From Sinorhizobium chiapasense (GTDB taxonomy: Bacteria > Pseudomonadota > Alphaproteobacteria > Rhizobiales > Rhizobiaceae), in contig NZ_CP133152.1 of the NCBI RefSeq assembly GCF_036488675.1, forward strand, positions 992,001-1,056,000: a DNA stretch of 64,000 nt. Direction: 5' to 3'. The notes under the pieces are model-generated. The model was not told the DNA's origin and made no database searches. It saw nothing but the letters and a program-made list of their open reading frames with translations. A program made the position numbers and the translations under genes. How positions within the stretch are numbered: the stretch's first letter is position 1; every line of letters begins with the position of its first letter. Shown here in pieces: positions 1-64,000 of the stretch.

Positions 1-1108
1 CCTTATAGTCGGTGAAGAGCGGCTCCGGCCCGCCGAAAGAAATGCCGTCGATGAACGGCTTCCAATAGGGGTTGGCGGCAACCATGTCGTCCACCGCCTT
101 GCCCGGACGCAACGGCGTCAGGCCTTCCTGTGCTTCGTAGATCGGCTGGTTTTCAGCATTGGTCAGGAATTTGGCGAATTCGATCGCTTTTTCCTCGACA
201 CCGGTCCCGCTGAAAACGGCAAGGCTGTCGGTGATCAGAAGCGTGCCCTGCCCCTTGGCGCTGGGTCCGAGCGGCAGCGGTGCTACTCCCCAGTTGATCT
301 TCGTTTCCTTGAGACGGTTCACCGCGCCGACCGAGGCATGGATCATACCGAGCTTGCCATCGAGGAAGATCGCCCTGACCTCGTTCTGCTCATAGGACGT
401 CGGTCCTTCCTCGGCGTAGGGAACAATATCCTTCAGCGCCGTCAGCGCCTCCAGGTTCTCCTTGCTGTCGAGGGTGATGTTGCCGTCAGCATCGATTACC
501 GAGCCGTTGTTGGTGTAAACCCAATGCAGGAACTGGTGCATGGTGTTGTCGAAGGTCTTGGCGACCACGCCGAAGCCGGCGGTGCCCGTCTTCTCCTTGA
601 TGGTCTTGGCGTATTCGAGTTCCTCGGCCCAGGTCTGCGGCGGCTTTTCCGGATCGAGGCCGGCCTGCTTGAAGAGGTCCTTGTTCCAGTAGAGCGACTT
701 CGTGGAGAAGGCGACGGGAATGCCCCATTGCTTGCCGGCGGTCGTCACCGTGTCCATGATGTAGGGATAGTAGGAGGCCTTTTCTTCTTCCGAGAACGTG
801 ATCGGCACGATCAGTTCGTTGTCGGCGAATTCCTTGAGCGTTCGCGAGCCCACATAGGCAAGCGCAACCGGCGTTCCGGAAGCCGCGAGCGTCGTCACCT
901 TGTCCTGGCACTGACCCCAGCCGACCACTTCGGCCGCGATCTTGTAACCCGGGTTCGCCTCCTCCCATTTCTTGATGAAGTCGGCATGGGCCGGCTGCAT
1001 CTTGTCGCCGCAGGCGATGAAGCTGATCTCGGTGTCTGCGAGCGCCGGCAGCGCCGTACTGGCGAGAAGCGCGAAAGTTCCGGCAATCAATGAGGCATGC
1101 TTTGTCAT
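1..1108 (-). CDS. Sugar ABC transporter substrate-binding protein (3' end beyond window)
   Basis: Periplasmic solute-binding protein of the family 1 (maltose/glycerol-3-phosphate type) class that delivers a sugar to the MalFG-type permeases encoded next to it. About 369 residues are visible before the frame leaves the window at base 1, so the C-terminus is missing. The ATG at 1108 is followed by a Sec signal peptide (Lys-containing N-terminus, hydrophobic stretch, cleavage near ALPALA-DTE). The mature part has the usual bilobal pattern with conserved aromatic and Gly positions. It is not downstream of an ATPase inside the window, so the transporter's ATPase may lie past the left edge. The exact sugar cannot be read from sequence. 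Confidence 0.9.
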   Translation of the reverse strand, partial: MTKHASLIAGTFALLASTALPALADTEISFIACGDKMQPAHADFIKKWEEANPGYKIAAEVVGWGQCQDKVTTLAASGTPVALAYVGSRTLKEFADNELIVPITFSEEEKASYYPYIMDTVTTAGKQWGIPVAFSTKSLYWNKDLFKQAGLDPEKPPQTWAEELEYAKTIKEKTGTAGFGVVAKTFDNTMHQFLHWVYTNNGSVIDADGNITLDSKENLEALTALKDIVPYAEEGPTSYEQNEVRAIFLDGKLGMIHASVGAVNRLKETKINWGVAPLPLGPSAKGQGTLLITDSLAVFSGTGVEEKAIEFAKFLTNAENQPIYEAQEGLTPLRPGKAVDDMVAANPYWKPFIDGISFGGPEPLFTDYK

Positions 1109-1143
1109 GGTAGTTCCCCTCGCTTATGAGCTCGTTGTTGCGG

Positions 1144-2001
1144 TTACTGTTTCACGGCGCCGGCGGTAAGGCCGGCGACGAGATAGCGTTGCATCAGAAA
1201 GATCAGGATGACGGCTGGCGCGATGCCGACGAAACTCGCCGCCATCAGTTCGTTCCAGATCACTTCCTGGCGGCCGAAATAGGCAAAGAGGCCGATCGGC
1301 AGCGGCATGTATTCGGTCTTCGAGTTGAAGGTCAGCGCGAAGATGAATTGCTGGGCGTAGGACCCGATGAAGGTGGTGATCGCAACCACTGTAATGCCAG
1401 GCATGGCGATCGGCAGGATGATGCGCCTGAGCGTATAGAAATGGCTCGCGCCGTCGACGAAGGCGGCCTCATCCAGTTCGCGGGGGATGCGCATCATGTA
1501 GGTACGCAAGAGCCAGATCGCCGAGGGAATGAGGAAGGCGACGCCCGGCACGATCATCGCGAAATAGGTATTGAGCACGCCGAAGCTGCGCATCAGGCGG
1601 AAAAGCGGAATGAGCAGCACCGCGCCGGAAAACATGTTGACCGCCAGGAAGGCCGCGAGCAGCGGCCCGCTGCCGCGGAACCTGAACCGTGCGAAGGCGT
1701 AGGCCGCCGGCACCACCAGCGCGAGCACGACCACGGTGACGATCGTGGAGATGAAGAAGGAATTGAAAATATAGCGTGCAAAGCCCGGCACGCTCACCCA
1801 CATGCTGCGGTAGGCGGCGAAGGAGCCGTTCTCCGGCCAGAAGCGGTACGGCGAGGAAAAGAGCAACCCGAGCGGCTTCAACGACACCAGGAAGCCTTCG
1901 ACAAAGGGGGCGAGAATGAAGGTCAGGAAGACAAAGATCCCCGCATAGATACCGGCCAGCTCGTACCAGCGATAGCGATTGATCAGGGCCGGTTGGCTCA
2001 T
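1144..2001 (-). CDS. Carbohydrate ABC transporter permease, MalG type
   Basis: Inner-membrane permease of about 285 residues with six predicted hydrophobic segments. The cytoplasmic EAA loop is visible (ELDEAAFVDGAS followed by a conserved ILP), which contacts the ATPase. The C-terminus ends in LTAGAVKQ, a typical MalG-family tail. I chose the ATG at 2001 rather than the upstream in-frame start at 2052 because it overlaps the stop of the preceding permease by four bases (ATGA), the standard translational coupling in these operons. It forms a heterodimer with the product of 1998-2882. Confidence 0.92.
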   Translation of the reverse strand: MSQPALINRYRWYELAGIYAGIFVFLTFILAPFVEGFLVSLKPLGLLFSSPYRFWPENGSFAAYRSMWVSVPGFARYIFNSFFISTIVTVVVLALVVPAAYAFARFRFRGSGPLLAAFLAVNMFSGAVLLIPLFRLMRSFGVLNTYFAMIVPGVAFLIPSAIWLLRTYMMRIPRELDEAAFVDGASHFYTLRRIILPIAMPGITVVAITTFIGSYAQQFIFALTFNSKTEYMPLPIGLFAYFGRQEVIWNELMAASFVGIAPAVILIFLMQRYLVAGLTAGAVKQ

Positions 2002-2882
2002 CGGCTTTCTCCCGAGGCGAGGCGGTGGGTGACGCGGAAGTAGAGCAGGCAAAAAATCGACAGGAAGATGCAGATCAGCACGGCACGCGCAGCACCCTCG
2101 CCGTATCTCTTAGAGCCGATCGCCGTCCGATAGGTGTCGATGATCATCGTCGTCGTGTCACCGTTCGGTCCGCCCTGCGTCAGGATCCAGATGATGTCGA
2201 ACGAGTTGAAGGTGGCGATCAGCGACAGCATCGACATGGTGATCATCGCCGGAACAAGAAGCGGGAGCGTGATGCGGCGAAAGCGGTAGAAGCGGCCGGC
2301 CCCGTCCGTCCATGCGGCCTCGTAAAGATCCTGCGGGATTGCCTGGATCGAGGCCAGAAGATAGAGCGTCACCAGCGGCACGCCGATCCACACGTCGGTG
2401 ATGATCGTTGCCCAGAAGGCTGTCGAACCATGGGCGAGGAAGGCGACAGGACCGTCGACAAGGCCCCAGTTCTGCAGCATGCCGGAAATCATTCCGAACT
2501 GGCCGTTGTACATCCAGCCCCACATGAAGATGCCGATTGCCATAGGCACGATCCAGGGCGGCATGGTCAGGACACGAAACAGCGCGCGTCCCGGTACGGC
2601 CGCATTCAGCATGACGGCGCCGAAGGTACCGATGATCATCTTGATCGACACGGAAAAGAAGGTCCAAACGAAGGTTCGGATGATTACTTCCGCGAAAGTG
2701 CTGTTGAAGATCTTGTCGTAGTTGACCGCGCCGACCCACTTGGTCGTCTTCTTCAGCGATGCATCCGTAAACGACAGGATGAATGTGTCCACCAGCGGAT
2801 AGGCGACGATGACCGACACATAGAGCAGGGCGGGAAGAAGCAGGATCCAGGCGAAGATGATGGTGCTGCGCCGAACGCTCAT
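1998..2882 (-). CDS. Sugar ABC transporter permease, MalF type
   Basis: Partner permease of about 294 residues with six membrane segments and an EAA loop (DLYEAAWTDGAG then ITLPLLVP). A GTG at 2891 is in frame three codons upstream, but the ATG at 2882 gives the usual short N-terminus before the first helix and is preferred. The gene begins about 13 bases after the oxidoreductase stop at 2896 and overlaps the next permease by four bases, so all belong to one leftward operon. Confidence 0.9.
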   Translation of the reverse strand: MSVRRSTIIFAWILLLPALLYVSVIVAYPLVDTFILSFTDASLKKTTKWVGAVNYDKIFNSTFAEVIIRTFVWTFFSVSIKMIIGTFGAVMLNAAVPGRALFRVLTMPPWIVPMAIGIFMWGWMYNGQFGMISGMLQNWGLVDGPVAFLAHGSTAFWATIITDVWIGVPLVTLYLLASIQAIPQDLYEAAWTDGAGRFYRFRRITLPLLVPAMITMSMLSLIATFNSFDIIWILTQGGPNGDTTTMIIDTYRTAIGSKRYGEGAARAVLICIFLSIFCLLYFRVTHRLASGESR

Positions 2883-2895
2883 GCTCCTCACCCTC

Positions 2896-4056
2896 TCAGG
2901 CCGCGCGGGCGTGAAGCGCTTCGTCGAAACGATCCCACAGCGGGCGCAGGTCGACGACTGTTCGCTTCATCCGCGCTTCATCCATGGAGAGCGCCAGGAT
3001 GCCGGCTTCCAAGGCGTCGAGCGGCGAGACCGGCAGCGGCGCGCCACCTTTGACGTGTGCGAGAATGTCGGTCGCCATCTGCTCGTCGGCACCGTAGTGC
3101 TGTGACAGCGCCGTCTCCTTGGCATATTTCTTCTCGACGACCTTCTTGCCGGAAAGCACTTCGTGGACATCGAGATAGCCGCGGATGAAGTCGCCTTCGG
3201 CCATGCCGCGCGATCCGATCACGCAGAAGCGGCGGAACTGGTCCGGCACGTTCAGGTTGGTGTGGAAATTCATCGCAACGCCGTTGGCGTATTCGATGAT
3301 CGCAACCTGATAGTCGATGATGTCGCCATCGCTGTCGAAGACCTTGTCCGATCCCAGCCAGCCGCTCGGTTTGCGGTGGAAGAGCTGCAGATCGTTGATG
3401 CCATCGCGGGCGGGATCGTTGGCGGGGATGAAGCTCTTGCGGCCGCCGAAGCTTGCGACCCGCTCGGGGCGGGCGCCGACGACGCCGTTATAGAGATCGA
3501 GATCATGGCAGCATTTTTCGAGCATGAAGCTGCCGGCGTAGCGTCCATAGCGGCGCCAGTCACGCATGAAAAATGCGCCATGATAGGGTTCGATATGTTC
3601 CGCCGCCTCGATTGAAACGATCTGGCCGAGCGATCCTGCAGCCTGGGCAGCGCGGAGGTCGCGATACATCGGCGCGTAGCGGAGCACGAGGCCAACCATC
3701 AGACGGTCGTGACCGTGCTTGGCTAGAAGCCCCGCAAGCTCCAGGCTCTGCTCGATCGTGCTGACGATCGGTTTCTCGCAGAAAATCTTGAGGCCGGCCT
3801 CAAGGCCGATGCGGATATGCTCGAGATGCATGTGGTTCGGCGACCCGATCATCAGAAGATCGAGCTTCTCGCTGGCGATCAGTTCTTCGGGCGAGGCATA
3901 GGCCTTGCCGGCGGATATGCCTTTTTCGGTAAGGGTTGCAAGGCCGGCAGGCGCCGGGTCGACATAGCCTGCAATCTCGAAGCTCTCGTCGATCGCCTTG
4001 AAGACGTAGCCCAGATAGCCAAGACGGAATCCGAGTCCGATTATACCGACTTTCAT
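2896..4056 (-). CDS. Gfo/Idh/MocA family NAD(P)-dependent oxidoreductase
   Basis: Predicted cytoplasmic sugar or inositol-type dehydrogenase of 386 residues. The N-terminal Rossmann fold starts KVGIIGLGF and has a slightly unusual glycine loop (GLGFRLG, residues 7-13). The family's catalytic-site Lys is in EKP at residues 94-96. The C-terminal half fits the alpha/beta substrate domain. As the first gene of the transporter operon it probably oxidises the imported sugar or a derivative. The family is broad, so the substrate is not assigned. Confidence 0.88.
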   Translation of the reverse strand: MKVGIIGLGFRLGYLGYVFKAIDESFEIAGYVDPAPAGLATLTEKGISAGKAYASPEELIASEKLDLLMIGSPNHMHLEHIRIGLEAGLKIFCEKPIVSTIEQSLELAGLLAKHGHDRLMVGLVLRYAPMYRDLRAAQAAGSLGQIVSIEAAEHIEPYHGAFFMRDWRRYGRYAGSFMLEKCCHDLDLYNGVVGARPERVASFGGRKSFIPANDPARDGINDLQLFHRKPSGWLGSDKVFDSDGDIIDYQVAIIEYANGVAMNFHTNLNVPDQFRRFCVIGSRGMAEGDFIRGYLDVHEVLSGKKVVEKKYAKETALSQHYGADEQMATDILAHVKGGAPLPVSPLDALEAGILALSMDEARMKRTVVDLRPLWDRFDEALHARAA

Positions 4057-4151
4057 GCTCGCGCTGTTCCCTTGCCTTGGCGTAATTTATTTTCGCAGAC
4101 TGGGGTAGAAATTTCAGGGCATCAACAAAAAATCGGCAGATACGGCAAAAT

Positions 4152-4168
4152 GTGAAATTCATTTTCAC
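4152..4168. promoter_or_regulatory. Inverted repeat, candidate operator of the sugar operon
   Basis: GTGAAA-TTCAT-TTTCAC is a perfect 6-5-6 inverted repeat about 95 bases upstream of the oxidoreductase start, in the only non-coding gap (4057-4247) before the leftward sugar operon. Its position suggests a repressor or activator site, but no regulator gene adjoins the operon inside the window, so the binding protein is unknown. Confidence 0.4.
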
Positions 4169-4247
4169 GATCATGCCAGACGTGTTCTGTGCGCCTTTTT
4201 TGGAAGGTTACGACTTCTGCGAGCAGTGGTGAGCCGCCATGGGTGGT

Positions 4248-4985
4248 CTAGGCGCCCACCCGACCGGAAAGAAACCGCTCGAGTGCCTGAAGCGCATCAT
4301 GGATGAGGACGGCCAGCGCCGCCACGATGAGGCCACCCTGAAGCACGAAGGCAAGGTTGTTCGACTGCAGGCCGGCGATGATGACTTCCCCGAGCGTCTT
4401 TGCCGCAACGGTCGAACCGATCGTTGCGGTCGCGAGACTGATCACGACGGACAATCGGAACCCGGTCAGGATGACCGGCAGCGCCAAGGGGAGCTCAATG
4501 TTGAAGAGCCGCTGGCGCTCCGTCATACCCGCGCCGCGTGCAGCCTCCATCACAGCGGGCGGTAGCGTCGTCAAACCTGTCAGCGCATTTTCGAAGATCG
4601 GCAGCAGGCCATAGAGGAAGAGCGCGATCAGCGTCGGCTTCTCCCCGAAGCCGAAGATCGGCACCGCCAGCGCCAGAACAGCCACCGGCGGAAAGGTCTG
4701 GCCGATGTTCACGAGGCTGCGCGAAAGCGGGAGAAATTCGGTACCGGCCTTCCGCGTGACAAGGATCGCCAATGAGACGGCGACGACCGCCGCTGCAAGC
4801 GTTGCGACAAAAACTGTTCTCAGATGCAGCACGGTCAGCCAGAACAGACTGCCCTGGTTATAGATCGCCGGGGCATTTTGCTGAACCAGTGGCCTCAGCA
4901 AGGGTTCGAACCAGGAAGGTTGCAGCAGGAAGAGGAGCAACACCAGCAGAACCGCCATGCGGACGAGATTGGGCAGCCACGCCAT
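4248..4985 (-). CDS. yehW: Glycine betaine-type ABC transporter permease (YehW-like)
   Basis: Short osmoprotectant-family permease of 245 residues with a permease loop (VMEAARGAGMTERQRLFNIE) shared with OpuCB/YehW proteins. The in-frame start at 5087 would add an Arg-rich, non-membrane extension. The ATG at 4985 shares one base with the stop of the ATPase gene (TGATG) and gives the expected length, so I use it. E. coli YehW is of nearly the same size and occupies the same last place in yehZYXW. In E. coli this is a low-affinity glycine betaine importer. The actual ligand here is inferred. Confidence 0.88.
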   Translation of the reverse strand: MAWLPNLVRMAVLLVLLLFLLQPSWFEPLLRPLVQQNAPAIYNQGSLFWLTVLHLRTVFVATLAAAVVAVSLAILVTRKAGTEFLPLSRSLVNIGQTFPPVAVLALAVPIFGFGEKPTLIALFLYGLLPIFENALTGLTTLPPAVMEAARGAGMTERQRLFNIELPLALPVILTGFRLSVVISLATATIGSTVAAKTLGEVIIAGLQSNNLAFVLQGGLIVAALAVLIHDALQALERFLSGRVGA

Positions 4986-5923
4986 CACCGTGGCCTCGCC
5001 GCCCGTTTCGCCAACCCTTCGAGGCTGACCTTGCCGAGGATCGCGCCGTCTGGCGCGGCAACCGGTAGCGCGGATCGCCCGGACCACAGGAGCTCGGAGA
5101 GCGCCTCGCGCTGGCTGAGCGTCGCCGGTATCGGCGCGCCTTCGGCCGAGCCGGGCTCGACCGCGTCCGCGGCCGTGTCGATCGCCAGCAGCCGGAAGGG
5201 CCGCTCGCTGGTGCCGATCAGTGTTTCGACGAAGGGTGTCGCGGGTTTGACCAGCATCTCGGCCGGCGTCGCATATTGCACGACCTCTCCCTTGTCCATC
5301 ACGGCGATCCGGTCGGCGAGGTGAAAGGCCTCCTCCATGTCATGGGTGACGAGGATGATCGTCGTGCCGAAATGCTTCTGGATGGCGACAAGGTCGTCCT
5401 GCGCCTTGGAGCGGATAATCGGATCGAGAGCGCCGAAGGGTTCATCCATCAACAGAACGTTCGGTTCAGCGGCAAGCGCGCGCGCAACGCCGACCCGCTG
5501 CTGCTGGCCGCCCGAAAGCTCATGCGGATAGCGCGGGCCGAAGGCCGCGGGATCGAGCTGGAAAAGAGTCAGCAGTTCCTCGACCTTCGCGTCGATGCGC
5601 TTCCTGTCCCAGCCAAGAAGTGTCGGCACGGTGGCGATGTTCTGGGCGACCGTGCGGTGCGGAAACAGCCCATGGCCCTGGATCGCGTAGCCGATCCTGC
5701 GGCGAAGCTCGAAATCCGGCACGACACGATTATCCTGCCCATCGATCCTGATCGTGCCCGAAGTCGGCTCGACCAGTCGATTGACCATTCTGATCAACGT
5801 CGTCTTGCCCGAGCCGGAGGTGCCGACGATCACCGTGATCGTATGCGGCTCTACGGTCAGCGACACGTCATCGACAACGGTCGTATTGCCATAGCGCTTG
5901 GTAACCTGTTCGATTTCGATCAT
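4985..5923 (-). CDS. yehX: Glycine betaine-type ABC transporter ATPase (YehX-like)
   Basis: ATP-binding subunit of 312 residues. Walker A is GTSGSGKT at about 34-41, the signature LSGGQQQRV starts at about 136, Walker B and the D-loop follow (VLLMDEPFGALD, about 156-167), and the switch His is near 194. Beyond about residue 235 there is a short C-terminal domain resembling the CBS-type regulatory tail of OpuCA/YehX proteins, although only part of one CBS unit is recognisable. The gene overlaps both permeases (four bases upstream, one base downstream), so the three are co-translated. Confidence 0.92.
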   Translation of the reverse strand: MIEIEQVTKRYGNTTVVDDVSLTVEPHTITVIVGTSGSGKTTLIRMVNRLVEPTSGTIRIDGQDNRVVPDFELRRRIGYAIQGHGLFPHRTVAQNIATVPTLLGWDRKRIDAKVEELLTLFQLDPAAFGPRYPHELSGGQQQRVGVARALAAEPNVLLMDEPFGALDPIIRSKAQDDLVAIQKHFGTTIILVTHDMEEAFHLADRIAVMDKGEVVQYATPAEMLVKPATPFVETLIGTSERPFRLLAIDTAADAVEPGSAEGAPIPATLSQREALSELLWSGRSALPVAAPDGAILGKVSLEGLAKRAARPR

Positions 5924-7107
5924 GCGGCATTGCCCTGCTTGCGGTCCGTTACGGTCATTTCGATCAAGGCGTCGAGGACGATCGCCGCCGCGAAAGCCAG
6001 GACGACGGTCGGCACAGCGCCCAGCAATACGAGGTCCATCGCCGTCTGGCCTATGCCCTGGAAGACGAAGACCCCGAAGCCGCCGCCGCCGATGAGGGCA
6101 GCAATGGTTGCGAGCCCGATGTTCTGGACGAGCACGATGCGGATGCCGGTGAGTATCACCGGAAAGGCGAGCGGAAACTCAATGCCGGCAAGTCGCTGCC
6201 AATCCGTCATTCCGATGCCGCGCGCCGCATCGTTGGCATCGCGCGGAACGCCGGCGAGCCCGACCACCGTGTTGGCGACGACGGGCAGCAGCGAATAGAG
6301 AAACAGCGCAACGAAAGCGGGGGCCACGCCGATGCCGCGAATGCCGATTGCCGCTGCACCCGGCACATGCGTCGCAATCCAGCCGAGCGGCGCGATAAGA
6401 ATGCCGAAAAGCGCGATCGAGGGAATTGTCTGGATGGCGTTGAGGACATTCAACACGCCGGCACGCAGCTGTTCCACGCGATGGCAAACCACGCCAAGCG
6501 GCACGCCGATGACGGTCGCCGCAGCAAGCGATCCGAGCGCGAGCGTCACGTGTCGCCCCGCCTCCTTCCAGAAGGTGTCGGTACGGCTCGCATATTCTTT
6601 CAGCATGGAAAGCCCGTCCCAGCCGCCGGCTATCAGCATCGCACCGGCGGCTGCGAGAACAGCGGAAAGGAAGAGGAGTCGGATGACCGGTCCGGGATTC
6701 ATGCGTGTCAGCGCATCGGCGACCAGAAGTGACAAGGCAAAAACCATGACCCAGAACCCGGAGGCCGGCGAAACGCGGGCATAGGTGTTTTCCGGCGGAG
6801 TCAGATGATTGGCGGCCGTGCCGATGAGAACGCCAAGCGCGACGAGAGCGGCAAAGGCCACAGCCATTCGCACCAGGTTCGGCGTCTTGAAGAAGGCAAT
6901 TGCGGCGGCCAATGCGACGAGGGCGAGAAGCGTGTATCCGAGCGATGGCGGCAAGGCCTCCAGAATTGCCTTCGCATCACCCTGGACGATGCGGTTGGCC
7001 CGGAAGGTCGCAAACGGAGCAAGAAGCGCGCCGTAGACAGCGAGCGCGGCAATGACGACGCCGAGCTTGTCGACGCGGAATGGCACGCGTTCCTTTCCTT
7101 GGATCAT
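5920..7107 (-). CDS. yehY: Glycine betaine-type ABC transporter permease with extended N-terminus (YehY-like)
   Basis: Large permease of 395 residues. The first half carries several additional hydrophobic helices. The second half is the osmoprotectant permease domain with the loop DANDAARGIGMTDWQR followed by IEFPLAFPVILTG. The 395-residue size matches the YehY branch (about 385 in E. coli) and contrasts with the short partner permease at 4248-4985. It lies between the binding protein and the ATPase, as in yehZYXW. Confidence 0.9.
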   Translation of the reverse strand: MIQGKERVPFRVDKLGVVIAALAVYGALLAPFATFRANRIVQGDAKAILEALPPSLGYTLLALVALAAAIAFFKTPNLVRMAVAFAALVALGVLIGTAANHLTPPENTYARVSPASGFWVMVFALSLLVADALTRMNPGPVIRLLFLSAVLAAAGAMLIAGGWDGLSMLKEYASRTDTFWKEAGRHVTLALGSLAAATVIGVPLGVVCHRVEQLRAGVLNVLNAIQTIPSIALFGILIAPLGWIATHVPGAAAIGIRGIGVAPAFVALFLYSLLPVVANTVVGLAGVPRDANDAARGIGMTDWQRLAGIEFPLAFPVILTGIRIVLVQNIGLATIAALIGGGGFGVFVFQGIGQTAMDLVLLGAVPTVVLAFAAAIVLDALIEMTVTDRKQGNAA

Positions 7108-7195
7108 GCCATCACCCGTGGCGTTTCAGAAGTTGCCCGTCCGATCGAAGGCGCTTGGCCGAAACGAGCTCGAACAAGCGCCTCCATTCATCACA

Positions 7196-8107
7196 TCATT
7201 TCAGAAAGCCGTTCTTCTTCAAGAAGTCCTCGGCAACGGTCTTGGCCGGTTCGCCACCGACCTGGACGCGGCCGTTAAGTTCCTGCAGCGTCACCAGGTC
7301 GAGCTTTTCGAAGACCGGTCTCAGGAGTTCCTCGATCTTGGGGTTTTCCTTGAGCACCGCTTCGCGGATGATCGGCGCGGGTTGATAGACCGGCTGGACG
7401 GCCTTGTCGTCTTCTAGCACGACGAGGCCCGAGGGCGCGATGCCGCCATCGGTGCCATAGACCATCGCGGCGTTGGCGCCGTTCGTCTGGTTTGCCGCCG
7501 CGGCAATCGTCGCCGCCGTATCACCGCCCGAAAGCGTGATCAGTTGGTCCGGCTTCAGCGTGAAGGAATAGGTCGTCTGGAACGCTGGCAGCGCCGCGGC
7601 CGAGTTGACGAATTCGGACGAAGCCGCAAGCTTGACCTCGCCGCCGCCCGAGACATATTTGCCGAAGTCGGAGAGCGTCTTGAGCTTGTTGGCCTCCACG
7701 ACATCCTTGCGCAATGCAATCGCCCAGGTGTTGTTGGCGGGCGACGGCGTCAGCCAAACGATCTTGTTGGCGTCGTAGTCGAGTTTCTTGGCCTGCTCAT
7801 AGGCCTTGGCAGCGTCCTTCCAGGCCGGGTCGTCCGCCTTCTCGAAGAAGAAGGCCGCGTTGCCGGTATATTCCGGATAGATATCGATCTCCCCGGCGGT
7901 GATCGCCTTGCGCACGACGGGTGTTGCGCCAAGCTGAACACGATCCGTGGTCTTGATGCCGTTGGCATTGAGGACCGCGAGAATGATGTTGCCGAGCACG
8001 CCCCCTTCCGTGTCGATCTTTGAGGAAACGACGACATCGGCCTCAGCCGCGGCAGCGGTGAGCACAATGGCAAAAGCGGTACCGATAACAGTCTTGATCA
8101 GGCGCAT
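7196..8107 (-). CDS. osmF: Glycine betaine/choline-type periplasmic binding protein (OsmF/YehZ-like)
   Basis: Exported OpuAC-family binding protein of 303 residues with a Sec signal peptide (cleavage near AAAEA-DVV). The motif EIDIYPEYTGNAA, typical of the OsmF/OpuCC group, is at about residues 76-88, and the conserved aromatic ligand-box positions are present. It is the first gene of a four-gene leftward operon with two permeases and an ATPase. Betaine, choline or a related quaternary amine is the expected ligand from family knowledge. Confidence 0.92.
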   Translation of the reverse strand: MRLIKTVIGTAFAIVLTAAAAEADVVVSSKIDTEGGVLGNIILAVLNANGIKTTDRVQLGATPVVRKAITAGEIDIYPEYTGNAAFFFEKADDPAWKDAAKAYEQAKKLDYDANKIVWLTPSPANNTWAIALRKDVVEANKLKTLSDFGKYVSGGGEVKLAASSEFVNSAAALPAFQTTYSFTLKPDQLITLSGGDTAATIAAAANQTNGANAAMVYGTDGGIAPSGLVVLEDDKAVQPVYQPAPIIREAVLKENPKIEELLRPVFEKLDLVTLQELNGRVQVGGEPAKTVAEDFLKKNGFLK

Positions 8108-8327
8108 GATTGTCTCCCTCGAAATGGTCTCGCAGTTTGATCACGGATTCTCCGCTGCGTCGGGGTAAGCCATTCCATATATGTCAGGGTTCGGCGAAAA
8201 ATAGAGTGAGTTGTGCGCTCGCACCTGCGGTTGAATTCTCAACACGCACAGCCTTCGATTGGACATTGCAATCGATACGGTTCTCGGCCACTCTTTGGTC
8301 CGCGCATGGAATTGTTTCGGGGGAAGC

Positions 8328-8792
8328 ATGTCCGTCTATATTCTCGCGCTTTTCATCGGTGTGGTGGCGGGGCTTCGTGCCATGACCGCGCCCGCCGCCG
8401 CCAGCATCGCCGCGGCCGCCGGCTGGCTGCCGGTCGCCAGTAGCTGGGCGGCTTTTATGGGCTTCCGGTTCACGCCCTATATCTTCGGCCTGCTCGCACT
8501 TGTCGAATACGTCACCGATCAGCTTCCGAGTACCCCGAGCCGCAAGGTGCCGCAGCAGTTCGGCGCGCGCATCGTCAGCGGCGGCTTCTGCGGCGCGGTG
8601 ATCGGCACCGCGGGCGGATCGCCTGTCGGCGGTGCGGTCGCCGGCGTGATCGGGGCCATCATCGGTACGCTCGGCGGCTACGAAGCACGAAAGCGACTTG
8701 GTCTCGCAATTGGCAAGGACCTGCCGGTCGCCCTTCTCGAAGATCTGATAGCAATTCTGCTGGCGTTCTGGGTGGTGTCCTCCGTGTCATGA
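8328..8792 (+). CDS. DUF4126 family membrane protein
   Basis: Small integral membrane protein of 154 residues with at least four hydrophobic, Gly/Ala-rich segments, including GGAVAGVIGAIIGTLGG. I place the start at ATG 8328, preceded by a strong GGGGGAAG ribosome site, rather than at 8259, which would add 23 non-conserved residues. The family has no known function. Its stop overlaps the start of the next flavoprotein gene (ATGA), so the two are probably translated together, and a role linked to that reductase is possible but unproven. Confidence 0.85.
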   Translation: MSVYILALFIGVVAGLRAMTAPAAASIAAAAGWLPVASSWAAFMGFRFTPYIFGLLALVEYVTDQLPSTPSRKVPQQFGARIVSGGFCGAVIGTAGGSPVGGAVAGVIGAIIGTLGGYEARKRLGLAIGKDLPVALLEDLIAILLAFWVVSSVS

Positions 8793-10165
8793 GCAAGCAC
8801 GTCGACGCAATCATCATCGGCGCCGGCCAAGCGGGACCCTCGCTTGCCGGGCGGCTGACCGCGGCCGGCAAGACCGTTGCGCTCATCGAACGCAAGCTTT
8901 TCGGCGGCACCTGCGTCAACACAGGCTGCATGCCGACCAAGGCGATGGTCGCGAGCGCCTACGCGATCCACACGGCCCGCCGCGGCGCCGAATACGGCAT
9001 GACGACCGGCGCCATTTCCGTCGACTTCGCCCGCGTCATGGCGCGCAAGGAAAAGGTGCGCCTCGATGCCCGCTCGGGCGTGGAAAGCTGGCTCAAGGGC
9101 ATGAAGAACTGCACCGTAATCGAAGGCCACGCACGCTTCGAAAGCCCGACGGAGGTCCGCATCGGCGATGAGCTGATTTCCGGCGAGCAGATTTTCATCA
9201 ACACGGGCGGACGCGCAGCAGTCCCTGATTTTCCGGGAGTCGACGACGTCCCCTATCTCACCAACACGTCGATGATGGACCTCACCGAACTTCCGGAGCA
9301 TCTCGTCGTCATCGGCGGCAGCTACATCGGACTCGAATTCGCCCAGATGTTCCGTCGCTTCGGTTCCGAAGTCACGGTCATCGAGAAGGGGCCGCGCCTG
9401 ATCGGACGCGAAGATCCTGATGTCTCCGATGCGATCCGCGACATTCTCGATAAGGAAGGCATCCGTATCCGCCTGAATGCCGAATGCATCCGTTTCTCCA
9501 AGCATGAAAATGGGGTTGCCGCCGGCGTCGATTGCACGACCGGGGCGCCGGAAGTCATCGGTTCGCATGTGCTGCTCGCAACAGGACGCCGGCCTAATAC
9601 GGACGATCTCGGGCTCGACAAGGCTGGCGTGAAGACCGACGCACGGGGCAATATCGAGGTCGATGATTTCCTGCAGTCGAACGTTCCGCATATCTTTGCG
9701 ATGGGCGACTGCAACGGCCGCGGCGCCTTCACGCACACTTCCTACAACGACTTCGAGATCGTTGCCGCCAATCTCCTCGACAACGATCCACGCCGGGTGA
9801 CCGACCGCATCCAGACCTACGCGCTCTACATCGATCCGCCGCTCGGTCGCGCCGGCATGACCGAGACCGAGGCCCGCAACAGCGGGCGCAAGCTCCTGAT
9901 CGGTACCCGGCCGATGGCGCGGGTCGGGCGCGCGGTCGAGAAGGGCGAGACGCAAGGCTTCATGAAGGTAATCGTCGACGCGGACACCAAGGAAATCCTT
10001 GGCGCATCGATCCTCGGCACCGGCGGCGACGAGGCGATCCAGAGCATTCTTGACGTCATGTATGCGAAGAAGCCCTATACTCTGATTACCCGCGCCATGC
10101 ACATTCACCCGACGGTGTCGGAGTTGATTCCGACGGTCTTCGGGGATCTTACACCGGCGAAGTAG
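8789..10165 (+). CDS. FAD-containing pyridine nucleotide-disulfide oxidoreductase (mercuric reductase-like)
   Basis: Class I flavoprotein disulfide reductase of 458 residues. It has an FAD-binding GAGQAG motif (11-16), a redox-active disulfide in GGTCVNTGCMPTK (Cys42, Cys47), a second Rossmann GGSYIG for NAD(P)H, an FAD motif ending in IFAMGDC, and the C-terminal HIHPTVSE region with the catalytic His-Glu pair. It resembles mercuric reductases and dihydrolipoamide dehydrogenases but lacks both the N-terminal heavy-metal domain and the C-terminal Cys pair of MerA, so it should not be called a mercury-resistance enzyme. No 2-oxoacid dehydrogenase genes adjoin it. Confidence 0.88.
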   Translation: MSKHVDAIIIGAGQAGPSLAGRLTAAGKTVALIERKLFGGTCVNTGCMPTKAMVASAYAIHTARRGAEYGMTTGAISVDFARVMARKEKVRLDARSGVESWLKGMKNCTVIEGHARFESPTEVRIGDELISGEQIFINTGGRAAVPDFPGVDDVPYLTNTSMMDLTELPEHLVVIGGSYIGLEFAQMFRRFGSEVTVIEKGPRLIGREDPDVSDAIRDILDKEGIRIRLNAECIRFSKHENGVAAGVDCTTGAPEVIGSHVLLATGRRPNTDDLGLDKAGVKTDARGNIEVDDFLQSNVPHIFAMGDCNGRGAFTHTSYNDFEIVAANLLDNDPRRVTDRIQTYALYIDPPLGRAGMTETEARNSGRKLLIGTRPMARVGRAVEKGETQGFMKVIVDADTKEILGASILGTGGDEAIQSILDVMYAKKPYTLITRAMHIHPTVSELIPTVFGDLTPAK

Positions 10166-10219
10166 TGCGGTGCTCATCCCTGCCGACTCTGGGGCCTTCA
10201 GAGCAATCCGGTCAGCCTC

Positions 10220-10268
10220 GAGCGTCTACAACGCCACGCGTCTGATAAGACGCACGGCGGTGTAGCTG
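10220..10268. repeat. Rhizobial intergenic palindrome (TCTGATAAGACGC type)
   Basis: CTACAACGCC and its near-complement GGCGGTGTAG flank the perfect inner palindrome GCGTC-TGATAA-GACGC, making a long hairpin just after the flavoprotein stop. The core TCTGATAAGACGC recurs at about 20398. It resembles dispersed extragenic palindromes of rhizobia and may also act as a transcript end. Confidence 0.7.
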
Positions 10269-10303
10269 CCGATTTGCGCGCGCCAGCGGCTTTTCCGCTG
10301 CAG

Positions 10304-10858
10304 CTATTTCACCGGTATCATAAGGTGGGCGTAAGGAGTGCCTGCCCACATCACATACGGCCGGGATGCGTCGGGCTTAGGGTCCGTCGGATAGCCTTGC
10401 ATCATGTCGGTCGCGTTGACGATCATGACATGCGGGCCGGTTTCCACCCAGTTGTTACCCTCTTCGGGTTTCGTCGCATAGGGATCGGTGTTGCTTCCGT
10501 CGGTGCCGCCGGCGAGCATATACATGAACCCTACCTTTCCTTTGGGCGGCTCCTTTTTTTGCATCCATGCCGTCGCCCATTCCATCGCATTGGCATCGCC
10601 GCACATCGGGTCCGGGCCGGGTGTGGCCGGATTGTCCGGCATGCACCAGAAGCCGTTCGTGCCCTCCCTCAACGTGCGCATAGTGCCTTTCTCGTCCACA
10701 GTGTGGATCGCAGCGCCGCTTGCTACCGCAGCGGGCGCAGCGGATTCGGCGCTTTTGATCAGTGCAGCGTCGTCGGCGGCTGCGTCGGCGGCTACGCCCT
10801 GCACTGCAACCAAACTGCTTGCTGCTAATAGAGCAGCGGCCGTTAGAAGCCGTTTCAT
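10304..10858 (-). CDS. Conserved secreted protein of unknown function
   Basis: Protein of 184 residues starting MKRLLTAAALLAASS, a clear Sec signal peptide with cleavage near VAADA. The in-frame start at 10879 adds seven residues before the signal and is less likely. The mature part holds a block with two Cys (GFWCMPDNP and DPMCGDANAMEWA), Met- and Trp-rich segments, and ends in a hydrophobic tail (YVMWAGTPYAHLMIPVK). I recognise it as the kind of small exported conserved hypothetical common in proteobacteria, with no assigned role. It is transcribed towards the flavoprotein gene and has no operon partner. Confidence 0.75.
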   Translation of the reverse strand: MKRLLTAAALLAASSLVAVQGVAADAAADDAALIKSAESAAPAAVASGAAIHTVDEKGTMRTLREGTNGFWCMPDNPATPGPDPMCGDANAMEWATAWMQKKEPPKGKVGFMYMLAGGTDGSNTDPYATKPEEGNNWVETGPHVMIVNATDMMQGYPTDPKPDASRPYVMWAGTPYAHLMIPVK

Positions 10859-11027
10859 GGCCGTTCTCCCGGATCGCATTCATCGTTGTCATTGTATCGG
10901 CCGGCGGCTGTCCCGAGCCGCATTAGCCATAACTAAAATGATAGCAGATTGGGCGCCCCCGAACAATTAACGAGCAGTCACGCGCCCGCGACGATCCGGT
11001 ATCGCCCCGCTGCCTGTGCGGACCGAT

Positions 11028-11837
11028 TCACACACCTTTGCCGCAGTTGAACCACCTCAGCGACATGCAGGAGAGCCCGGCATCGATCTTGCCGATTTCC
11101 GTGGTCTTCAGCGGCACGACCTTGTAGCCCGCCTTGTCGAGCATCTCGATCGTGCGCGGGAAATCGGCGCCGACCATGACGACGTCGTTAACGCGGAGCG
11201 CATTGGCGGCCGCCTCCTCGCCCTCCGGAATGATGACCTGCCTGAATTTCTCGAAGACACCCGAGCGCGCCAGGCGATTGGTGGAAAGCACGGTTTCGTC
11301 GTCGAGTAGCGAGCAATCGGTCTTGAAGTGAAGAACGCCTTCCGGCGTCGCGACGATCTCGCTCTTACGGCCGAGCCTGTCGAGGCAGCTCCGAAGCGCT
11401 TCGGCGCCTGCTTTGTCGGTGCGGGCCGAGAGACCGATCATCACGCTTTCGCGCGTCGTCAGCACGTCGCCGCCATCGGCATAGCCCGTGCCCGGCAGGT
11501 CGAGAACAGTGTCGAACATTTCGCGCAGGGCAGGCTCGATTTCCTTGGTCTCGTTGACGCGGGTCGCGGCACCCGGCCGAAGCAGGATCGCGCCTTCGGT
11601 GAAGACCAGCGCCGGGTCCTCGACGAAGATCGAGTCCGGGAAGGCTTCGAGTGCCGGCAGAACAGTCACCTTGACGCCCGCTTCGCGCATCGCGCCGATA
11701 TAGGCGTCATGCTCGGCCTTCACGCCCTCAAAGGTCGGGTTGCCGCGATCGTCAGCGCGCAGCCCGTTGACGACGGACTGCGACGGCGTGCGGACAATGA
11801 TTGAGTTGAACTCGTAGACGGGGCGTGGCTGCGGCAT
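11028..11837 (-). CDS. Dimethylarginine dimethylaminohydrolase (dimethylargininase)
   Basis: Guanidine-modifying enzyme of 269 residues that hydrolyses N-omega-methylated arginines to citrulline and methylamines. The active-site pattern is present: GYADGGD (acidic residues near 121-124), catalytic His170 in VLHFKTD, and nucleophile Cys257 in GLSCMSLRW near the C-terminus. The ATG at 11837 is preferred over the open frame to 11966 because family members begin close to PVYEFNSIIVRTP. It stands alone between a secreted protein and an AhpD-like gene. Arginine deiminase is less likely because the protein is much shorter than ADIs. Confidence 0.88.
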   Translation of the reverse strand: MPQPRPVYEFNSIIVRTPSQSVVNGLRADDRGNPTFEGVKAEHDAYIGAMREAGVKVTVLPALEAFPDSIFVEDPALVFTEGAILLRPGAATRVNETKEIEPALREMFDTVLDLPGTGYADGGDVLTTRESVMIGLSARTDKAGAEALRSCLDRLGRKSEIVATPEGVLHFKTDCSLLDDETVLSTNRLARSGVFEKFRQVIIPEGEEAAANALRVNDVVMVGADFPRTIEMLDKAGYKVVPLKTTEIGKIDAGLSCMSLRWFNCGKGV

Positions 11838-12038
11838 TGTTTGCACCCTTTGGTTTGGACCAACCGTTTCTAAAGCCTGACGTGGAAAGCTGTAAAGCGG
11901 TTCTCTGGTTGCGGGCGCTCGGCGTGAAAGATAAATGACAGCCGAAAGGTGAGCGCGCGATAACATCGCGACGACATGTCCGCCGGCCTCATCTGGGTGC
12001 GGTGCCGCCAGTCCGCCTCACAGCAACAGGAAAGTATC

Positions 12039-12572
12039 GTGAGCCACATTCCCCAGATCGATTATGACACCGCGTCCGATGCGATCCGCGCGGCACACGA
12101 CGAGGAGATCCGCCTTCGCGGGCGGATGACGAATATGAAGCGCACGCTGCTTCATTCGCCGACGGCACACCGCATCTACGCGGAGTGGTTCACGCTGCGA
12201 GAGGAATTGCGCCCTGCCCTCGACGACCGTGCCGTCTGGCTGCTCTGCCACGCGATCTCCGAGGCGATGCGTTCCCGCATCGCAATGGGATTCTTTCGCC
12301 GCGCCTTTGCCAATGCGGGAATTGATTTCAAGTCGATCGCGCCAAGCGAGGACGAGGAGCGCCTCATTGCGTTCGGTCGGGCGACCGTGGCGGATTCCAA
12401 CAATGTTTCGGCCGCGATCTGGGACGGGCTGAAGGCACGCTACGACGACGCTACGCTCGTCAACCTCGTCGCCTTTGCCGGCATCATGGTCGCCACTGCA
12501 TTGTTCAACAATGTCGTCGAAGTCGACTTCGATGCGGAACTGCTGCCTTACGCAGACGCGTCGTCCGCCTGA
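12039..12572 (+). CDS. Carboxymuconolactone decarboxylase/AhpD-like protein
   Basis: All-helical protein of about 177 residues from the GTG at 12039, which has an AGGAAAG ribosome site seven bases upstream. An ATG at 11976 in the same frame lacks one. The pattern SPTAHRIYAEWFTLREELRPALDDRAVWLLCHAISEAM and a late hydrophobic helix recall the AhpD/CMD fold. The typical AhpD CxxC is absent (a single Cys in LLCHAIS), so peroxidase-coupled disulfide chemistry is doubtful and the function is unknown. Confidence 0.7.
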   Translation: MSHIPQIDYDTASDAIRAAHDEEIRLRGRMTNMKRTLLHSPTAHRIYAEWFTLREELRPALDDRAVWLLCHAISEAMRSRIAMGFFRRAFANAGIDFKSIAPSEDEERLIAFGRATVADSNNVSAAIWDGLKARYDDATLVNLVAFAGIMVATALFNNVVEVDFDAELLPYADASSA

Positions 12573-12595
12573 CGAAGCCATCGTCGGACGCAGCG

Positions 12596-13024
12596 CTATT
12601 CCGATACTCTGGTCGTGAATGCGAGATTGCCGCGCAGCGTGTTGCTGACGGTGCAGATCTCGTTTTCCGTGGCCTCCGCGATCGCATAGCGAACGGTATC
12701 GTCGAAATCGCCCTTGATGGAAAACTCGATGTCGAAGCGTGCGACACGCGACGGCTCGTCGTGGGCTTTCTCGCCGGTCACCTTTGCTGAAACTTCCGTC
12801 AACCTGTCGAGCACACCGAAGCGGCTCGCGGCGATGCGGGCGCTGAGCACCAGACAGCTCGCGAGCGAAGCATAGAGAAGATCGAGCGGGCCATAGCCCG
12901 GTTGTGACGGGCTGGTGACGATATCGAGTTCGCCACCGGTGACCGATGTCACGTGCGGGAAGCCCGTGCGCCCGACGACGGCGGTCGCGCCCGTCTCCCT
13001 GGTCCTTACCTTCAACTCAGCCAT
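12596..13024 (-). CDS. OsmC family protein
   Basis: OsmC/Ohr-fold protein of 142 residues. Both conserved Cys are present, in SLASCLVLS (Cys57) and NEICTVSNT (Cys124), as expected for the thiol peroxidase pair. The sequence around Cys124 is closer to YhfA/OsmC-like proteins than to Ohr. It would reduce organic or fatty acid hydroperoxides in the cytoplasm. It is single and convergent with the AhpD-like gene. Confidence 0.85.
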   Translation of the reverse strand: MAELKVRTRETGATAVVGRTGFPHVTSVTGGELDIVTSPSQPGYGPLDLLYASLASCLVLSARIAASRFGVLDRLTEVSAKVTGEKAHDEPSRVARFDIEFSIKGDFDDTVRYAIAEATENEICTVSNTLRGNLAFTTRVSE

Positions 13025-13171
13025 TCACCGTCCCCTCCCGCTGCGCAAGCGACCGGCGCAATATCGAGGCAAAGCTCCGCTCCCGCAACAACGCCGCGGA
13101 CCTTATTAGGCCGCGGCGCGATTGTTCCCAAAGAAATGGACGCGGCGCGCATGGCGATCCGCGTGCGTCGC

Positions 13172-14764
13172 CTAGTTCTTCTTCACCAGGCGGTAGAAGA
13201 CGAAGTCGGACGTGGCGCCGTTGACGTAGCCCGCGACATTGTTGTTCATCGCCACCTGGGTCGCCGCCTGGAACATGATCACGATCGGCGACTTCTCCTG
13301 CACCTTTTTCTGCAGGTCGACATACATCGCGTTGCGCTTGGCGGGATCCGCCTCCGCCTTCGCCGCCTTGGTGGCCGCGTTGAGCTCTGCCGGAACGGCC
13401 CAGGAATTCCGCCAGGTCGTCGTCGACTGGTAGTGATCGTCGGAGTTGTCCTCGTTGAAGGCGAAGGCAGCAGCGTTGGAATCCGGATCCATGAAATCCG
13501 GGCCCCAATAGAGCAGCATCGCTTCATGGGTGCGGGCCCGATACTTGGTGATCACCTGGCTGCCGGTTCCCGGAATGATCTCGAAACTGATGCCGGCTTC
13601 AGCGAACGAAGCCTGCAGCGACTGCGCCATGTCGGTGAAGGGCGTCGAGTTGATGACATCGAGCGTCACCTTGATCGGCGTCTTGATACCGGCGTCGGCG
13701 AGGATCTTCTTCGCCTTTTCAACGTCATAGCCGTAGGGCGTCTCGTCGAGCGAGCCCGGGAAGCCTTTCGGCCAGAAGGCCTGGTGCACTTGCATCTGCC
13801 CCTTGAGGAAGCTGTCGGTCATGCCCTTGTAGTCGACGAGATAGCGGGCGGCTTCCCAGACGGCTTCCGGCTGCAGGGCAGTGGTCTTCAGGTTGAAGGA
13901 GAGGAAGTGAACGGCCGCCTGCGGATAGGATTCGACCTTCATGTTTTCCTTGCCGGTGATGCCGGCGACCTGATCGGGCGTCAGGTTCTTCGCCATGTCG
14001 ACGTCGCCGGTCTCGAGCAGGAGCTGCTGGGTCGCCGCTTCTGCCACATGGCGGATAATCACGCCTTTGATCGCCGGAGCGCCGCCGAAATAGTTCGGAT
14101 TGCTCTGGAGGTTCAGGAGTTCGCCGGCGCGGAAGGCGCGCAGGACGAAGGGTCCGGTTCCGGCGGAGTTGGCCTTGAGCCAGGCATTGCCGAAATCACC
14201 GTTCTGCTCGTTCGCCTTGACCGTCTCGGCATCGACGACGGATGCCGGGCGGGCGGCGAGCACGTTGAGCACGAAGGCGGACGAGAAGTCACCCTCATAC
14301 TTGACGACAACCTTGTTGCCGTCGGCGGTCACCATCTTCTCGATGTTTTCCGGCGTCCAGCCGAGTTGCGTCAGGATGAAGGCAGGTGCCTTGTTGAGGG
14401 CCACGACGCGCTTGAACGAGTAGACCACATCCTCTGCACGCAGCGGATTACCGGACGAGAAGGTCACGCCGTCACGCAGGGTGAAGGTGATCGTCTTGGT
14501 GGCGTCATCCGCTGTCCACTCGCTGGCGAGGCCGGGCGCGAGCTTCTGAACGTCGGGCGCGTCATACTGCACCAGCCGGTCATAGGTCTGCGTGACATAT
14601 TCGCCCGACGAGAACTCATAGGCCTCAGCCGGATCGATGCTGACGATGTCGTCGATGTTCTGGGCGACGACCAGCACATCCGCCGGCGTTTCCGCGAATG
14701 CTGCCGGCGAAACGCTGAGCGCCAGTGATGCCGCGAACACCGCGGCCTTGAAGATTTTCATCAT
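13172..14764 (-). CDS. Peptide/opine-type ABC transporter substrate-binding protein (SBP family 5)
   Basis: Family 5 periplasmic binding protein of about 530 residues (DppA/OppA class) with a signal peptide MKIFKAAVFAASLALSVSPAAFA. The long frame continues to 14923, but the ATG at 14764 (or 14761) follows an AGGAGAA site and overlaps the stop of the regulator gene as ATGATGA. The body has the class pattern YDRLVQYD and later WTADDATKTITFTLRDGVTFSSG. The permeases and ATPases are divergently encoded at 15530-19137. Di- or oligopeptides or another amino-acid conjugate are likely. Confidence 0.92.
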   Translation of the reverse strand: MMKIFKAAVFAASLALSVSPAAFAETPADVLVVAQNIDDIVSIDPAEAYEFSSGEYVTQTYDRLVQYDAPDVQKLAPGLASEWTADDATKTITFTLRDGVTFSSGNPLRAEDVVYSFKRVVALNKAPAFILTQLGWTPENIEKMVTADGNKVVVKYEGDFSSAFVLNVLAARPASVVDAETVKANEQNGDFGNAWLKANSAGTGPFVLRAFRAGELLNLQSNPNYFGGAPAIKGVIIRHVAEAATQQLLLETGDVDMAKNLTPDQVAGITGKENMKVESYPQAAVHFLSFNLKTTALQPEAVWEAARYLVDYKGMTDSFLKGQMQVHQAFWPKGFPGSLDETPYGYDVEKAKKILADAGIKTPIKVTLDVINSTPFTDMAQSLQASFAEAGISFEIIPGTGSQVITKYRARTHEAMLLYWGPDFMDPDSNAAAFAFNEDNSDDHYQSTTTWRNSWAVPAELNAATKAAKAEADPAKRNAMYVDLQKKVQEKSPIVIMFQAATQVAMNNNVAGYVNGATSDFVFYRLVKKN

Positions 14765-15456
14765 CGCTTCTCCTGTTTTCGATGAGACTTGGTTTTTGCG
14801 GGCCGTGCCGGTGTTCCCGTGGTCTCGGCACGGCCCGCTTCCTTCGGTGCGGCGGTTCGCGGCCGGAAAAGCGGCAGCGTTCCGGTCCAGAGGATGCGCG
14901 CTGCCTTGTCGGTCCTGTTCCACCAGTAATGCGGCTGGATGCCCCTGAAATGCAGCCCATCGCCGTTCGTCAGCGTCGTCTGTTCACCATCGAGGCTGAA
15001 GAGGATCTCACCATCGAGGATGAAGACGATCTCCTCCCCTTCATGGCTGAACACTTCCGACCGGTGGCCCGGCGGGATCGTGATGACGAAGCTCGAAAGC
15101 TGATTTCCGGCAAAGTCTGCGCCGATGCGCTCGTAGGCGACCGGAGAGCCACCGACGGAAAAGACCATTCGGTCTTCAGCGCGCGAAAGACCGGTGTCGA
15201 TTGCCGGGGCGAGGATGAAATGGCTGATCTCGGTGTCGAGGCCGCGTGCGATCTGGGCGAGCGTGCCAAGCGAAGGCATGGCGAGATCCCGTTCGACCTG
15301 GCTGAGATAGCCGACCGAAACACCGGCCGCATCACTGAGTTCCTGAAGCGTCATGTGCATCTGCCGCCGTCGCGCGCGCACCAGCGCGCCGATCCTCGGC
15401 TGCGGCGCGGAATTCGCGCTTGCCTGTTCGGCACGGGCATCGTCCGATGCAGTCAC
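14761..15456 (-). CDS. XRE-family regulator with C-terminal cupin domain
   Basis: Regulator of 231 residues: helix-turn-helix at about 22-76 (TLQELSDAAGVSVGYLSQVERDLAMPSLGTL) and a cupin sensor domain at about 125-195 (FSHEGEEIVFILDGEILFSLDGE). The tail after residue 205 is Lys/Arg-rich and probably disordered. Proteins of this PuuR-like type bind a small ligand in the cupin and control neighbouring transport or catabolic genes. It faces the permease operon across a 73-base AT-rich gap and is coupled by a four-base overlap to the binding-protein gene, so it probably controls both directions. Confidence 0.9.
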   Translation of the reverse strand: MTASDDARAEQASANSAPQPRIGALVRARRRQMHMTLQELSDAAGVSVGYLSQVERDLAMPSLGTLAQIARGLDTEISHFILAPAIDTGLSRAEDRMVFSVGGSPVAYERIGADFAGNQLSSFVITIPPGHRSEVFSHEGEEIVFILDGEILFSLDGEQTTLTNGDGLHFRGIQPHYWWNRTDKAARILWTGTLPLFRPRTAAPKEAGRAETTGTPARPAKTKSHRKQEKR

Positions 15457-15529
15457 CGAGTCTCCTCCTCAGTAAAATTTTTTTGATCTAAGCAAATTTG
15501 TTTATATACTCCAAGCGAATTCTTGCGCT

Positions 15530-16648
15530 ATGGGCGTGGTCCAACGCAGGGTTATGAGGGATGGAGCCGCCGTGGCAGATGACAGCACGACCACCGTCGC
15601 CGGGCCAGCGCGCCGCCGTGGCCCGACCAGCTCGGGCCATCGCCGGCTCATCGCAACGACCGGTTTTCTCGTCACGCTGGCCGTAACGTTCCTCGGACTT
15701 CTCGCGATCACCTTCTTCATCGGCCGGATCGTGCCGATCGATCCGGTGCTCGCGGTCGTCGGCGACCGTGCGCCCGCCGCCGTCTATGAGCGGGTGCGCG
15801 TCGAAATGGGCCTCGATCGTCCGTTGACGACGCAGTTCGTAAGCTATGTCGGCGACGTGCTGACCGGCAATTTCGGTACCTCGGTTTCGACCGGGCGGCC
15901 CGTTCTCGAGGATCTTGCCCGTGTCTTCCCGGCGACGCTGGAGATGGCAACGCTCGGCATCGTCATCGGTGTCCTGCTGGGCGTTCCCCTCGGGGTCATT
16001 GCCGCAAGCCGGCGCGGCTCCTGGCTCGACCAGGCAATCCGCGTCGTCGGCCTGCTCGGCTATTCGGTTCCCGCCTTCTGGCTCGGCCTTGTCGGCCTCG
16101 CGGTGTTCTATGCCCGGCTCAACTGGGTGGGAGGCCCCGGCCGCGTCGAGATCTTCCTCGACGGCATCGTGCAGCCGGTGACCGGCCTCCTGCTGATCGA
16201 CAGCATCATCGCCGGCGATTGGGAGGTCTTCGGCAACGCCGTCTGGCATCTGATATTGCCGGCCTCCTGCCTCGGCTTCTTCTCGCTGGCCTACATCGCC
16301 CGCATGACGCGCTCGTTCATGCTCGACCAGCTGAGCCAGGAATATGTCACCACCGCCCGGGTCAAGGGTGTTCCGGAACGGCTGGTCATCTGGCGCCATG
16401 CGTTCCGGCCGATCCGCGTGCCGCTGATCACCGTCATCGGGCTTTCCTATGCCGGCCTGCTCGAAGGCTCGGTGATGATCGAGACGATCTTCTCCTGGCC
16501 CGGAATCGGCAACTATCTGACCGTGGCGCTGCTCAACGCCGACATGTCCGCGGTGCTCGGCTCGACCCTCGTGGTCGGTGCGGTCTTCATCGGCATCAAC
16601 AAGATTTCGGACGTGCTCTATCGCGTGCTCGATCCGCGTGCGCGCTAG
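15530..16648 (+). CDS. Peptide ABC transporter permease, DppB type
   Basis: Inner-membrane permease of up to 372 residues. The N-terminal 40 residues are polar and Arg-rich before the first helix. The family block follows (MGLDRPLTTQFVSYVGDVLTGNFG), as does the permease loop (YVTTARVKGVPERLVIWRHAFR). The start is uncertain: ATG 15530, ATG 15554 and GTG 15572 (GGAG five bases upstream) are all in frame and would not affect the membrane part. It is the first gene of a four-gene rightward operon. Confidence 0.88.
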   Translation: MGVVQRRVMRDGAAVADDSTTTVAGPARRRGPTSSGHRRLIATTGFLVTLAVTFLGLLAITFFIGRIVPIDPVLAVVGDRAPAAVYERVRVEMGLDRPLTTQFVSYVGDVLTGNFGTSVSTGRPVLEDLARVFPATLEMATLGIVIGVLLGVPLGVIAASRRGSWLDQAIRVVGLLGYSVPAFWLGLVGLAVFYARLNWVGGPGRVEIFLDGIVQPVTGLLLIDSIIAGDWEVFGNAVWHLILPASCLGFFSLAYIARMTRSFMLDQLSQEYVTTARVKGVPERLVIWRHAFRPIRVPLITVIGLSYAGLLEGSVMIETIFSWPGIGNYLTVALLNADMSAVLGSTLVVGAVFIGINKISDVLYRVLDPRAR

Positions 16649-16661
16649 GGAGGTGTGTGAC

Positions 16662-17567
16662 GTGGCGACGCTTCGCGACTGGCTGATCGACGACAGCCCC
16701 GCTTCCCCGATGCAGGCCCGGCTTGGCCGGCTCTACCGCATCTTCGGCGCGCTGATGCACAATCCGCTGGCGGTGATCGGCGCGATCATCATCGCCGCCC
16801 TGATCCTCGCAGCCCTTTTTGCGCCGTGGCTCGCGACGCACGATCCGCTACGCCAGGCACTTGCCGAACGGTTGCTGCCGCCGAGCGCCGCACACTGGAT
16901 GGGCACGGACGAACTCGGGCGCGATATCTGGTCGCGCGTCGTCTACGGCGCCCGCATTACCCTGGTGATCGTCGCACTTGTCGCCGTCCTTGCGGCGCCG
17001 GCCGGACTCGTCATCGGCGTCGTCTCCGGCTATTTCGGCGGCTGGGTCGATCGCATCCTCATGGGCATCACCGATATCTTCCTGTCGCTGCCGAAGCTGA
17101 TCCTGGCGCTCGCCTTCGTCGCCGCGCTCGGCCCGGGGATCGAGAACGCCATCATCGCGATCGCGATCACCTCCTGGCCCGGCTACGCGCGCGTCGCGCG
17201 CGCCGAAACGCTGACGTTCAAGAATTCCGAGTTCATTGCCGCCGTGCGGCTGCTCGGCGCGTCGAGCCTTCGGGTCAATCTCGGCCATGTGCTGCCGCTC
17301 TGCACCTCCTCGATGATCATCCGCGTCACCCTCGACATGGCCGGCATCATCCTGACAGCGGCCGGCCTCGGCTTCATCGGCCTCGGCGCCCAGCCGCCCC
17401 TGCCGGAGTGGGGCGCGATGATCTCGCGCGGACGCTCCTTCATTCTCGATCAATGGTGGGTCGCAACGATGCCGGGCTTCGCGATCATTCTCGTCAGCCT
17501 CGGCTTCTGCTTCCTCGGAGATGGTCTTCGCGACGTGCTTGACCCGAAGAGCGGAGAACAGCGCTGA
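16662..17567 (+). CDS. Peptide ABC transporter permease, DppC type
   Basis: Partner permease of about 301 residues with an N-terminal region typical of OppC_N (hydrophobic helix near residues 30-50, then HDPLRQALAERLLPPS and HWMGTDELGRDIWSR) and an EAA loop (EFIAAVRLLGASSLRV). I use the GTG at 16662, eight bases after GGGAGG. The longer open frame from 16578 overlaps the previous gene by 71 bases and is not credible. Its stop shares one base with the next ATG. Confidence 0.9.
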   Translation: MATLRDWLIDDSPASPMQARLGRLYRIFGALMHNPLAVIGAIIIAALILAALFAPWLATHDPLRQALAERLLPPSAAHWMGTDELGRDIWSRVVYGARITLVIVALVAVLAAPAGLVIGVVSGYFGGWVDRILMGITDIFLSLPKLILALAFVAALGPGIENAIIAIAITSWPGYARVARAETLTFKNSEFIAAVRLLGASSLRVNLGHVLPLCTSSMIIRVTLDMAGIILTAAGLGFIGLGAQPPLPEWGAMISRGRSFILDQWWVATMPGFAIILVSLGFCFLGDGLRDVLDPKSGEQR

Positions 17568-18400
17568 TGAGACCGCTTCTCGAAATCGAAAACCTGCGTG
17601 TCACCTTCCCGACGGCACGCGGCGATATCGACGTCGTCCGCGGCGTCTCCTTCACGCTTAGACGCGAGCGCCTCGGCATCGTCGGCGAAAGCGGCTCCGG
17701 CAAATCGATGACCGGCCGTTCGATCCTGAAGCTCGTGCGCGCGCCCGGGCGCGTGACCGCAGACAAGCTCGCCTTCGATGGCATCGATCTTCGCACCCGC
17801 TCGGAAAAGCAGATGCGCTCCATCCGCGGCGCCCGCATCTCGATGGTGATGCAGGACCCGAAATTCTCGCTCAATCCGGTGATGACCATCGGCGAGCAGA
17901 TCGCCGAGGCGCTGCTGACGCACAAACGTCTGCCGCGGCGGGAAGTAAACGACCGCATGCATGCCATGCTCGAATCGGTACGCATCGCCGATCCGGAGCG
18001 GGTTGCGCGGCTTTACCCGCACGAGGTTTCAGGCGGCATGGGGCAGCGGGTGATGATAGCGATGATGCTCATTCCCGAGCCGGACCTGCTCATTGCCGAC
18101 GAGCCGACCTCGGCACTCGACGTCTCGGTCCAGGCACAGGTGCTCGACATCATCGACGAACTCGTTCGGCGCAAGGGTATGGGGCTGATTTTCATCAGCC
18201 ACGACCTCAATCTCGTCTCAAGCTATTGCGACCGGATCCTGGTGATGAACGCCGGCGAAGTGGTGGAAGGGTGCATGGCCGGCGAATTGATGAACGCCAA
18301 GCACCCCTACACACGCGGCCTCATCGCCTCCATTCCGCGTCTCGATGAAACAAGGGACGAGCTGCCCGTGCTCGACCGCAGCGCCTGGGCCAAAGCATGA
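17567..18400 (+). CDS. Peptide ABC transporter ATPase, DppD type
   Basis: ATPase of 277 residues with Walker A GESGSGKS (40-47), a variant signature VSGGMGQRVMIA in place of the usual LSGGxxQR, Walker B LLIADEPTSALD, and a switch-region His in FISHDLNL. The C-terminal Cys-rich oligopeptide extension found in many DppD proteins is mostly missing, so it is shorter than the usual 320-330 residues. It starts with a one-base overlap on the DppC stop. Confidence 0.9.
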   Translation: MRPLLEIENLRVTFPTARGDIDVVRGVSFTLRRERLGIVGESGSGKSMTGRSILKLVRAPGRVTADKLAFDGIDLRTRSEKQMRSIRGARISMVMQDPKFSLNPVMTIGEQIAEALLTHKRLPRREVNDRMHAMLESVRIADPERVARLYPHEVSGGMGQRVMIAMMLIPEPDLLIADEPTSALDVSVQAQVLDIIDELVRRKGMGLIFISHDLNLVSSYCDRILVMNAGEVVEGCMAGELMNAKHPYTRGLIASIPRLDETRDELPVLDRSAWAKA

Positions 18401-19137
18401 CCGCGCTCTCTCTCAAAGACCTCGACATCTCCTACGGCGATACGCAGATCACCCACAAAGTGAGCCTCGACATCGCCGAGGGCGAAAGCTTTGCGCTCGT
18501 CGGCGAAAGCGGCTCGGGCAAGTCCACCGTCCTGAAGGCAATCGCCGGGTTGGCGCCGGATTGGACCGGCGAGATCCGCGTTCTCGGCAAGCCGCGCAGC
18601 CACGGCGTCGACCGCAACTTCTCGCGGATCTGCCAGATGGTGTTCCAGGACCCCTATGGCTCGTTGCATCCGCGCAAGACCGTCGACGCGACGCTTGGCG
18701 AAGCGTTGACGATCCACGGCATCGGCGACCGGAGCGCCCGGGTCGAAGAGGTCATGGCATCTGTCGGCCTCGACCGGAAATTCCGCTTCCGCTTTCCGCA
18801 CCAGCTTTCCGGTGGCCAGCGCCAGCGCGTGGCGATTGCCCGTGCACTGATGCTGAAACCGAAGATCCTGCTGCTCGACGAGCCGACCTCGGCGCTTGAC
18901 GTTTCGGTCCAGGCGGAAATCCTCAACCTGCTCAAGCGACTGCGCCGCGAGCAGAACCTCACCTTCCTGATGGTTACCCACAATCTGCCGGTCGTCTCGT
19001 TTCTCTGCGACCGGCTGGCGGTCATGCGCCAAGGCCGCATCGTCGAAGTGGTCGGCGTCGACGAGTTGAAGCGCGGTGAACTAAAGGAACCCTATTCGCG
19101 CGAACTGATGCAGATCAGCGCCGCACACTCCACCTAG
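18397..19137 (+). CDS. Peptide ABC transporter ATPase, DppF type
   Basis: Second ATPase of 246 residues with Walker A GESGSGKS (36-43), signature LSGGQRQRVAIARAL and Walker B ILLLDEPTSALDVS. It overlaps the DppD stop by four bases. Like its partner it is shorter than typical DppF and lacks the C-terminal extension, so the pair is a compact version. It ends the operon; a dispersed repeat follows. Confidence 0.9.
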   Translation: MTALSLKDLDISYGDTQITHKVSLDIAEGESFALVGESGSGKSTVLKAIAGLAPDWTGEIRVLGKPRSHGVDRNFSRICQMVFQDPYGSLHPRKTVDATLGEALTIHGIGDRSARVEEVMASVGLDRKFRFRFPHQLSGGQRQRVAIARALMLKPKILLLDEPTSALDVSVQAEILNLLKRLRREQNLTFLMVTHNLPVVSFLCDRLAVMRQGRIVEVVGVDELKRGELKEPYSRELMQISAAHST

Positions 19138-19139
19138 AT

Positions 19140-19238
19140 CATTTCATTGTTTCCTTGAACCCGTGAAATGACCTAACTCTTTGAAATTACGCAAATCCGG
19201 ACGAAAAACCGTTACACACTTTTCCTGGAATTGCTCGA
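19140..19238. repeat. Dispersed rhizobial intergenic repeat
   Basis: This gap after the transporter operon contains CTAACTCTTTGAAATTACGC and CACTTTTCCTGGAATTGCTC, sequence I recognise as a recurring intergenic element of Sinorhizobium genomes. A shorter relative of the first part (CTAACCCTTTGAAGCTACGC) lies at about 42169-42188. No open frame is supported in the gap. Confidence 0.5.
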
Positions 19239-19269
19239 ACCCTCCTCACACAAAGCCTCCCAAGGAACT

Positions 19270-19776
19270 ATGATGAATACCGAGCATATCGCCGCCCTGG
19301 CGGAATTTGACGCGACCATTGCCAACGACACCGGCACGGAAGCGCCCTACCGCGCGCTGCAGACGCTCAGCCGAAAGCTGATCGGCGCCAAGCTTTTCAC
19401 GATCATGACGGTGGACATGGCGAACGAGCTGGCGCGCCGCGCCTATACTTCCCATCCCGACGAATATCCGGTCTCCGGCACCAAGCCGATCCACTACGAT
19501 CGCTGGTTCGACACGGTCCACAAGGCGCGCGAGACCTTCGTCGCCAATACAATCGCTGACATTTCCACGGTCTTCGGCGACTACGAGACGATCGCCGCAC
19601 TCGGCTGCGGATCGGTCGTGAACATTCCTGTCGTCGTCGGTGGTGAACTGCTTGGCACGGTCAACTGTCTGGACGTCGAGCATCACTACACGCCGGAAAG
19701 GGTCGCGCTTTCGAAGCTCATCGAGATGCCGGCGAAGCTCGCGTTTCTCGCAGCCGCACGGACCGCGGCGAAGTAA
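19270..19776 (+). CDS. GAF domain-containing protein
   Basis: Stand-alone GAF protein of 167-168 residues starting at one of two tandem ATGs (19270 or 19273). The 19231 start lies inside the repeat-like leader and is rejected. The GAF core is recognisable from about residue 25 to 160, including GCGSVVNIPVVVGGELLGTVNCLD. No output domain is attached, so it may sense a small molecule for a partner or act as a small enzyme of the free-Met-sulfoxide-reductase fold. The three catalytic Cys of that enzyme are not evident, so that function is not claimed. Confidence 0.8.
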   Translation: MMNTEHIAALAEFDATIANDTGTEAPYRALQTLSRKLIGAKLFTIMTVDMANELARRAYTSHPDEYPVSGTKPIHYDRWFDTVHKARETFVANTIADISTVFGDYETIAALGCGSVVNIPVVVGGELLGTVNCLDVEHHYTPERVALSKLIEMPAKLAFLAAARTAAK

Positions 19777-19858
19777 AGCGGGTCCGTCGCGCACCAATCT
19801 CGATCGGGTCGCGGCACGTTTATGACCGCGACGCTTCGCCTTCGTCACGCCCGAGGCG

Positions 19859-20314
19859 TCAGGCGGATTCCGGCGGAATGACGCCCTTGGTGAAGAGGAA
19901 GCAACCGTAGAAACGCGTCTCGCCCGTGGTGATGACACAATAGGCCTTCTTCGCCTCCTCGTAGAAAGCGAAGCGCTCGATGCCGTACATCGGTGCCGGC
20001 TTGCCCTCGGCACGATCGATCTCGGCCTGAACCTCGCGCTGCACCGCCGGGAGCTCCTCGGGTGCTCCCATGACCTCCATGCGCCCGGCCGAAGGTTGCA
20101 GCGGCGTATCGAGCGGCAGGACCGAAAGCACCGCCTTCACGGCGCGCGCGGCCGAGACATTGTCGATGTGCAGCAATTTTCCGAGCGTCGTCTGGCGCGC
20201 GATCGCGTCGGACGGGAAATTGGTGTCCGAGATGACCAGCGTGTCGCCGTGTCCCATCGAGCGCAGCGCGTGCAGCACGTCGGCGTTGAGAGCCGGGTCG
20301 ATATTCTTGAGCAT
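19859..20314 (-). CDS. fucU: RbsD/FucU family sugar mutarotase
   Basis: Cytoplasmic mutarotase of 151 residues that interconverts anomers or ring forms of a free sugar. The family start LKNIDPALNADVLHALRSMGHGD is intact, including the conserved His in GHGD, and the tail contains the conserved Tyr/Cys pattern GETRFYGCFLF. I use ATG 20314; the earlier in-frame ATG at 20335 lies in the hairpin upstream. It is the last gene in the same direction as the aldehyde dehydrogenase, deoC and deoR, 235 bases after the dehydrogenase. Fucose is the family's model substrate; ribose or deoxyribose would fit the context better. Confidence 0.85.
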   Translation of the reverse strand: MLKNIDPALNADVLHALRSMGHGDTLVISDTNFPSDAIARQTTLGKLLHIDNVSAARAVKAVLSVLPLDTPLQPSAGRMEVMGAPEELPAVQREVQAEIDRAEGKPAPMYGIERFAFYEEAKKAYCVITTGETRFYGCFLFTKGVIPPESA

Positions 20315-20333
20315 TCCTGTCCTCCTCCCCTGC

Positions 20334-20369
20334 ATGATTCCTTAGATCGGAACCGATTTAAGGAATCAT
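20334..20369. repeat. Near-perfect 36-base hairpin upstream of fucU
   Basis: ATGATTCCTTA and TAAGGAATCAT form outer arms, with inner arms ATCGG-AA-CCGAT, giving an almost continuous stem. It lies directly upstream of the fucU ATG in the gap after the aldehyde dehydrogenase gene. The form matches dispersed rhizobial palindromes; on the transcript it could also stabilise the upstream mRNA or separate expression of fucU. Confidence 0.65.
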
Positions 20370-20387
20370 GTAGCAATTCATAGGGCT

Positions 20388-20421
20388 GCAGCGGCGGTCT
20401 GATAAGACGCGCGGCACTGTG
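20388..20421. repeat. Degenerate copy of the TCTGATAAGACGC palindrome
   Basis: GTCTGATAAGACGCGCGGC repeats the core of the element at 10220-10268 with imperfect outer arms. It sits in the same 235-base gap as the 20334-20369 hairpin, so two unrelated palindromes occupy this spacer. Confidence 0.5.
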
Positions 20422-20549
20422 ACCACCGCCGGCAAACGTCCGGCGCCGCGCGGTCGCATCAGGCCGTTTCCAGCGCCGGTCGTCAACAGGTCGTTCTGAT
20501 TTCCCCCCGCTCTTCTGGTCGTCTCCCCCGCCGGAAGAATGCGTGATCC

Positions 20550-22934
20550 CTACTCGCCGTAGGGGATCCAGATGTTTTTGACGTCGACGGCACGGCGCAG
20601 GAAGGCCGGGCCTTCGGCAGCCGTCCGGTCCATCCAGTCGATGGCCTTTCCGTAGTCGACGAACGTGCGCTTCAGGTTGCCGACGGAAAGCCTCTCGACC
20701 AGTTTCGAGAGCTCCGGCGAGCCGAAGGCCCAGAGCGCATCGACATCGTTGTGGGCGGCCAGCGTCTTGGCGAGCTCTACGGCCGATCCGGTGACGATAT
20801 TGATAACGCCGGCCGGCACATCCGATGTTTCGAGCACGGAATAGAAATCCGTTGCCGCCAGCGGATGCTGCTCGCTCGGAACGGCTATCACGCGGTTGCC
20901 GACGGCGATCAACGGCGCGACGAGGCTGATGAGGCCGAGCAGCGGGGCCTCGGGCGGGCAGATCGCGCCGACGACGCCCTGCGGCTCCGGCATCGCCAGC
21001 GCGACGCCGCGCAGCGGCGGCTGGTGCACGACGCCCTCGTACTTGTCGGCCCAAGCGCCATAGGTGAAGAGACGCGCGATCGAGGCATCGACCTCGGCCC
21101 TGGCACCGGCGGCCGAGGCGCCGGTCATCGCGCCAATGCGATCGGCAAATTCCGCCGCACGGCTGCTCAGGTTTTCTGCAATGTAATAGAGGATCTGCGC
21201 GCGGTTATGTGTCGTTGCCGAAGACCAGGCTGATGCGGCCTGCGCCGCGACGACGGCGTTGCGGATATCCTTGCGGTTGCCTTCGCCGACCTCGCCGATC
21301 ACCTTGCCTTTGGCGGAGAGCACCGGTCGCGAATAGTTTCCATCCGGCCGCGCCTGCTTACCGCCGATGAAGAGTTTGGCGGTGCGGTCGAGCGCCGGCA
21401 TGGCGAAGTCGCCTGCCGCCTGTTTAAAGGCGGGTTCGGCTGGAGCAGCACGGAGCTTGCGCCCGACCCACGCCTTCGGCTTCAGATATTCATAGCATCC
21501 CTCGCGCCCGCCCTCACGGCCGAAGCCTGACTCGCGCTTGCCGCCGAAGCCGGCCGCCGCATCGAAGAGATTGGTGGCATTAACCCAGACGACACCGGCC
21601 GCGAGCTTCGCGGCCACGTGCAAGGCGAGCCCGATGGTTTCACTCCAGACGCTGGCGGCAAGGCCGTAGCGCGTATGATTGGCGAGCTGGATCGCCTCTT
21701 CCGGCGTGCGGAAAGTCATCGAAACGGCCACCGGTCCGAAGATTTCCTCCGTGGCGACGATCGATGTCGGCTGGACATTGGTGAGCAGCGTCGGCGGATA
21801 GAAACTGCCGCCCCTCGGGAGTTCGATCTTCGGCTGATGCAGGAACGCGCCCTCGGTAACGCCCTGGGTGACGAGACTTTCGATCCGCTGCAGCTGCACC
21901 GGCGCGACGATTGCCGCCATGTCGATCGCCTTGTCCAGCGGATGACCGACGCGCAGGGTTCCCATGCGCCGCTTCAGCCGCTCATAAAACAGCGGCGCAA
22001 TGCCCTCCTGGACGAGAAGGCGCGAACCGGCACAGCAGACCTGGCCTTGGTTGAACCAGATGGCATCGACCACGCCCTCGACCGCGCCGTCGATATCGGC
22101 ATCGTCGAAGATGATGAAGGGCGATTTGCCGCCAAGCTCGAGCGTCAGCGACTTGCCGGTTCCGGCGGTCTTCTCACGGATGAGGCGCCCGACCTCGGTC
22201 GAACCGGTGAAGGCGATCTTGTCGATATCTTCGTGCTCGACAATCAGCGCGCCGGTTTCGCCCTCGCCCGTCACCACATTGAGGACGCCCGGCGGCAGCC
22301 CGGCTGCTGCGGCGAGTTCGGCGAAGAGCAGCGCCGTCAGCGGCGTGAATTCGGCCGGCTTCAAGATGACGGTGTTGCCGAGCGCCAATGCCGGCGCGAC
22401 CTTCCAGGCAAGCATCAGGAAGGGGAAGTTCCACGGGATGACCTGGCCGACGACGCCGACCGGCACCTGATCGGCAAACTCGGACTCCTGCAGCTGCGCC
22501 CAGCCGGCATGATGGTAGAAGTGACGGGCGGCCAGCGGGATATCGATGTCGCGTGTCTCGCGGATCGGCTTGCCGTTGTCGATCGCCTCGACCACTGCGA
22601 TGAGACGCGCGTGGCGCTGGATCATTCGCGCCAGCGCATAGAGATGACGCGCGCGGGCATGGCCGGGTAGCTTCGCCCAGGCGCCCTGCGCCCTGCGGGC
22701 GGCGGCAACGGCGCCGTTGACGTCCTCGCGTCCGCCGAGTGCAATCTTGGCGAGCAACGCGCCGGTCGCCGGCTCGTAGGTATCGAACGTCTTTCCAGAC
22801 GCCGAAGCGACGAAGGCGCCGTTGATAAAGTGGCCGAACTCGCCCTTGTGGCGCGCAAGCCACTGGCGTGCTTCCGTATCGGCCTCGGGTGCGGGACCAT
22901 AGGACATTTCGTCAAAATACCTGGCAACGCTCAT
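20550..22934 (-). CDS. Aldehyde dehydrogenase with a second, truncated ALDH domain
   Basis: Protein of 794 residues, about 1.6 times a normal ALDH. Residues 1-480 form a complete NAD(P)-dependent aldehyde dehydrogenase, with catalytic Glu in LELGGKSP and catalytic Cys in NQGQVCCAGSR. Residues about 510-794 repeat the ALDH N-terminal part (PQGVVGAICPPEAPLLGL, VPAGVINIVTG) but end before a catalytic Cys, and the Glu block is changed to FVDYGKAIDW. The second domain is therefore probably structural or for oligomerisation. It follows deoC by five bases, so it should oxidise the acetaldehyde released by DeoC to acetate. Confidence 0.9.
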   Translation of the reverse strand: MSVARYFDEMSYGPAPEADTEARQWLARHKGEFGHFINGAFVASASGKTFDTYEPATGALLAKIALGGREDVNGAVAAARRAQGAWAKLPGHARARHLYALARMIQRHARLIAVVEAIDNGKPIRETRDIDIPLAARHFYHHAGWAQLQESEFADQVPVGVVGQVIPWNFPFLMLAWKVAPALALGNTVILKPAEFTPLTALLFAELAAAAGLPPGVLNVVTGEGETGALIVEHEDIDKIAFTGSTEVGRLIREKTAGTGKSLTLELGGKSPFIIFDDADIDGAVEGVVDAIWFNQGQVCCAGSRLLVQEGIAPLFYERLKRRMGTLRVGHPLDKAIDMAAIVAPVQLQRIESLVTQGVTEGAFLHQPKIELPRGGSFYPPTLLTNVQPTSIVATEEIFGPVAVSMTFRTPEEAIQLANHTRYGLAASVWSETIGLALHVAAKLAAGVVWVNATNLFDAAAGFGGKRESGFGREGGREGCYEYLKPKAWVGRKLRAAPAEPAFKQAAGDFAMPALDRTAKLFIGGKQARPDGNYSRPVLSAKGKVIGEVGEGNRKDIRNAVVAAQAASAWSSATTHNRAQILYYIAENLSSRAAEFADRIGAMTGASAAGARAEVDASIARLFTYGAWADKYEGVVHQPPLRGVALAMPEPQGVVGAICPPEAPLLGLISLVAPLIAVGNRVIAVPSEQHPLAATDFYSVLETSDVPAGVINIVTGSAVELAKTLAAHNDVDALWAFGSPELSKLVERLSVGNLKRTFVDYGKAIDWMDRTAAEGPAFLRRAVDVKNIWIPYGE

Positions 22935-22939
22935 CGGAA

Positions 22940-23953
22940 TTATCCTATCGGGTGTCTGTTAAGGGCCGAGTAGGCGCCGCTGACGTGATGTTCCAGCTGG
23001 CGCTCGATGTCGGCAAGCAGGCTCGATGCCCCGACGCGGAAGAGATCCGGCTCCAGCCACTCACGCCCTAGTTCGTCCTTCATAAGGAACTGGTAGTTCA
23101 GCACGTCTTTTGCCGCCGAAATGCCGCCGGCCGGCTTGTAGCCGACCTTGAGTCCGGTGCGCTCCTGATAGGCCCGGATCATCCTGAGCATGACGAGCGT
23201 CACGAGCAGCGTCGCGTTGACGCCTTCCTTGCCGGTCGAGGTCTTGATGAAGTCGGCGCCGGCCATCATGCAGACGAGCGATGCGCGGGCCACGTTGCGC
23301 AGCGTCTTGAGATCGCCGGTCGCGAGGATCGCCTTGACATGGGCGTCGCCGCATGCCGCACGGAAATCGCGCATCTCGTCATAGAGCGCCTGCCAATTGC
23401 CGGTCAGCACATGCTCGCGCGTGATGACGATATCGATCTCGCGCGCGCCATCGGCGACCGAGGCCTCGATTTCCTTCAGCTTCACGTCGTGCGGCACAAG
23501 ACCCGCCGGAAAGCCGGTGGAGACCGCGGCAACCGGGACGCCGGAACCCTCGAGCGCCTCGACGGCGGTCGAAACGAAACGATGGTAGACGCAGACGGCG
23601 CCAGTCGTGATGCCGCGATCGCCCATGCCGAGCGCCGCGAGAATGTCCTGGCGCACGGGCTGGCGCGCCTTGGCGCACAGCCGTTTGACACGCTCGGTCG
23701 TGTCGTCGCCATTGAGCGTAGTGAGATCGATGCAGGTCACGGCCTTCAGCAGCCAGGCGGCCTGGGCGTCCTTCTTGACGGTGCGCCGCCCCGGCAGCGT
23801 CGCAACGCGCCGCTCCGCCGCCGACAGATTGACGCGCTGATCGACCACCCAGGAAAGGTCGAGCTCGACGCCATCGTTGCGCGGCCAATTGTGACCGACG
23901 CCGGCGGTCTCAGCAGGTCTCGCCGCCGTGCTCTTCACAGCAAGGTCTTCCAA
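22940..23953 (-). CDS. deoC: Deoxyribose-phosphate aldolase
   Basis: Class I aldolase of 337 residues that splits 2-deoxyribose-5-phosphate into acetaldehyde and glyceraldehyde-3-phosphate. The Schiff-base Lys is in DFIKTSTGKEGVNATL, and the second active-site Lys lies in VGYKPAGGIS. The N-terminal 70 residues are an extension of the long DeoC type. The start codon is TTG at 23953, supported by AGGAG seven bases upstream; a GTG five codons in is the alternative. It is cotranscribed with the aldehyde dehydrogenase and lies downstream of a DeoR-family gene in the same orientation. Confidence 0.93.
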   Translation of the reverse strand: MEDLAVKSTAARPAETAGVGHNWPRNDGVELDLSWVVDQRVNLSAAERRVATLPGRRTVKKDAQAAWLLKAVTCIDLTTLNGDDTTERVKRLCAKARQPVRQDILAALGMGDRGITTGAVCVYHRFVSTAVEALEGSGVPVAAVSTGFPAGLVPHDVKLKEIEASVADGAREIDIVITREHVLTGNWQALYDEMRDFRAACGDAHVKAILATGDLKTLRNVARASLVCMMAGADFIKTSTGKEGVNATLLVTLVMLRMIRAYQERTGLKVGYKPAGGISAAKDVLNYQFLMKDELGREWLEPDLFRVGASSLLADIERQLEHHVSGAYSALNRHPIG

Positions 23954-24106
23954 ACGACTACTCCTCGTATCGCCGATGTCGCCCTTGGGCGCGCATCTTC
24001 GCAGCTTTTGTCCGCCTTGGCGACATTGTTATCTTTCTATCTATTTATGTTAAAATTCCACCAAACGGCCCATCTGTCAAGCAAAGAGCCGCGTCCGCGA
24101 AACGCC

Positions 24107-24832
24107 CTATGCGACCGCCGTCTCGCCGTCTTCCGTGATAATCGCCCGAAAGGCGCCCGTGGGCGCGAAAAAGGCCGGCTTCAGCTTGCCGATCTTGCTG
24201 CGATCGACAACAAGGTAATTTTCCCGGGCGAGCGAGATCACCTTCTGTTTGATCGGCACCTCATGGAAATGAACGCAGGTCGCTCCCCGCTGTTGGTCGA
24301 TCCCGGCGGCCGAGAGAAACGCGACATTGATGCCAAGCCGATCAAGCGTCTCCAGGCCGGAATCGCCTGAGAAGGATGCCGACGACGGATGATAAAGACC
24401 ACCCAGCATGACGATCCGCACATTGGGTTTCCGGGTCAGGCGGTCGGCCGCGTTCAAAGAATAACAGACTGCGGTTATTGAATAATTTTCCGGAATGAGG
24501 TCGACGAGATATTCAAGCGTCGTGCCGCAGTCGATGAAGATCGTCTCGTCGGGAAGAATGTATCGTGCAGCATGGGCGCAGGCCTCACGCTTGGCGGCCG
24601 CATGACTGTCGGCCGCGCGCGCGAGTTCATAGGGAACGTCGCTTTCGATATCGGCCGCGGGAACGATGTGACCCCCGAGATAGCCGAAAAGCCCGGGATT
24701 GTCGGCAATGTCGCGACGTACCGTCATTTCCGACACGCCAAGCAAAACGGCAGCCTCTTTCAGATGCAGCACGCGCCGCGCCGAAAGCGCGTCGGTCAAG
24801 GTCGTGATACGCGTCGACTTGCGGTTGGCCAT
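24107..24832 (-). CDS. DeoR-family transcriptional regulator
   Basis: Repressor of 241 residues with an N-terminal DeoR helix-turn-helix (LKEAAVLLGVSEMTVRRDI, about 22-40) and a C-terminal sugar-phosphate sensor domain of the isomerase fold (DETIFIDCGTTLEYLVDLIP, later VAFLSAAGID). ATG 24832 gives the normal length; the frame extends to 24883 without support. It precedes deoC on the same strand across a 153-base AT-rich gap (23954-24106), where its operator probably lies. A deoxyribose phosphate is the expected inducer. Confidence 0.9.
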   Translation of the reverse strand: MANRKSTRITTLTDALSARRVLHLKEAAVLLGVSEMTVRRDIADNPGLFGYLGGHIVPAADIESDVPYELARAADSHAAAKREACAHAARYILPDETIFIDCGTTLEYLVDLIPENYSITAVCYSLNAADRLTRKPNVRIVMLGGLYHPSSASFSGDSGLETLDRLGINVAFLSAAGIDQQRGATCVHFHEVPIKQKVISLARENYLVVDRSKIGKLKPAFFAPTGAFRAIITEDGETAVA

Positions 24833-24954
24833 CGGTCTCGGTTTCCGCGATCCACAATGCGAGCGAGAGCCCGCACAGCACAATATTTGTGAGAATTATC
24901 ACAGAAATTATCCCGCGGGCAAGCGGCCTCAAACCGGCCACTTGAACGTGGATC

Positions 24955-25007
24955 CTAGAGCATCCCGCTTTCAAGCGGAATCACTGAAAGCGGATAAGAT
25001 GCTCTAG
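24955..25007. repeat. CTAGAGCATC palindrome
   Basis: CTAGAGCATC at the left end is the exact inverse complement of GATGCTCTAG at the right end, enclosing a second small inverted repeat (CCGCTTTC/GAAAGCGG). Its first 17 bases recur identically at 40119-40135. It belongs to the common rhizobial CTAGAGC intergenic repeats. Confidence 0.75.
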
Positions 25008-25017
25008 AATCAAAGTG

Positions 25018-25061
25018 CTAGAGCGTCCTTTGTGCGTTCACTTGAACGCACGGCGCTCTAG
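25018..25061. repeat. CTAGAGCG palindrome overlapping the gntR stop codon
   Basis: CTAGAGCG...CGCTCTAG arms enclose a second inverted repeat (TGCGTTCA/TGAACGCA). It is the tandem neighbour of the 24955 element. Its right end supplies the TAG stop of the leftward GntR gene at 25058-25060. Confidence 0.75.
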
Positions 25062-25765
25062 AGACGCAGAACGTCTTTCAGATCACCGCTTTGCTTCGCT
25101 TGGAGATCGAGGTCGGCCTCAATATGGTTGATATGATCGAGCATCAGCCTGCAGGCAGCCTCGATATCGCCGCTCTCCAACGCGTCGATAATCTGCTGAT
25201 GCTCGGCGTGGCCGCAGCTTGAGACCACGGACTGGCCGTAAAGCGCAATCACCAGCGAGGACCGTGCAATGAGTTCGTCCATGAAACGCTGGAGAATGGC
25301 ATTTCCGGTGATCGCCGCGAGCGCCAGGTGGAAGTCGCCGGAGGCCTTGATCTCGGCACGACGCGCCGACTGGCCGCGCTCGCTTGTCAACCGCTCCTCT
25401 TCGGCAAGCAGCGCACGCAGCTCCTTGATCTGCCGCTTCCCTAGGTGACGGGTCGCTTCGCGCAAGATGCCCGGCTCGATAAGCCGGCGAGTCGCAAAAA
25501 TCTGCTGCGCCTCGGCAATCGAAGGATAGGCGACAAAGGCGCCCCGATTTTTTTCGACCGTGACAAGCCCTTCGTAAGAGAGCGCCTGGAGTGCGGCTCG
25601 AACGACGGTGCGACTGACATTGAAAAGGCCGCCAACATCGTTTTCGGAAAGCTTGGTGCCGGGCGCGAGACGCCGCTCGACGATCGCCTCACGGATCGAG
25701 TCGCGGATATGGGAAGCACCGATTTCGACGGCGTTTTCGGAGGTGGCGAGGTTTGATGAGGTCAT
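25058..25765 (-). CDS. GntR-family regulator (FCD domain)
   Basis: FadR-subfamily regulator of 235 residues: winged helix-turn-helix at about 15-80 (LSENDVGGLFNVSRTVVRAALQALSYEGLV) and an all-helical FCD ligand domain at about 90-215 with metal-binding His residues (DFHLALAAI, SCGHAEHQQIIDALESGD). It is divergent from the ABC transporter operon at 26027-31194, with a 261-base gap, and is its likely regulator, responding to an organic acid or amino-acid-like ligand. The last codon and stop run into a repeat element. Confidence 0.9.
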   Translation of the reverse strand: MTSSNLATSENAVEIGASHIRDSIREAIVERRLAPGTKLSENDVGGLFNVSRTVVRAALQALSYEGLVTVEKNRGAFVAYPSIAEAQQIFATRRLIEPGILREATRHLGKRQIKELRALLAEEERLTSERGQSARRAEIKASGDFHLALAAITGNAILQRFMDELIARSSLVIALYGQSVVSSCGHAEHQQIIDALESGDIEAACRLMLDHINHIEADLDLQAKQSGDLKDVLRL

Positions 25766-26026
25766 GAGGCTGGCGATCCGGACATGCCGACACTCTAGCG
25801 TGACGGAGGCGGGAAGTTAACAGCCATTCGCACGCAATTATTTGCGATATTGTATACGATTGCCTTAGTTATTGGCGACAAACGCCTATAAAATGTGCAC
25901 TTGGTCAGTGGCGACCCGTACCGCTTCGCTGCGGCGGGTAATTATCTCCTACAGATCATGCCCTTATAGCCTGGCGAGCGAACTGGCACGCTTGATGCTT
26001 CTCTGCTTTCGCAAGGAGAATACGCC

Positions 26027-27115
26027 ATGTCAAAAGCGGCAGAGATCGATATTGCCTCCGTTTCCAAGATCTACGGAACGACTACCGCCGTCCATTCGAT
26101 AAGCCTGAAGATCCCCGCCGGCAGCTATTGCTGCTTTCTCGGACCTTCCGGCTGCGGCAAGACATCGACACTGCGTATGATTGCCGGTCACGAGAGTATT
26201 TCGTCCGGCGACATTCGCCTCGGCAACACGGTGGTCACGGATTTTCCGCCGGCGAAGCGCGGCACCGCAATGATGTTTCAATCCTACGCGCTGTTCCCTC
26301 ATCTCGATCTCGTCGACAACGTCGCATTCAGCCTGAAGATGAAGGGCGTCGAAAAGGACGAGCGCCGGGCGAAGGCGCTGGAAATACTGAAGCTGATGCA
26401 GATGGAAGCCTATGCGACGCGCCGCCCGGCGCAGCTTTCGGGCGGCCAGCAACAGCGCGTGGCGCTCGCCCGGGCGCTCATCACTGATCCGGAGGCGCTG
26501 CTGCTCGATGAGCCGCTTTCCGCGCTCGACCCGTTCCTGAAGGTCCGGATGCGGGCGGAGCTGAAGAAGCTGCAAAAGACGCTTGGCATCACCTTCGTGC
26601 ACGTGACCCACAGCCAGGAAGAGGCAATGGCGCTCGCCGACCTGATCGTCATCATGAACAACGGTCGGATCGAGCAGGCGGCGAAGCCACGGACCGTTTT
26701 CGAAAAGCCGGCGACCGCTTTCGTCGCGCGCTTCATGGGCGACCATAACGTGCTTTCGGGCCGCGTGACGAAGATCGAAGATGGCATCGTGACGCTTCAC
26801 GTGCCGGAAGGCCAGAGCTTCACCGTGCGCGATATCGCGCAGGAGGTCGGCAAGCCAATCGATATCGGCATCCGCACCGACCGCGTCCGTCTTGAGCCGG
26901 CCTCGGAAAAGTCGCTCGGCTTCCAGGGCATCGTGTCGAATGTCGAATATCGCGGCGCTTCCGTGAAAATCACCGTGATCGGTGCAGGCAGCGACGACTT
27001 CACCGTGATCCTCTCCGACGCCGACTATTTCAAGAGGCCCGTGTCCGTCGGCGATGCGGTGTCCTTGAGCTGGGCCCTGGAGGACGTGATCCCTCTCGGC
27101 CATCTTTCAGCATAG
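26027..27115 (+). CDS. ABC transporter ATPase, PotA/spermidine-putrescine type
   Basis: ATPase of 362 residues with Walker A GPSGCGKTS (39-47), signature LSGGQQQRV from 137, Walker B LLLDEPLSALDP, and a C-terminal TOBE domain (about 280-360). It is the first gene of a five-gene rightward unit with a binding protein, two permeases and a racemase. The start follows AAGGAGAA. The PotA class serves polyamines, thiamine, amino acids and other small organic ions. Confidence 0.92.
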   Translation: MSKAAEIDIASVSKIYGTTTAVHSISLKIPAGSYCCFLGPSGCGKTSTLRMIAGHESISSGDIRLGNTVVTDFPPAKRGTAMMFQSYALFPHLDLVDNVAFSLKMKGVEKDERRAKALEILKLMQMEAYATRRPAQLSGGQQQRVALARALITDPEALLLDEPLSALDPFLKVRMRAELKKLQKTLGITFVHVTHSQEEAMALADLIVIMNNGRIEQAAKPRTVFEKPATAFVARFMGDHNVLSGRVTKIEDGIVTLHVPEGQSFTVRDIAQEVGKPIDIGIRTDRVRLEPASEKSLGFQGIVSNVEYRGASVKITVIGAGSDDFTVILSDADYFKRPVSVGDAVSLSWALEDVIPLGHLSA

Positions 27116-27195
27116 CGAGACCAGAAAGCTGCGAAGCATTTTCGCCCGCGTCTTGCTCAAAACTAACCACTAAGCACCAAGAAGGGGAACTGCGC

Positions 27196-28494
27196 ATGAC
27201 AACCGAAGCCAATTCATTGAAAGCTCAAAAGGGTATCTCTCGGCGCTCGCTGCTTAAGACCGGCGCTGCCGCCGTCGGCGCCATCGCCGGATCCGGTGCG
27301 ATCACCGGCTTCCCGACCATCTGGGCGCAGAACCCGATCACGCTCCGCCAGTTCGGTACCGGCGTTTCGAACATCAACGCGATCGCCGAGAAGTGCAAAC
27401 AGGACCTCGGCATCACGCTGGAAATGACGGCGACCGACTCCGACGCAGCCGCCCAGCGCGCCGTCACCCAGCCGGACTCCTACGACATCGCCGACATCGA
27501 ATACTGGATCGCCAAGAAGGTCTTCCCGGCTGGCGTCATGCAGCCGATGGATGTCACCAGGATCAAATATTACGACAAGATCGTGCCGCTCTTCATCAAC
27601 GGCAAGCTGAAGCCCGACAGCGTGATCGCCCAGGGCACCGCGCCGCACACCGTCGGCTTCGTCGAAGCGCAGGATTCCAAGACCTTCGCCAAGGAGCCGA
27701 CGCAGTGGATGACGCTCATCCCGACCATCTACAATGCCGACACGCTCGGCATTCGCCCGGACCTCGTCGGCCGCGAGATCACCACCTGGGCTGACATCAT
27801 GGATCCCGCCTTCAAGGGCAAGGCGGCGATCCTCAACATCCCGTCGATCGGCATCATGGACGCCGCCATGATCATGGAGGCCATGGGCAAGATCAAATAT
27901 GCCGACAAGGGCAACATGACGACGGACGAGATCGACCAGACGATCGATTTCCTCATCAAGGCCAAGCAGGGCGGCCAATTCCGTGCTTTCTGGAAGTCCT
28001 TCGACGAGAGCGTCAACCTCATGGCCTCGGGCGAGGTAGTCATCCAGTCCATGTGGTCGCCGGCGGTCGCCGCCGTCCGCTCCAAGGGGGTCGCCTGCAA
28101 GTACCAGCCGCTGAAGGAAGGTTACCGCGCCTGGGGCGGCGGCCTCGGTCTTGCCGCCCATTTGCAAGGCGCTCAGCTCGACGCCGCTTACGAATATATC
28201 AACTGGTATCTCTCCGGCTGGGTCGGCGCCTATCTCAACCGCCAGGGCTACTATTCCGCCGCTATGGAGACGGCCAAGGCGCATATGTCAGAGGACGAGT
28301 GGGGCTTCTGGGTCGAAGGCAAGCCGGCAAAGGGCGACATCCTCTCCCCAGAAGGCAAGGTCATGGAAAAGGCTGGCGCGGTGCGCGACGGCGGCTCGTT
28401 CGAGAAACGCATGGGCAAAGTCGCGTGCTGGAACTCGGTGATGGACGAGGACCGTTACATGGTTCGCCGCTGGAACGAGTTCATCGCGGCGTAG
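27196..28494 (+). CDS. ABC transporter substrate-binding protein with Tat signal
   Basis: Extracellular binding protein of 432 residues, polyamine/iron family. The N-terminus holds a twin-arginine signal, SRRSLLK at about 16-22, followed by a weak hydrophobic stretch and cleavage near IWAQN, so it is exported folded by the Tat pathway. The mature protein has the PotD-like two-lobe pattern (ESVNLMASGEVVIQSMWSPAV). It lies between the ATPase and permease genes. The ligand is unknown; the racemase in the operon points to an amino-acid or hydantoin-like compound. Confidence 0.9.
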   Translation: MTTEANSLKAQKGISRRSLLKTGAAAVGAIAGSGAITGFPTIWAQNPITLRQFGTGVSNINAIAEKCKQDLGITLEMTATDSDAAAQRAVTQPDSYDIADIEYWIAKKVFPAGVMQPMDVTRIKYYDKIVPLFINGKLKPDSVIAQGTAPHTVGFVEAQDSKTFAKEPTQWMTLIPTIYNADTLGIRPDLVGREITTWADIMDPAFKGKAAILNIPSIGIMDAAMIMEAMGKIKYADKGNMTTDEIDQTIDFLIKAKQGGQFRAFWKSFDESVNLMASGEVVIQSMWSPAVAAVRSKGVACKYQPLKEGYRAWGGGLGLAAHLQGAQLDAAYEYINWYLSGWVGAYLNRQGYYSAAMETAKAHMSEDEWGFWVEGKPAKGDILSPEGKVMEKAGAVRDGGSFEKRMGKVACWNSVMDEDRYMVRRWNEFIAA

Positions 28495-28522
28495 GCATCG
28501 CCCCTCGCTCATGTGGCGAAAT

Positions 28523-28678
28523 GCCCCTCACCCTAGCCCTCTCCCCGCACGCGGGGAGAGGGGACGAGCGCGCCGCGCTCGCACTTTCATTGGCGAGAGC
28601 GGAGGGGGACGAGAAGGTCGCCGCAAGTCCCTTCTCCCCGCGCGCGGGGAGAAGGTGCCGGCAGGCGGATGAGGGGCA
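28523..28678. repeat. RIME-like double-hairpin intergenic element
   Basis: The 213-base gap between binding protein and permease is filled by an element bounded by GCCCCTCA and TGAGGGGC. It contains two strong hairpins, CTCTCCCCGC/GCGGGGAGAG (about 28540-28562) and CTTCTCCCCGC/GCGGGGAGAAG (about 28630-28654). The form fits the Rhizobium-specific intergenic mosaic elements. It may set the ratio of binding protein to permease by stopping or stabilising the mRNA. Confidence 0.75.
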
Positions 28679-28707
28679 CTCCAGAAGCAATTTCAAGAGG
28701 ATCTATA

Positions 28708-29622
28708 ATGGCGACAATTGCGACTTCGCAATCAGCAGAGGTCACGGCGGGCAAGGCACCCCGCGCCCTTGGCGCACCCGGGTGGCTGATCGCCTACCTG
28801 CAGGCCACCCCCCTCATCCTGATCCTCGGCTTCTTCTTCATCCTGCCGATCCTCACGATCTTCGTCGTCAGCTTCTGGGACTACGACTTCGCCGGGCTCT
28901 ATCCCGATTTCCTGACGATGAACTATACCGACACGCTCGGTTCGTGGGTGACGTGGAAGACCTATCTCAACACACTGAAATTCACGGCGATCACCTGGGC
29001 GCTGACGCTCGCGATCGGCTTCTGGGCCGCCTATTTCCTTGCCTTCCATATCCGCACGACGACGATGCAGATGGTGCTTTTCCTCGTCTGCACCGTGCCG
29101 TTCCTCACCTCCAATATCATCCGCATGATCTCCTGGATCCCGGTTCTCGGCCGCAACGGCCTCGTCAACTCGACATTGATCCAACTCGGCATCATCCCTG
29201 AGCCGATCGAATGGCTGCTCTATTCCGATTTCGCCGTCGTGCTCGCCATGGTGCATCTCAACACGCTCTTTATGGTGACGCCGATCTTCAACACGCTGAT
29301 GCGTATCGATCGCTCGCTGATCGAGGCCGCGCGCGATTGCGGCGCGAGCGGTTCACAGATCCTCTGGAACGTCATTCTGCCGCTCGCAAAGCCCGGCATG
29401 GCAATCGGCTCGATCTTCGTCGTGACGCTGGTGATGGCGGATTTTTCCACCGTGCAGGTCATGTCCGGCGGGCAGAGCGCGTCGGTGGCGCTGATGATGA
29501 AGAACCAGATGTCGTTGCTGCAGTACCCGGCGGCAGCCGCCAACGCCGTCGTGCTGCTGATCGTCGTGCTTTTGATGGTCGCCGCGATCCTCCGGGTCGT
29601 CGACATCCGAAAGGAGCTCTGA
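28708..29622 (+). CDS. ABC transporter permease, PotB type
   Basis: Permease of about 304 residues with six membrane segments and loop LIEAARDCGASGSQILWNVILP. ATG 28708 follows AAGAGGA; the frame to 28669 starts inside the repeat element and is rejected. It is separated from the next permease by one base. Confidence 0.9.
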   Translation: MATIATSQSAEVTAGKAPRALGAPGWLIAYLQATPLILILGFFFILPILTIFVVSFWDYDFAGLYPDFLTMNYTDTLGSWVTWKTYLNTLKFTAITWALTLAIGFWAAYFLAFHIRTTTMQMVLFLVCTVPFLTSNIIRMISWIPVLGRNGLVNSTLIQLGIIPEPIEWLLYSDFAVVLAMVHLNTLFMVTPIFNTLMRIDRSLIEAARDCGASGSQILWNVILPLAKPGMAIGSIFVVTLVMADFSTVQVMSGGQSASVALMMKNQMSLLQYPAAAANAVVLLIVVLLMVAAILRVVDIRKEL

Positions 29623-29623
29623 C

Positions 29624-30445
29624 GTGAGCCACGATAGACGGACATTGGAGTTCTATGTGCTGACCGGCTTCTTCGCGCTGTTCGTGCTGTTCCTTTACGG
29701 GCCGCTGTCGGCGGTGCTGATCCTCTCCTTCCAGGGGCCTGACGGCGGTCTCACCTTTCCGCTGAACGGCGTTTCGCTGCACTGGTTCTACAACCTCTTC
29801 GAAAAGCAGGCTGTCGGAGATTTCGGTGCCTCGTTCCGCCGGTCCTTCACGCTCGGGCTGATGGTCATGGTCGTCAACGTCGTCGTAGCGCTGTTGGCGG
29901 GGCTCGCCTTCCGCCACCGCTTCCGCGGCTCGACCACACTCTTCTACGTGACGGTCGCGAGTCTCGTCGTACCTTCGATCATCATTTCGCTTGGCATCGG
30001 CGTCGTCTTCCAGCAGTTCGGGCTGAAGCCCGCCTGGTATTCTTCCGGCTTCGGCGCGCACCTCACCTGGACGCTGCCTTTCGGCGTACTGATCATGTTC
30101 GCCGTCTTCAACCGCTTCTCGCCGGCCTATGAGGAAGCCGCCCGCGACCTCGGCGCAACACCATGGCAGACCTACCGTCATGTCGTGCTGCCGATGATCG
30201 CGCCGAGCCTCATCGGCGTCGGCCTCTTCGGCTTTACCCTCTCCTATGACGAGTTCGCCCGCACGCTGATGACGTCGGGCACCTACAACACGCTGCCGCT
30301 CGAAATCTACGGCATGACAACCAACGTGACGACGCCGGTGCTCTACGCCCTTGGCACGGTCACGACATTGTTTTCCTTCACCATCATCCTCGTCGCTCTC
30401 GCCGTCATTCTCGTGCTGAGGCGCCGGCAGGCAAAGATAAGCTGA
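29624..30445 (+). CDS. ABC transporter permease, PotC type
   Basis: Second permease of 273 residues with GTG start at 29624, one base after the previous stop. Six membrane segments and the loop YEEAARDLGATPWQTYRHVVLP are clear. It forms the translocation heterodimer with the 28708 product and is followed after five bases by the racemase gene, so the enzyme is part of the same transcript. Confidence 0.9.
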   Translation: MSHDRRTLEFYVLTGFFALFVLFLYGPLSAVLILSFQGPDGGLTFPLNGVSLHWFYNLFEKQAVGDFGASFRRSFTLGLMVMVVNVVVALLAGLAFRHRFRGSTTLFYVTVASLVVPSIIISLGIGVVFQQFGLKPAWYSSGFGAHLTWTLPFGVLIMFAVFNRFSPAYEEAARDLGATPWQTYRHVVLPMIAPSLIGVGLFGFTLSYDEFARTLMTSGTYNTLPLEIYGMTTNVTTPVLYALGTVTTLFSFTIILVALAVILVLRRRQAKIS

Positions 30446-30450
30446 CATCC

Positions 30451-31194
30451 ATGCGCATTCTGATCGTCAATCCGAACACCACCGCCTCAATGACGGAAAA
30501 GGCCGCGCAAGCGGCATGCGCCGTCGCCGGACACGGGACGGAAATCGTCGCGGCGACCTCCAGAAACGGGCCCGCCTCGATCGAGGGCCATTATGACGGC
30601 GCTATCGCCGTGCCGGGCCTGCTTCTCGAACTCCGTGCGGGACAGGCAGCCGGCGCCGACGCCGCCATCATCGCCTGTTTCGATGACACCGGCCTCGAGG
30701 CGGCGCGCACGCTCGCCGACATCCCGGTGCTGGGGCTCTGCGAATCCGCCGTGATGACGGCTGCGCTTCTTGCCCAGCGCTTTACGGTCGTCACCACGCT
30801 GGAGCGCTCTCGCGTTCTCATCGAAGACCTCGTCATACGCTATGGCATGGCTGGCCGCGCAAAGGTACGCGCTGCCGATATTCCCGTGCTCGATCTTGAG
30901 GACAAGGCGTCCGGCGCACTCGCCAAGCTCAGGCGCCAGATCGAACTGGCACTTACCGAAGACGGAGCCGAAGCGATCGTTCTCGGCTGCGCCGGCATGG
31001 CCGATCTGGCACACGTGCTGCAGCGCGAATACGGCGTGCCGGTCGTCGACGGCGTGGCGGCGGCGGTCAAGCAGGCGGAGGCGCTCGTCTCGCAGGGGCT
31101 TACGACCAGCAAGCGCGGCTCCTATGCTGCGCCACTTCCAAAAGCCTTTGCGGGCTCGATGCAGGCCTTCGCGCCGGAACCGCCTTTGCGCTGA
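30451..31194 (+). CDS. Asp/Glu/hydantoin racemase family protein
   Basis: Cofactor-independent racemase-fold enzyme of 247 residues. The two opposed active-site Cys are present: Cys76 in AAIIACFDDTG and Cys180 in IVLGCAGMAD. The N-terminal RILIVNPNTTASMT is characteristic of the hydantoin/allantoin racemase branch rather than glutamate racemase. It ends the ABC operon and probably inverts the stereocentre of the imported compound. Neither a hydantoinase nor a carbamoylase is in the window. Confidence 0.87.
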   Translation: MRILIVNPNTTASMTEKAAQAACAVAGHGTEIVAATSRNGPASIEGHYDGAIAVPGLLLELRAGQAAGADAAIIACFDDTGLEAARTLADIPVLGLCESAVMTAALLAQRFTVVTTLERSRVLIEDLVIRYGMAGRAKVRAADIPVLDLEDKASGALAKLRRQIELALTEDGAEAIVLGCAGMADLAHVLQREYGVPVVDGVAAAVKQAEALVSQGLTTSKRGSYAAPLPKAFAGSMQAFAPEPPLR

Positions 31195-31332
31195 GCTCCC
31201 TCTCCGTCAAACGTTCCGGTTGCAGCACCGCTCAAGCGGCCTTGCCTGTCGCATGCGCGATTGACAAGGCCCCGAGAAGGTTGACAAAGTGACGCTCGAT
31301 CGAGACGGGCAGCATTGGGAGGACCTAAGTCT

Positions 31333-34300
31333 ATGCGCGCGTTTGTCGGCCTTTCCACCCTTCTTCTCGCGCTCGTTTCCCTCGGCTCGCCTGCCGCGGC
31401 AGCCGAAACGAACCGCACCGTCGAGATTACACAAGACGGCGACTATTTCGGCTTCGATCTCCGCACCGAGCAGAACGTCTCGCTTCAGCAATGTGAGACC
31501 GCCTGCATCGCCGACCAGTCCTGCCGCGCCTTCACCTACAATCCAAAGGTGAAGTGGTGCTTCCTGAAATCCGACTTCAATCAGTTGAACACCTTCAAAG
31601 GGGCGATCGCCGGCAAGGTTGTCGAGACGGGCAACAACGAGCCCGATATCGGCGCCCCACCACGCCTCTCCTTCATCTCGGACGATCTCCTGCAGCAGGC
31701 GCGTGACGTCAAGGCGAACCTTGCGCTCACCGAAGATCAGCAGGGTTTCGGTGTCAACGGTCTGATCGAAGCAGCCCGGAACGAGTTGACAGCCGGCAAC
31801 TTCGTCTCTGCGCTCAAGGCCTTCCGCGGCGCGCTGGCGATCGCCCCGGAGGACGGGGAGTTGTGGGTCGAGACGGCGCGCACGGCAAACCGGTTTACCG
31901 GCGGCACAGATTTGGCGAGCGAGGCGGCGCTCGCCGCGCTCAACGGCTATCAACTGACGAGGACCGCCGAAGGTCGGGCCGATGCGCTGGCCGTTCTCGC
32001 CCAAGCGCTTGACAACTTACAGAACTATCGAGCGGCGCTCCAGGCCTACAAGGCGAGCCTCGAACTCGTGCAGGCGAAGACGGTCGAAACGGCCTACCTG
32101 GACCTCAAGGCGCGGCAGGGTTTTCGCGTCACCGAGCATACAATCGATGCAGACAGCGCCAGCCCGCGCGCCTGCGTCCAGTTCTCCGAACAGCTCGTCA
32201 AGAGTGGAGCGGACTATGCCTCTTTCGTCACCCTCGACGGCAAGGCCCCCAAGGCGGTCGAGGCCAAGGGAAACGAGATCTGCGTCGAGGGGCTGTCCCA
32301 TGGGCAGCGCTACAAGCTGGCGCTGAGGCCGGGCCTGCCCTCCTCCGTCGACGAAGTCATCGAGACGCCCGTCAGCCTCGATATCTATGTCAAGGATCGC
32401 TCGCCGATGGTGCGCTTTACCGGCGACAGCTTCGTGCTGCCGTCGACCGCGCGGCGCGGCATTCCGATCGTCTCGGTCAATACCGAGAGCGCAAACCTCA
32501 AGCTCTATCGCATCGGCGACCGCAGCATCTCTTCATTGCTGACGAACTCGCAATTCCTGACGCAGATAGACGGCTACAGCGAAGAGCGCATCAAGGACGA
32601 AAGCGGCGAACTCGTCTGGCAGGGCAGCATCGACATCGACACCGAACTCAACAAGGAAGTGGTGACCAGCTTCCCGGTGGATGAAGCGTTGCCCCAACGC
32701 AAGCCCGGCGTCTACGTGCTGACGGCGGTCTCGGGGACCGGCCTCAGTCAGGATTGGGACGCCCGCGCCACCCAATGGTTTGTCGTCTCCGACATCGGCA
32801 TCTCGACCTATGCCGGCACGGACGGGCTCACCGTCTTCGCCCGCTCGCTCGCGAGCGCCAAGCCGCTCGACGGCGTCGAACTGCAACTCGTCGCGAAGAA
32901 CAATGAAGTGCTCGGCACCGCAACGAGCGACGCGGAGGGCAAAGCGACTTTCGCGGCCGGCCTGATGCGCGGCACGGCAAGCATGACGCCCGCCGTCATC
33001 ACGGCGAAGAAGGCCGACGCGGACTACGTCTTTCTCGACATGACGCGCGCCGGCTTCGATCTTTCCGACCGCGGCGTCACCGGCCGCGCAGCGCCGGGCG
33101 CAATCGACCTTTTCGCCTGGACCGAACGTGGCATTTATCGCGTCGGCGAGACGGTGCATGCGGCAGCGCTGGCCCGCGACGTGAACGGCGTCGCGATCGA
33201 GAACCTGCCGCTGACCTTCGCCTTCCTGCGCCCGGATGGCGTCGAGGATCGGCGTATGGTGAGCAATGGCGGCAAGCTCGGCGGCCACACGCTCGATCTC
33301 CCGATTCCGGAAAACGCCATGCGCGGCACCTGGACCATGCAGATCTTCGCCGATCCGAAAGGGTCCGCGATCGGCGAGAAGCAATTCCTCGTCGACGACT
33401 TCGTGCCTGACCGCACCGAGTTCGATCTGACGAGCGGGGCAAGCGAGATCACCGTTGGCACGCCGGTGCCTGTTTCTGTTGAAGGTCGCTTTCTCTACGG
33501 CGCGCCCGCAGCCGGGCTGACGCTCGAGGGCGAAGTCTCGATCAAGCCGACGCGCGAGAGCGCTGCCTTCAAGGGCTACTTCTTCGGCCTTGCCGACGAG
33601 GAAGCGAGCGAAGACACGCGCTTGCCGCTCGAGGCGCTGGAGCCGCTGAACGAGGACGGTAAATCCGTATTCGACGTCGATCTGACCGAGGTCCCCTCAA
33701 CGACGCAACTGCTCAACGCCGATGTCACCGTGCGCATGCGCGAAGCCGGCGGCCGCGCCGTGGAGCGCTCGCTGACGCTCCCGGTCAAGCCGGAAGGGCC
33801 GAAGATCGGCATCAAGCCGGAGTTTTCGGGCGACCTTGCCGAAAACGCGGTCGGGCAGTTCCACGTGATTGCGGTCGGCGAGGACGGCGCGAAAATGCCG
33901 ATGTCCGGCCTCCTCTGGAAGCTGATCAGCGTCGAACGCAATTACCAATGGTATCGGGACGGAAGCGCCTGGAAATACGAGCCCGTCATCTCGACGAAAC
34001 AGGTGGCGAACGGTACCGTCGACGTGACAGCGGACGGCGCCGAGATCGCCGTGCCGGTCGGCTGGGGCCGCTACCGCCTCGAGATCGAGACGGCTGCAAT
34101 CGATGGTCCCGCCTCCAGCGTCGAGTTCGATGCGGGCTGGTATGTCGAAGCGAGCTCGACGGAAACGCCGGACGGGCTGGAGATCGCGCTCGATAAGGAG
34201 AGCTACGCGATCGGCGAGACTGCGAGACTCAAGGTCTCGCCGCGCTTTGCCGGCGAATTGTTGGTCACGGTCGGCACGGAAGGCCTGATCACGACGAAGA

Positions 34301-36789
34301 CCGCGACCATTGCCGAGACGGGCGGCGAGGTCGAATTGCCCGTGACCGCCGAGTGGGGCGGCGGTGCCTATGTCACCGCGGCGCTCTATCGCCCCGGAGA
34401 TGCCCAGGAGAGTCGCATGCCGATGCGCGCCATCGGCCTCAAGTGGCTCGCGGTCGATCCGGCGGAGCGCAAGCTTGCAGTCACGCTCGACGCGCCGGAG
34501 AAGATGCAGCCGGGCCAACCCCTCGGCGTCAACCTCAAGGTACGCGGCGCAGGCGCCAACGAGGACGCCTACGTCACTATCGCCGCCGTCGATGTCGGCA
34601 TTCTCAACCTCACACGCTACGAGGCACCCGATCCGGACGGCTGGTACTTCGGCCAAAGGCAGCTCGGTCTCGAAATCCGCGATCTTTACGGCCGCTTGAT
34701 CGACGGATCGCTCGGCGCCACCGGCCGTTTGCGCACCGGCGGCGACGGCGGGCAAATGCCGCTGCAAGGCAGCCCGCCGACCGAAAAGCTGGTTGCCTTC
34801 TTCTCGGGGCCGGTCAAGCTCGATGCCGACGGCGAGGCGAAGGTCAGCTTCGATATCCCGCAGTTCAACGGCACGGCGCGGGTCATGGCCGTTACCTGGA
34901 CGAAATCCGGTGTCGGACACGCGGTGAAGGACGTCGTGATCCGCGATCCGGTCGTGGTGACCGCAAGCCTGCCGAAGTTCCTGGCCCCCGGAGACCGCGC
35001 GGAACTCAGGCTCGACATCGCCAACACGGATGCACCTGCCGGCGACTACCGATTGCAGGTGACGACCAGCGGTCCCGTAACCGTGGAACAGACCGGCGCA
35101 GCCGAGACCGTGCATCTTGGCGCCGGCGGCAAGACCGCCGTGACGCTGCCGCTGGCGGCCCAACATCCCGGAAACGGGCTCGTCACCGTGGCACTTTCCA
35201 ACGCCTCCGGCTTGACGATCGAACAGGCATTGAACGTTCCGGTCCGACCGGCCGCACTGCCGGTCACCCAGCGACAGGTGGTCAATATCGCTGCCGGCAG
35301 CAGCCTGACCGTGGATGACCAGTTGCTCGCCGACAGCCTGCTGCAGGGCGCTTCCGTCAGTCTCAACGTCACGCGCTCGGCCGCCTTTGATATTCCAGCG
35401 CTCCTGATGACGCTCGACCGCTATCCCTACGGCTGTGCGGAACAGACGACGAGCCGCGCTTTGCCGCTGCTCTATCTCAGTGAACTCGCAAAACAGTCCG
35501 GCCTTGCCGACGACGGCGAGGTGACGAAGCGGGTTCAGGAGGCGATCTACCGCGTCCTTTCCTACCAGTCTTCCTCCGGCAGCTTCGGCCTCTGGGGGCC
35601 CGGTTCGGGCGACCTCTGGCTCGACGCCTATGTGAGCGATTTCCTGACGCGGACGCGCGAACAGAAATACGACGTGCCCGAACAGGCGATGGTGCAAGCG
35701 CTCGAAAATCTCCAGAATGCGCTGAGCTATGAAACCAACGTCAAGGACCGCGGCAACGAGATCGCCTATGCGCTCTACGTACTGGCCCGCAACCGCAAGG
35801 CGGCGATCAGCGACCTTCGCTATTACGTCGACACGATGCTCGACGATTTCCCGACGCCGCTCGCCAAGGCGCATATCGCCGCGGCGCTGGCGCTCTACGG
35901 CGATGCGGCCCGCTCGCAGGATATCTTCGCGGCGTCCTTGAACATGTCGACCGGTTCGGGTCTCGTCAAAGTCAGCCTCGCCCGGTCCGACTACGGCTCG
36001 TCGCTGCGCGACGATGCCGCGGTGCTGGCGCTGGCCGCCGAAAGCCGCCCCGTACCGGCGATCATTCCGGAACTTTCCAGGATTGTCGCGAGGGAGTGGC
36101 AGCAGGCGCAATATACCAGCACCCAGGAACAGACCTGGATGCTGCTTGCAGCACGCGCGATCCAGGGCGGTGACGAGGACATGAAACTCGACATCAACGG
36201 CGCGGCGCGCACCGGCAGTTATGCCGCACGCATCACGGGGGACGCGCTCATCGAGCATCCGGTCGTCATTCGCAACAACAGCGCCGACGCGGTCTCCGCC
36301 GTGGTGACGACCGTCGCGGCTCCCGCCCAGCCACTTTCAGCCGGCGGTGATGGCTTCGCGATCGAGCGCACCTATTACACGCTCGACGGCGCCGAGGCCA
36401 ATGTCAGCGAAGCGCGGCAAAACGAGCGCTACGTCGTCGTGCTCAAGGTAACGGAGAGCAACGACTGGCCGTCGCGCGTGCTGATCACCGACCTGTTGCC
36501 GGCCGGTTTCGAGATCGACAATCCGAGCCTGGTCGACAGCGCGCAGCTCACAAACTTCGAATGGATCGGCGAAGTCGAGGCCGCCCATACCGAGTTCCGC
36601 AGCGATCGCTTCGTGGCGGCCTTCGATCGGTCGACCGGCGATAGCCGGGAGATCACGCTTGCCTATGTTGTGCGCGCCGTAACCCCCGGCACCTATGATC
36701 ATCCGGCGGCAAGCGTGGAGGACATGTACCGGCCGCAATTCTCGGCGCGAACGGCAACCGGCCGCATGGAGGTGCTGGCAGCCCAGTAG
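31333..36789 (+). CDS. Bacterial alpha-2-macroglobulin with N-terminal PAN/apple-like domain
   Basis: Periplasmic protease trap of 1818 residues. The ATG at 31333 starts a signal peptide (MRAFVGLSTLLLALVSLGSPAAAA). Residues about 25-95 form a Cys-rich PAN/apple-like module (CETACIADQSCRAFTY...WCFLKSD), then a helical repeat region to about 270, then macroglobulin domains. The thioester motif is intact as CAEQ, Cys1368 to Gln1371, in YPYGCAEQTTSRALP, so the covalent trapping chemistry should work. It is followed by penicillin-binding protein 1C eight bases later, the classic pairing in which PBP1C repairs the wall after attack. Confidence 0.93.
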   Translation: MRAFVGLSTLLLALVSLGSPAAAAETNRTVEITQDGDYFGFDLRTEQNVSLQQCETACIADQSCRAFTYNPKVKWCFLKSDFNQLNTFKGAIAGKVVETGNNEPDIGAPPRLSFISDDLLQQARDVKANLALTEDQQGFGVNGLIEAARNELTAGNFVSALKAFRGALAIAPEDGELWVETARTANRFTGGTDLASEAALAALNGYQLTRTAEGRADALAVLAQALDNLQNYRAALQAYKASLELVQAKTVETAYLDLKARQGFRVTEHTIDADSASPRACVQFSEQLVKSGADYASFVTLDGKAPKAVEAKGNEICVEGLSHGQRYKLALRPGLPSSVDEVIETPVSLDIYVKDRSPMVRFTGDSFVLPSTARRGIPIVSVNTESANLKLYRIGDRSISSLLTNSQFLTQIDGYSEERIKDESGELVWQGSIDIDTELNKEVVTSFPVDEALPQRKPGVYVLTAVSGTGLSQDWDARATQWFVVSDIGISTYAGTDGLTVFARSLASAKPLDGVELQLVAKNNEVLGTATSDAEGKATFAAGLMRGTASMTPAVITAKKADADYVFLDMTRAGFDLSDRGVTGRAAPGAIDLFAWTERGIYRVGETVHAAALARDVNGVAIENLPLTFAFLRPDGVEDRRMVSNGGKLGGHTLDLPIPENAMRGTWTMQIFADPKGSAIGEKQFLVDDFVPDRTEFDLTSGASEITVGTPVPVSVEGRFLYGAPAAGLTLEGEVSIKPTRESAAFKGYFFGLADEEASEDTRLPLEALEPLNEDGKSVFDVDLTEVPSTTQLLNADVTVRMREAGGRAVERSLTLPVKPEGPKIGIKPEFSGDLAENAVGQFHVIAVGEDGAKMPMSGLLWKLISVERNYQWYRDGSAWKYEPVISTKQVANGTVDVTADGAEIAVPVGWGRYRLEIETAAIDGPASSVEFDAGWYVEASSTETPDGLEIALDKESYAIGETARLKVSPRFAGELLVTVGTEGLITTKTATIAETGGEVELPVTAEWGGGAYVTAALYRPGDAQESRMPMRAIGLKWLAVDPAERKLAVTLDAPEKMQPGQPLGVNLKVRGAGANEDAYVTIAAVDVGILNLTRYEAPDPDGWYFGQRQLGLEIRDLYGRLIDGSLGATGRLRTGGDGGQMPLQGSPPTEKLVAFFSGPVKLDADGEAKVSFDIPQFNGTARVMAVTWTKSGVGHAVKDVVIRDPVVVTASLPKFLAPGDRAELRLDIANTDAPAGDYRLQVTTSGPVTVEQTGAAETVHLGAGGKTAVTLPLAAQHPGNGLVTVALSNASGLTIEQALNVPVRPAALPVTQRQVVNIAAGSSLTVDDQLLADSLLQGASVSLNVTRSAAFDIPALLMTLDRYPYGCAEQTTSRALPLLYLSELAKQSGLADDGEVTKRVQEAIYRVLSYQSSSGSFGLWGPGSGDLWLDAYVSDFLTRTREQKYDVPEQAMVQALENLQNALSYETNVKDRGNEIAYALYVLARNRKAAISDLRYYVDTMLDDFPTPLAKAHIAAALALYGDAARSQDIFAASLNMSTGSGLVKVSLARSDYGSSLRDDAAVLALAAESRPVPAIIPELSRIVAREWQQAQYTSTQEQTWMLLAARAIQGGDEDMKLDINGAARTGSYAARITGDALIEHPVVIRNNSADAVSAVVTTVAAPAQPLSAGGDGFAIERTYYTLDGAEANVSEARQNERYVVVLKVTESNDWPSRVLITDLLPAGFEIDNPSLVDSAQLTNFEWIGEVEAAHTEFRSDRFVAAFDRSTGDSREITLAYVVRAVTPGTYDHPAASVEDMYRPQFSARTATGRMEVLAAQ

Positions 36790-36797
36790 GACGCGCG

Positions 36798-38957
36798 ATG
36801 TTCTTCCGGCAGCTACTTGAACGGATAGGGGGGAGTCGTAGCGGCACGGTCAAACCCGATTGTTTTCGACATCCCCACCGCCTTGGCGCGATTTTTGTCG
36901 CGCTGCCGATCGTCCTCGTCCTGACCGCATTCGCAGCCCTCGGCCTCCAATGGGCGGACAAGACCTTTCCGCCGCCGCTCGATGAGGCCGACACCGTCTC
37001 GGCCGAAGTGCTGGACAAGGACGGGCGTCTGCTGCGCGCCTTTGCGACCAAGGATGGTCTGTGGCGGCTGAAAACCACCGTCGACGATGTCGACCCGCGC
37101 TTTCTGAACATGTTGATCGCCTATGAGGACCAGCGCTTTCGGGAGCACCACGGCGTCGACCCCTTGGCGCTCGGCCGTGCGGCGCTGCAGTTCGTCACAA
37201 ACGGTCGCATCGTTTCCGGCGCATCGACGCTCTCAATGCAGGTGGCAAGACTGATCGAGCCGCGCCGGGAGCGGACGCTGCCGGCGAAACTCCTGCAACT
37301 CGCACGCGCCATCCAGATCGAGCGTCGCCTCAGCAAGGACCAGATCCTCGATCTCTACCTCACCCATGCGCCCTATGGCGGCAATCTCGAAGGCGTGCGC
37401 GCCGCGAGCCTTGCCTGGTTCGGCAAGGAACCGCGCCGTCTCTCGGTCGCGGAAGCCGCGCTTCTCGTCGCGCTGCCGCAATTGCCGGAAAAGCGTCGCC
37501 CCGACGGCAATCTCGCCGCCGCCGAAGCCGCCCGCGAACGGGTTCTCGGCCGTGCGGCGGTCGCCAAGGTGATCGGTGAAGGCGAAGCGGAACGGGCGGC
37601 GTTGGCCGCCATACCGACCCGGCGCCTTCAGCTTCCGGCCCATGCGGCACATCTCGCCGAATTGGCGCTTCGCAAGGAGCCGAAGATCCTCCAGCACCAT
37701 ACGACGCTGCGTCGCGACATTCAGCGCGGGCTCGAAGCGGTTGCGCGCGAGGGAGCGGCGAAGCTCGGGCCGAAGGTCTCCGTCGCCATGGTGATGGCCG
37801 ACGTCCGGAGCGGCGAGATTGTCGGCGAGGTTGGATCGGCCGACTATTTCGACGCAAGCCGCGCCGGATGGATCGACATGACGCGGATCACCCGCTCGCC
37901 GGGATCGACGTTGAAGCCCTTCATTTACGGGCTTGCCTTCGAGGAGGGCTTGGTCGCCCAGGAAACCATCATCGAGGACCGGCCGGCGGACTTCTTCGGC
38001 TATCGCCCGCGCAATTTCGACATGAGCTATCAGGGCGACGTCAGCATCCGGCAGGCGCTGCAGCTCTCCCTCAACGTGCCGGCGATCCGGCTCCTCGACG
38101 CGGTCGGCCCCGCCCGGCTGATGGTCCGCTTCCGCCGCGCCGATGTGCGGCCTGCCCTACCGCCCAATGAGGCACCGGGGCTCGCGATCGGCCTCGGTGG
38201 CGTCGGCATCACCCTGCGGGACCTCGTTCAGCTTTACGCTGGCCTGGCCAATCGCGGCTGGCCGGTGCGGCTTGGCGACGGCATTGAGGGCAAGGCGGGC
38301 CTGATCGATGGCGAAGCCGTGCTCTCGACCGTTGCCGCCTGGCATGTCGCCGACATCCTCTCAGACGTATTGCCGCCAGCAGGCAGCCGGCAGCGCGGCA
38401 TCGCCTACAAGACGGGTACCAGCTACGGCTATCGCGATGCCTGGTCCGTTGGCTTCGACGGCCGCTACGTGCTGGGTGTTTGGGTCGGGCGCCCGGACAA
38501 CGGCGCAGTCCCAGGATTAACCGGTTACGCTGCCGCCGCACCAATCCTGTTCGAAGGCTTCGCCAAATCGGGGATCGCCATCACACCGCTGCCGGATCCC
38601 CCGGCCGGTGCCGTTCGAATTGCGCAGGCCGACCTCCCGATCAGCCAGCGGCGTTTTTCGATGACCGCGAGCGGCTTGCTTTCGGCATCGGCGCGCGAGC
38701 CGGCGCCGCAGATCGTCTTTCCGCCGGAGGGCGCCCGTGTGGAACTTGGCGCGACCACCAGTGAAACGATGATGCCGTTGACCCTCAAGTTGCAAGGCGG
38801 TCGCGCCCCGTTCCGATGGCTCGCCAATGGCCGGCCGTTGCCCGATGTCACCCGCCGGCGCACCAGCCAGTGGCTGCCGGACGGCAGTGGCTATTCCACT
38901 CTCACCGTCATCGATGCCGTCGGGCGGGCGGCAAGCGTTCGCGTTTTTGTGGAGTAA
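36798..38957 (+). CDS. pbpC: Penicillin-binding protein 1C
   Basis: Bifunctional peptidoglycan synthase of 719 residues: cytoplasmic tail, one membrane anchor (about 34-54), glycosyltransferase domain with the catalytic-site block EDQRFREHHGVDP, transpeptidase domain with nucleophile Ser370 in SPGSTLKP and the KTGT box at about 538, and a C-terminal PBP1C-specific domain from about 620. It directly follows the alpha-2-macroglobulin gene, as in E. coli and many other bacteria. Confidence 0.95.
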   Translation: MFFRQLLERIGGSRSGTVKPDCFRHPHRLGAIFVALPIVLVLTAFAALGLQWADKTFPPPLDEADTVSAEVLDKDGRLLRAFATKDGLWRLKTTVDDVDPRFLNMLIAYEDQRFREHHGVDPLALGRAALQFVTNGRIVSGASTLSMQVARLIEPRRERTLPAKLLQLARAIQIERRLSKDQILDLYLTHAPYGGNLEGVRAASLAWFGKEPRRLSVAEAALLVALPQLPEKRRPDGNLAAAEAARERVLGRAAVAKVIGEGEAERAALAAIPTRRLQLPAHAAHLAELALRKEPKILQHHTTLRRDIQRGLEAVAREGAAKLGPKVSVAMVMADVRSGEIVGEVGSADYFDASRAGWIDMTRITRSPGSTLKPFIYGLAFEEGLVAQETIIEDRPADFFGYRPRNFDMSYQGDVSIRQALQLSLNVPAIRLLDAVGPARLMVRFRRADVRPALPPNEAPGLAIGLGGVGITLRDLVQLYAGLANRGWPVRLGDGIEGKAGLIDGEAVLSTVAAWHVADILSDVLPPAGSRQRGIAYKTGTSYGYRDAWSVGFDGRYVLGVWVGRPDNGAVPGLTGYAAAAPILFEGFAKSGIAITPLPDPPAGAVRIAQADLPISQRRFSMTASGLLSASAREPAPQIVFPPEGARVELGATTSETMMPLTLKLQGGRAPFRWLANGRPLPDVTRRRTSQWLPDGSGYSTLTVIDAVGRAASVRVFVE

Positions 38958-39046
38958 TGCCGTTTCCGGATCACTGAACGGCATCAAGCCTTCGCGTCCA
39001 TTCACCGAGCGTCGGCTTGAACCGGTGGACGGCGCCTCACCCTGTC

Positions 39047-39352
39047 TCACGCACGCCGGGTTGCTTTGCCGTCAGCCGCCTGCTGATGCGATCCATGACC
39101 GGTCATCACGATCGGCATTGCGGCCTCAACGCAGGCAGCGACGAAAGCCTCTCGGGCGACCGCGGCCGGCGTCATCCGTTTGAGCGCGCCGCGGCACGTG
39201 CGCACCGCACGTTCGTAACGCTGGCCGTTGCGTAGCGGCCACTCGTTTTCGAGAAAATCCAGGGCTTCATATACGGAATTGAAGGTATGCTTGATGCCAC
39301 TTGAAAGGCGTACGGTGAGGGGGGTCGTCCACGGAATCTCATTGAGAAGCAT
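39047..39352 (-). CDS. DUF982 family protein
   Basis: Small cytoplasmic protein of 101 residues of a family found mainly in Rhizobiales. The pattern TVRLSSGIKHTFNSVYEALDFLENEWP and then RTCRGALKRMTPAAVAREAFVAAC is typical. I use the ATG at 39352, preceded by AGGAGGAAG; ATGs at 39370 and 39421 would add 6 and 23 residues. Function unknown. It lies next to two Hsp20 genes on the opposite strand. Confidence 0.82.
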   Translation of the reverse strand: MLLNEIPWTTPLTVRLSSGIKHTFNSVYEALDFLENEWPLRNGQRYERAVRTCRGALKRMTPAAVAREAFVAACVEAAMPIVMTGHGSHQQAADGKATRRA

Positions 39353-39642
39353 TTCTTCCTCCTTTCGCATGCCCCAATGGATATATTCAGAGAGATATTG
39401 GCGCCGATCCTGGAAAATCAAGGCGAGCGCGCGTCGAAATTTTTCTCGATATTACAAAGACTTACCTCTACCTCCTTCCTTGCCGCCCGATCACCCGGCC
39501 GGCCGCTCGCACAACCCCTTGAAAACTCTGCGGAAGTCACTAAATCGCAATTACGGGCCGCCTTTCGGGGTCCGCAGTCGAGGGGCATCGTCCTCTTCGA
39601 CGCTGCTCCTCATCGTCCATGTTGCTCAAGGAGGATATGGCT

Positions 39643-40122
39643 ATGAGAACAACACTCGACTTTTCGCCCCTGTCCCGGTCAAGCGTCGGATTCGACCACG
39701 TTTTCGACTTGCTTGACGCAGCGAGCCGTCTGGCGCCAACCGATAATTGGCCGCCCTACGACATCCTCCGCGTCGGCGATAATCAGTATCGCATCATCGT
39801 GTCGGTCGCCGGCTTCGCGCCGGACGAGATAACGGTTACGCATGAACCGCAGTTGCTTGTCGTTCGCGGCGAAAAGGCCGGCGAGGACAAGGCTGAGTAT
39901 ATCTATCGCGGTATTGCTGGCCGCAATTTCGATCGCCGCTTCCAGCTGGCTGACCACGTGACGGTCACAGGTGCCAATCTCGCGAATGGCCTGTTGGCAA
40001 TCGATCTCGTCCGTGAGTTGCCCGAGCAGATGAAGCCACGCCGGATCGAGATCGAACAGGCCAAGGCCCTGCCCCCGATCGAGGACCACGAGCGGGCCGA
40101 AGGTGGCAAGCAGGCCGCCTAG
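39643..40122 (+). CDS. Small heat shock protein, Hsp20/IbpA family
   Basis: ATP-independent holdase chaperone of 159 residues. The alpha-crystallin domain spans about 38-135, with AGFAPDEITVTHEPQLLVVRG. The ATG at 39643 is eight bases after AAGGAGG; the ATG two codons earlier (39637) is too close to that site. The stop TAG at 40120 is part of a CTAGAGC repeat. Upstream, 39353-39642 holds no gene and is AT-richer than its surroundings, consistent with a heat-regulated promoter or leader, but I could not define a ROSE element. Confidence 0.88.
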   Translation: MRTTLDFSPLSRSSVGFDHVFDLLDAASRLAPTDNWPPYDILRVGDNQYRIIVSVAGFAPDEITVTHEPQLLVVRGEKAGEDKAEYIYRGIAGRNFDRRFQLADHVTVTGANLANGLLAIDLVRELPEQMKPRRIEIEQAKALPPIEDHERAEGGKQAA

Positions 40123-40135
40123 AGCATCCCGCTTT
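40119..40135. repeat. Partial CTAGAGCATC repeat at hsp20 stop
   Basis: Seventeen bases identical to the left end of the 24955 element, here without the matching right arm. It supplies the TAG stop of the upstream hsp20 gene. Confidence 0.6.
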
Positions 40136-40229
40136 AGGCGTCAGGGCAATCGCCTATGCCGAAAAATCGCCGAGGGCCGGCAAATACCCGCGCTTCGGCG
40201 GACAGCGATAAAAGAAAAAGGAGCTGACA

Positions 40230-40742
40230 ATGAGCGTACGTGATCTCATTCCATGGGGCCGCGCCCAGGACCCCGTGCCCACATCCTATCGCGATGTCGA
40301 GCGCAATCCGTTCCTCATGCTTCACCGGGAAATGAACCGCCTGTTCGACGACGTCTTCCGCAATTTCGATCAACGGACGCCGTTTGCGTTCGTGACCCAT
40401 CCGAGCTTCGGCGCCGGTTGGCCTAATGTCGAAGTCACCGACCGTGATAACGAGATCAAGGTCACAGCGGAGCTGCCCGGGCTCGAAGAAAAGGATATCG
40501 AGCTGTCCTTCGCCGAGGGCGTCCTGACACTGCGAGGCGAAAAGCGCGCCGAGAGCGAGGACAAGGAGAAGCAGTTTTCCGAACGCTATTACGGCCGTTT
40601 CGAACGGCGTATCCCGCTCGGATACGACATCGACGAAGGCAAGGTTAAAGCGACGTTCAAGAACGGGGTGCTGAGCGTTACGCTTCCGAAAACGGAGCAG
40701 AGCCAGAGCAAGTCCAAGCGTATTGCGATCGGGACCGAGTAA
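40230..40742 (+). CDS. Small heat shock protein, Hsp20 family (class distinct from its neighbour)
   Basis: Second Hsp20 chaperone of 170 residues, starting after AAGGAG. The N-terminal MFRDLIPWGR-like arm here reads SVRDLIPWGRAQDP, followed by MLHREMNRLFDDVFRNF. The alpha-crystallin domain (about 65-160) has GLEEKDIELSFAEGVLTLRGEK and ends with FKNGVLSVTLPK. It differs strongly from the 39643 protein and resembles the HspC/Hsp18 class rather than IbpA, so the pair probably forms complementary chaperones. Confidence 0.92.
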   Translation: MSVRDLIPWGRAQDPVPTSYRDVERNPFLMLHREMNRLFDDVFRNFDQRTPFAFVTHPSFGAGWPNVEVTDRDNEIKVTAELPGLEEKDIELSFAEGVLTLRGEKRAESEDKEKQFSERYYGRFERRIPLGYDIDEGKVKATFKNGVLSVTLPKTEQSQSKSKRIAIGTE

Positions 40743-40806
40743 AAGCCGGTAGCACCCATCAGGCCCGGCGGCGGCTCAGAGGCCGCCAAGCCGTTTCGGC
40801 GCCACC

Positions 40807-42075
40807 CTACTGCACGAGGATGGCTCGGAAATCGTTGACATTGGTGCCCGTCGGTCCCGGTTTGAAGATATCGCCGAGTGCATCGAACGCGGTCCAGCTA
40901 TCGTTGCGTTGGAGCAGTGCTGAGGGGTCCAGCCGCTGTCCTCTGAGCCGGGCAATCGTCGTGCTGTCGGCAAAGGCGCCGGCATTGTCTTCGGAACCGT
41001 CGATCCCATCGGTGTCGGCAGCGAGTGCAGAAACGCCATGAATGCCATCTATGCCGAGCGCCAGCGACAAGAGGAATTCGCCGTTGCGGCCGCCCTTGCC
41101 TTGTCCCTTGATCGTTACCGTCGTTTCGCCACCCGAAAGGACGACGACCGGCTTCGAGAACGGGCGGCTGCGGACGGCAACTTCGCGCGCGATTGCGGCA
41201 TGGACGCGCCCGACTTCGCGCGCTTCGCCTTCGATCGCGTCGGACAGGATGATCGCTTCGATCCCGGCTTCGCGGGCGCGCGCGGCCGCGGCCTCCAGCG
41301 AGACGGCCGCCGAGGCGATCACGCGTACTTCGTTTCGGAGAAACCTTGGATCGGACGGCGTCGGCGCGTCCGCCGCATCCGTCGCCAACCACTGCATGAC
41401 GTTTTCCGGCAACGACAGCCCGTAACGCTCGACGATCTTCAAGGCATCCGCGCGTGTGCTCTTGTCCGCGATCGTCGGACCGGAGGCGACGAGCGCCGGA
41501 TCGTCGCCCGGGATGTCGGAGACGACAAGTGAAACGACTCTTGCAGGATAGGCAGCCGCCGCGAGCCTGCCGCCCTTGATTGCCGACACATGCTTGCGCA
41601 CGCAGTTCATGGCGCTGATCGGCGCACCGGAGGCGAGAAGAGCGCGATTGACGACAATCTCATCCTGCAGCGACAGGCCGGGCGGTGGCGAAGGCAGGAG
41701 CGCCGAGCCGCCACCGCAGATTAGCGCCACGACCAGATCGTCCTTTGTCAGGCCGCGAACCTCGGCGAGAAGGCGTTTCGATGCGTGGAGCCCGCGTTCG
41801 TCCGGCACGGGATGCGCGGCTTCCAGCACCTCGATACGTTCGCAATGCACGCCGAAACCGTAGCGGGTGACGACGGCGCCGCTCAGCGGACCACGCCAAA
41901 GGTTTTCGAAGGCCCGCGCCATCTGCGCGGCACCCTTCCCAGCCCCGACCACAACGGTCCGCCCCTTCGGCCTCTCCGGCAGATTGGAGGCAATGACGAG
42001 CGCTGGATCGGCGGCGGCAACGGCCGAGGCGAACAGAGTTTCGAGAAAGGCGCGCGGGTCGGCGATCGGTGCCAC
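40807..42075 (-). CDS. ttuD: Glycerate 2-kinase (MOFRL/TtuD family)
   Basis: Enzyme of 422 residues with the DUF4147 N-terminal domain (GAGKGAAQMARAFE, then ALICGGGSALLPSPPPGLSLQD) and C-terminal MOFRL domain (VLSGGETTVTIKGQGKGGRNGEFLL). Members phosphorylate D-glycerate to 2-phosphoglycerate; older annotations call them hydroxypyruvate reductase. The start is GTG at 42075, eight bases after GGGAG. It is the last gene of the glyoxylate route gcl-hyi-glxR and would feed its product into lower glycolysis. Confidence 0.9.
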   Translation of the reverse strand: MAPIADPRAFLETLFASAVAAADPALVIASNLPERPKGRTVVVGAGKGAAQMARAFENLWRGPLSGAVVTRYGFGVHCERIEVLEAAHPVPDERGLHASKRLLAEVRGLTKDDLVVALICGGGSALLPSPPPGLSLQDEIVVNRALLASGAPISAMNCVRKHVSAIKGGRLAAAAYPARVVSLVVSDIPGDDPALVASGPTIADKSTRADALKIVERYGLSLPENVMQWLATDAADAPTPSDPRFLRNEVRVIASAAVSLEAAAARAREAGIEAIILSDAIEGEAREVGRVHAAIAREVAVRSRPFSKPVVVLSGGETTVTIKGQGKGGRNGEFLLSLALGIDGIHGVSALAADTDGIDGSEDNAGAFADSTTIARLRGQRLDPSALLQRNDSWTAFDALGDIFKPGPTGTNVNDFRAILVQ

Positions 42076-42139
42076 GTTTATGTCTCCCAGAAATGAAGGG
42101 CGGCGGCCTCCTCACCGCCGCCCCACGGATGAACGTTTC

Positions 42140-42190
42140 ACGCATTTCTTCGAAACCACGAAACGCTCTAACCCTTTGAAGCTACGCAAC
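42140..42190. repeat. Partial copy of the 19140 dispersed repeat
   Basis: CTAACCCTTTGAAGCTACGC in the gap between glxR and ttuD differs from the 19140 copy at a few bases. It runs into the last codons of glxR (stop at 42182), so the repeat contributes the end of that gene. Confidence 0.4.
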
Positions 42191-43066
42191 CTGATGGTTG
42201 GCCATCCGCTCGAGCGCCCGGACGAGACCGGAATGGTCGAGCCCGCTGTCGCCGTTGGCGGCGCAATTGTTGAAGAGTTCCTGGGTGGCCGCCGTGTTCG
42301 GCAGCGAGATGCCGAGGCTCTTTGCTCCCTGCAGCGCCAGATTGAGATCCTTCTGGTGCAGCGAGATGCGGAAACCGGGATCGAAGGTGCGCTTGATCAT
42401 CCGGTCGCCATGGACTTCGAGAATGCGCGACGAAGCAAAGCCGCCCATCAGCGCCTCGCGCACCCGCGCCGGATCGGCACCGGCCTTGGACGCAAAAACC
42501 AGCGCTTCGGAGACCGCTTCGATCGTCAGCGCAACGATGATCTGGTTGGCAACCTTAGTGACCTGGCCGTCGCCGCAATCGCCGACAAGGGTGATGTTCT
42601 TGCCCATCAGCTTGAACAGCGGCAAGGCACGATCGAAGGATTCCTGCGAGCCGCCGGCCATGATGCTGAGCGAGGCGTTCTTCGCCCCGACTTCGCCGCC
42701 GGAAACCGGAGCATCCATGTATTCCGCGCCCGTTTCGCGGACCTTCCTGGCGAATTCCTTCGTCTCGATCGGCGAGATCGAACTCATGTCGATGACGAGC
42801 TTGCCCTTGCTGAGGCCGTAGAGGACGCCGTTCTCGCCGAAGAGGACATCCTTCACTTCCGGCGTGTCCGGCAGCATCAGGATGATCGTATCGACGGTCT
42901 CGGCGAGCGCCTTCGGCGTCTCGACGAATTGCAGACCGTTGTCGATGAGTTCCTGGCGCGGCGGGATGACGAATTTCGACGTGACGATCTTATGCCCGGC
43001 ATCCTGCAAGTGACGCGCCATTGGCGTGCCCATGATACCCAGTCCAATGAAACCGATAGATGCCAT
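42182..43066 (-). CDS. glxR: 2-hydroxy-3-oxopropionate (tartronate semialdehyde) reductase
   Basis: Beta-hydroxyacid dehydrogenase of 294 residues that reduces tartronate semialdehyde to D-glycerate. It has an NAD(P) motif GLGIMGTPMA (8-17), substrate motif DAPVSGGEVGAKNASLSIM (118-136) and catalytic Lys171 in QVTKVANQ. The frame continues to 43183, but ATG 43066 gives the conserved start MASIGFIGLG. It is five bases from hyi and in the same operon. Confidence 0.93.
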   Translation of the reverse strand: MASIGFIGLGIMGTPMARHLQDAGHKIVTSKFVIPPRQELIDNGLQFVETPKALAETVDTIILMLPDTPEVKDVLFGENGVLYGLSKGKLVIDMSSISPIETKEFARKVRETGAEYMDAPVSGGEVGAKNASLSIMAGGSQESFDRALPLFKLMGKNITLVGDCGDGQVTKVANQIIVALTIEAVSEALVFASKAGADPARVREALMGGFASSRILEVHGDRMIKRTFDPGFRISLHQKDLNLALQGAKSLGISLPNTAATQELFNNCAANGDSGLDHSGLVRALERMANHQVA

Positions 43067-43071
43067 CGTGC

Positions 43072-43887
43072 TTAGCTCCTGATTTTGATGATGTCTGCGG
43101 ACTGCCTGCGCTTGCGCTCGGCACCCAGCCAGCCGAGGCCCTCGGCTGTCGTCGTCAGCGGCTTGTATTCGCAGCCGATCCAACCGTCGTAGCCGGCCGC
43201 TTCCAGCGCATCGAAGACGAAGGGGTAGTTGATCTCGCCGGTTCCGGGTTCGTTGCGGCCCGGATTGTCGGCAAGCTGGACGTGGGCGATGCGGCCGGCG
43301 AAACGCTTGTAGGTGCCGACCAATTCACCCTGCGTGCGCTGCTGGTGATAGAGGTCGTACTGGATGAGGAGGTTGTCGCTGCCAACCTCGTCGATGATCG
43401 AGGCCGCCTGCTCGACGGTGTTGAGATAAAAGCCCGGAATATCGAAGCGGTTGATCGGCTCGATCAGGAGGCGGATGCCGTGCTTGCCGAGTTCGGTTGC
43501 GGCGAGCTTCAGATTGGCAACCAGCGTCGTGCGCAGGATATTGTCGGAAACACCATCCGGCGCGATGCCGACCAGGCAATTGACCTGCCTGCAATCGAGT
43601 GCCGTCGCGTAGTCGATGGCGGCCGCAACCCCTTTGCGGAATTCGTCGATCCGGTCCGGCAGAATGGCGATGCCGCGCTCGCCGCGCGCCCAGTCGCCGG
43701 CCGGCAGGTTGTGCAGGACCTGCGTCAGGCCGTTGCGATCGAGCGCGGCGCGCAGTGCCATCTTCTCGAACTCATGGGGGAAGAGATACTCCACCCCCTC
43801 GAAGCCCGCCTTGGCGGCCAGCGAAAAACGATCGAGGAATGGCGCCTCGTTGAACAGCATGGTCAGGTTCGCAGCAAATCTCGGCAT
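43072..43887 (-). CDS. hyi: Hydroxypyruvate isomerase
   Basis: TIM-barrel isomerase of 271 residues that interconverts hydroxypyruvate and tartronate semialdehyde. The start PRFAANLTMLFNEAPFLDRF and metal-binding Glu143 in LLIEPINRFD are typical, as is GCEYKP near the C-terminus. ATG 43887 has GGAG upstream; the longer frame to 43938 is not supported. It lies between gcl and glxR as in E. coli gcl-hyi-glxR. Confidence 0.93.
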   Translation of the reverse strand: MPRFAANLTMLFNEAPFLDRFSLAAKAGFEGVEYLFPHEFEKMALRAALDRNGLTQVLHNLPAGDWARGERGIAILPDRIDEFRKGVAAAIDYATALDCRQVNCLVGIAPDGVSDNILRTTLVANLKLAATELGKHGIRLLIEPINRFDIPGFYLNTVEQAASIIDEVGSDNLLIQYDLYHQQRTQGELVGTYKRFAGRIAHVQLADNPGRNEPGTGEINYPFVFDALEAAGYDGWIGCEYKPLTTTAEGLGWLGAERKRRQSADIIKIRS

Positions 43888-43964
43888 GCGATTACTCCTC
43901 CAGGAAGTTGGTGCGGGACGCGGGCGGAAAAACCGCACGCACTTTTCCTCGTCCCGCTGATGTT

Positions 43965-45749
43965 TCAGTCGAGAAGGGCGGCGATGGCCGTCGGCACGTC
44001 CTCGCCGCGCGCGGCGAGTTCCTCGAATTCGACGACGGCGTTGATGTCGGCGCCCATGGCGATGTTCGTCACGCGCTCGAGGATGAACTCGATGACGACC
44101 GGAACCCGATGTTCGTCCATCAGCGCCCGCGCCTTGTCGAATGCTTCGGCGAATTCATTGGGGCTGCGGACGCGGATAGCCTTGCAGCCGAGGCCTTCGG
44201 CGACCGCGACGTGGTCGACGCCGTAACCCTTCTCCGCATCGCCGGAGGCATTGATGTTGTCGAAGGCGAGGCTCACCTCGAAATCCATATTGAAGCCGCG
44301 CTGCGCCTGCCGGATGAGGCCGAGATAGGAATTGTTCACGACCACATGCAGGTAGGGCAGCTTGTGCTGCGCGCCGACGGCCAATTCCTCGATCAGGAAC
44401 TGGAAATCATAGTCACCGGAAAGCGCGACGATCGGCCGGTCCGGGTCGGCCGCCCTGACGCCGAGCGCCGCCGGCAGCGTCCAGCCGAGCGGACCCGCTT
44501 GACCGCAGTTGATCCAGTTGCGCGGCTTGTAGACATGCAGGAACTGCGCACCGGCGATCTGGCTGAGACCGATGGTCGAGACGTAGCAGGTGTCGCGGCC
44601 GAAGGCCCGGTTCATTTCCTCGTAGACGCGCTGGGGTTTGAGCGGCGTCTGATCGAAGTGGGTCTTGCGCAGCATCGTGCGCTTGCGCTCGCGGCACTCT
44701 TCCGCCCAGCCCGACCAATCGCGCAATTTGCCGGCAGTCTTCCATTCGGTGGCAACGTCGAGGAAGAGCTTGAGCGCGGCTCCCGCGTCCGAGACGATGC
44801 CGAAATCCGGGGCGAAGACACGGCCGATCTGGGTCGGCTCGATATCGACATGGATGAACTTGCGTCCTTCCGTGTAGGTCGGAACGTTGCCCGTGTGACG
44901 GTTGGCCCAGCGATTGCCGACGCCGAGGACGAAGTCAGAGGCGAGCAGCGTCGCGTTGCCGTAGCGATGCGACGTCTGCAGGCCGCACATGCCGGCCATC
45001 AGTGGGTGGTCGTCCGGGATCGTGCCCCAGCCCATCAATGTCGGAATTACCGGAATCCCGGTGATCTCGGCAAATTCGACCAGCAGGTCCGAGGCGTCGG
45101 CATTGATAATGCCGCCACCCGCGACGATCAACGGCCGCTCCGCCTCGTTCAGCATGGCGATCGCCTTTTCGGCCTGCGCGCGGGTCGCCGACGGCTTGTA
45201 GGGCTCCAGCGGCGAATAGGTTTCCGGATCGAACTCGATCTCGGCGAGCTGAACGTCGACCGGCAGGTCGATGAGAACCGGGCCTGGTCGGCCGGAGCGC
45301 ATCAGGTGGAACGCCTTCTGGAAGACGAAGGGGACCAGGGCCGGTTCCATGACGGTGACCGCCCATTTCGTGACGGCACCCGCGATTGCAGCGATGTCGA
45401 CGGCCTGAAAATCCTCCTTGTCGAGGCGGGCGCGCGGCGCCTGGCCGGTGATGCAGAGGATCGGGATAGAATCGGCAGAGGCTGAATAAAGGCCGGTGAT
45501 CATGTCCGTGCCGGCCGGCCCCGAGGTGCCGATGCAGACACCGATGTTGCCGTGCCTGGCCCGCGTATAGCCTTCGGCCATATGCGAGGCGCCTTCGACG
45601 TGACGGGCGAGAATGTGGCGGATCGACCCGCGGGCCTTCAAGGCCGAATAGAACGGGTTGATCGCAGCGCCCGGAACACCAAAGGCGCAATCGATTCCTT
45701 CCTTTTCCAGAAGATAAACTGCCGCGTCGACAGCGCGCATCTTGGCCAT
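43965..45749 (-). CDS. gcl: Glyoxylate carboligase
   Basis: Thiamine-diphosphate enzyme of 594 residues that joins two glyoxylates into tartronate semialdehyde with loss of CO2. The diagnostic residue is visible: position 51 is Val ([12 protein letters not shown]) where almost all ThDP enzymes carry the activating Glu, exactly as in E. coli Gcl. The ThDP motif GDYDFQF...VVNNSYLG is in the C-terminal domain. The start follows AGGAGG. It is the first gene of a leftward operon, divergent from iclR. Confidence 0.96.
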
Positions 45750-45810
45750 GGAAATTCCTCCTGTTTGAATTAGGACGATAATCCATTTTCTGATTTATTC
45801 AATTCATAAA

Positions 45811-45837
45811 TGGAAATCATTTCCATATTATGGAAAT
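45811..45837. promoter_or_regulatory. Triple half-site, candidate IclR operator between gcl and iclR
   Basis: TGGAAAT-C-ATTTCCA is a perfect 7-1-7 palindrome (45811-45825) that interlocks with a second perfect palindrome ATTTCCAT-ATT-ATGGAAAT (45819-45837), giving three half-sites in alternating orientation. IclR-family regulators bind such TGGAAA/TTTCCA palindromes. It lies 62 bases upstream of gcl and 85 bases upstream of iclR, suited to control of both directions. Confidence 0.65.
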
Positions 45838-45921
45838 AAAGATTTTCAACAAAAAGGAGAAAATCGAACGTAATCGCGATAGAGGAAGATGGACCAAAGC
45901 AACCGACTTGGAGACTGATTC

Positions 45922-46743
45922 ATGGAGTTGACGGGCAAGGGAAAGCGCGGCCGCAAGGCCGCCGAGAATGCCGCACCTTCGTCCGTGCAAGTGCTGGATC
46001 GCAGCCTGGCGCTCCTGGCGATCGTTGCCGAAAACGACGACTCGACGCTGACTTCGCTTTCCGAGCGCACCGGCATGGCGCCTTCGACCGTGCACCGGCT
46101 GCTCACCTCGCTCGCCTCCCACGGCATGGTCATGAGCGACAGCGACACGGGGGTGTGGACCGTCGGCCTCAAGGCCTTCGAAATCGGCAATGCCTTTCTG
46201 CGCTTCCGCAAGCTCGGCACGATCAGCCGCCCGTTTCTGAAGCAGTTGATGGAGGCAAGCGGCGAAACGGCCAATATCGGCATCGAGGAAGGCGGCGATG
46301 TCGTCTTCATCTCCCAGGTCGAAAGCCATGCGCCGATGCGGGCTTTCTTCCGGCCGGGGCGGCGCGGTCCGGTCCACGCCTCGGGCATTGGCAAGGCGAT
46401 CCTGTCGACCTGGTCCGACAAGGAAATCGGCCAGTTGATGTCAGGTCGGACCCTGACGCACTTTACCGAAAAGACACGCGATACGCTGCCCGGGCTGCTC
46501 CGGGACATTCAGGAAATACGGCTGCGTGGCTGGTCGATCGACGATGAGGAACACACGCTTGGCATGCGCTGCGTCGCCGCATCGATCTTCAACGAATACG
46601 GCGAGACGATCGCCGGCATATCGATCTCCGGCCCCTCGGTCCGCGTGACCGACGAGAAGCTCGCCATCCTCGGGCCGATGGTCAGGGAAACAGCCGACGC
46701 CCTGACACGCGCGATGGGCGGCAAGCGGCCGGAAGAACTATAG
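45922..46743 (+). CDS. IclR-family regulator of glyoxylate/allantoin-type catabolism
   Basis: Regulator of 273 residues: winged helix-turn-helix at about 22-85 (LTSLSERTGMAPSTVHRLLTSLASHGMV) and effector domain at about 100-265 (RGPVHASGIGKAILS, TLGMRCVAASIFN). Its AllR-like context, divergent from gcl, suggests glyoxylate as effector and repression of gcl-hyi-glxR-ttuD. A decayed copy of its 3' part lies 8 kb to the right at 54807-55050. Confidence 0.9.
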   Translation: MELTGKGKRGRKAAENAAPSSVQVLDRSLALLAIVAENDDSTLTSLSERTGMAPSTVHRLLTSLASHGMVMSDSDTGVWTVGLKAFEIGNAFLRFRKLGTISRPFLKQLMEASGETANIGIEEGGDVVFISQVESHAPMRAFFRPGRRGPVHASGIGKAILSTWSDKEIGQLMSGRTLTHFTEKTRDTLPGLLRDIQEIRLRGWSIDDEEHTLGMRCVAASIFNEYGETIAGISISGPSVRVTDEKLAILGPMVRETADALTRAMGGKRPEEL

Positions 46744-46815
46744 TCGCCGGAATGCAAATACCGGCGGCTGCGTTCATTGGCGAGCACCCCGCGGGCCGTT
46801 AATCATGCACCCGTA

Positions 46816-47772
46816 CTATGAGAGCAGTCGTGCCCATGGTTTGACCAAGGCCAGATAGACATTCATCAGCTTCTGTAGATGATCGATCACACGCTGATCA
46901 TCCAAAACCGGCACTTCGGAATGCTGACGAACCATATAGAGCGTACGGGTGAGGGCAGGCTTTATGATGCGACGGGCGACCAGTGTTCCTTCACGCACTT
47001 CTTTGGCGATCAAGCTATAGGGCATGATCATCGCCACTGTACCAAACGCGATTGAATCGATCGAATGAACTTCATGGGCAATGCGAACGTCGAGCGACAA
47101 TCTCCTGGCTTCGCTTTCGACAATATGGCGCAGAACGCCGCGTTCGCCACCAATTGCAAGGTCGTATTGCAGAGCCTCTGTAAATTCGATGTTTTCTTCC
47201 TGTGCGGCTTGGTTCGAAGCGGTGATGAACAGAAGGTCCTCTTCCAAGACGGCCGTTCGTTTCAAGCCGGACCATTCACCTACATTGTTGAGGAATGCGA
47301 CATCGACTTGTCCTGCCTCCAAAGCATGCAAAAGAGCTGGTGGTCGCTCTTCAACGACACGGACCGTGACATCTGGCATTGTTTGATCCGCATCGGCCAA
47401 GAGATCTTGGCCGAGTAGCGCTGACATTGTCCGACCGACGCCGAGCCGCAATTCAATCCGCTTGGCGGCCTTGAGCGCACGGACTTCGTTGGCTGCTTTT
47501 GCGACATCATCGAGAATATGCTGCGCATGCGTATAGAGAAGTCTACCCGCCGGGGTTGGAGTGATGCCGCGCGAATGCCGCACAAGCAATTCGATGCCAA
47601 GCTCACCTTCGAGCTGCTTGATCTGCGAGCCGAGCGCAGGTTGCGCGACGTTCAGCGTTTCGGCCGCAGCTGTCATGTTGCCAAGTTCGACAACCTTGCG
47701 GAAATAGGTCAACTGCCGAAAATTTATGTGACGTTCCTCCCAAAGTGTGACGACATTGCTCCTCGTCCGCAC
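46816..47772 (-). CDS. LysR-family regulator with unusual start
   Basis: LysR regulator with helix-turn-helix (FRQLTYFRKVVELGNMTAAAETLNVAQPALGSQIKQLE) and effector domain. Family members begin at the residue before NFRQL, but here that codon is ATA (47725-47727), with a perfectly spaced GGGAGGAA upstream. The nearest conventional start is GTG 47772, used for these coordinates (318 residues); the ATA start would give 303. No ATG is in a suitable place. It is the last gene of the catabolic cluster, transcribed in the same direction, 92 bases after the ThDP enzyme, and is its likely regulator. Confidence 0.8.
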   Translation of the reverse strand: MRTRSNVVTLWEERHINFRQLTYFRKVVELGNMTAAAETLNVAQPALGSQIKQLEGELGIELLVRHSRGITPTPAGRLLYTHAQHILDDVAKAANEVRALKAAKRIELRLGVGRTMSALLGQDLLADADQTMPDVTVRVVEERPPALLHALEAGQVDVAFLNNVGEWSGLKRTAVLEEDLLFITASNQAAQEENIEFTEALQYDLAIGGERGVLRHIVESEARRLSLDVRIAHEVHSIDSIAFGTVAMIMPYSLIAKEVREGTLVARRIIKPALTRTLYMVRQHSEVPVLDDQRVIDHLQKLMNVYLALVKPWARLLS

Positions 47773-47864
47773 TTGAGGGATCAGTTCGCCCCTTTTTACC
47801 AAGACTACGGCGCATGCGTATTTTTTCACGCATGCGCCTTTCTTGACAAGCGTCAAGCGGTTGT

Positions 47865-49664
47865 TCAACCGGTGAACTGAGTAATCGTGTCGATCAGCGC
47901 GGGAACGCCACTTTTCACTTTGGCAATGGCACGTTCCAATGCCGGGCCAATGTCCGCCGGATCCTCGATTGGGCCTTCTGCATACCAGCCGCATCCTCGG
48001 GCCAGCGTTGCGAAATCGGGGGCAGGATCAAACAGGTCCATGCCGATGTGTGCACGGCTGACCGGCGTCCCGCGCTGTTCGGCCACGGTCACCTGGTGTT
48101 CCCAATCATTATAATAGGCGCGGTTGTTGTGCATGACGCAGAGGAACGGCACTTTGTGCTTGGCGGCGAACCAAAGCGCACCGACATCGAAGAGCAGATC
48201 GCCGTCCGTCTGGCAATTGACGACGAGGCGACCGGTGCCGCGATGCGCGAGGGCGATGCCAAGGGAAATACCGATCTGTGTTCCAGGACCGAGCCCTCGG
48301 CCTGCCCAGCGATAATGCTTGTCGAAATCCCAGAGCTTGGGTGCCCAGTCCTCGAACGGGTTCGTGGTTAGGACCCAGTCCTGATGCCTGATCTTCTCCC
48401 ACACCTCGCTGGCAAGGCGCGGCAGTGTAATCGGGCTGGCATTCCAGTTCTCATGCGCTTGCTCACGCCACTTCGCGCGTTGGGCATCATGCATCCCGGC
48501 CACCGCGTGCGACCGTTCCTCTATACGCCTTGCAAGCCTTGTATCGTCCCTGGAACGTTTTGAAATCAGCGAGGTGAGCGCCGGCATTGCAAGGGCCGGA
48601 TCGGCAAGCAGCCGCTGCGAACAGTCAGGATAGCGCTGATAGTCGGCTGCCCATTTGGAAATATCGATATCGGCAAAGCCGATGTCCAGCCACTCGCACT
48701 CCTTCGGGAAAAGTGGTTGCAATGTACGGTTGATCCGGTCGTTCACATGGGTCGGTCGCTCCCAGTCCCGGCAATCGAGCAAGGTGATAAGATCGGCCTG
48801 CTTGAAGACGTCTTTGCTCATGCGCATGTCGAGTGGGTGCTCAGTCGGGAAGTTCAGGCGCCATTGCGTGTCGACGACAGGCGCACTTAGCGCTTCGGCA
48901 AGCGCGACAGTATTGGAAAAGCCACTCGGATCGCAGCCAACGTATTGCGGCAACAACACCGGCCATTCGGCCGAAACGAGGCGGTCAGCGGCTTCTTCCA
49001 GCGCTTTCGGATCGGGTGCTATGCGGCTCGGTACCGTCGCCGAAGCTGGTGACGGCAAGGTAACCGGTGCGGCAAGGGGCGCTTCCTGCAGCGCGGCATC
49101 ATAGACCATATAGATCGGACCGCGCGGCTCCGTCATCATGATCGAATAGGCGCGGGCAAAACTGTCGACGACACCGTCGATGCCACCTGGCTGGTAATCC
49201 CATTTGACGTAATCGCGCACCTGGGTGCCCTGAACATTGGCCGTATGAGCCCAATCGACACGGGGACGGCGCTTTCCTTCGTCCATCGGGCCGGTGGCGC
49301 CGATCAAGAAGACCGGCGCACGGTCAGTATAGGCGGTATAAACGCCGAGCGTCGCATGAAGCAGACCGACAACATTGTGGACGATCACGGCAAGCGGCTT
49401 ACCTGTCGCCTTGGCATAGCCATGAGCGATCTCAACAGCGATCTTCTCATGCTGACAGACCAGCATTTCCGGCTCATTGCCATTGTGGTTGACAAGCGAG
49501 TCGTGCAGGCCGCGATAACTGGCGCCTGGATTGAGTGTGATGAAGGGAAAACTGTATTGCTTGATCAGATCGGCAATCACATCGGACTGCCATCCGAATG
49601 GTGCTGAACCTTCGCTCTCCTTCAGGGCCATGGCCTTCGGGTCGACCTTCTCCTGCATCGTCAT
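47865..49664 (-). CDS. Thiamine diphosphate-dependent enzyme, acetolactate synthase/2-oxoacid decarboxylase-like
   Basis: ThDP enzyme of 599 residues with the three-domain fold of acetolactate synthase and benzoylformate decarboxylase. The activating Glu73 is present in VCQHEKIAVEIAHGYA, unlike the neighbouring Gcl. The cofactor motif is GDLLFDVGALWFAAKHKVPF...MHNNRAYYND. The sequence departs from both ALS and BFD, so the reaction (decarboxylation of a 2-oxoacid, carboligation or a C-C lyase) is not assigned. An aldehyde dehydrogenase two genes away could take an aldehyde product. The start ATG 49664 follows AAAGGAGCGG. Confidence 0.82.
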   Translation of the reverse strand: MTMQEKVDPKAMALKESEGSAPFGWQSDVIADLIKQYSFPFITLNPGASYRGLHDSLVNHNGNEPEMLVCQHEKIAVEIAHGYAKATGKPLAVIVHNVVGLLHATLGVYTAYTDRAPVFLIGATGPMDEGKRRPRVDWAHTANVQGTQVRDYVKWDYQPGGIDGVVDSFARAYSIMMTEPRGPIYMVYDAALQEAPLAAPVTLPSPASATVPSRIAPDPKALEEAADRLVSAEWPVLLPQYVGCDPSGFSNTVALAEALSAPVVDTQWRLNFPTEHPLDMRMSKDVFKQADLITLLDCRDWERPTHVNDRINRTLQPLFPKECEWLDIGFADIDISKWAADYQRYPDCSQRLLADPALAMPALTSLISKRSRDDTRLARRIEERSHAVAGMHDAQRAKWREQAHENWNASPITLPRLASEVWEKIRHQDWVLTTNPFEDWAPKLWDFDKHYRWAGRGLGPGTQIGISLGIALAHRGTGRLVVNCQTDGDLLFDVGALWFAAKHKVPFLCVMHNNRAYYNDWEHQVTVAEQRGTPVSRAHIGMDLFDPAPDFATLARGCGWYAEGPIEDPADIGPALERAIAKVKSGVPALIDTITQFTG

Positions 49665-49727
49665 GCTTTCCGCTCCTTTGGTAAGAAAATGAGCGGCGGA
49701 GGACCGCTCAACAGAGGCGTTTGCCGA

Positions 49728-50729
49728 TCAGTCTTTCTTGAGGGCGTGTTTCAAAAACTCGACCATTTCCGGCGATTGATCGAGTGCCTTCTTGACCAGA
49801 TCGGCGACTTCATCACCAACGGCCGGATCGAGCGGCAGGCCGAGCGTGTTGGCTTTGGCAATGAATTCCGGATCGGATATTGCTGCCGAATAAGCGTCCC
49901 GTAATGTCTTCAGGATGTCGCCAGGAATTCCCTCCGGACCGACGGTAAGGCGCGAGATGTCGCTCTGCGATTCAACGAGTGCAATCGCTTTTTGCGCTTC
50001 CTCGTTGTCGACCAACGTCGCCAACTGGGGAACATCGGTATCCGAGCCACCGATCTGCGCAAGGAACTTGCCATGGCCATCCTTGACGAAGGGTTCGAAG
50101 CTCGACCGCGAACTGATCACACCCTGTACTTCGCCCCGCATGATGGCGAGCTGGTCGTCATTGCCGCTGTAGCCGCTGATAACATCGATCGGCAGCTTCA
50201 AAGCGCTAACCAGGATCGTTGTGTTGACCTCCGACGCACTGCCTGTTCCCGAGGTGGAGAACTTCAGCTTCTTGTCGAGGTCCTGCAGTGCTTTGAAGTC
50301 CTTGATATTAGCATCAGCCGCTACGACAACCACGCGCGGGTCCGAGGCTGCTTTGCCGATCCACGACATCTTCGTAAGGTCGAACCTGACGCCTTCGTTC
50401 CCAGAGAGCTGGCTATAGACAAGCCCCGTGTTGAAGCTACCAATCGTTAGTCCGTCCGGCTTCGAGGCGGCGATGTAATTTGCGCCAAGCAGGTTGCCGG
50501 CCCCAGGCATGTTGCGCACGACAAAGGTCGAGCCCGGCAGGTGCTTCTGCATGAACTCGCAGACCAGTCGGCCATAGGTGTCATAACCACCGCCGGGTTC
50601 AGTCGCGATGATATAATTCACCGTTTTACCGTTGAAGTACTCTGGCCCCGATTGCGCTATGGCAATCGTCGCCCATCCACATGCAAGAAGAGCGGCACCA
50701 GCCGCGATGCCTCTCGAAAAAATGCTCAT
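49728..50729 (-). CDS. TctC/Bug-family periplasmic solute-binding receptor
   Basis: Exported receptor of 333 residues with signal peptide (GIAAGAALLACGWATIAIAQ) and Bug-family pattern (VNYIIATEPGGGYDTYGRLV, NMPGAGNLLGANYIA). These proteins bind carboxylates for TctAB-type transporters, but neither tctA nor tctB is in the window, so this is an orphan receptor using remote membrane subunits or acting in sensing. ATG 50729 follows GGGAGGAG; the frame to 50858 has no signal-like start. Confidence 0.9.
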   Translation of the reverse strand: MSIFSRGIAAGAALLACGWATIAIAQSGPEYFNGKTVNYIIATEPGGGYDTYGRLVCEFMQKHLPGSTFVVRNMPGAGNLLGANYIAASKPDGLTIGSFNTGLVYSQLSGNEGVRFDLTKMSWIGKAASDPRVVVVAADANIKDFKALQDLDKKLKFSTSGTGSASEVNTTILVSALKLPIDVISGYSGNDDQLAIMRGEVQGVISSRSSFEPFVKDGHGKFLAQIGGSDTDVPQLATLVDNEEAQKAIALVESQSDISRLTVGPEGIPGDILKTLRDAYSAAISDPEFIAKANTLGLPLDPAVGDEVADLVKKALDQSPEMVEFLKHALKKD

Positions 50730-50921
50730 TGAACTCCTCCCTTTCGCTCTACACTGTTGCCGAAAACTTCGGCAACGTGGCTGCCCAGCCAGCCAATTCC
50801 TCCAAACGACAAGCCTCCCCGGCCGCGCAGATCCAATCCAACCGCGCTGCACACTCACGTTTTTTTTCAGATGATGATGGACACGTCCTCTGCTGTGCCG
50901 CTCACCACCAGGGGCAATTGC

Positions 50922-52400
50922 TCACGACGCCATTTGCGCCCGCGCCCCGGAGAAGTGGATGCTGATGTTCTTCTCCTGTGTCGCGGCAAGGAGTTCCTCG
51001 AGACACTCCTCGCGGCCCAGACCAGACTGCTTATAGCCGCCGAACGGCGCCCCGAGCACGTGCCGGCTGGTGTTGTTTACCCAGATATAGCCGGCCTGAA
51101 CTGCCGCCGCCGTCCGATGCGCCTTTTCAAGGTCATTGGTGTAGATCGACGAGGTCAGCCCGTATTCGACGCAATTGACGTCTTTCAACATGGCTTCTTC
51201 GTCGGACCACCGGATAACCGACTGCACGGGGCCGAAGATCTCTTCCATGGCGATGCGCATCGATTGCTTCACGTCGACGAAGACCGTCGGCTCGATGAAA
51301 CAGCCCTTTGCAAGCTCCGGATCATCGGGGCGTTTACCGCCATAGACGACGCGCGCTCCCTCCCGCTTGCCGATTTCAATATACCCAAGAACGTTTTTGT
51401 AGTGCTCGCGGCTAACCAGCGACCCCATAGTCGTTGCAGGGTCGGTTGGCAGGCCGGGCTTGAAACGGCTGATATATTTGCCGATGCGCTCAACAACGTC
51501 GTCATGAATGGCATCATGCAGAAAGAGGCGACTCATCGAGCCGCAGGATTGACCGCACCAAGCGTAGTTCATGCCGCTGACTGCTGCTGCCGCAACACGA
51601 TCTGGATCGGCATCCGGAAAGGCGATGAGCGCATTCTTGCCTCCAAGCTCCAGCGCCACCTTCTTCAGAGTATCGGCTGCCGAACGCATCACCGCTCGGC
51701 CAGTCGGCACGCTGCCGACGAGCGAGACGGCCGCAATCGATGGATGCGATGACAAAACCTGGCCGAGCTCGCGACCGCCTGTCAGCACATTGAGCGTCCC
51801 GGCAGGGAAAAGCGGGCCGATCAATTCTGCAAGGCGGAGCCCTGACAGTGGCGCCTGCTCGGACGGCTTCAGGATGACGGCGTTGCCGGCGGCCAGGGCG
51901 GAGGCGATCTTGCTCGCGCAGAACTGGAATGGATGATTGAATGCCGTAATTCTGGCCACGACACCGAGCGGTTCCCTTACAGAGAAATTGACGGCATCCG
52001 GCCCGACCGGAATCGACGCTCCCTTCATCTCCGTCACGAGACCTGCAAAATATTCAAATCTTTGGACAGCCGAGACCGCATCCTTGGCCATCGGTGTCAT
52101 CGGATTGCCACCATCGACCGCATCGAGCAAAGTCAGTTCTGGCCCGTGGCGGCGAATGACGGCCGCCGCTTCCTTCATGATCTTGGCCCGCTCAAGCGGC
52201 AGGACTTTGCGCCATTCTTCAAAACCCTTCTGCGCCGCAGCAATCGCCAATTCCGCATCTTCCAAGGTCGCATCCGGAACCGGACCGAGGTCCTCGCCGG
52301 TTGCCGGGCTGATGCTCTGCGTCACTCCGCCCTTGACGGGAGCGTGCCAACCACCGCCGTAGAAGAGTGCCCGCTCCCTCGGAAAAGCGATATCTCCCAT
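50922..52400 (-). CDS. NAD(P)-dependent aldehyde dehydrogenase
   Basis: ALDH of 492 residues with catalytic Glu in LELGGKNALIAF and Cys in GQSCGSMSRLF, and a glycine-rich GSVPTGRAV. The closest classes appear to be the aromatic and betaine aldehyde dehydrogenases. The start is uncertain between ATG 52400 and ATG 52409; only 52400 has proper spacing from GGGAGG. It follows the amidohydrolase by 52 bases. It probably oxidises an aldehyde formed by the ThDP enzyme of the same cluster. Confidence 0.9.
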   Translation of the reverse strand: MGDIAFPRERALFYGGGWHAPVKGGVTQSISPATGEDLGPVPDATLEDAELAIAAAQKGFEEWRKVLPLERAKIMKEAAAVIRRHGPELTLLDAVDGGNPMTPMAKDAVSAVQRFEYFAGLVTEMKGASIPVGPDAVNFSVREPLGVVARITAFNHPFQFCASKIASALAAGNAVILKPSEQAPLSGLRLAELIGPLFPAGTLNVLTGGRELGQVLSSHPSIAAVSLVGSVPTGRAVMRSAADTLKKVALELGGKNALIAFPDADPDRVAAAAVSGMNYAWCGQSCGSMSRLFLHDAIHDDVVERIGKYISRFKPGLPTDPATTMGSLVSREHYKNVLGYIEIGKREGARVVYGGKRPDDPELAKGCFIEPTVFVDVKQSMRIAMEEIFGPVQSVIRWSDEEAMLKDVNCVEYGLTSSIYTNDLEKAHRTAAAVQAGYIWVNNTSRHVLGAPFGGYKQSGLGREECLEELLAATQEKNISIHFSGARAQMAS

Positions 52401-52452
52401 TGCTTCCATTCCTCCCACATCAGCCCGACCGCCGATCGTTGACAATTTTTCC

Positions 52453-53748
52453 TCAAAGAACGGGTTGGGTCGGTGTCGGCTCCCGCAGCGGCGGCGTGGC
52501 GGTCGAACCCGTATAATTTCCATATTTGATCAGGTACTGCCGTTGCGCCTCATTGCGTGGCTCCAGCTTGAAGAGGCGGGCCGCCGTTCCACCGATGATG
52601 TTGTGCTTCGCCTTGTCGCTTAGGAAAGGGAGATCCCAAATGGTCGACGGCAAGTCGAAATCCCAGTGAGGATAGTCCGAGGCATACATCAGCTGCGTTT
52701 CGGCATTCATCATCCGAAACGTCGTTTCCAAGGCCTGTATATCCTGGATTTCCATCGGCTGCGTGGAATAGAACATGTCCCGCATGTAGTCCGACGGCTT
52801 CTTCTTCAGAAGCGGACATTCCGATGGACGGAGCATGAATTCATGATCGAGCTTCTGCATGAGGAAGGGGATCCATGCCAGACCGGATTCAATCCAGATG
52901 ACCGGCAGCTTGGGGAAACGCTCGCCCATGCCGTTCACAACCCAGTTGGTGCAGTGCAGAATGCTGAACCAGCTAAAGCCGAGAGCATGCGCGGAAATAA
53001 AGCGGTTGCAGCTTTGGAAGGTTGAGGAGTTCCAGTTCGGCCCCGAATGGAAGGCAAGCGCAAGCCCACGCTCTTCCAGAGCCCGGTAGAGCTTCATATA
53101 GGCGTTGTCGTAGACGGCCATCTTCTCTCGGACGGAAGTGACCATGAAACCACCCACGCCCTTGCGGTCACCGAAGGTTTCCACCATGCGCAAACAGCCT
53201 TCCGGATCGCTGAAAGGCAGGCCCAGCATCGTATACATACGACCCTGCGATTCCGGCAGGACCTTCTCGGTCACCCAGCGGGCATAGGCCCAGGACAGTT
53301 CGAACTCCATCTCCTTCTGGGGATGCAGGCCGATATTCAGCATGCCCGTCGGGAAAAGGCATGAATAATCGACGCCCATTGCGTCCATCCAGCGGAAGCC
53401 GAGCTCGACATCCCGCTTCGGCCCCTTCTCGACGGGCGTCTTCTCTGACGACCGCATGGGATAACGGGTTACGCGCCCACCTATGTCCTGCCAGCCGTAG
53501 CCGACCGGCGAAATATGACCGCGTCCTTTCGTGCGGCTGGAAAGCGAGAGCTGTTTGAAGACCTCGTTTTCCATAAAGGGGATGATCTCGGAGAGGTTCT
53601 CATTCTCGTAATGATGCGCGTCGCAATCTACGATCAGCACATCTTCATATCTGCGGTCACGCGCCTGCTTGGCAGCATGATCGAGAAGCCTGGTCGTGTT
53701 CAAGTCTTCGATAGGGACGCGGCGGCCGCGATCGGAAATAAGGTCCAT
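52453..53748 (-). CDS. Amidohydrolase-2 (ACMSD-like) metal-dependent hydrolase/decarboxylase
   Basis: TIM-barrel protein of 431 residues. Metal ligands are visible: His-x-His-like DCDAHHYE near the N-terminus, His in LAFHSGPNW, and Asp in YASDYPHWD near the C-terminus. The ACMSD branch includes non-oxidative aromatic decarboxylases and C-C hydrolases, but no member with a clear biochemical role matches closely enough from memory to name the substrate. The start ATG 53748 is preferred over the frame to 53871. It lies between a protein of unknown function and the aldehyde dehydrogenase. Confidence 0.85.
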   Translation of the reverse strand: MDLISDRGRRVPIEDLNTTRLLDHAAKQARDRRYEDVLIVDCDAHHYENENLSEIIPFMENEVFKQLSLSSRTKGRGHISPVGYGWQDIGGRVTRYPMRSSEKTPVEKGPKRDVELGFRWMDAMGVDYSCLFPTGMLNIGLHPQKEMEFELSWAYARWVTEKVLPESQGRMYTMLGLPFSDPEGCLRMVETFGDRKGVGGFMVTSVREKMAVYDNAYMKLYRALEERGLALAFHSGPNWNSSTFQSCNRFISAHALGFSWFSILHCTNWVVNGMGERFPKLPVIWIESGLAWIPFLMQKLDHEFMLRPSECPLLKKKPSDYMRDMFYSTQPMEIQDIQALETTFRMMNAETQLMYASDYPHWDFDLPSTIWDLPFLSDKAKHNIIGGTAARLFKLEPRNEAQRQYLIKYGNYTGSTATPPLREPTPTQPVL

Positions 53749-53795
53749 GGTGGCTTTGCTTTCAAAGAGATTGTCTGGCTGAGGCAAGCTGCGGA

Positions 53796-54284
53796 TTATC
53801 GCGAACTCCAGCTCTGCCAGAGAGCGAACTCGAACACCTGCAGATCGACGGCTTTGAGCAGCGCACCGCACAGAACCATCGCATCGGTTGCCGTCACCAT
53901 CGTCTGCTCGCTGAGCACGTCGAAATGATTGCCTCGTTCGTCATTTGCCGCGTAGAGCCGGCAAAGCGCGCTCATAAGCGCCTGCTGTGCACGAACATCG
54001 ATGCGGCCAGGATCATCGGCGGAAACCGCCGCCTCGATCTCGGCCGCCACCGCCAGCATCGAAGCAGACAACTTATGGAGAGGCTGAGATTCAGGCGATG
54101 GTTGCGCCGGGATCCGGCGCAATAGCTCCACCTGCGGCGCTGCTGCCTCACCCTGCTTTTTGCGCTCCACGATCCGCGCCGCTTCGGTTCCCGATTCGAT
54201 GCCTTTGAAAACAGCCTTCACGAAGGCGACCTTTTCCGCCGCATCGGGTTCACAGGCCGAGATCATGCGTTCAGACGACGACAT
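53796..54284 (-). CDS. Protein of unknown function in the catabolic cluster
   Basis: Helical protein of 162 residues that I do not recognise. The start ATG 54284 has an excellent GGGGGAGG six bases upstream and overlaps the Rieske gene by 14 bases, indicating coupled translation. It contains no signal peptide or membrane segment. Residues 105-162 form a probable helical bundle with two Cys (SALCRLYAAND and AMVLCGALLKAV) and an aromatic tail (VFEFALWQSW). It may be an accessory subunit of the Rieske protein or amidohydrolase. Confidence 0.7.
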   Translation of the reverse strand: MSSSERMISACEPDAAEKVAFVKAVFKGIESGTEAARIVERKKQGEAAAPQVELLRRIPAQPSPESQPLHKLSASMLAVAAEIEAAVSADDPGRIDVRAQQALMSALCRLYAANDERGNHFDVLSEQTMVTATDAMVLCGALLKAVDLQVFEFALWQSWSSR

Positions 54285-54636
54285 AGATATCCTCCCCCTT
54301 CTGCAAGACTTGATATTTGCGCAAGCGGACTCTGCGATCGGCAATGTGCTGGCCGGTGCGCATATCGTATTCATAGCCATGCCAGGGACAGGCGAAGCTC
54401 ATGTCCTTCTCGGAAAAGAAGAGACCCATTGATGTCTTGTCAGGTCGCAGGCGCTCCTCGACCCGCGCGATAATCAGCCCTTCGCAAGCCGGACCACCCT
54501 GGTGAACGCAGTAATTGCTATAGGCGAAAAAATCGCCCTCGTGCCTGAACACGCCGATTTCATCATCGCCGATCCGAATGATCCGCCGTTCACCGTCCTT
54601 GAATTCGAACGACTTACAGACGTATTGCTCGCCCAA
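54271..54636 (-). CDS. Rieske [2Fe-2S] ferredoxin-like protein
   Basis: Small Rieske protein of 121 residues. Ligands are Cys43-x-His45 in YCVHQGG and Cys83-x-x-His86 in CPWHGYEYD. The spacing of about 37 residues between the two ligand loops is longer than in most biphenyl-dioxygenase-type ferredoxins. The start is TTG at 54636 with AAGGGAGG about seven bases upstream. A Rieske ferredoxin normally feeds an oxygenase, but no oxygenase subunit is nearby, so the partner is missing, remote or is a protein not recognised as one. Confidence 0.87.
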   Translation of the reverse strand: MGEQYVCKSFEFKDGERRIIRIGDDEIGVFRHEGDFFAYSNYCVHQGGPACEGLIIARVEERLRPDKTSMGLFFSEKDMSFACPWHGYEYDMRTGQHIADRRVRLRKYQVLQKGEDIYVVV

Positions 54637-54673
54637 AATTGACCTCCCTTGACCTCATGCTTTGGAGCACCGT

Positions 54674-54817
54674 TCATTTGCCGACATACTCGGCTTTGCT
54701 GCGGTACTCTGTTGGGCGCAGCATTCGACGGCGCCGCCGTTGCGTCCAGAACATTCGCTTTAGCTTAGCGATAGCTTTTTCTTTGGTCTGCGGTAGGCTT
54801 TTGAATTTATTGGGCAA
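54674..54817 (-). pseudogene. Basic ORF truncated at the cluster's right junction
   Basis: An open frame of up to 47 codons (TTG 54817, internal ATG 54754) ends at TGA 54674, 37 bases before the Rieske gene on the same strand. It encodes a Lys/Arg-rich peptide ending in LRPTEYRSKAEYVGK. It has no clear ribosome site and stops being open where the iclR remnant begins (about 54807). I read it as the 3' end of a foreign gene cut at the junction; a short leader peptide is the alternative. Confidence 0.35.
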
Positions 54818-55050
54818 TTACAGAGAGTTCCAGCTTCGGGCGCACGTCTATCCGCGAATATGAAGACGGTCCTTGCCGGTGCACAGCTCTCCTTCAAGCC
54901 GCAAAAAATATCGGGTGACAGTCGCCGGCATATCGATGTTGGCCTTTCCGTAGAGATGACGGATGGAAAGCCCGCTATCGGCGGCTGATGGCGCGGGAGA
55001 CCGCCGACGCCTTGACCGGTGCCGCAAGCGGCAAGCGGCCGGAACACAAG
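54807..55050 (+). pseudogene. Remnant of a second iclR gene (3' part)
   Basis: Conceptual translation in three frames gives pieces aligning in order with the C-terminal 80 residues of the intact IclR protein (45922-46743): LLGNYREFQLR against LLRDIQEIRLR, VAGISM against IAGISI, SVEMTDGKPAIGG against SVRVTDEKLAILG, and MARETADALTGAASGKRPE against MVRETADALTRAMGGKRPE. Frameshifts and stops separate them. It has the same orientation as iclR and ends 34 bases before the guaD stop. Confidence 0.8.
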
Positions 55051-55083
55051 TCCCGGCCGGCACGGTTGTTTTCAAGATCGGGA

Positions 55084-56433
55084 TCAGGCCGTTTCAAACA
55101 TCCTCGCCGGAGAGGCGGTCATAGGCGCCTCGCGGGCACCGCGCTTCATCGGCTTGCCGGCGACATAGACTTCGGCCACCGAGCGATCGTCACCCATCGT
55201 CTGCAGGATAAAAAGCTCCTCGACCAGCGACGAGGCCACTTGCATCCGTAGCTCCATTGCGGGCTTCGCGCGGCTGTCGAGAACCACGATGTCCGCATCC
55301 GCACCGACATGCAGTGAGCCTATCGAATGTTCAAGCTCGAGCGCGCGGGCATTACCCAGCGTCATCATGTAGAACGAGTTGAGCGGCGACAGCCGCTGGC
55401 CCTGCAGATGCAGCACCTTGTAGGCCTCGTCCATGGTCTCCAGCATCGAGAAACTCGTTCCGGCGCCGACATCGGTGGCAACCGAATAGCGGGCGCCGAG
55501 CCTGTCGAAACGATCGCGGTCGAACAATCCGCTGCCGAGGAAGAGATTGGATGTCGGGCAGAAGACGCCGACCGCTCCGGTCTCGGCAAGCACGGAGATC
55601 TCGCGGTCGCTCAAGTAGATGCAATGGCCGAGCAGCGTCTTGCGACCGAGAAGATCATAGCGCGCGTAAATATCCGTGTAGTCCTTCGCCTCCGGATAGA
55701 GCGAAGTCGCGAAGGCGATCTCGTCCTTGTTTTCCGAAAGATGCGTCTGGACGTAACAGTCGAGATGCTCCGCCACGAGCGCCTGGCTCATCTCCATCTG
55801 CTCAGGCGTCGAGGTAATGGCGAAACGCGGGCTGATCGCATAATGCGCCCGGCCACGGCCATGCCACTTGTCGATCAGTCGCTTGGTCTCGTCGTAACCC
55901 TTCTGAGGCGTGTCGCGCAGTGCATCCGGCGCGTTGCGGTCCATCATCACCTTGCCGCCGACCATCAGCATGTTGCGCGCCTCGGCCGCGTTGAAAAAGG
56001 CGTCGACGCTTTCCGGATGCACGGAACAGTAGGCAACCGCCGTCGTCGTGCCGTTGGCGAGCAATTCGTCCATGAAACGGCTGGCGATGAAGGCGGCGTG
56101 CTCGGGCGCTTGGAATTTCTGTTCCTCGACGAAGATGTAGGTGTTCAGCCACTCCAGAAGCTGAGCGCCGTAGGAGGCGATCGCCTGCGTCTGCGGGAAG
56201 TGCAGATGCGTATCGATGAGACCGGGCAGGACGAGATGGGGACGATGGTCGGCGACCGTTGCGCCCTCGCCGGCCTGTTTCGCGACATCGCCATAGGCAC
56301 CGATACCAGCAACCTTACCGTTCCGGACAAGCACGGCGCCATCCTCGAAAAAGCGGTAGGAGGCCGTATCGTCGATGCCCTCGGGCTCCCTGACGAAGGT
56401 CAGCACCCGGCCGCGGATCAGCAACTCACTCAT
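55084..56433 (-). CDS. guaD: Guanine deaminase
   Basis: Amidohydrolase-1 enzyme of 449 residues that deaminates guanine to xanthine. The metal motif PGLIDTHLHFPQ has His76 and His78; later ligands are in TLLGHCIYLSD and the Asp in SVATDVGAGTSFS. The length and TQAIASYGAQLLEWLNTYIFVEEQKF segment are those of GuaD. It overlaps the puuD stop by four bases, so guanine breakdown is coupled to urate oxidation. Confidence 0.94.
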   Translation of the reverse strand: MSELLIRGRVLTFVREPEGIDDTASYRFFEDGAVLVRNGKVAGIGAYGDVAKQAGEGATVADHRPHLVLPGLIDTHLHFPQTQAIASYGAQLLEWLNTYIFVEEQKFQAPEHAAFIASRFMDELLANGTTTAVAYCSVHPESVDAFFNAAEARNMLMVGGKVMMDRNAPDALRDTPQKGYDETKRLIDKWHGRGRAHYAISPRFAITSTPEQMEMSQALVAEHLDCYVQTHLSENKDEIAFATSLYPEAKDYTDIYARYDLLGRKTLLGHCIYLSDREISVLAETGAVGVFCPTSNLFLGSGLFDRDRFDRLGARYSVATDVGAGTSFSMLETMDEAYKVLHLQGQRLSPLNSFYMMTLGNARALELEHSIGSLHVGADADIVVLDSRAKPAMELRMQVASSLVEELFILQTMGDDRSVAEVYVAGKPMKRGAREAPMTASPARMFETA

Positions 56434-57668
56434 TGAAGCTTTCCTTCCTTCACCGCCGTTTCATACCAGGAGGCCAGCAGGCGGCGTTCTTCTTCGGTTA
56501 CACCGGTGACATTGGCAGGCGGCATGGCGTGCGAACGCCCGGCCTGCAAATAGATTTCTCGGGCATGCGCGACGATGTCGCTGTCGTTTTCAAGGACGAC
56601 ACCCTTCGGCGGTACGATGAGCCCCTCCCAGCCGGGTTCCTGGGCATGGCACATGGAGCACCGGCCGAGCACGGTGTCGCGCACCTTTTCGAAGTCCCCC
56701 GACGCGACGACGGCCTGTTCGGCCGTTGAAGCGCGGGCTTCGCCACCCTCGGAAAGAACCTTGGGCACGGTCGAAAGCCACATGATCACGATGAAAAGCA
56801 CAGCGGTGACGAGCCACGTCCAGGTCGGGCTGCCCTTGCGGGCGTGCCGGGTGTTGAACCAGTGGCGGATCGTGACCCCCATCAGGAAGACCAACGAGGC
56901 GATCATCCAGTTGTACTGAGTGCCGAAGGCCAGCGGATAGTGGTTCGACAGCATCAGGAACAGCACGGGCAGCGTCAGGTAGTTGTTGTGGGTCGAGCGC
57001 TGCTTTGCCTGCTTGCCGAGTGCCGGATCGGGCGTCCGGCCCGCGATCAGATCGGCAACAACCTTCTTCTGGTTCGGAATGATGATGAAGAACACGTTCG
57101 CCGACATGATCGTCGCCGTGAAGGCGCCGAGGTGCAGGTAGGCGGCGCGTCCCGTGAAGAGCTGGGTGTAGCCCCAGGCGACGCCCACGAGCACGAAATA
57201 GAGCAGCACCATCAGCCGGGTGTTGTCGTTACCGAGCGGCGAGCGACAGACGGTGTCATAGGCGAGCCATCCGAAGGCAAGCGACGCGAGCGAAATTGCG
57301 ATCGCCGTCGGCTTCGACACGTCGAGCACGTTCGGATCGATCAGATAGAGGTCCGCCCCGGCATAATAGACGAGAGCAAGCATGCCGAAGCCGGAGAGCC
57401 AGGTGACGTAGGACTCCCATTTGAACCAGATCAGATGCTCGGGCATGTTTTCCGGCGCCACCAGATATTTCTGGATGTGATAGAAGCCGCCGCCGTGGAC
57501 CTGCCATTCCTCGCCATAGGCGCCGACCGGCAAGCCCTGCCGCTGTCTCAGACCCAGGTCGAGCGCGACGAAGTAGAAGGACGAACCGATCCAGGCGATG
57601 CCAGTGATGACATGTAGCCATCTCACGGCGAATGTCAGCCAGTCCCAAGCGATGGCAAATTCATACAT
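56430..57668 (-). CDS. puuD: Urate hydroxylase PuuD with C-terminal cytochrome c domain
   Basis: Membrane-bound urate oxidase of 412 residues. An N-terminal urate hydroxylase domain of about eight membrane helices (WLHVITGIAWIGSSFYFVALD) is followed from about 320 by a cytochrome c domain with CSMCH (Cys337, Cys340, His341) and an axial Met in HAMPP. It sends electrons from urate to the respiratory chain rather than making peroxide. The product 5-hydroxyisourate leads to allantoin and ultimately glyoxylate, linking it to the gcl operon. Confidence 0.95.
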   Translation of the reverse strand: MYEFAIAWDWLTFAVRWLHVITGIAWIGSSFYFVALDLGLRQRQGLPVGAYGEEWQVHGGGFYHIQKYLVAPENMPEHLIWFKWESYVTWLSGFGMLALVYYAGADLYLIDPNVLDVSKPTAIAISLASLAFGWLAYDTVCRSPLGNDNTRLMVLLYFVLVGVAWGYTQLFTGRAAYLHLGAFTATIMSANVFFIIIPNQKKVVADLIAGRTPDPALGKQAKQRSTHNNYLTLPVLFLMLSNHYPLAFGTQYNWMIASLVFLMGVTIRHWFNTRHARKGSPTWTWLVTAVLFIVIMWLSTVPKVLSEGGEARASTAEQAVVASGDFEKVRDTVLGRCSMCHAQEPGWEGLIVPPKGVVLENDSDIVAHAREIYLQAGRSHAMPPANVTGVTEEERRLLASWYETAVKEGKLQ

Positions 57669-57908
57669 GCAGCTCTCCCATTTTTCTGGGCGGCATTATG
57701 TGTCATTGCTTGGGCAGGGGAGAACGCCGCGCGACCACCAACTCTTTCAAAAAAAACTATAAAATCGAAGGAGCGCGGGTGCCTTATGCATGGCTCGTTA
57801 AATCGGAGTCGATTCGGGAATAAAATTGTGCAGAAATTCAAAGCGTTAAATCGACCTTTTGCGCGGTGAACCGCGCCGGAAGGCATCGGAGGAGCATAGG
57901 CGGGAGGC

Positions 57909-58823
57909 ATGTCTTATCTCGATAATGTGCGCGTTTTCGTGCGTGTCGTGGAACTCGGAACGTTGTCGGCGGCAGGGCGCGACCAGCGCGTGACGCCTGC
58001 GGTCGCCAGCAACCGGATCAAGGAGTTGGAGCGGCATATGGGTGTTCGCCTCTTCAACCGCACAACCCGCAAGCTGACGCCGACCGAGCACGGCCGCGTC
58101 TTCTACGATGGCGCGATCAAAATTCTGGAAGCCGTGAACGAGGCCGAAAGCGCCATCGCCGATCTTTCGCGCAATCCGAAGGGCGCGCTTCGCATCACCG
58201 CGCCGCTCGGCATTGGCCGTCGGCTGATTGCCTCCGGGATTCCGGAATTCCACGACAAATATCCGGATATCGAGGTGCGCCTGCGCCTCTCCGACCACAA
58301 TGTCGATATCTTGAGCGAAGGCGTCGACGTCGCGTTCAAGCTCGGCATTCTGGAGGATTCGAACTTGCGCATGCGCGGCATCATGAACTGCGAGCGGGTG
58401 GTCTGCGGCGCCCCCGCCTATTTCGAGCAGCACGGCACACCGGCTACTCCCGACGAGCTCATCACCGACCATCACGACTGTCTGCTGCTGCGCTATCCCG
58501 GCTCCAAGGAATATTACTGGACGCTGCAGACGACCGACGGTGTGCGCAAGTTCGAGGTGACCGGCCCCTACGATTCCGACGACGGCGACGTGCTGACGCA
58601 GTGGGCGCTCGATGGCCGCGGCATCATCAACAAGCCGCTTTTCGAGGTGAAGCAGTATATAAACGAGGGCGCCCTGATCCCGATCCTGCAGGATGCGCCG
58701 CCGCTTAGCGCGCAGCTCGCCGCGATCTATCCGCACAAGCGCTTCCAGGACCCGAAGGTGCGGTTGATCATCGACTTCATGGCCGAACGCTGTCAGAGGC
58801 TGATCGGCAGGATGCTAACGTGA
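57909..58823 (+). CDS. LysR-family regulator
   Basis: LysR regulator of 304 residues with an N-terminal helix-turn-helix (TLSAAGRDQRVTPAVASNRIKELERHMGVRLFNRTTRKLTPTE) and a periplasmic-binding-protein-like effector domain. It is divergent from puuD across a 240-base gap and could regulate urate catabolism, although it may equally be self-contained. A 204-base segment of a close paralogue lies at 59633-59836. Confidence 0.9.
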   Translation: MSYLDNVRVFVRVVELGTLSAAGRDQRVTPAVASNRIKELERHMGVRLFNRTTRKLTPTEHGRVFYDGAIKILEAVNEAESAIADLSRNPKGALRITAPLGIGRRLIASGIPEFHDKYPDIEVRLRLSDHNVDILSEGVDVAFKLGILEDSNLRMRGIMNCERVVCGAPAYFEQHGTPATPDELITDHHDCLLLRYPGSKEYYWTLQTTDGVRKFEVTGPYDSDDGDVLTQWALDGRGIINKPLFEVKQYINEGALIPILQDAPPLSAQLAAIYPHKRFQDPKVRLIIDFMAERCQRLIGRMLT

Positions 58824-58908
58824 CATTTAGCGGGTGATTTTCCGCCGACCTACTGCAGCGACCTTTGTCCGTTTGAAAAGACACGGCGCTGTAGCTGGAT
58901 TCAAGAAA

Positions 58909-58942
58909 GGGAGGGCGCGCGCTCGTGAGCGACCGCCCTCCC
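58909..58942. terminator. GC-rich hairpin between lysR and the Asp-rich protein gene
   Basis: GGGAGGGCG pairs with CCGCCCTCCC across a short loop. It lies between the convergent lysR and 59000 genes and can serve both, though neither side has a long T-run. A related hairpin follows the second acidic gene at 59948-59979. Confidence 0.5.
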
Positions 58943-58999
58943 AAATGGTCTGTACGTTAACGATCAATCACGGTTTGTCGGATTTACTCGGGTACGCCG

Positions 59000-59287
59000 T
59001 CAGTCATCCTCATCATCATCTTCGTCATCGTCGTCATCGTCGTCATCTTCGTCATCGTCGTCATCGTCATCATCGTCGTCATCGTCATCTTCGTCTTCGT
59101 CATCATCATCCTCGCGCTCACGATGATTGCGACGCTCGCCTTCACGAACGCGCTCGCGATGCCAATCACGGCGGCCTTCACGGTCGCCTCTCTCGCGTTT
59201 CTCACCGGCTTTGGCGATATCTATCGCGGATGGTGCCACCAGCGCTAATGCCGTCGAAAGAATAAGAATGCGTCTTAGCTTGTTCAT
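59000..59287 (-). CDS. Secreted Asp-rich acidic protein
   Basis: Protein of 95 residues: a signal peptide (LRRILILSTALALVAPSAIDIAKA), a charged middle rich in Arg and Glu (KRERGDREGRRDWHRERVRE), and a C-terminal tail of about 36 almost uninterrupted Asp/Glu residues to the stop. The tail is encoded by mixed GAT/GAC codons in a trinucleotide tract. Such polyacid tails bind divalent cations. The signal peptide is clearly paralogous to that of 59994-60356, which argues the reading frame is real. Confidence 0.65.
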   Translation of the reverse strand: MNKLRRILILSTALALVAPSAIDIAKAGEKRERGDREGRRDWHRERVREGERRNHREREDDDDEDEDDDDDDDDDDDDDEDDDDDDDDEDDDEDD

Positions 59288-59632
59288 TGCGCCCTCCGTC
59301 GTGATTTCCCATGATTAAAAGACCAGCGGACTTGCGCCCGCCGCGAGTACGCTTGAACTTAAAGCAACAAGTTTACCGAAAACAACCTGCACAATTTATT
59401 CAAAGATAACGCTTGGATTGTACATCATTTGGTCCCGGCGTTTTTTAGTTTATCTTTATGACAAATCTAATTTGTACATCGCCGGACACTGCGCGCTTGC
59501 GATAAATGCTATATTTGCACTCGCTAATTTAGCATCATGAAGGTGAAGGAGAAACAACCCAAAAGGGTTATGCACCGCATTCTAATCGTTCAAAAATGTA
59601 CCCATATTGGTTGATCCCAACCGCACGCCCCC
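59288..59632. other. AT-rich intergenic region upstream of the Asp-rich gene
   Basis: No gene is supported. The stretch is distinctly AT-rich (59380-59540 most of all) and should contain the leftward promoter of the acidic gene; it ends at the LysR fragment. A small palindrome AACCC-AAAA-GGGTT occurs near 59557-59570. Confidence 0.6.
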
Positions 59633-59838
59633 CAGCTAGCGCCGACCGAGCACGGCCGAGTCTTCTACGACGGCGCCGTCAAGATTCTCGAAGCCGTGAA
59701 CGAGGCCGAAAGCGCCGTCGCCGATCTTTCCCGCAATCCCAAGGGCGCGCTTCGCATCACTGCGCCGCTCGGCATCGGCCATCGGCTGATTGCCTCCGGC
59801 ATCCCGGAGTTCCACGACAAATATCCGGATATCGACGC
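59633..59838 (+). pseudogene. LysR gene fragment, about 92% identical to 58072-58275
   Basis: By hand alignment about 17 of 204 bases differ from the LysR gene. The fragment is open throughout, encodes residues corresponding to about 55-123 (PTEHGRVFYDGA...IPEFHDKYPDID), and runs into a stop two codons after the homology ends. It has no start or DNA-binding region. Most differences are at third codon positions, so it diverged as a coding sequence before truncation. Confidence 0.85.
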
Positions 59839-59947
59839 GTGACCCGCCACGCTCCGGGCTACGGCAACAGCCCGCGCGGCTCACGAAGACCGCGGCGGGC
59901 AAGGCCGCCTCGCGCTCGGCCCGCTTCGGTTGCTTCGAAATACAAAA

Positions 59948-59979
59948 GGAGGGCGGCCCTCCGGCAAGCGACCGCCCTC
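59948..59979 (-). terminator. Rho-independent terminator after the Gly-Asp repeat gene
   Basis: On the minus strand a stem GAGGGCGG/CCGCCCTC is followed by CTTTTGTATTT, the expected T-rich run. It lies 15 bases downstream of the 59994 gene stop and resembles the hairpin at 58909-58942. Confidence 0.65.
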
Positions 59980-59993
59980 ACATTCTACATAGG

Positions 59994-60356
59994 TCAGCGA
60001 TTACTGTCGGTCTTGCCGGATTTGCCGGGCACGCCGTCATTGCCGCCGTTGCCGAAGCCGTTGTTGCCCTTCGGGCCCTTGCCGCCGCCGTCACCGTCTC
60101 CGTCTCCGTCGCCATCACCGTCACCGTCTCCGTCGCCATCACCGTCACCATCACCGTCGCCGTCGCCGTCGCCGTCTCCGTCACCATCACCGTCGCCGTC
60201 TCCGTCACCGTCGCCATCGCCACCTGTCCCGGTGTCGTCGGCCTTCGCAACATCGATCGTGAACGGAGCAGCGAATGCCGCCAGCAATGCTGCCGCCGTG
60301 GAAATGGTGAGAATACGCCGCAGTTCATCTACTGTATCTTCGCTGTTTTTATCCAT
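59994..60356 (-). CDS. Secreted Gly-Asp repeat protein
   Basis: Protein of 120 residues with a signal peptide (LRRILTISTAAALLAAFAAPFTIDVAKA), about 22 consecutive Gly-Asp dipeptides, and a C-terminal Gly/Asn-rich tail (GPKGNNGFGNGGNDG). The repeat is encoded by a hexanucleotide tract at about 60090-60220, prone to length change. The alternating acidic repeat suggests calcium or cation binding outside the cytoplasm, but it does not match the RTX nonapeptide. It is paralogous to 59000-59287 through the signal region and terminator. Confidence 0.68.
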   Translation of the reverse strand: MDKNSEDTVDELRRILTISTAAALLAAFAAPFTIDVAKADDTGTGGDGDGDGDGDGDGDGDGDGDGDGDGDGDGDGDGDGDGDGDGDGDGGGKGPKGNNGFGNGGNDGVPGKSGKTDSNR

Positions 60357-60784
60357 AACGTTCTCCCTTTCTCCTTGATTGCAGGATCAGAAAAAGTAAA
60401 ACTCTCTTTTCAGGATCCAGTTTTATGTATTTTTTGGGTTAGGTTGCGCCTATTGGTGATACAACCGAAACACTCAGTCACCGCATGTTAGGTTAGCGTA
60501 AGAATTTCCGGCTAAGCACAGGCAATTACGGAACCTGAGAAAGGATTTTCCTGACAAACTGGTCGCTATATCATAATCATCCTTCCGGATTAATTCTTTC
60601 TGCTACTATGGATGCAACCGCAGCGCGGCATCCTTGCGACGGGTCGGTCTGCAGCAGGACCGATCGGCTCGGCGCCTCGCCAACCGCCACCAGACCTGCC
60701 TGCTCCGCACGCGGATTGTCAAATCGCTTGGGAACAAAGGGCGATGAACCGTGTTGAGGCAGCACAGGATTCAAATCACCCGCA
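60357..60784. other. Intergenic region before treY
   Basis: The left part is AT-rich and should hold the leftward promoter of the Gly-Asp gene. The right part (60610-60780) is GC-rich and open in two frames, but neither frame has a plausible start or recognisable protein. It may carry the treY promoter or a decayed gene; I saw nothing definite. Confidence 0.5.
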
Positions 60785-63415
60785 ATGCAATTGCCCAACG
60801 CAACCTACCGCCTTCAATTTCGAAACGGGATGGACTTCGCAAAAGCCGCAGAGCTGGTCCCTCATCTCGTCGGCCTGGGCATATCCCATCTTTACGCCTC
60901 GCCGATATTTTCGGCCGTACACGGCTCGACGCATGGCTACGATGTCGTCGACTTTAACGAGATCGACCCCGCTCTGGGCGGTCGCGAGGGATTCTCGCGG
61001 CTGGTCCGCCGCCTGAAAGCGCAAGGGCTCGGGATAATCCTGGACATCGTCCCGAACCACATGGCTGCGGGCCTCGAGAACAAATGGTGGCACAACGTCA
61101 TCGAATGGGGGCGTTCCAGCACCTTTGCCGGTCATTTTGATATCGACTGGCGGTCGCCTCTCACTCTGCCCTTCCTGGAGCAGTCTTTTGACGAGGTGCT
61201 CGCCGCCGGCAACATCCGGCTCGCCCTGGACAACAAGCGCAATTGCTTGGCGCTCAAGTATTACGACGCGCCGTATCCGCTCAATCCGGCCACGTATCCG
61301 GCAATTCTCAAGGAAGCGAACCCCGCTCTCGAAAGGATCGCTGCCATTGCCGCAGCGGCCGGACCAACGGACACGGCACATCTTCATTCCGAGGTTTCTT
61401 CGATGCTGAAGACGCCCGCGACCGCTGCCGAGTTGGACGAGGTTCTCGAACGGCTCTCCGCCGACCAGGATCATCTGCGGCGCCTGCATCAGATGCAGGG
61501 CTGGCGACTTACAAGCTGGAAGACGGCGCGGGACCATCTGAGCTATCGCCGGTTCTTCGAAGTAGCCGGTCTCGTCGGCATGCGCGTCGAGGACCCGTCC
61601 GTCTTCGCGGACACTCATCGACTGACTCTGGATCTCATCAAGGAAGGCTTGGCCGACGGATTGCGGGTCGACCACATCGACGGGCTTGCCGATCCCGAGG
61701 CCTATCTCCGCCGGTTGCGGCAGCACGCAGGCAATAGCACCTACATCGTCGTCGAGAAGATATTGGGAGCGAACGAAACGCTGCCACAGGATTGGCCTGT
61801 CGACGGTACCACAGGCTACGAGTTCATCTCCGCCCCGGCCGACCTCCTGACCAACGAGCAGCCTTCGTCCCGGCTTTCGAGCGAGGCGCAGAGATCGGCG
61901 GCGGAAAAGGCGGTCCTCGACTGCAAGCTGCAACTGCTGGGCCACAATTTCAACGCCGAAGTCATGCGGCTCGCCAGGCTTGCTGCGGGCAGCGAAAACA
62001 ACGGCGGTTCCTCACCCGACAGCGGCCGGATCATCGAGGCTGTTCATCACTTGATCGCGGCGCTGCCCGTCTATCGGACCTATGTCAGCGACCGCGGCCC
62101 AACCGAGCACGACAGCCGGGTCCTCGACGCGATCGAATCGAAGGCAACGGCCGCCGCACCCGCTGCCGGTGCCGAGATAGCCTTCATTATAGCCGCGCTA
62201 AGGTCGAAAAGCAGTTTGGCGGGTGAGGAGTTACAGGCCGGGATCCGGACGCGTTTTCAGCAATTGAGCGGCGCCGTCATGGCCAAGGCGGTCGAGGACA
62301 CCTTCTTCTACAGACGGACCGATTACCTTGCCGCAAACGAAGTGGGGGCCGATCCATTCTGGAGGCCGGGGGGCGTCGCCCGCTTTCATCGGATGATGAG
62401 GGATCGCGCCCGCGACATGCCAAACGGCCTGTCGGCAACGTCGACGCATGACACCAAGCGCGGTGAGGACGCACGCGCCCGTCTCTATACCATCAGCGAG
62501 GCACCGGACGTCTGGGCAGCCTCGTTGGCGCGTTGGCACGACATGAATGCCGAGCGGATCCGCCGCCTCCCAGGCGGCGACGCGCCCGAGGCGTCCGTAG
62601 AACAGTTCCTCTACCAGAGCCTGCTTGGCATCTGGCCCATCAAGCCCGCTCTCGATGAAGACGTTCTTTCCGCGCTGCGCGAGCGCCTTGGCGGATTTGC
62701 CGTTAAAGCGCTCCGAGAAGCAAAGCTCAGGACGAGCTGGGAGTCTCCGGACGAGCGCTATGAAATGGCGGTGACCGCCTTTCTCTCGGATCTCCTCGAT
62801 TTGCAAAACCGAATATTTCTCGAAAACTTCGAGAGAACGGCGAGGCCCTTCATCCAGGCCGGCTTGATCAACAGCCTCTCGCAAACCCTGGTCAAAGTGA
62901 CCGCACCGGGAGTTCCGGATATTTATCAAGGCAGCGAGCGTCTCGACTTCAGCCTCGTCGATCCTGATAACCGCCGGCGTTTTTCACCACGACCCTCGCT
63001 CTCCGCCCTTCCGCGCGTGCCGACCGCCGGCAATTTCGAAGACTGCAAGCAAGCGTTGATCGGAACATGCCTCATCTATCGTAAAAACAGGGGCTCGGAC
63101 CTGTTCACGAGAGGCGGCTATCTTCCCTTGCAGCTGCGAGGCCCCGCCTCCCGCAACGCCGCCGCCTTCATGCGCCACACCGAAAACCACTTTTCGATCA
63201 CGGTGGTCCCGCGCCTCATCTTCCGCCATACGGACGGGGACCGGCTGTCCGTTCTTCCGGGCCTCTGGCAGGACACCTGTCTCGTATGGCCCGATGGCCG
63301 CGATCTCATGCGATTGCGGAATCTCGCCACCGACGACGTCGTTGAGCCTCAGCGCCACGTTCCTATCGCGAACCTCCTGCGCGGCTTCGCCGTTGCCTGC
63401 CTCGTTCCGGCGTGA
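60785..63415 (+). CDS. treY: Maltooligosyltrehalose synthase
   Basis: GH13 enzyme of 876 residues that converts the reducing-end maltose unit of maltooligosaccharides to a trehalose unit. It begins at the family-typical MQLPNATYRLQFR. GH13 motifs are DIVPNH (87-92), GLRVDHIDGL with the nucleophile near Asp296, and VVEKIL with the acid near Glu324; DTKRGEDARAR follows in the C-terminal half. The ribosome site is weak. The usual partners treZ and treX are not adjacent, so trehalose release depends on a treZ elsewhere. Confidence 0.93.
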   Translation: MQLPNATYRLQFRNGMDFAKAAELVPHLVGLGISHLYASPIFSAVHGSTHGYDVVDFNEIDPALGGREGFSRLVRRLKAQGLGIILDIVPNHMAAGLENKWWHNVIEWGRSSTFAGHFDIDWRSPLTLPFLEQSFDEVLAAGNIRLALDNKRNCLALKYYDAPYPLNPATYPAILKEANPALERIAAIAAAAGPTDTAHLHSEVSSMLKTPATAAELDEVLERLSADQDHLRRLHQMQGWRLTSWKTARDHLSYRRFFEVAGLVGMRVEDPSVFADTHRLTLDLIKEGLADGLRVDHIDGLADPEAYLRRLRQHAGNSTYIVVEKILGANETLPQDWPVDGTTGYEFISAPADLLTNEQPSSRLSSEAQRSAAEKAVLDCKLQLLGHNFNAEVMRLARLAAGSENNGGSSPDSGRIIEAVHHLIAALPVYRTYVSDRGPTEHDSRVLDAIESKATAAAPAAGAEIAFIIAALRSKSSLAGEELQAGIRTRFQQLSGAVMAKAVEDTFFYRRTDYLAANEVGADPFWRPGGVARFHRMMRDRARDMPNGLSATSTHDTKRGEDARARLYTISEAPDVWAASLARWHDMNAERIRRLPGGDAPEASVEQFLYQSLLGIWPIKPALDEDVLSALRERLGGFAVKALREAKLRTSWESPDERYEMAVTAFLSDLLDLQNRIFLENFERTARPFIQAGLINSLSQTLVKVTAPGVPDIYQGSERLDFSLVDPDNRRRFSPRPSLSALPRVPTAGNFEDCKQALIGTCLIYRKNRGSDLFTRGGYLPLQLRGPASRNAAAFMRHTENHFSITVVPRLIFRHTDGDRLSVLPGLWQDTCLVWPDGRDLMRLRNLATDDVVEPQRHVPIANLLRGFAVACLVPA

Positions 63416-63430
63416 CCGATCACCGCCACC

Positions 63431-64000
63431 TCAGGGGACCAGTACGATCTTCCCAGTCGTTTGCCGACTCTCGAGCGCCCTGTGCGCATCTGCGGCCCGC
63501 GTGAGCGGAAAGTACCCGCCGTCGATCACCCTGAGCAGCCCCTTTTCAGCCTGATGGAAGAGATCGGCGAGGTCGGTCTTCAAGTCGGCGGCTGTCAGGA
63601 GAGGAAGCAGGGCGAACCCGTGTAGGGACTGGTTTCGCGAGAACATCGCCTCCATTTCGGCCGAACCGAGACCGAACCGGCCCAAGGCGCCGAAAACCAG
63701 TTCGCCGCCGGGTGCGAGGAGATCCAGCGCCGCTTTCGTGAATGGGCCACCGATCAAGTCGTATATGATATCGATGCGCCTACCGTTGAGCGTTTCCTTG
63801 AGGGTCGCTGTCCAATTCGGCAGTGTGTAGTCGACGCCGATGTCGGCGCACAGAGAGCGTACCAAGTCCAGCTTGGCATCCGAGCTTGCCGTCGCCACGA
63901 TCGATCGGGCTCCGGCGCTCTTCGCCAGCTGGATCAGCAGCGAACCGACCCCGCCCGCGGCGGCAGTCATCAGGATCGTCTTTCCTTTCGATGGGCTTTG
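63431..64000 (-). CDS. Zinc-type alcohol dehydrogenase/quinone oxidoreductase (5' end beyond window)
   Basis: C-terminal part, at least 189 residues, of an MDR-family NADPH:quinone oxidoreductase-like protein. The Rossmann motif TAAAGGVGSLLIQLAKSAGA is present, as is IDIIYDLIGGPFTKAALDLLAPGGELVFGALG. The frame is open through base 64000 (TILM preceded by SPSKGK), so the N-terminal catalytic domain lies outside. It converges with treY with a 15-base gap. Confidence 0.88.
   Translation of the reverse strand, partial: QSPSKGKTILMTAAAGGVGSLLIQLAKSAGARSIVATASSDAKLDLVRSLCADIGVDYTLPNWTATLKETLNGRRIDIIYDLIGGPFTKAALDLLAPGGELVFGALGRFGLGSAEMEAMFSRNQSLHGFALLPLLTAADLKTDLADLFHQAEKGLLRVIDGGYFPLTRAADAHRALESRQTTGKIVLVP

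Follow-up and report, generated by a model that had tools for sequence, protein, structure and literature searches.

How did a catabolic gene cluster come to lie between a regulator gene and guaD in a glyoxylate/purine locus, and what might its genes do there? The window, a 64,000-nucleotide stretch of DNA from the root-nodule-type bacterium Sinorhizobium chiapasense (contig NZ_CP133152.1, positions 992,001 to 1,056,000), contains gcl, iclR, guaD and a urate-oxidase-like gene, which together form the host locus. The initial annotation described a leftward cluster bounded by an intact iclR gene and an iclR-like remnant in the same orientation, and proposed horizontal insertion. The layout holds: the seven cluster genes at 46816–54636 all lie on the minus strand, the intact iclR stops at 46743 and the two flanking sequences share an orientation. 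The features, in window coordinates, are as follows.

43965..45749, minus strand: gcl, glyoxylate carboligase, left flank (TIGR01504, 1198.9 bits)
45922..46743, plus strand: intact iclR-family regulator, BhcR/IclR/AllR-like (PF01614, 153 bits)
46571..46765, plus strand: left copy of the duplicated iclR 3' end and downstream bases, delimited by the extent matched to the right copy of carrier L001 (73.6% over 197 nt)
46816..47727, minus strand: LysR-type regulator, LysR-like part only (PF00126, PF03466)
47865..49664, minus strand: thiamine-diphosphate-dependent enzyme, benzoylformate decarboxylase/acetolactate synthase-like (PF02776, PF02775)
49728..50729, minus strand: TctC-type solute-binding protein (PF03401, 65 bits)
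50922..52400, minus strand: aldehyde dehydrogenase (PF00171, 485 bits)
52453..53748, minus strand: amidohydrolase-fold protein, nearest solved structures TruffO/SfbO/AibH1H2 (PF04909, 71 bits; PDB sequence and fold matches)
53796..54284, minus strand: orfX, 162-residue protein from an undescribed family, conserved in a 32-sequence alignment
54271..54636, minus strand: Rieske [2Fe-2S] ferredoxin (PF00355, 53 bits)
54922..55044, plus strand: decayed iclR 3' end, right copy, whose right side runs into the iclR-guaD spacer of empty sites
55045..55083, no strand: native iclR-guaD spacer, left edge approximate (alignment of four filled and seven empty sites)
55084..56433, minus strand: guaD, guanine deaminase, right flank (NF006679, 657 bits)

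The intact iclR product scores 339 bits against the BhcR model NF045644, slightly below its cut-off of 350, and has a top match of at least 75% identity in every one of the 33 genus genomes. The thiamine-diphosphate enzyme has benzoylformate decarboxylase (4q9d) as its top PDB match, covering residues 28–278 only, and no NCBIfam model above its own cut-off among the 25 matches listed. The lysR ORF opens at 47994, within the end of the neighbouring gene, and the start given above is provisional.

Filled and empty versions of the site are both observed among relatives. The block occupies the iclR-guaD site in 4 of the 33 genus genomes (G000, G015, G029 and G032), and its amidohydrolase occurs at 96% identity or more in the same number; the initial annotation had named its presence in most relatives, with matching codon usage, as evidence against insertion. 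The uninterrupted arrangement, which it had named as support, is found in seven genomes (G009, G017, G025, G026, G027, G028 and G031). From the iclR stop to the guaD stop, these empty sites measure 50–51 bp, as against 8340–8419 bp in the filled ones. The two genes likewise have nothing between them, with a gap of about 80–112 bp, in the plasmid records of Ensifer adhaerens that were compared (7 of 7, of which several are near-identical to one another). In the other 22 genus genomes, iclR and guaD are not adjacent, and this lowers slightly our confidence in insertion as the main reading. Beyond the four carriers, a donor search saw no relative of the block that was complete, and a plasmid search for the whole block returned two records, both carriers.

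The scar at the right end of the block is a partial copy of iclR. Positions 46610–46734 and 54922–55044 match at 72% over 125 nt in the same orientation (BLASTN, E 1e-11), which bears out the homology of the remnant, but its originally proposed left edge at 54807 is unsupported: BLASTN found no iclR similarity in 54807–54921. The block thus has a direct repeat of the target gene at both ends, and of the direct repeats listed for the region none is longer than this iclR 3' pair (62 nt at 76%, spacing 8310). In carriers L001 and L086 the right copy matches at 73–74% over 197–209 nt, a stretch that starts 173 nt ahead of the iclR stop and runs beyond it; in L002 it was missed by a search at E 1e-8 and is visible only in alignment. 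A reading in three frames shows the right copy broken by frame shifts or stops in each of the four carriers, and in the alignment of filled and empty sites it adjoins the native spacer in every one. It scores best with the iclR ends of the 11-genome group, above 19 other iclR loci of the genus that were tried. One element of the original proposal, that one of two iclR copies was damaged or replaced, does not stand. All seven empty sites hold a single iclR, and a second 3' end is seen only with the block; two ancestral copies were rejected on this ground. There was originally one iclR at the site, and the second 3' end is a by-product.

Base composition sets the block apart from its surroundings. 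The hand counts in the initial annotation (29, 32, 34 and 44 G+C in the 60-base rows at 47041, 48661, 52921 and 44161) are exact, and the mean per row is 34.5 in the cluster (130 rows) versus 37.3 elsewhere in the window (927 rows). Cluster G+C is 57.5%, against a mean of 61.5% for 80 half-overlapping 7.8-kb blocks sampled across the same contig, of which 3 are equally low. Relative to 231 sampled ORFs of at least 250 codons, GC3 places LysR at the 1st percentile and the other six cluster genes at the 30th to 47th, whereas gcl, iclR and guaD lie at the 92nd, 93rd and 80th. The local contrast between block and flanks is therefore real, although only LysR has unusual codon usage. A recent foreign insertion with aberrant codon usage was rejected, since six of the seven genes are mid-range and the block has diverged like its flanks. 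A transposon or prophage was likewise set aside: no recombinase was found in the ORFs searched and no long terminal inverted repeat. Because Pfam revealed no integrase or transposase among ten ORFs, and no tRNA or other Rfam match reached the gathering threshold at positions 40000–60000, the block is not classed as an integrative mobile element. Thirteen inverted-repeat pairs of 18–34 nt were listed, the longest (34 nt at 71%) being internal.

Divergence among carriers dates the event in relative terms. Between carrier pairs, block genes are 90.4–98.9% identical and the five flank segments compared 90.1–95.0%, and the quartet topology is identical in the block, left flank and right flank. As the block has diverged about as much as its flanks, the insertion is not recent. 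The claim of insertion into a purine/glyoxylate locus thus survives in part: the block most probably represents a derived insertion, while a recent event with foreign codon usage is not supported. We infer a horizontal origin because the block occurs in a scattered way and its nearest relatives lie outside the genus. Among the best 80 of 587 candidates, the best amidohydrolase is about 81% identical (a Hyphomicrobiales MAG). Outside the carriers, the best thiamine-diphosphate enzymes, at 80–81%, are those of G381 and Phyllobacterium, and the best relatives of the two enzymes sit in separate clusters.

The history we favour would run as follows, its direction and crossover mechanism being our reading of the observed sites, scar and divergence. 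In the ancestor of a small Sinorhizobium group, the block would have entered the 50-bp iclR-guaD spacer through recombination within the iclR 3' end, the second 3' end being brought by the incoming DNA or produced by duplication on entry. The left iclR would have remained intact, while the right 3' end, joined to the native spacer, decayed. From then on, block and flanks would have been passed down together, and in one lineage exchange around iclR may have brought the block in or removed it. Taken whole, with an old insertion, later inheritance and an oxidative pathway built on a Rieske-fed hydroxylase, this account seems to us somewhat on the probable side.

Two other histories turn on the sister genomes G031 (empty) and G032 (filled). 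Their flank genes are 98.4–100% identical, but within iclR 30 of 822 sites (3.6%) differ, against 76 of 5500 to the left and 8 of 3850 to the right, and the spacer differs too. Given this and the difference in block presence, comparison of the two sequences makes exchange around iclR likely. The block might instead have arrived at least twice, with descent accounting for it in G000, G015 and G029, and allelic exchange via iclR and guaD, later than the split from G031, accounting for it in G032. The divergent iclR and spacer amid near-identical flanks favour such an exchange, as does the sequence downstream of the intact iclR in G032, which is unlike that of the other three carriers. The distance of the G032 block from the other three, however, is about that of the flanks, no closer donor was seen among the 33 genomes, and the same numbers fit an exchange in G031; we consider separate arrivals unlikely. 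We find it still less plausible that the whole group started out with the block and that recombination between the iclR 3' repeats removed it cleanly from the seven empty sites. Recombination between these direct repeats would restore iclR and the spacer, and a sister pair that differs in block presence fits such losses, but several independent ones would be required, the Ensifer adhaerens records are uninterrupted too, and the seven empty spacers show no vestige of the block.

One product of the block that this old insertion would have delivered is probably an enzyme that uses oxygen and is built on an unusual protein fold. Ranked by Z, the first ten rows of the fold search (38.7 to 34.9) comprise one SfbO, three TruffO and six AibH1H2 entries, followed by PtmU3 at row 11 (Z 33.5), with decarboxylases starting at Z 31.7; the first five distinct sequences in the PDB sequence search are TruffO, SfbO and AibH. 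Candidate metal-site residues (D41, D43, H45, H234, E287, D358 and H361) are invariant in 33 homologs, and E287, D358 and H361 are present in all four alignments shown with structure matches. Our best guess is that the block starts carboxylate catabolism with a Rieske-fed hydroxylase. The gene families are observed; the hydroxylase role, substrate and order of steps are predicted. TctC would capture a small carboxylate. The amidohydrolase-fold enzyme, a metal-dependent hydroxylase in this scheme, would receive electrons from the ferredoxin; the thiamine-diphosphate enzyme would produce an aldehyde by cleaving or decarboxylating a keto-acid intermediate, and this product would be oxidised by the aldehyde dehydrogenase.

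Conservation of neighbouring genes bears on this role. Among the best 80 of 587 candidate loci, which lean to close relatives and include some from the same genome, the Rieske gene lies beside the amidohydrolase in 64. orfX is found in 46 of these 64 and in 0 of the 16 without Rieske, as called by similarity or C-terminal motif, so that misses may be false, and the make-up of the 80 loci gives too small a Fisher value for the association of Rieske and orfX; thiamine-diphosphate and aldehyde dehydrogenase matches at the 80 loci are partly generic relatives (23–58%). A non-oxidative decarboxylase or hydrolase (ACMSD or LigW-like), with the ferredoxin serving another role, would run against both this adjacency and the ranking of TruffO, SfbO, AibH and, by fold, PtmU3 above decarboxylases, and we regard it as rather improbable.

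The orfX product of the window has no Pfam or NCBIfam match. An alignment of 32 sequences, with automatically picked starts and hence unreliable N-terminal ends, shows a C-terminal motif with consensus VFELGMWQSW. Nine Pfam families each matched one member of this alignment at E 0.004 to 0.06, which we took as chance with 32 members scanned. The structure model is modest (pLDDT 77, pTM 0.53) and had no Foldseek match at E up to 10, a result that does not show a new fold. We offer only tentatively, as a doubtful possibility, that the Rieske ferredoxin, the orfX product and the amidohydrolase together make up a three-component oxygenase of an undescribed kind, in which orfX is the obligatory small coupling or docking partner of a single-chain hydroxylase, and that the block comes and goes at iclR via the 3' repeats.

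The insertion itself is ordinary. Its scar shows how an accessory pathway can be placed next to a regulator without breaking it, and G031 and G032 provide a natural presence/absence pair for block gain or loss. The part worth testing is the conserved Rieske-orfX-amidohydrolase cassette, which suggests a class of enzymes that have a small partner protein.

Among known systems, AibH1H2 (2-aminoisobutyric acid monooxygenase hydroxylase; PDB 6m1w, 8fun) differs from the block, which has a single amidohydrolase gene without a second subunit gene, a gene for a small helical protein between the amidohydrolase and ferredoxin genes, and no reductase gene. The likeness to SfbO and TruffO (PDB 8sm6, 8sm7, 8sm8, 8sm9) rests on sequence and fold. 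In Phyllobacterium zundukense (NZ_CP104971.1), a cluster of TctABC and thiamine-diphosphate enzyme genes encodes a TctC 65% and a thiamine-diphosphate enzyme 81% identical to those of the block; tblastn found no relative of the Rieske, orfX, amidohydrolase or aldehyde dehydrogenase genes in 19.7 kb. By this gene-content comparison, the Sinorhizobium block looks like an assembly of two joined modules. As in the block, genes for a Rieske protein, a small hypothetical protein and an amidohydrolase stand side by side in all five annotated plasmid regions compared, from Neorhizobium petrolearium, Thioclava, Phaeobacter, Mesorhizobium and Aminobacter, the last with the order reversed. The small protein is detectably orfX-like in three of the five (26–39%), and the amidohydrolases are 45–54% identical to that of the block, with differing partner genes; the Neorhizobium petrolearium region also carries thiamine-diphosphate enzyme and Tct transporter genes.

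Seven catabolic genes separate iclR from guaD on a 1.63-Mb contig of the 6.87-Mb genome, and all seven are on the minus strand, as the initial annotation had stated. The next gene after guaD is urate-oxidase-like, and the name purine/glyoxylate locus used there is therefore fair. The whole block is also matched in two plasmid records, Sinorhizobium mexicanum pEmeITTGR7c and S. terangae pCB3126_1.

Layout of the locus
43965-45749, minus strand, gcl (left flank)
45922-46743, plus strand, iclR, intact
46816-54636, minus strand, block; left to right: LysR regulator, thiamine-diphosphate enzyme, TctC-type receptor, aldehyde dehydrogenase, amidohydrolase-fold protein, orfX (162 residues), Rieske ferredoxin
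Between block and guaD, decayed iclR 3' end
55084-56433, minus strand, guaD (right flank)

Matches to iclR (at least 75%) and guaD (at least 85%) are present in all 33 genus genomes. The amidohydrolase is found at 96% protein identity or more in four, the window genome (G000), G015, G029 and G032, and five more have only remote relatives (at most 29% identity). The distance from the iclR stop to the guaD stop is 8340-8419 bp in these four carriers, compared with 50-51 bp in seven genomes, which thus have the uninterrupted arrangement that had been named as a sign of insertion. Measured from BLAST match ends, iclR and guaD are ~80-112 bp apart in the seven Ensifer adhaerens records compared (some of them near-identical strains), those present among the 60 rows listed by each of the two plasmid searches. 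We regard the arrangement without the block as the ancestral one in this group, with room for doubt because the best iclR and guaD matches of the remaining 22 of the 33 genomes are far apart or on separate contigs.

The proposed second iclR end was borne out. In BLASTN, the right end has a single non-self match in the window, 54922-55044 to 46610-46734 (72% over 125 nt). The right copies of S. mexicanum (G015, locus L001) and G029 (L086) match the window's iclR end at 73-74% over 197-209 nt, and that of S. terangae (G032, L002) gave no match in the same search at E 1e-8. Reading all three frames, the remnant is frame-shifted or interrupted in each carrier. When the four filled and seven empty sites were aligned, the right copy was directly continuous with the short iclR-guaD spacer of the empty sites, unlike the intact left iclR, which has other sequence behind it. 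The remnants score best in alignment with iclR ends from within this 11-genome group and lower with those of 19 other loci from the genus. Incoming DNA with its own iclR 3' end may have recombined within the 3' end of the resident iclR, which would produce the geometry observed: iclR whole at the left and, at the right, a 3' end that is truncated.

Base composition had also been put forward as a sign of insertion, and all four hand counts of G+C were correct on recount. G+C content is 57.5% in the block; 80 half-overlapping blocks sampled along the same contig average 61.5%, and three of them are as low. Ranked by GC3 among 231 sampled ORFs, the flank genes gcl, iclR and guaD stand at the 80th to 93rd percentile; the block LysR is at the 1st percentile and its six neighbours in the block lie between the 30th and 47th. 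The contrast with the flanks thus stands, yet LysR alone is extreme, and the six remaining block genes fall inside what is normal for this replicon.

Parts of the block occur patchily elsewhere, and its origin looks mosaic. Phyllobacterium zundukense has relatives of TctC (65%) and of the thiamine-diphosphate enzyme (81%) with the rest missing, and so does genome G381 (61% and 79%), where a LysR gene is 30% identical. A Hyphomicrobiales MAG (L094) has LysR (50%), Rieske (76%), orfX (48%) and amidohydrolase (80%) relatives together, with no relative of the thiamine-diphosphate enzyme or aldehyde dehydrogenase within the 17 kb examined. Of 297 sampled family genomes, six, the window's own included, encode a relative of the amidohydrolase at E 1e-60 or below; identity is 49-57% in the other five. 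This patchiness supports a horizontal origin, as originally claimed, but points to no particular donor.

From its gene families, the block may encode a putative pathway running from uptake through Rieske-fed hydroxylation and keto-acid cleavage to aldehyde oxidation. The orfX product (53796-54284) belongs to a small conserved family with a C-terminal VFELGMWQSW-like motif (window and relatives in a 32-sequence alignment), and it gave no family match and no PDB fold match. Among the best 80 of 587 candidate loci, orfX was detected solely beside the Rieske gene.

Between carriers, the block genes are 90.4-98.9% identical and five flank segments 90.1-95.0%, and in each of three quartet trees, one for the block and one for either flank, G015 pairs with G029 and G000 with G032. 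The aldehyde dehydrogenase gene of G015 and G029 is 98.7% identical (94.5-97.8% for the other six), a hint that the two species have exchanged DNA locally. G032 has an empty-site sister, G031, that is 98.4-100% identical to it in four non-iclR flank segments. The two differ at 30/822 sites in iclR, an excess over the left (76/5500; Fisher p 2.6e-5) and right flanks (8/3850; p 1.7e-16), but iclR is not the sole such spot, since a left-flank block ~3 kb from the iclR stop is also raised (15/200). The carriers group with G031 in the tree of the right flank (support 0.972) but not in those of the left flank and iclR. The block may have been gained in G032, or lost or replaced in G031; both fit.

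A 208-nt piece of another LysR gene (57909-58823) is directly duplicated 1.56 kb away (58066-58273 and 59628-59835, 91% identity), so the iclR scar has another truncated regulator copy less than 5 kb away; in genome G009 (L087), the stretch 58055-58828 is matched a second time, over 775 nt at 89%. Short imperfect tandem repeats with 9- and 12-base steps lie at 58995-59117 and 60046-60246. At 31315-38957, a bacterial alpha-2-macroglobulin (1824-residue ORF) is followed by a penicillin-binding protein with a BiPBP_C domain, a known gene pair.
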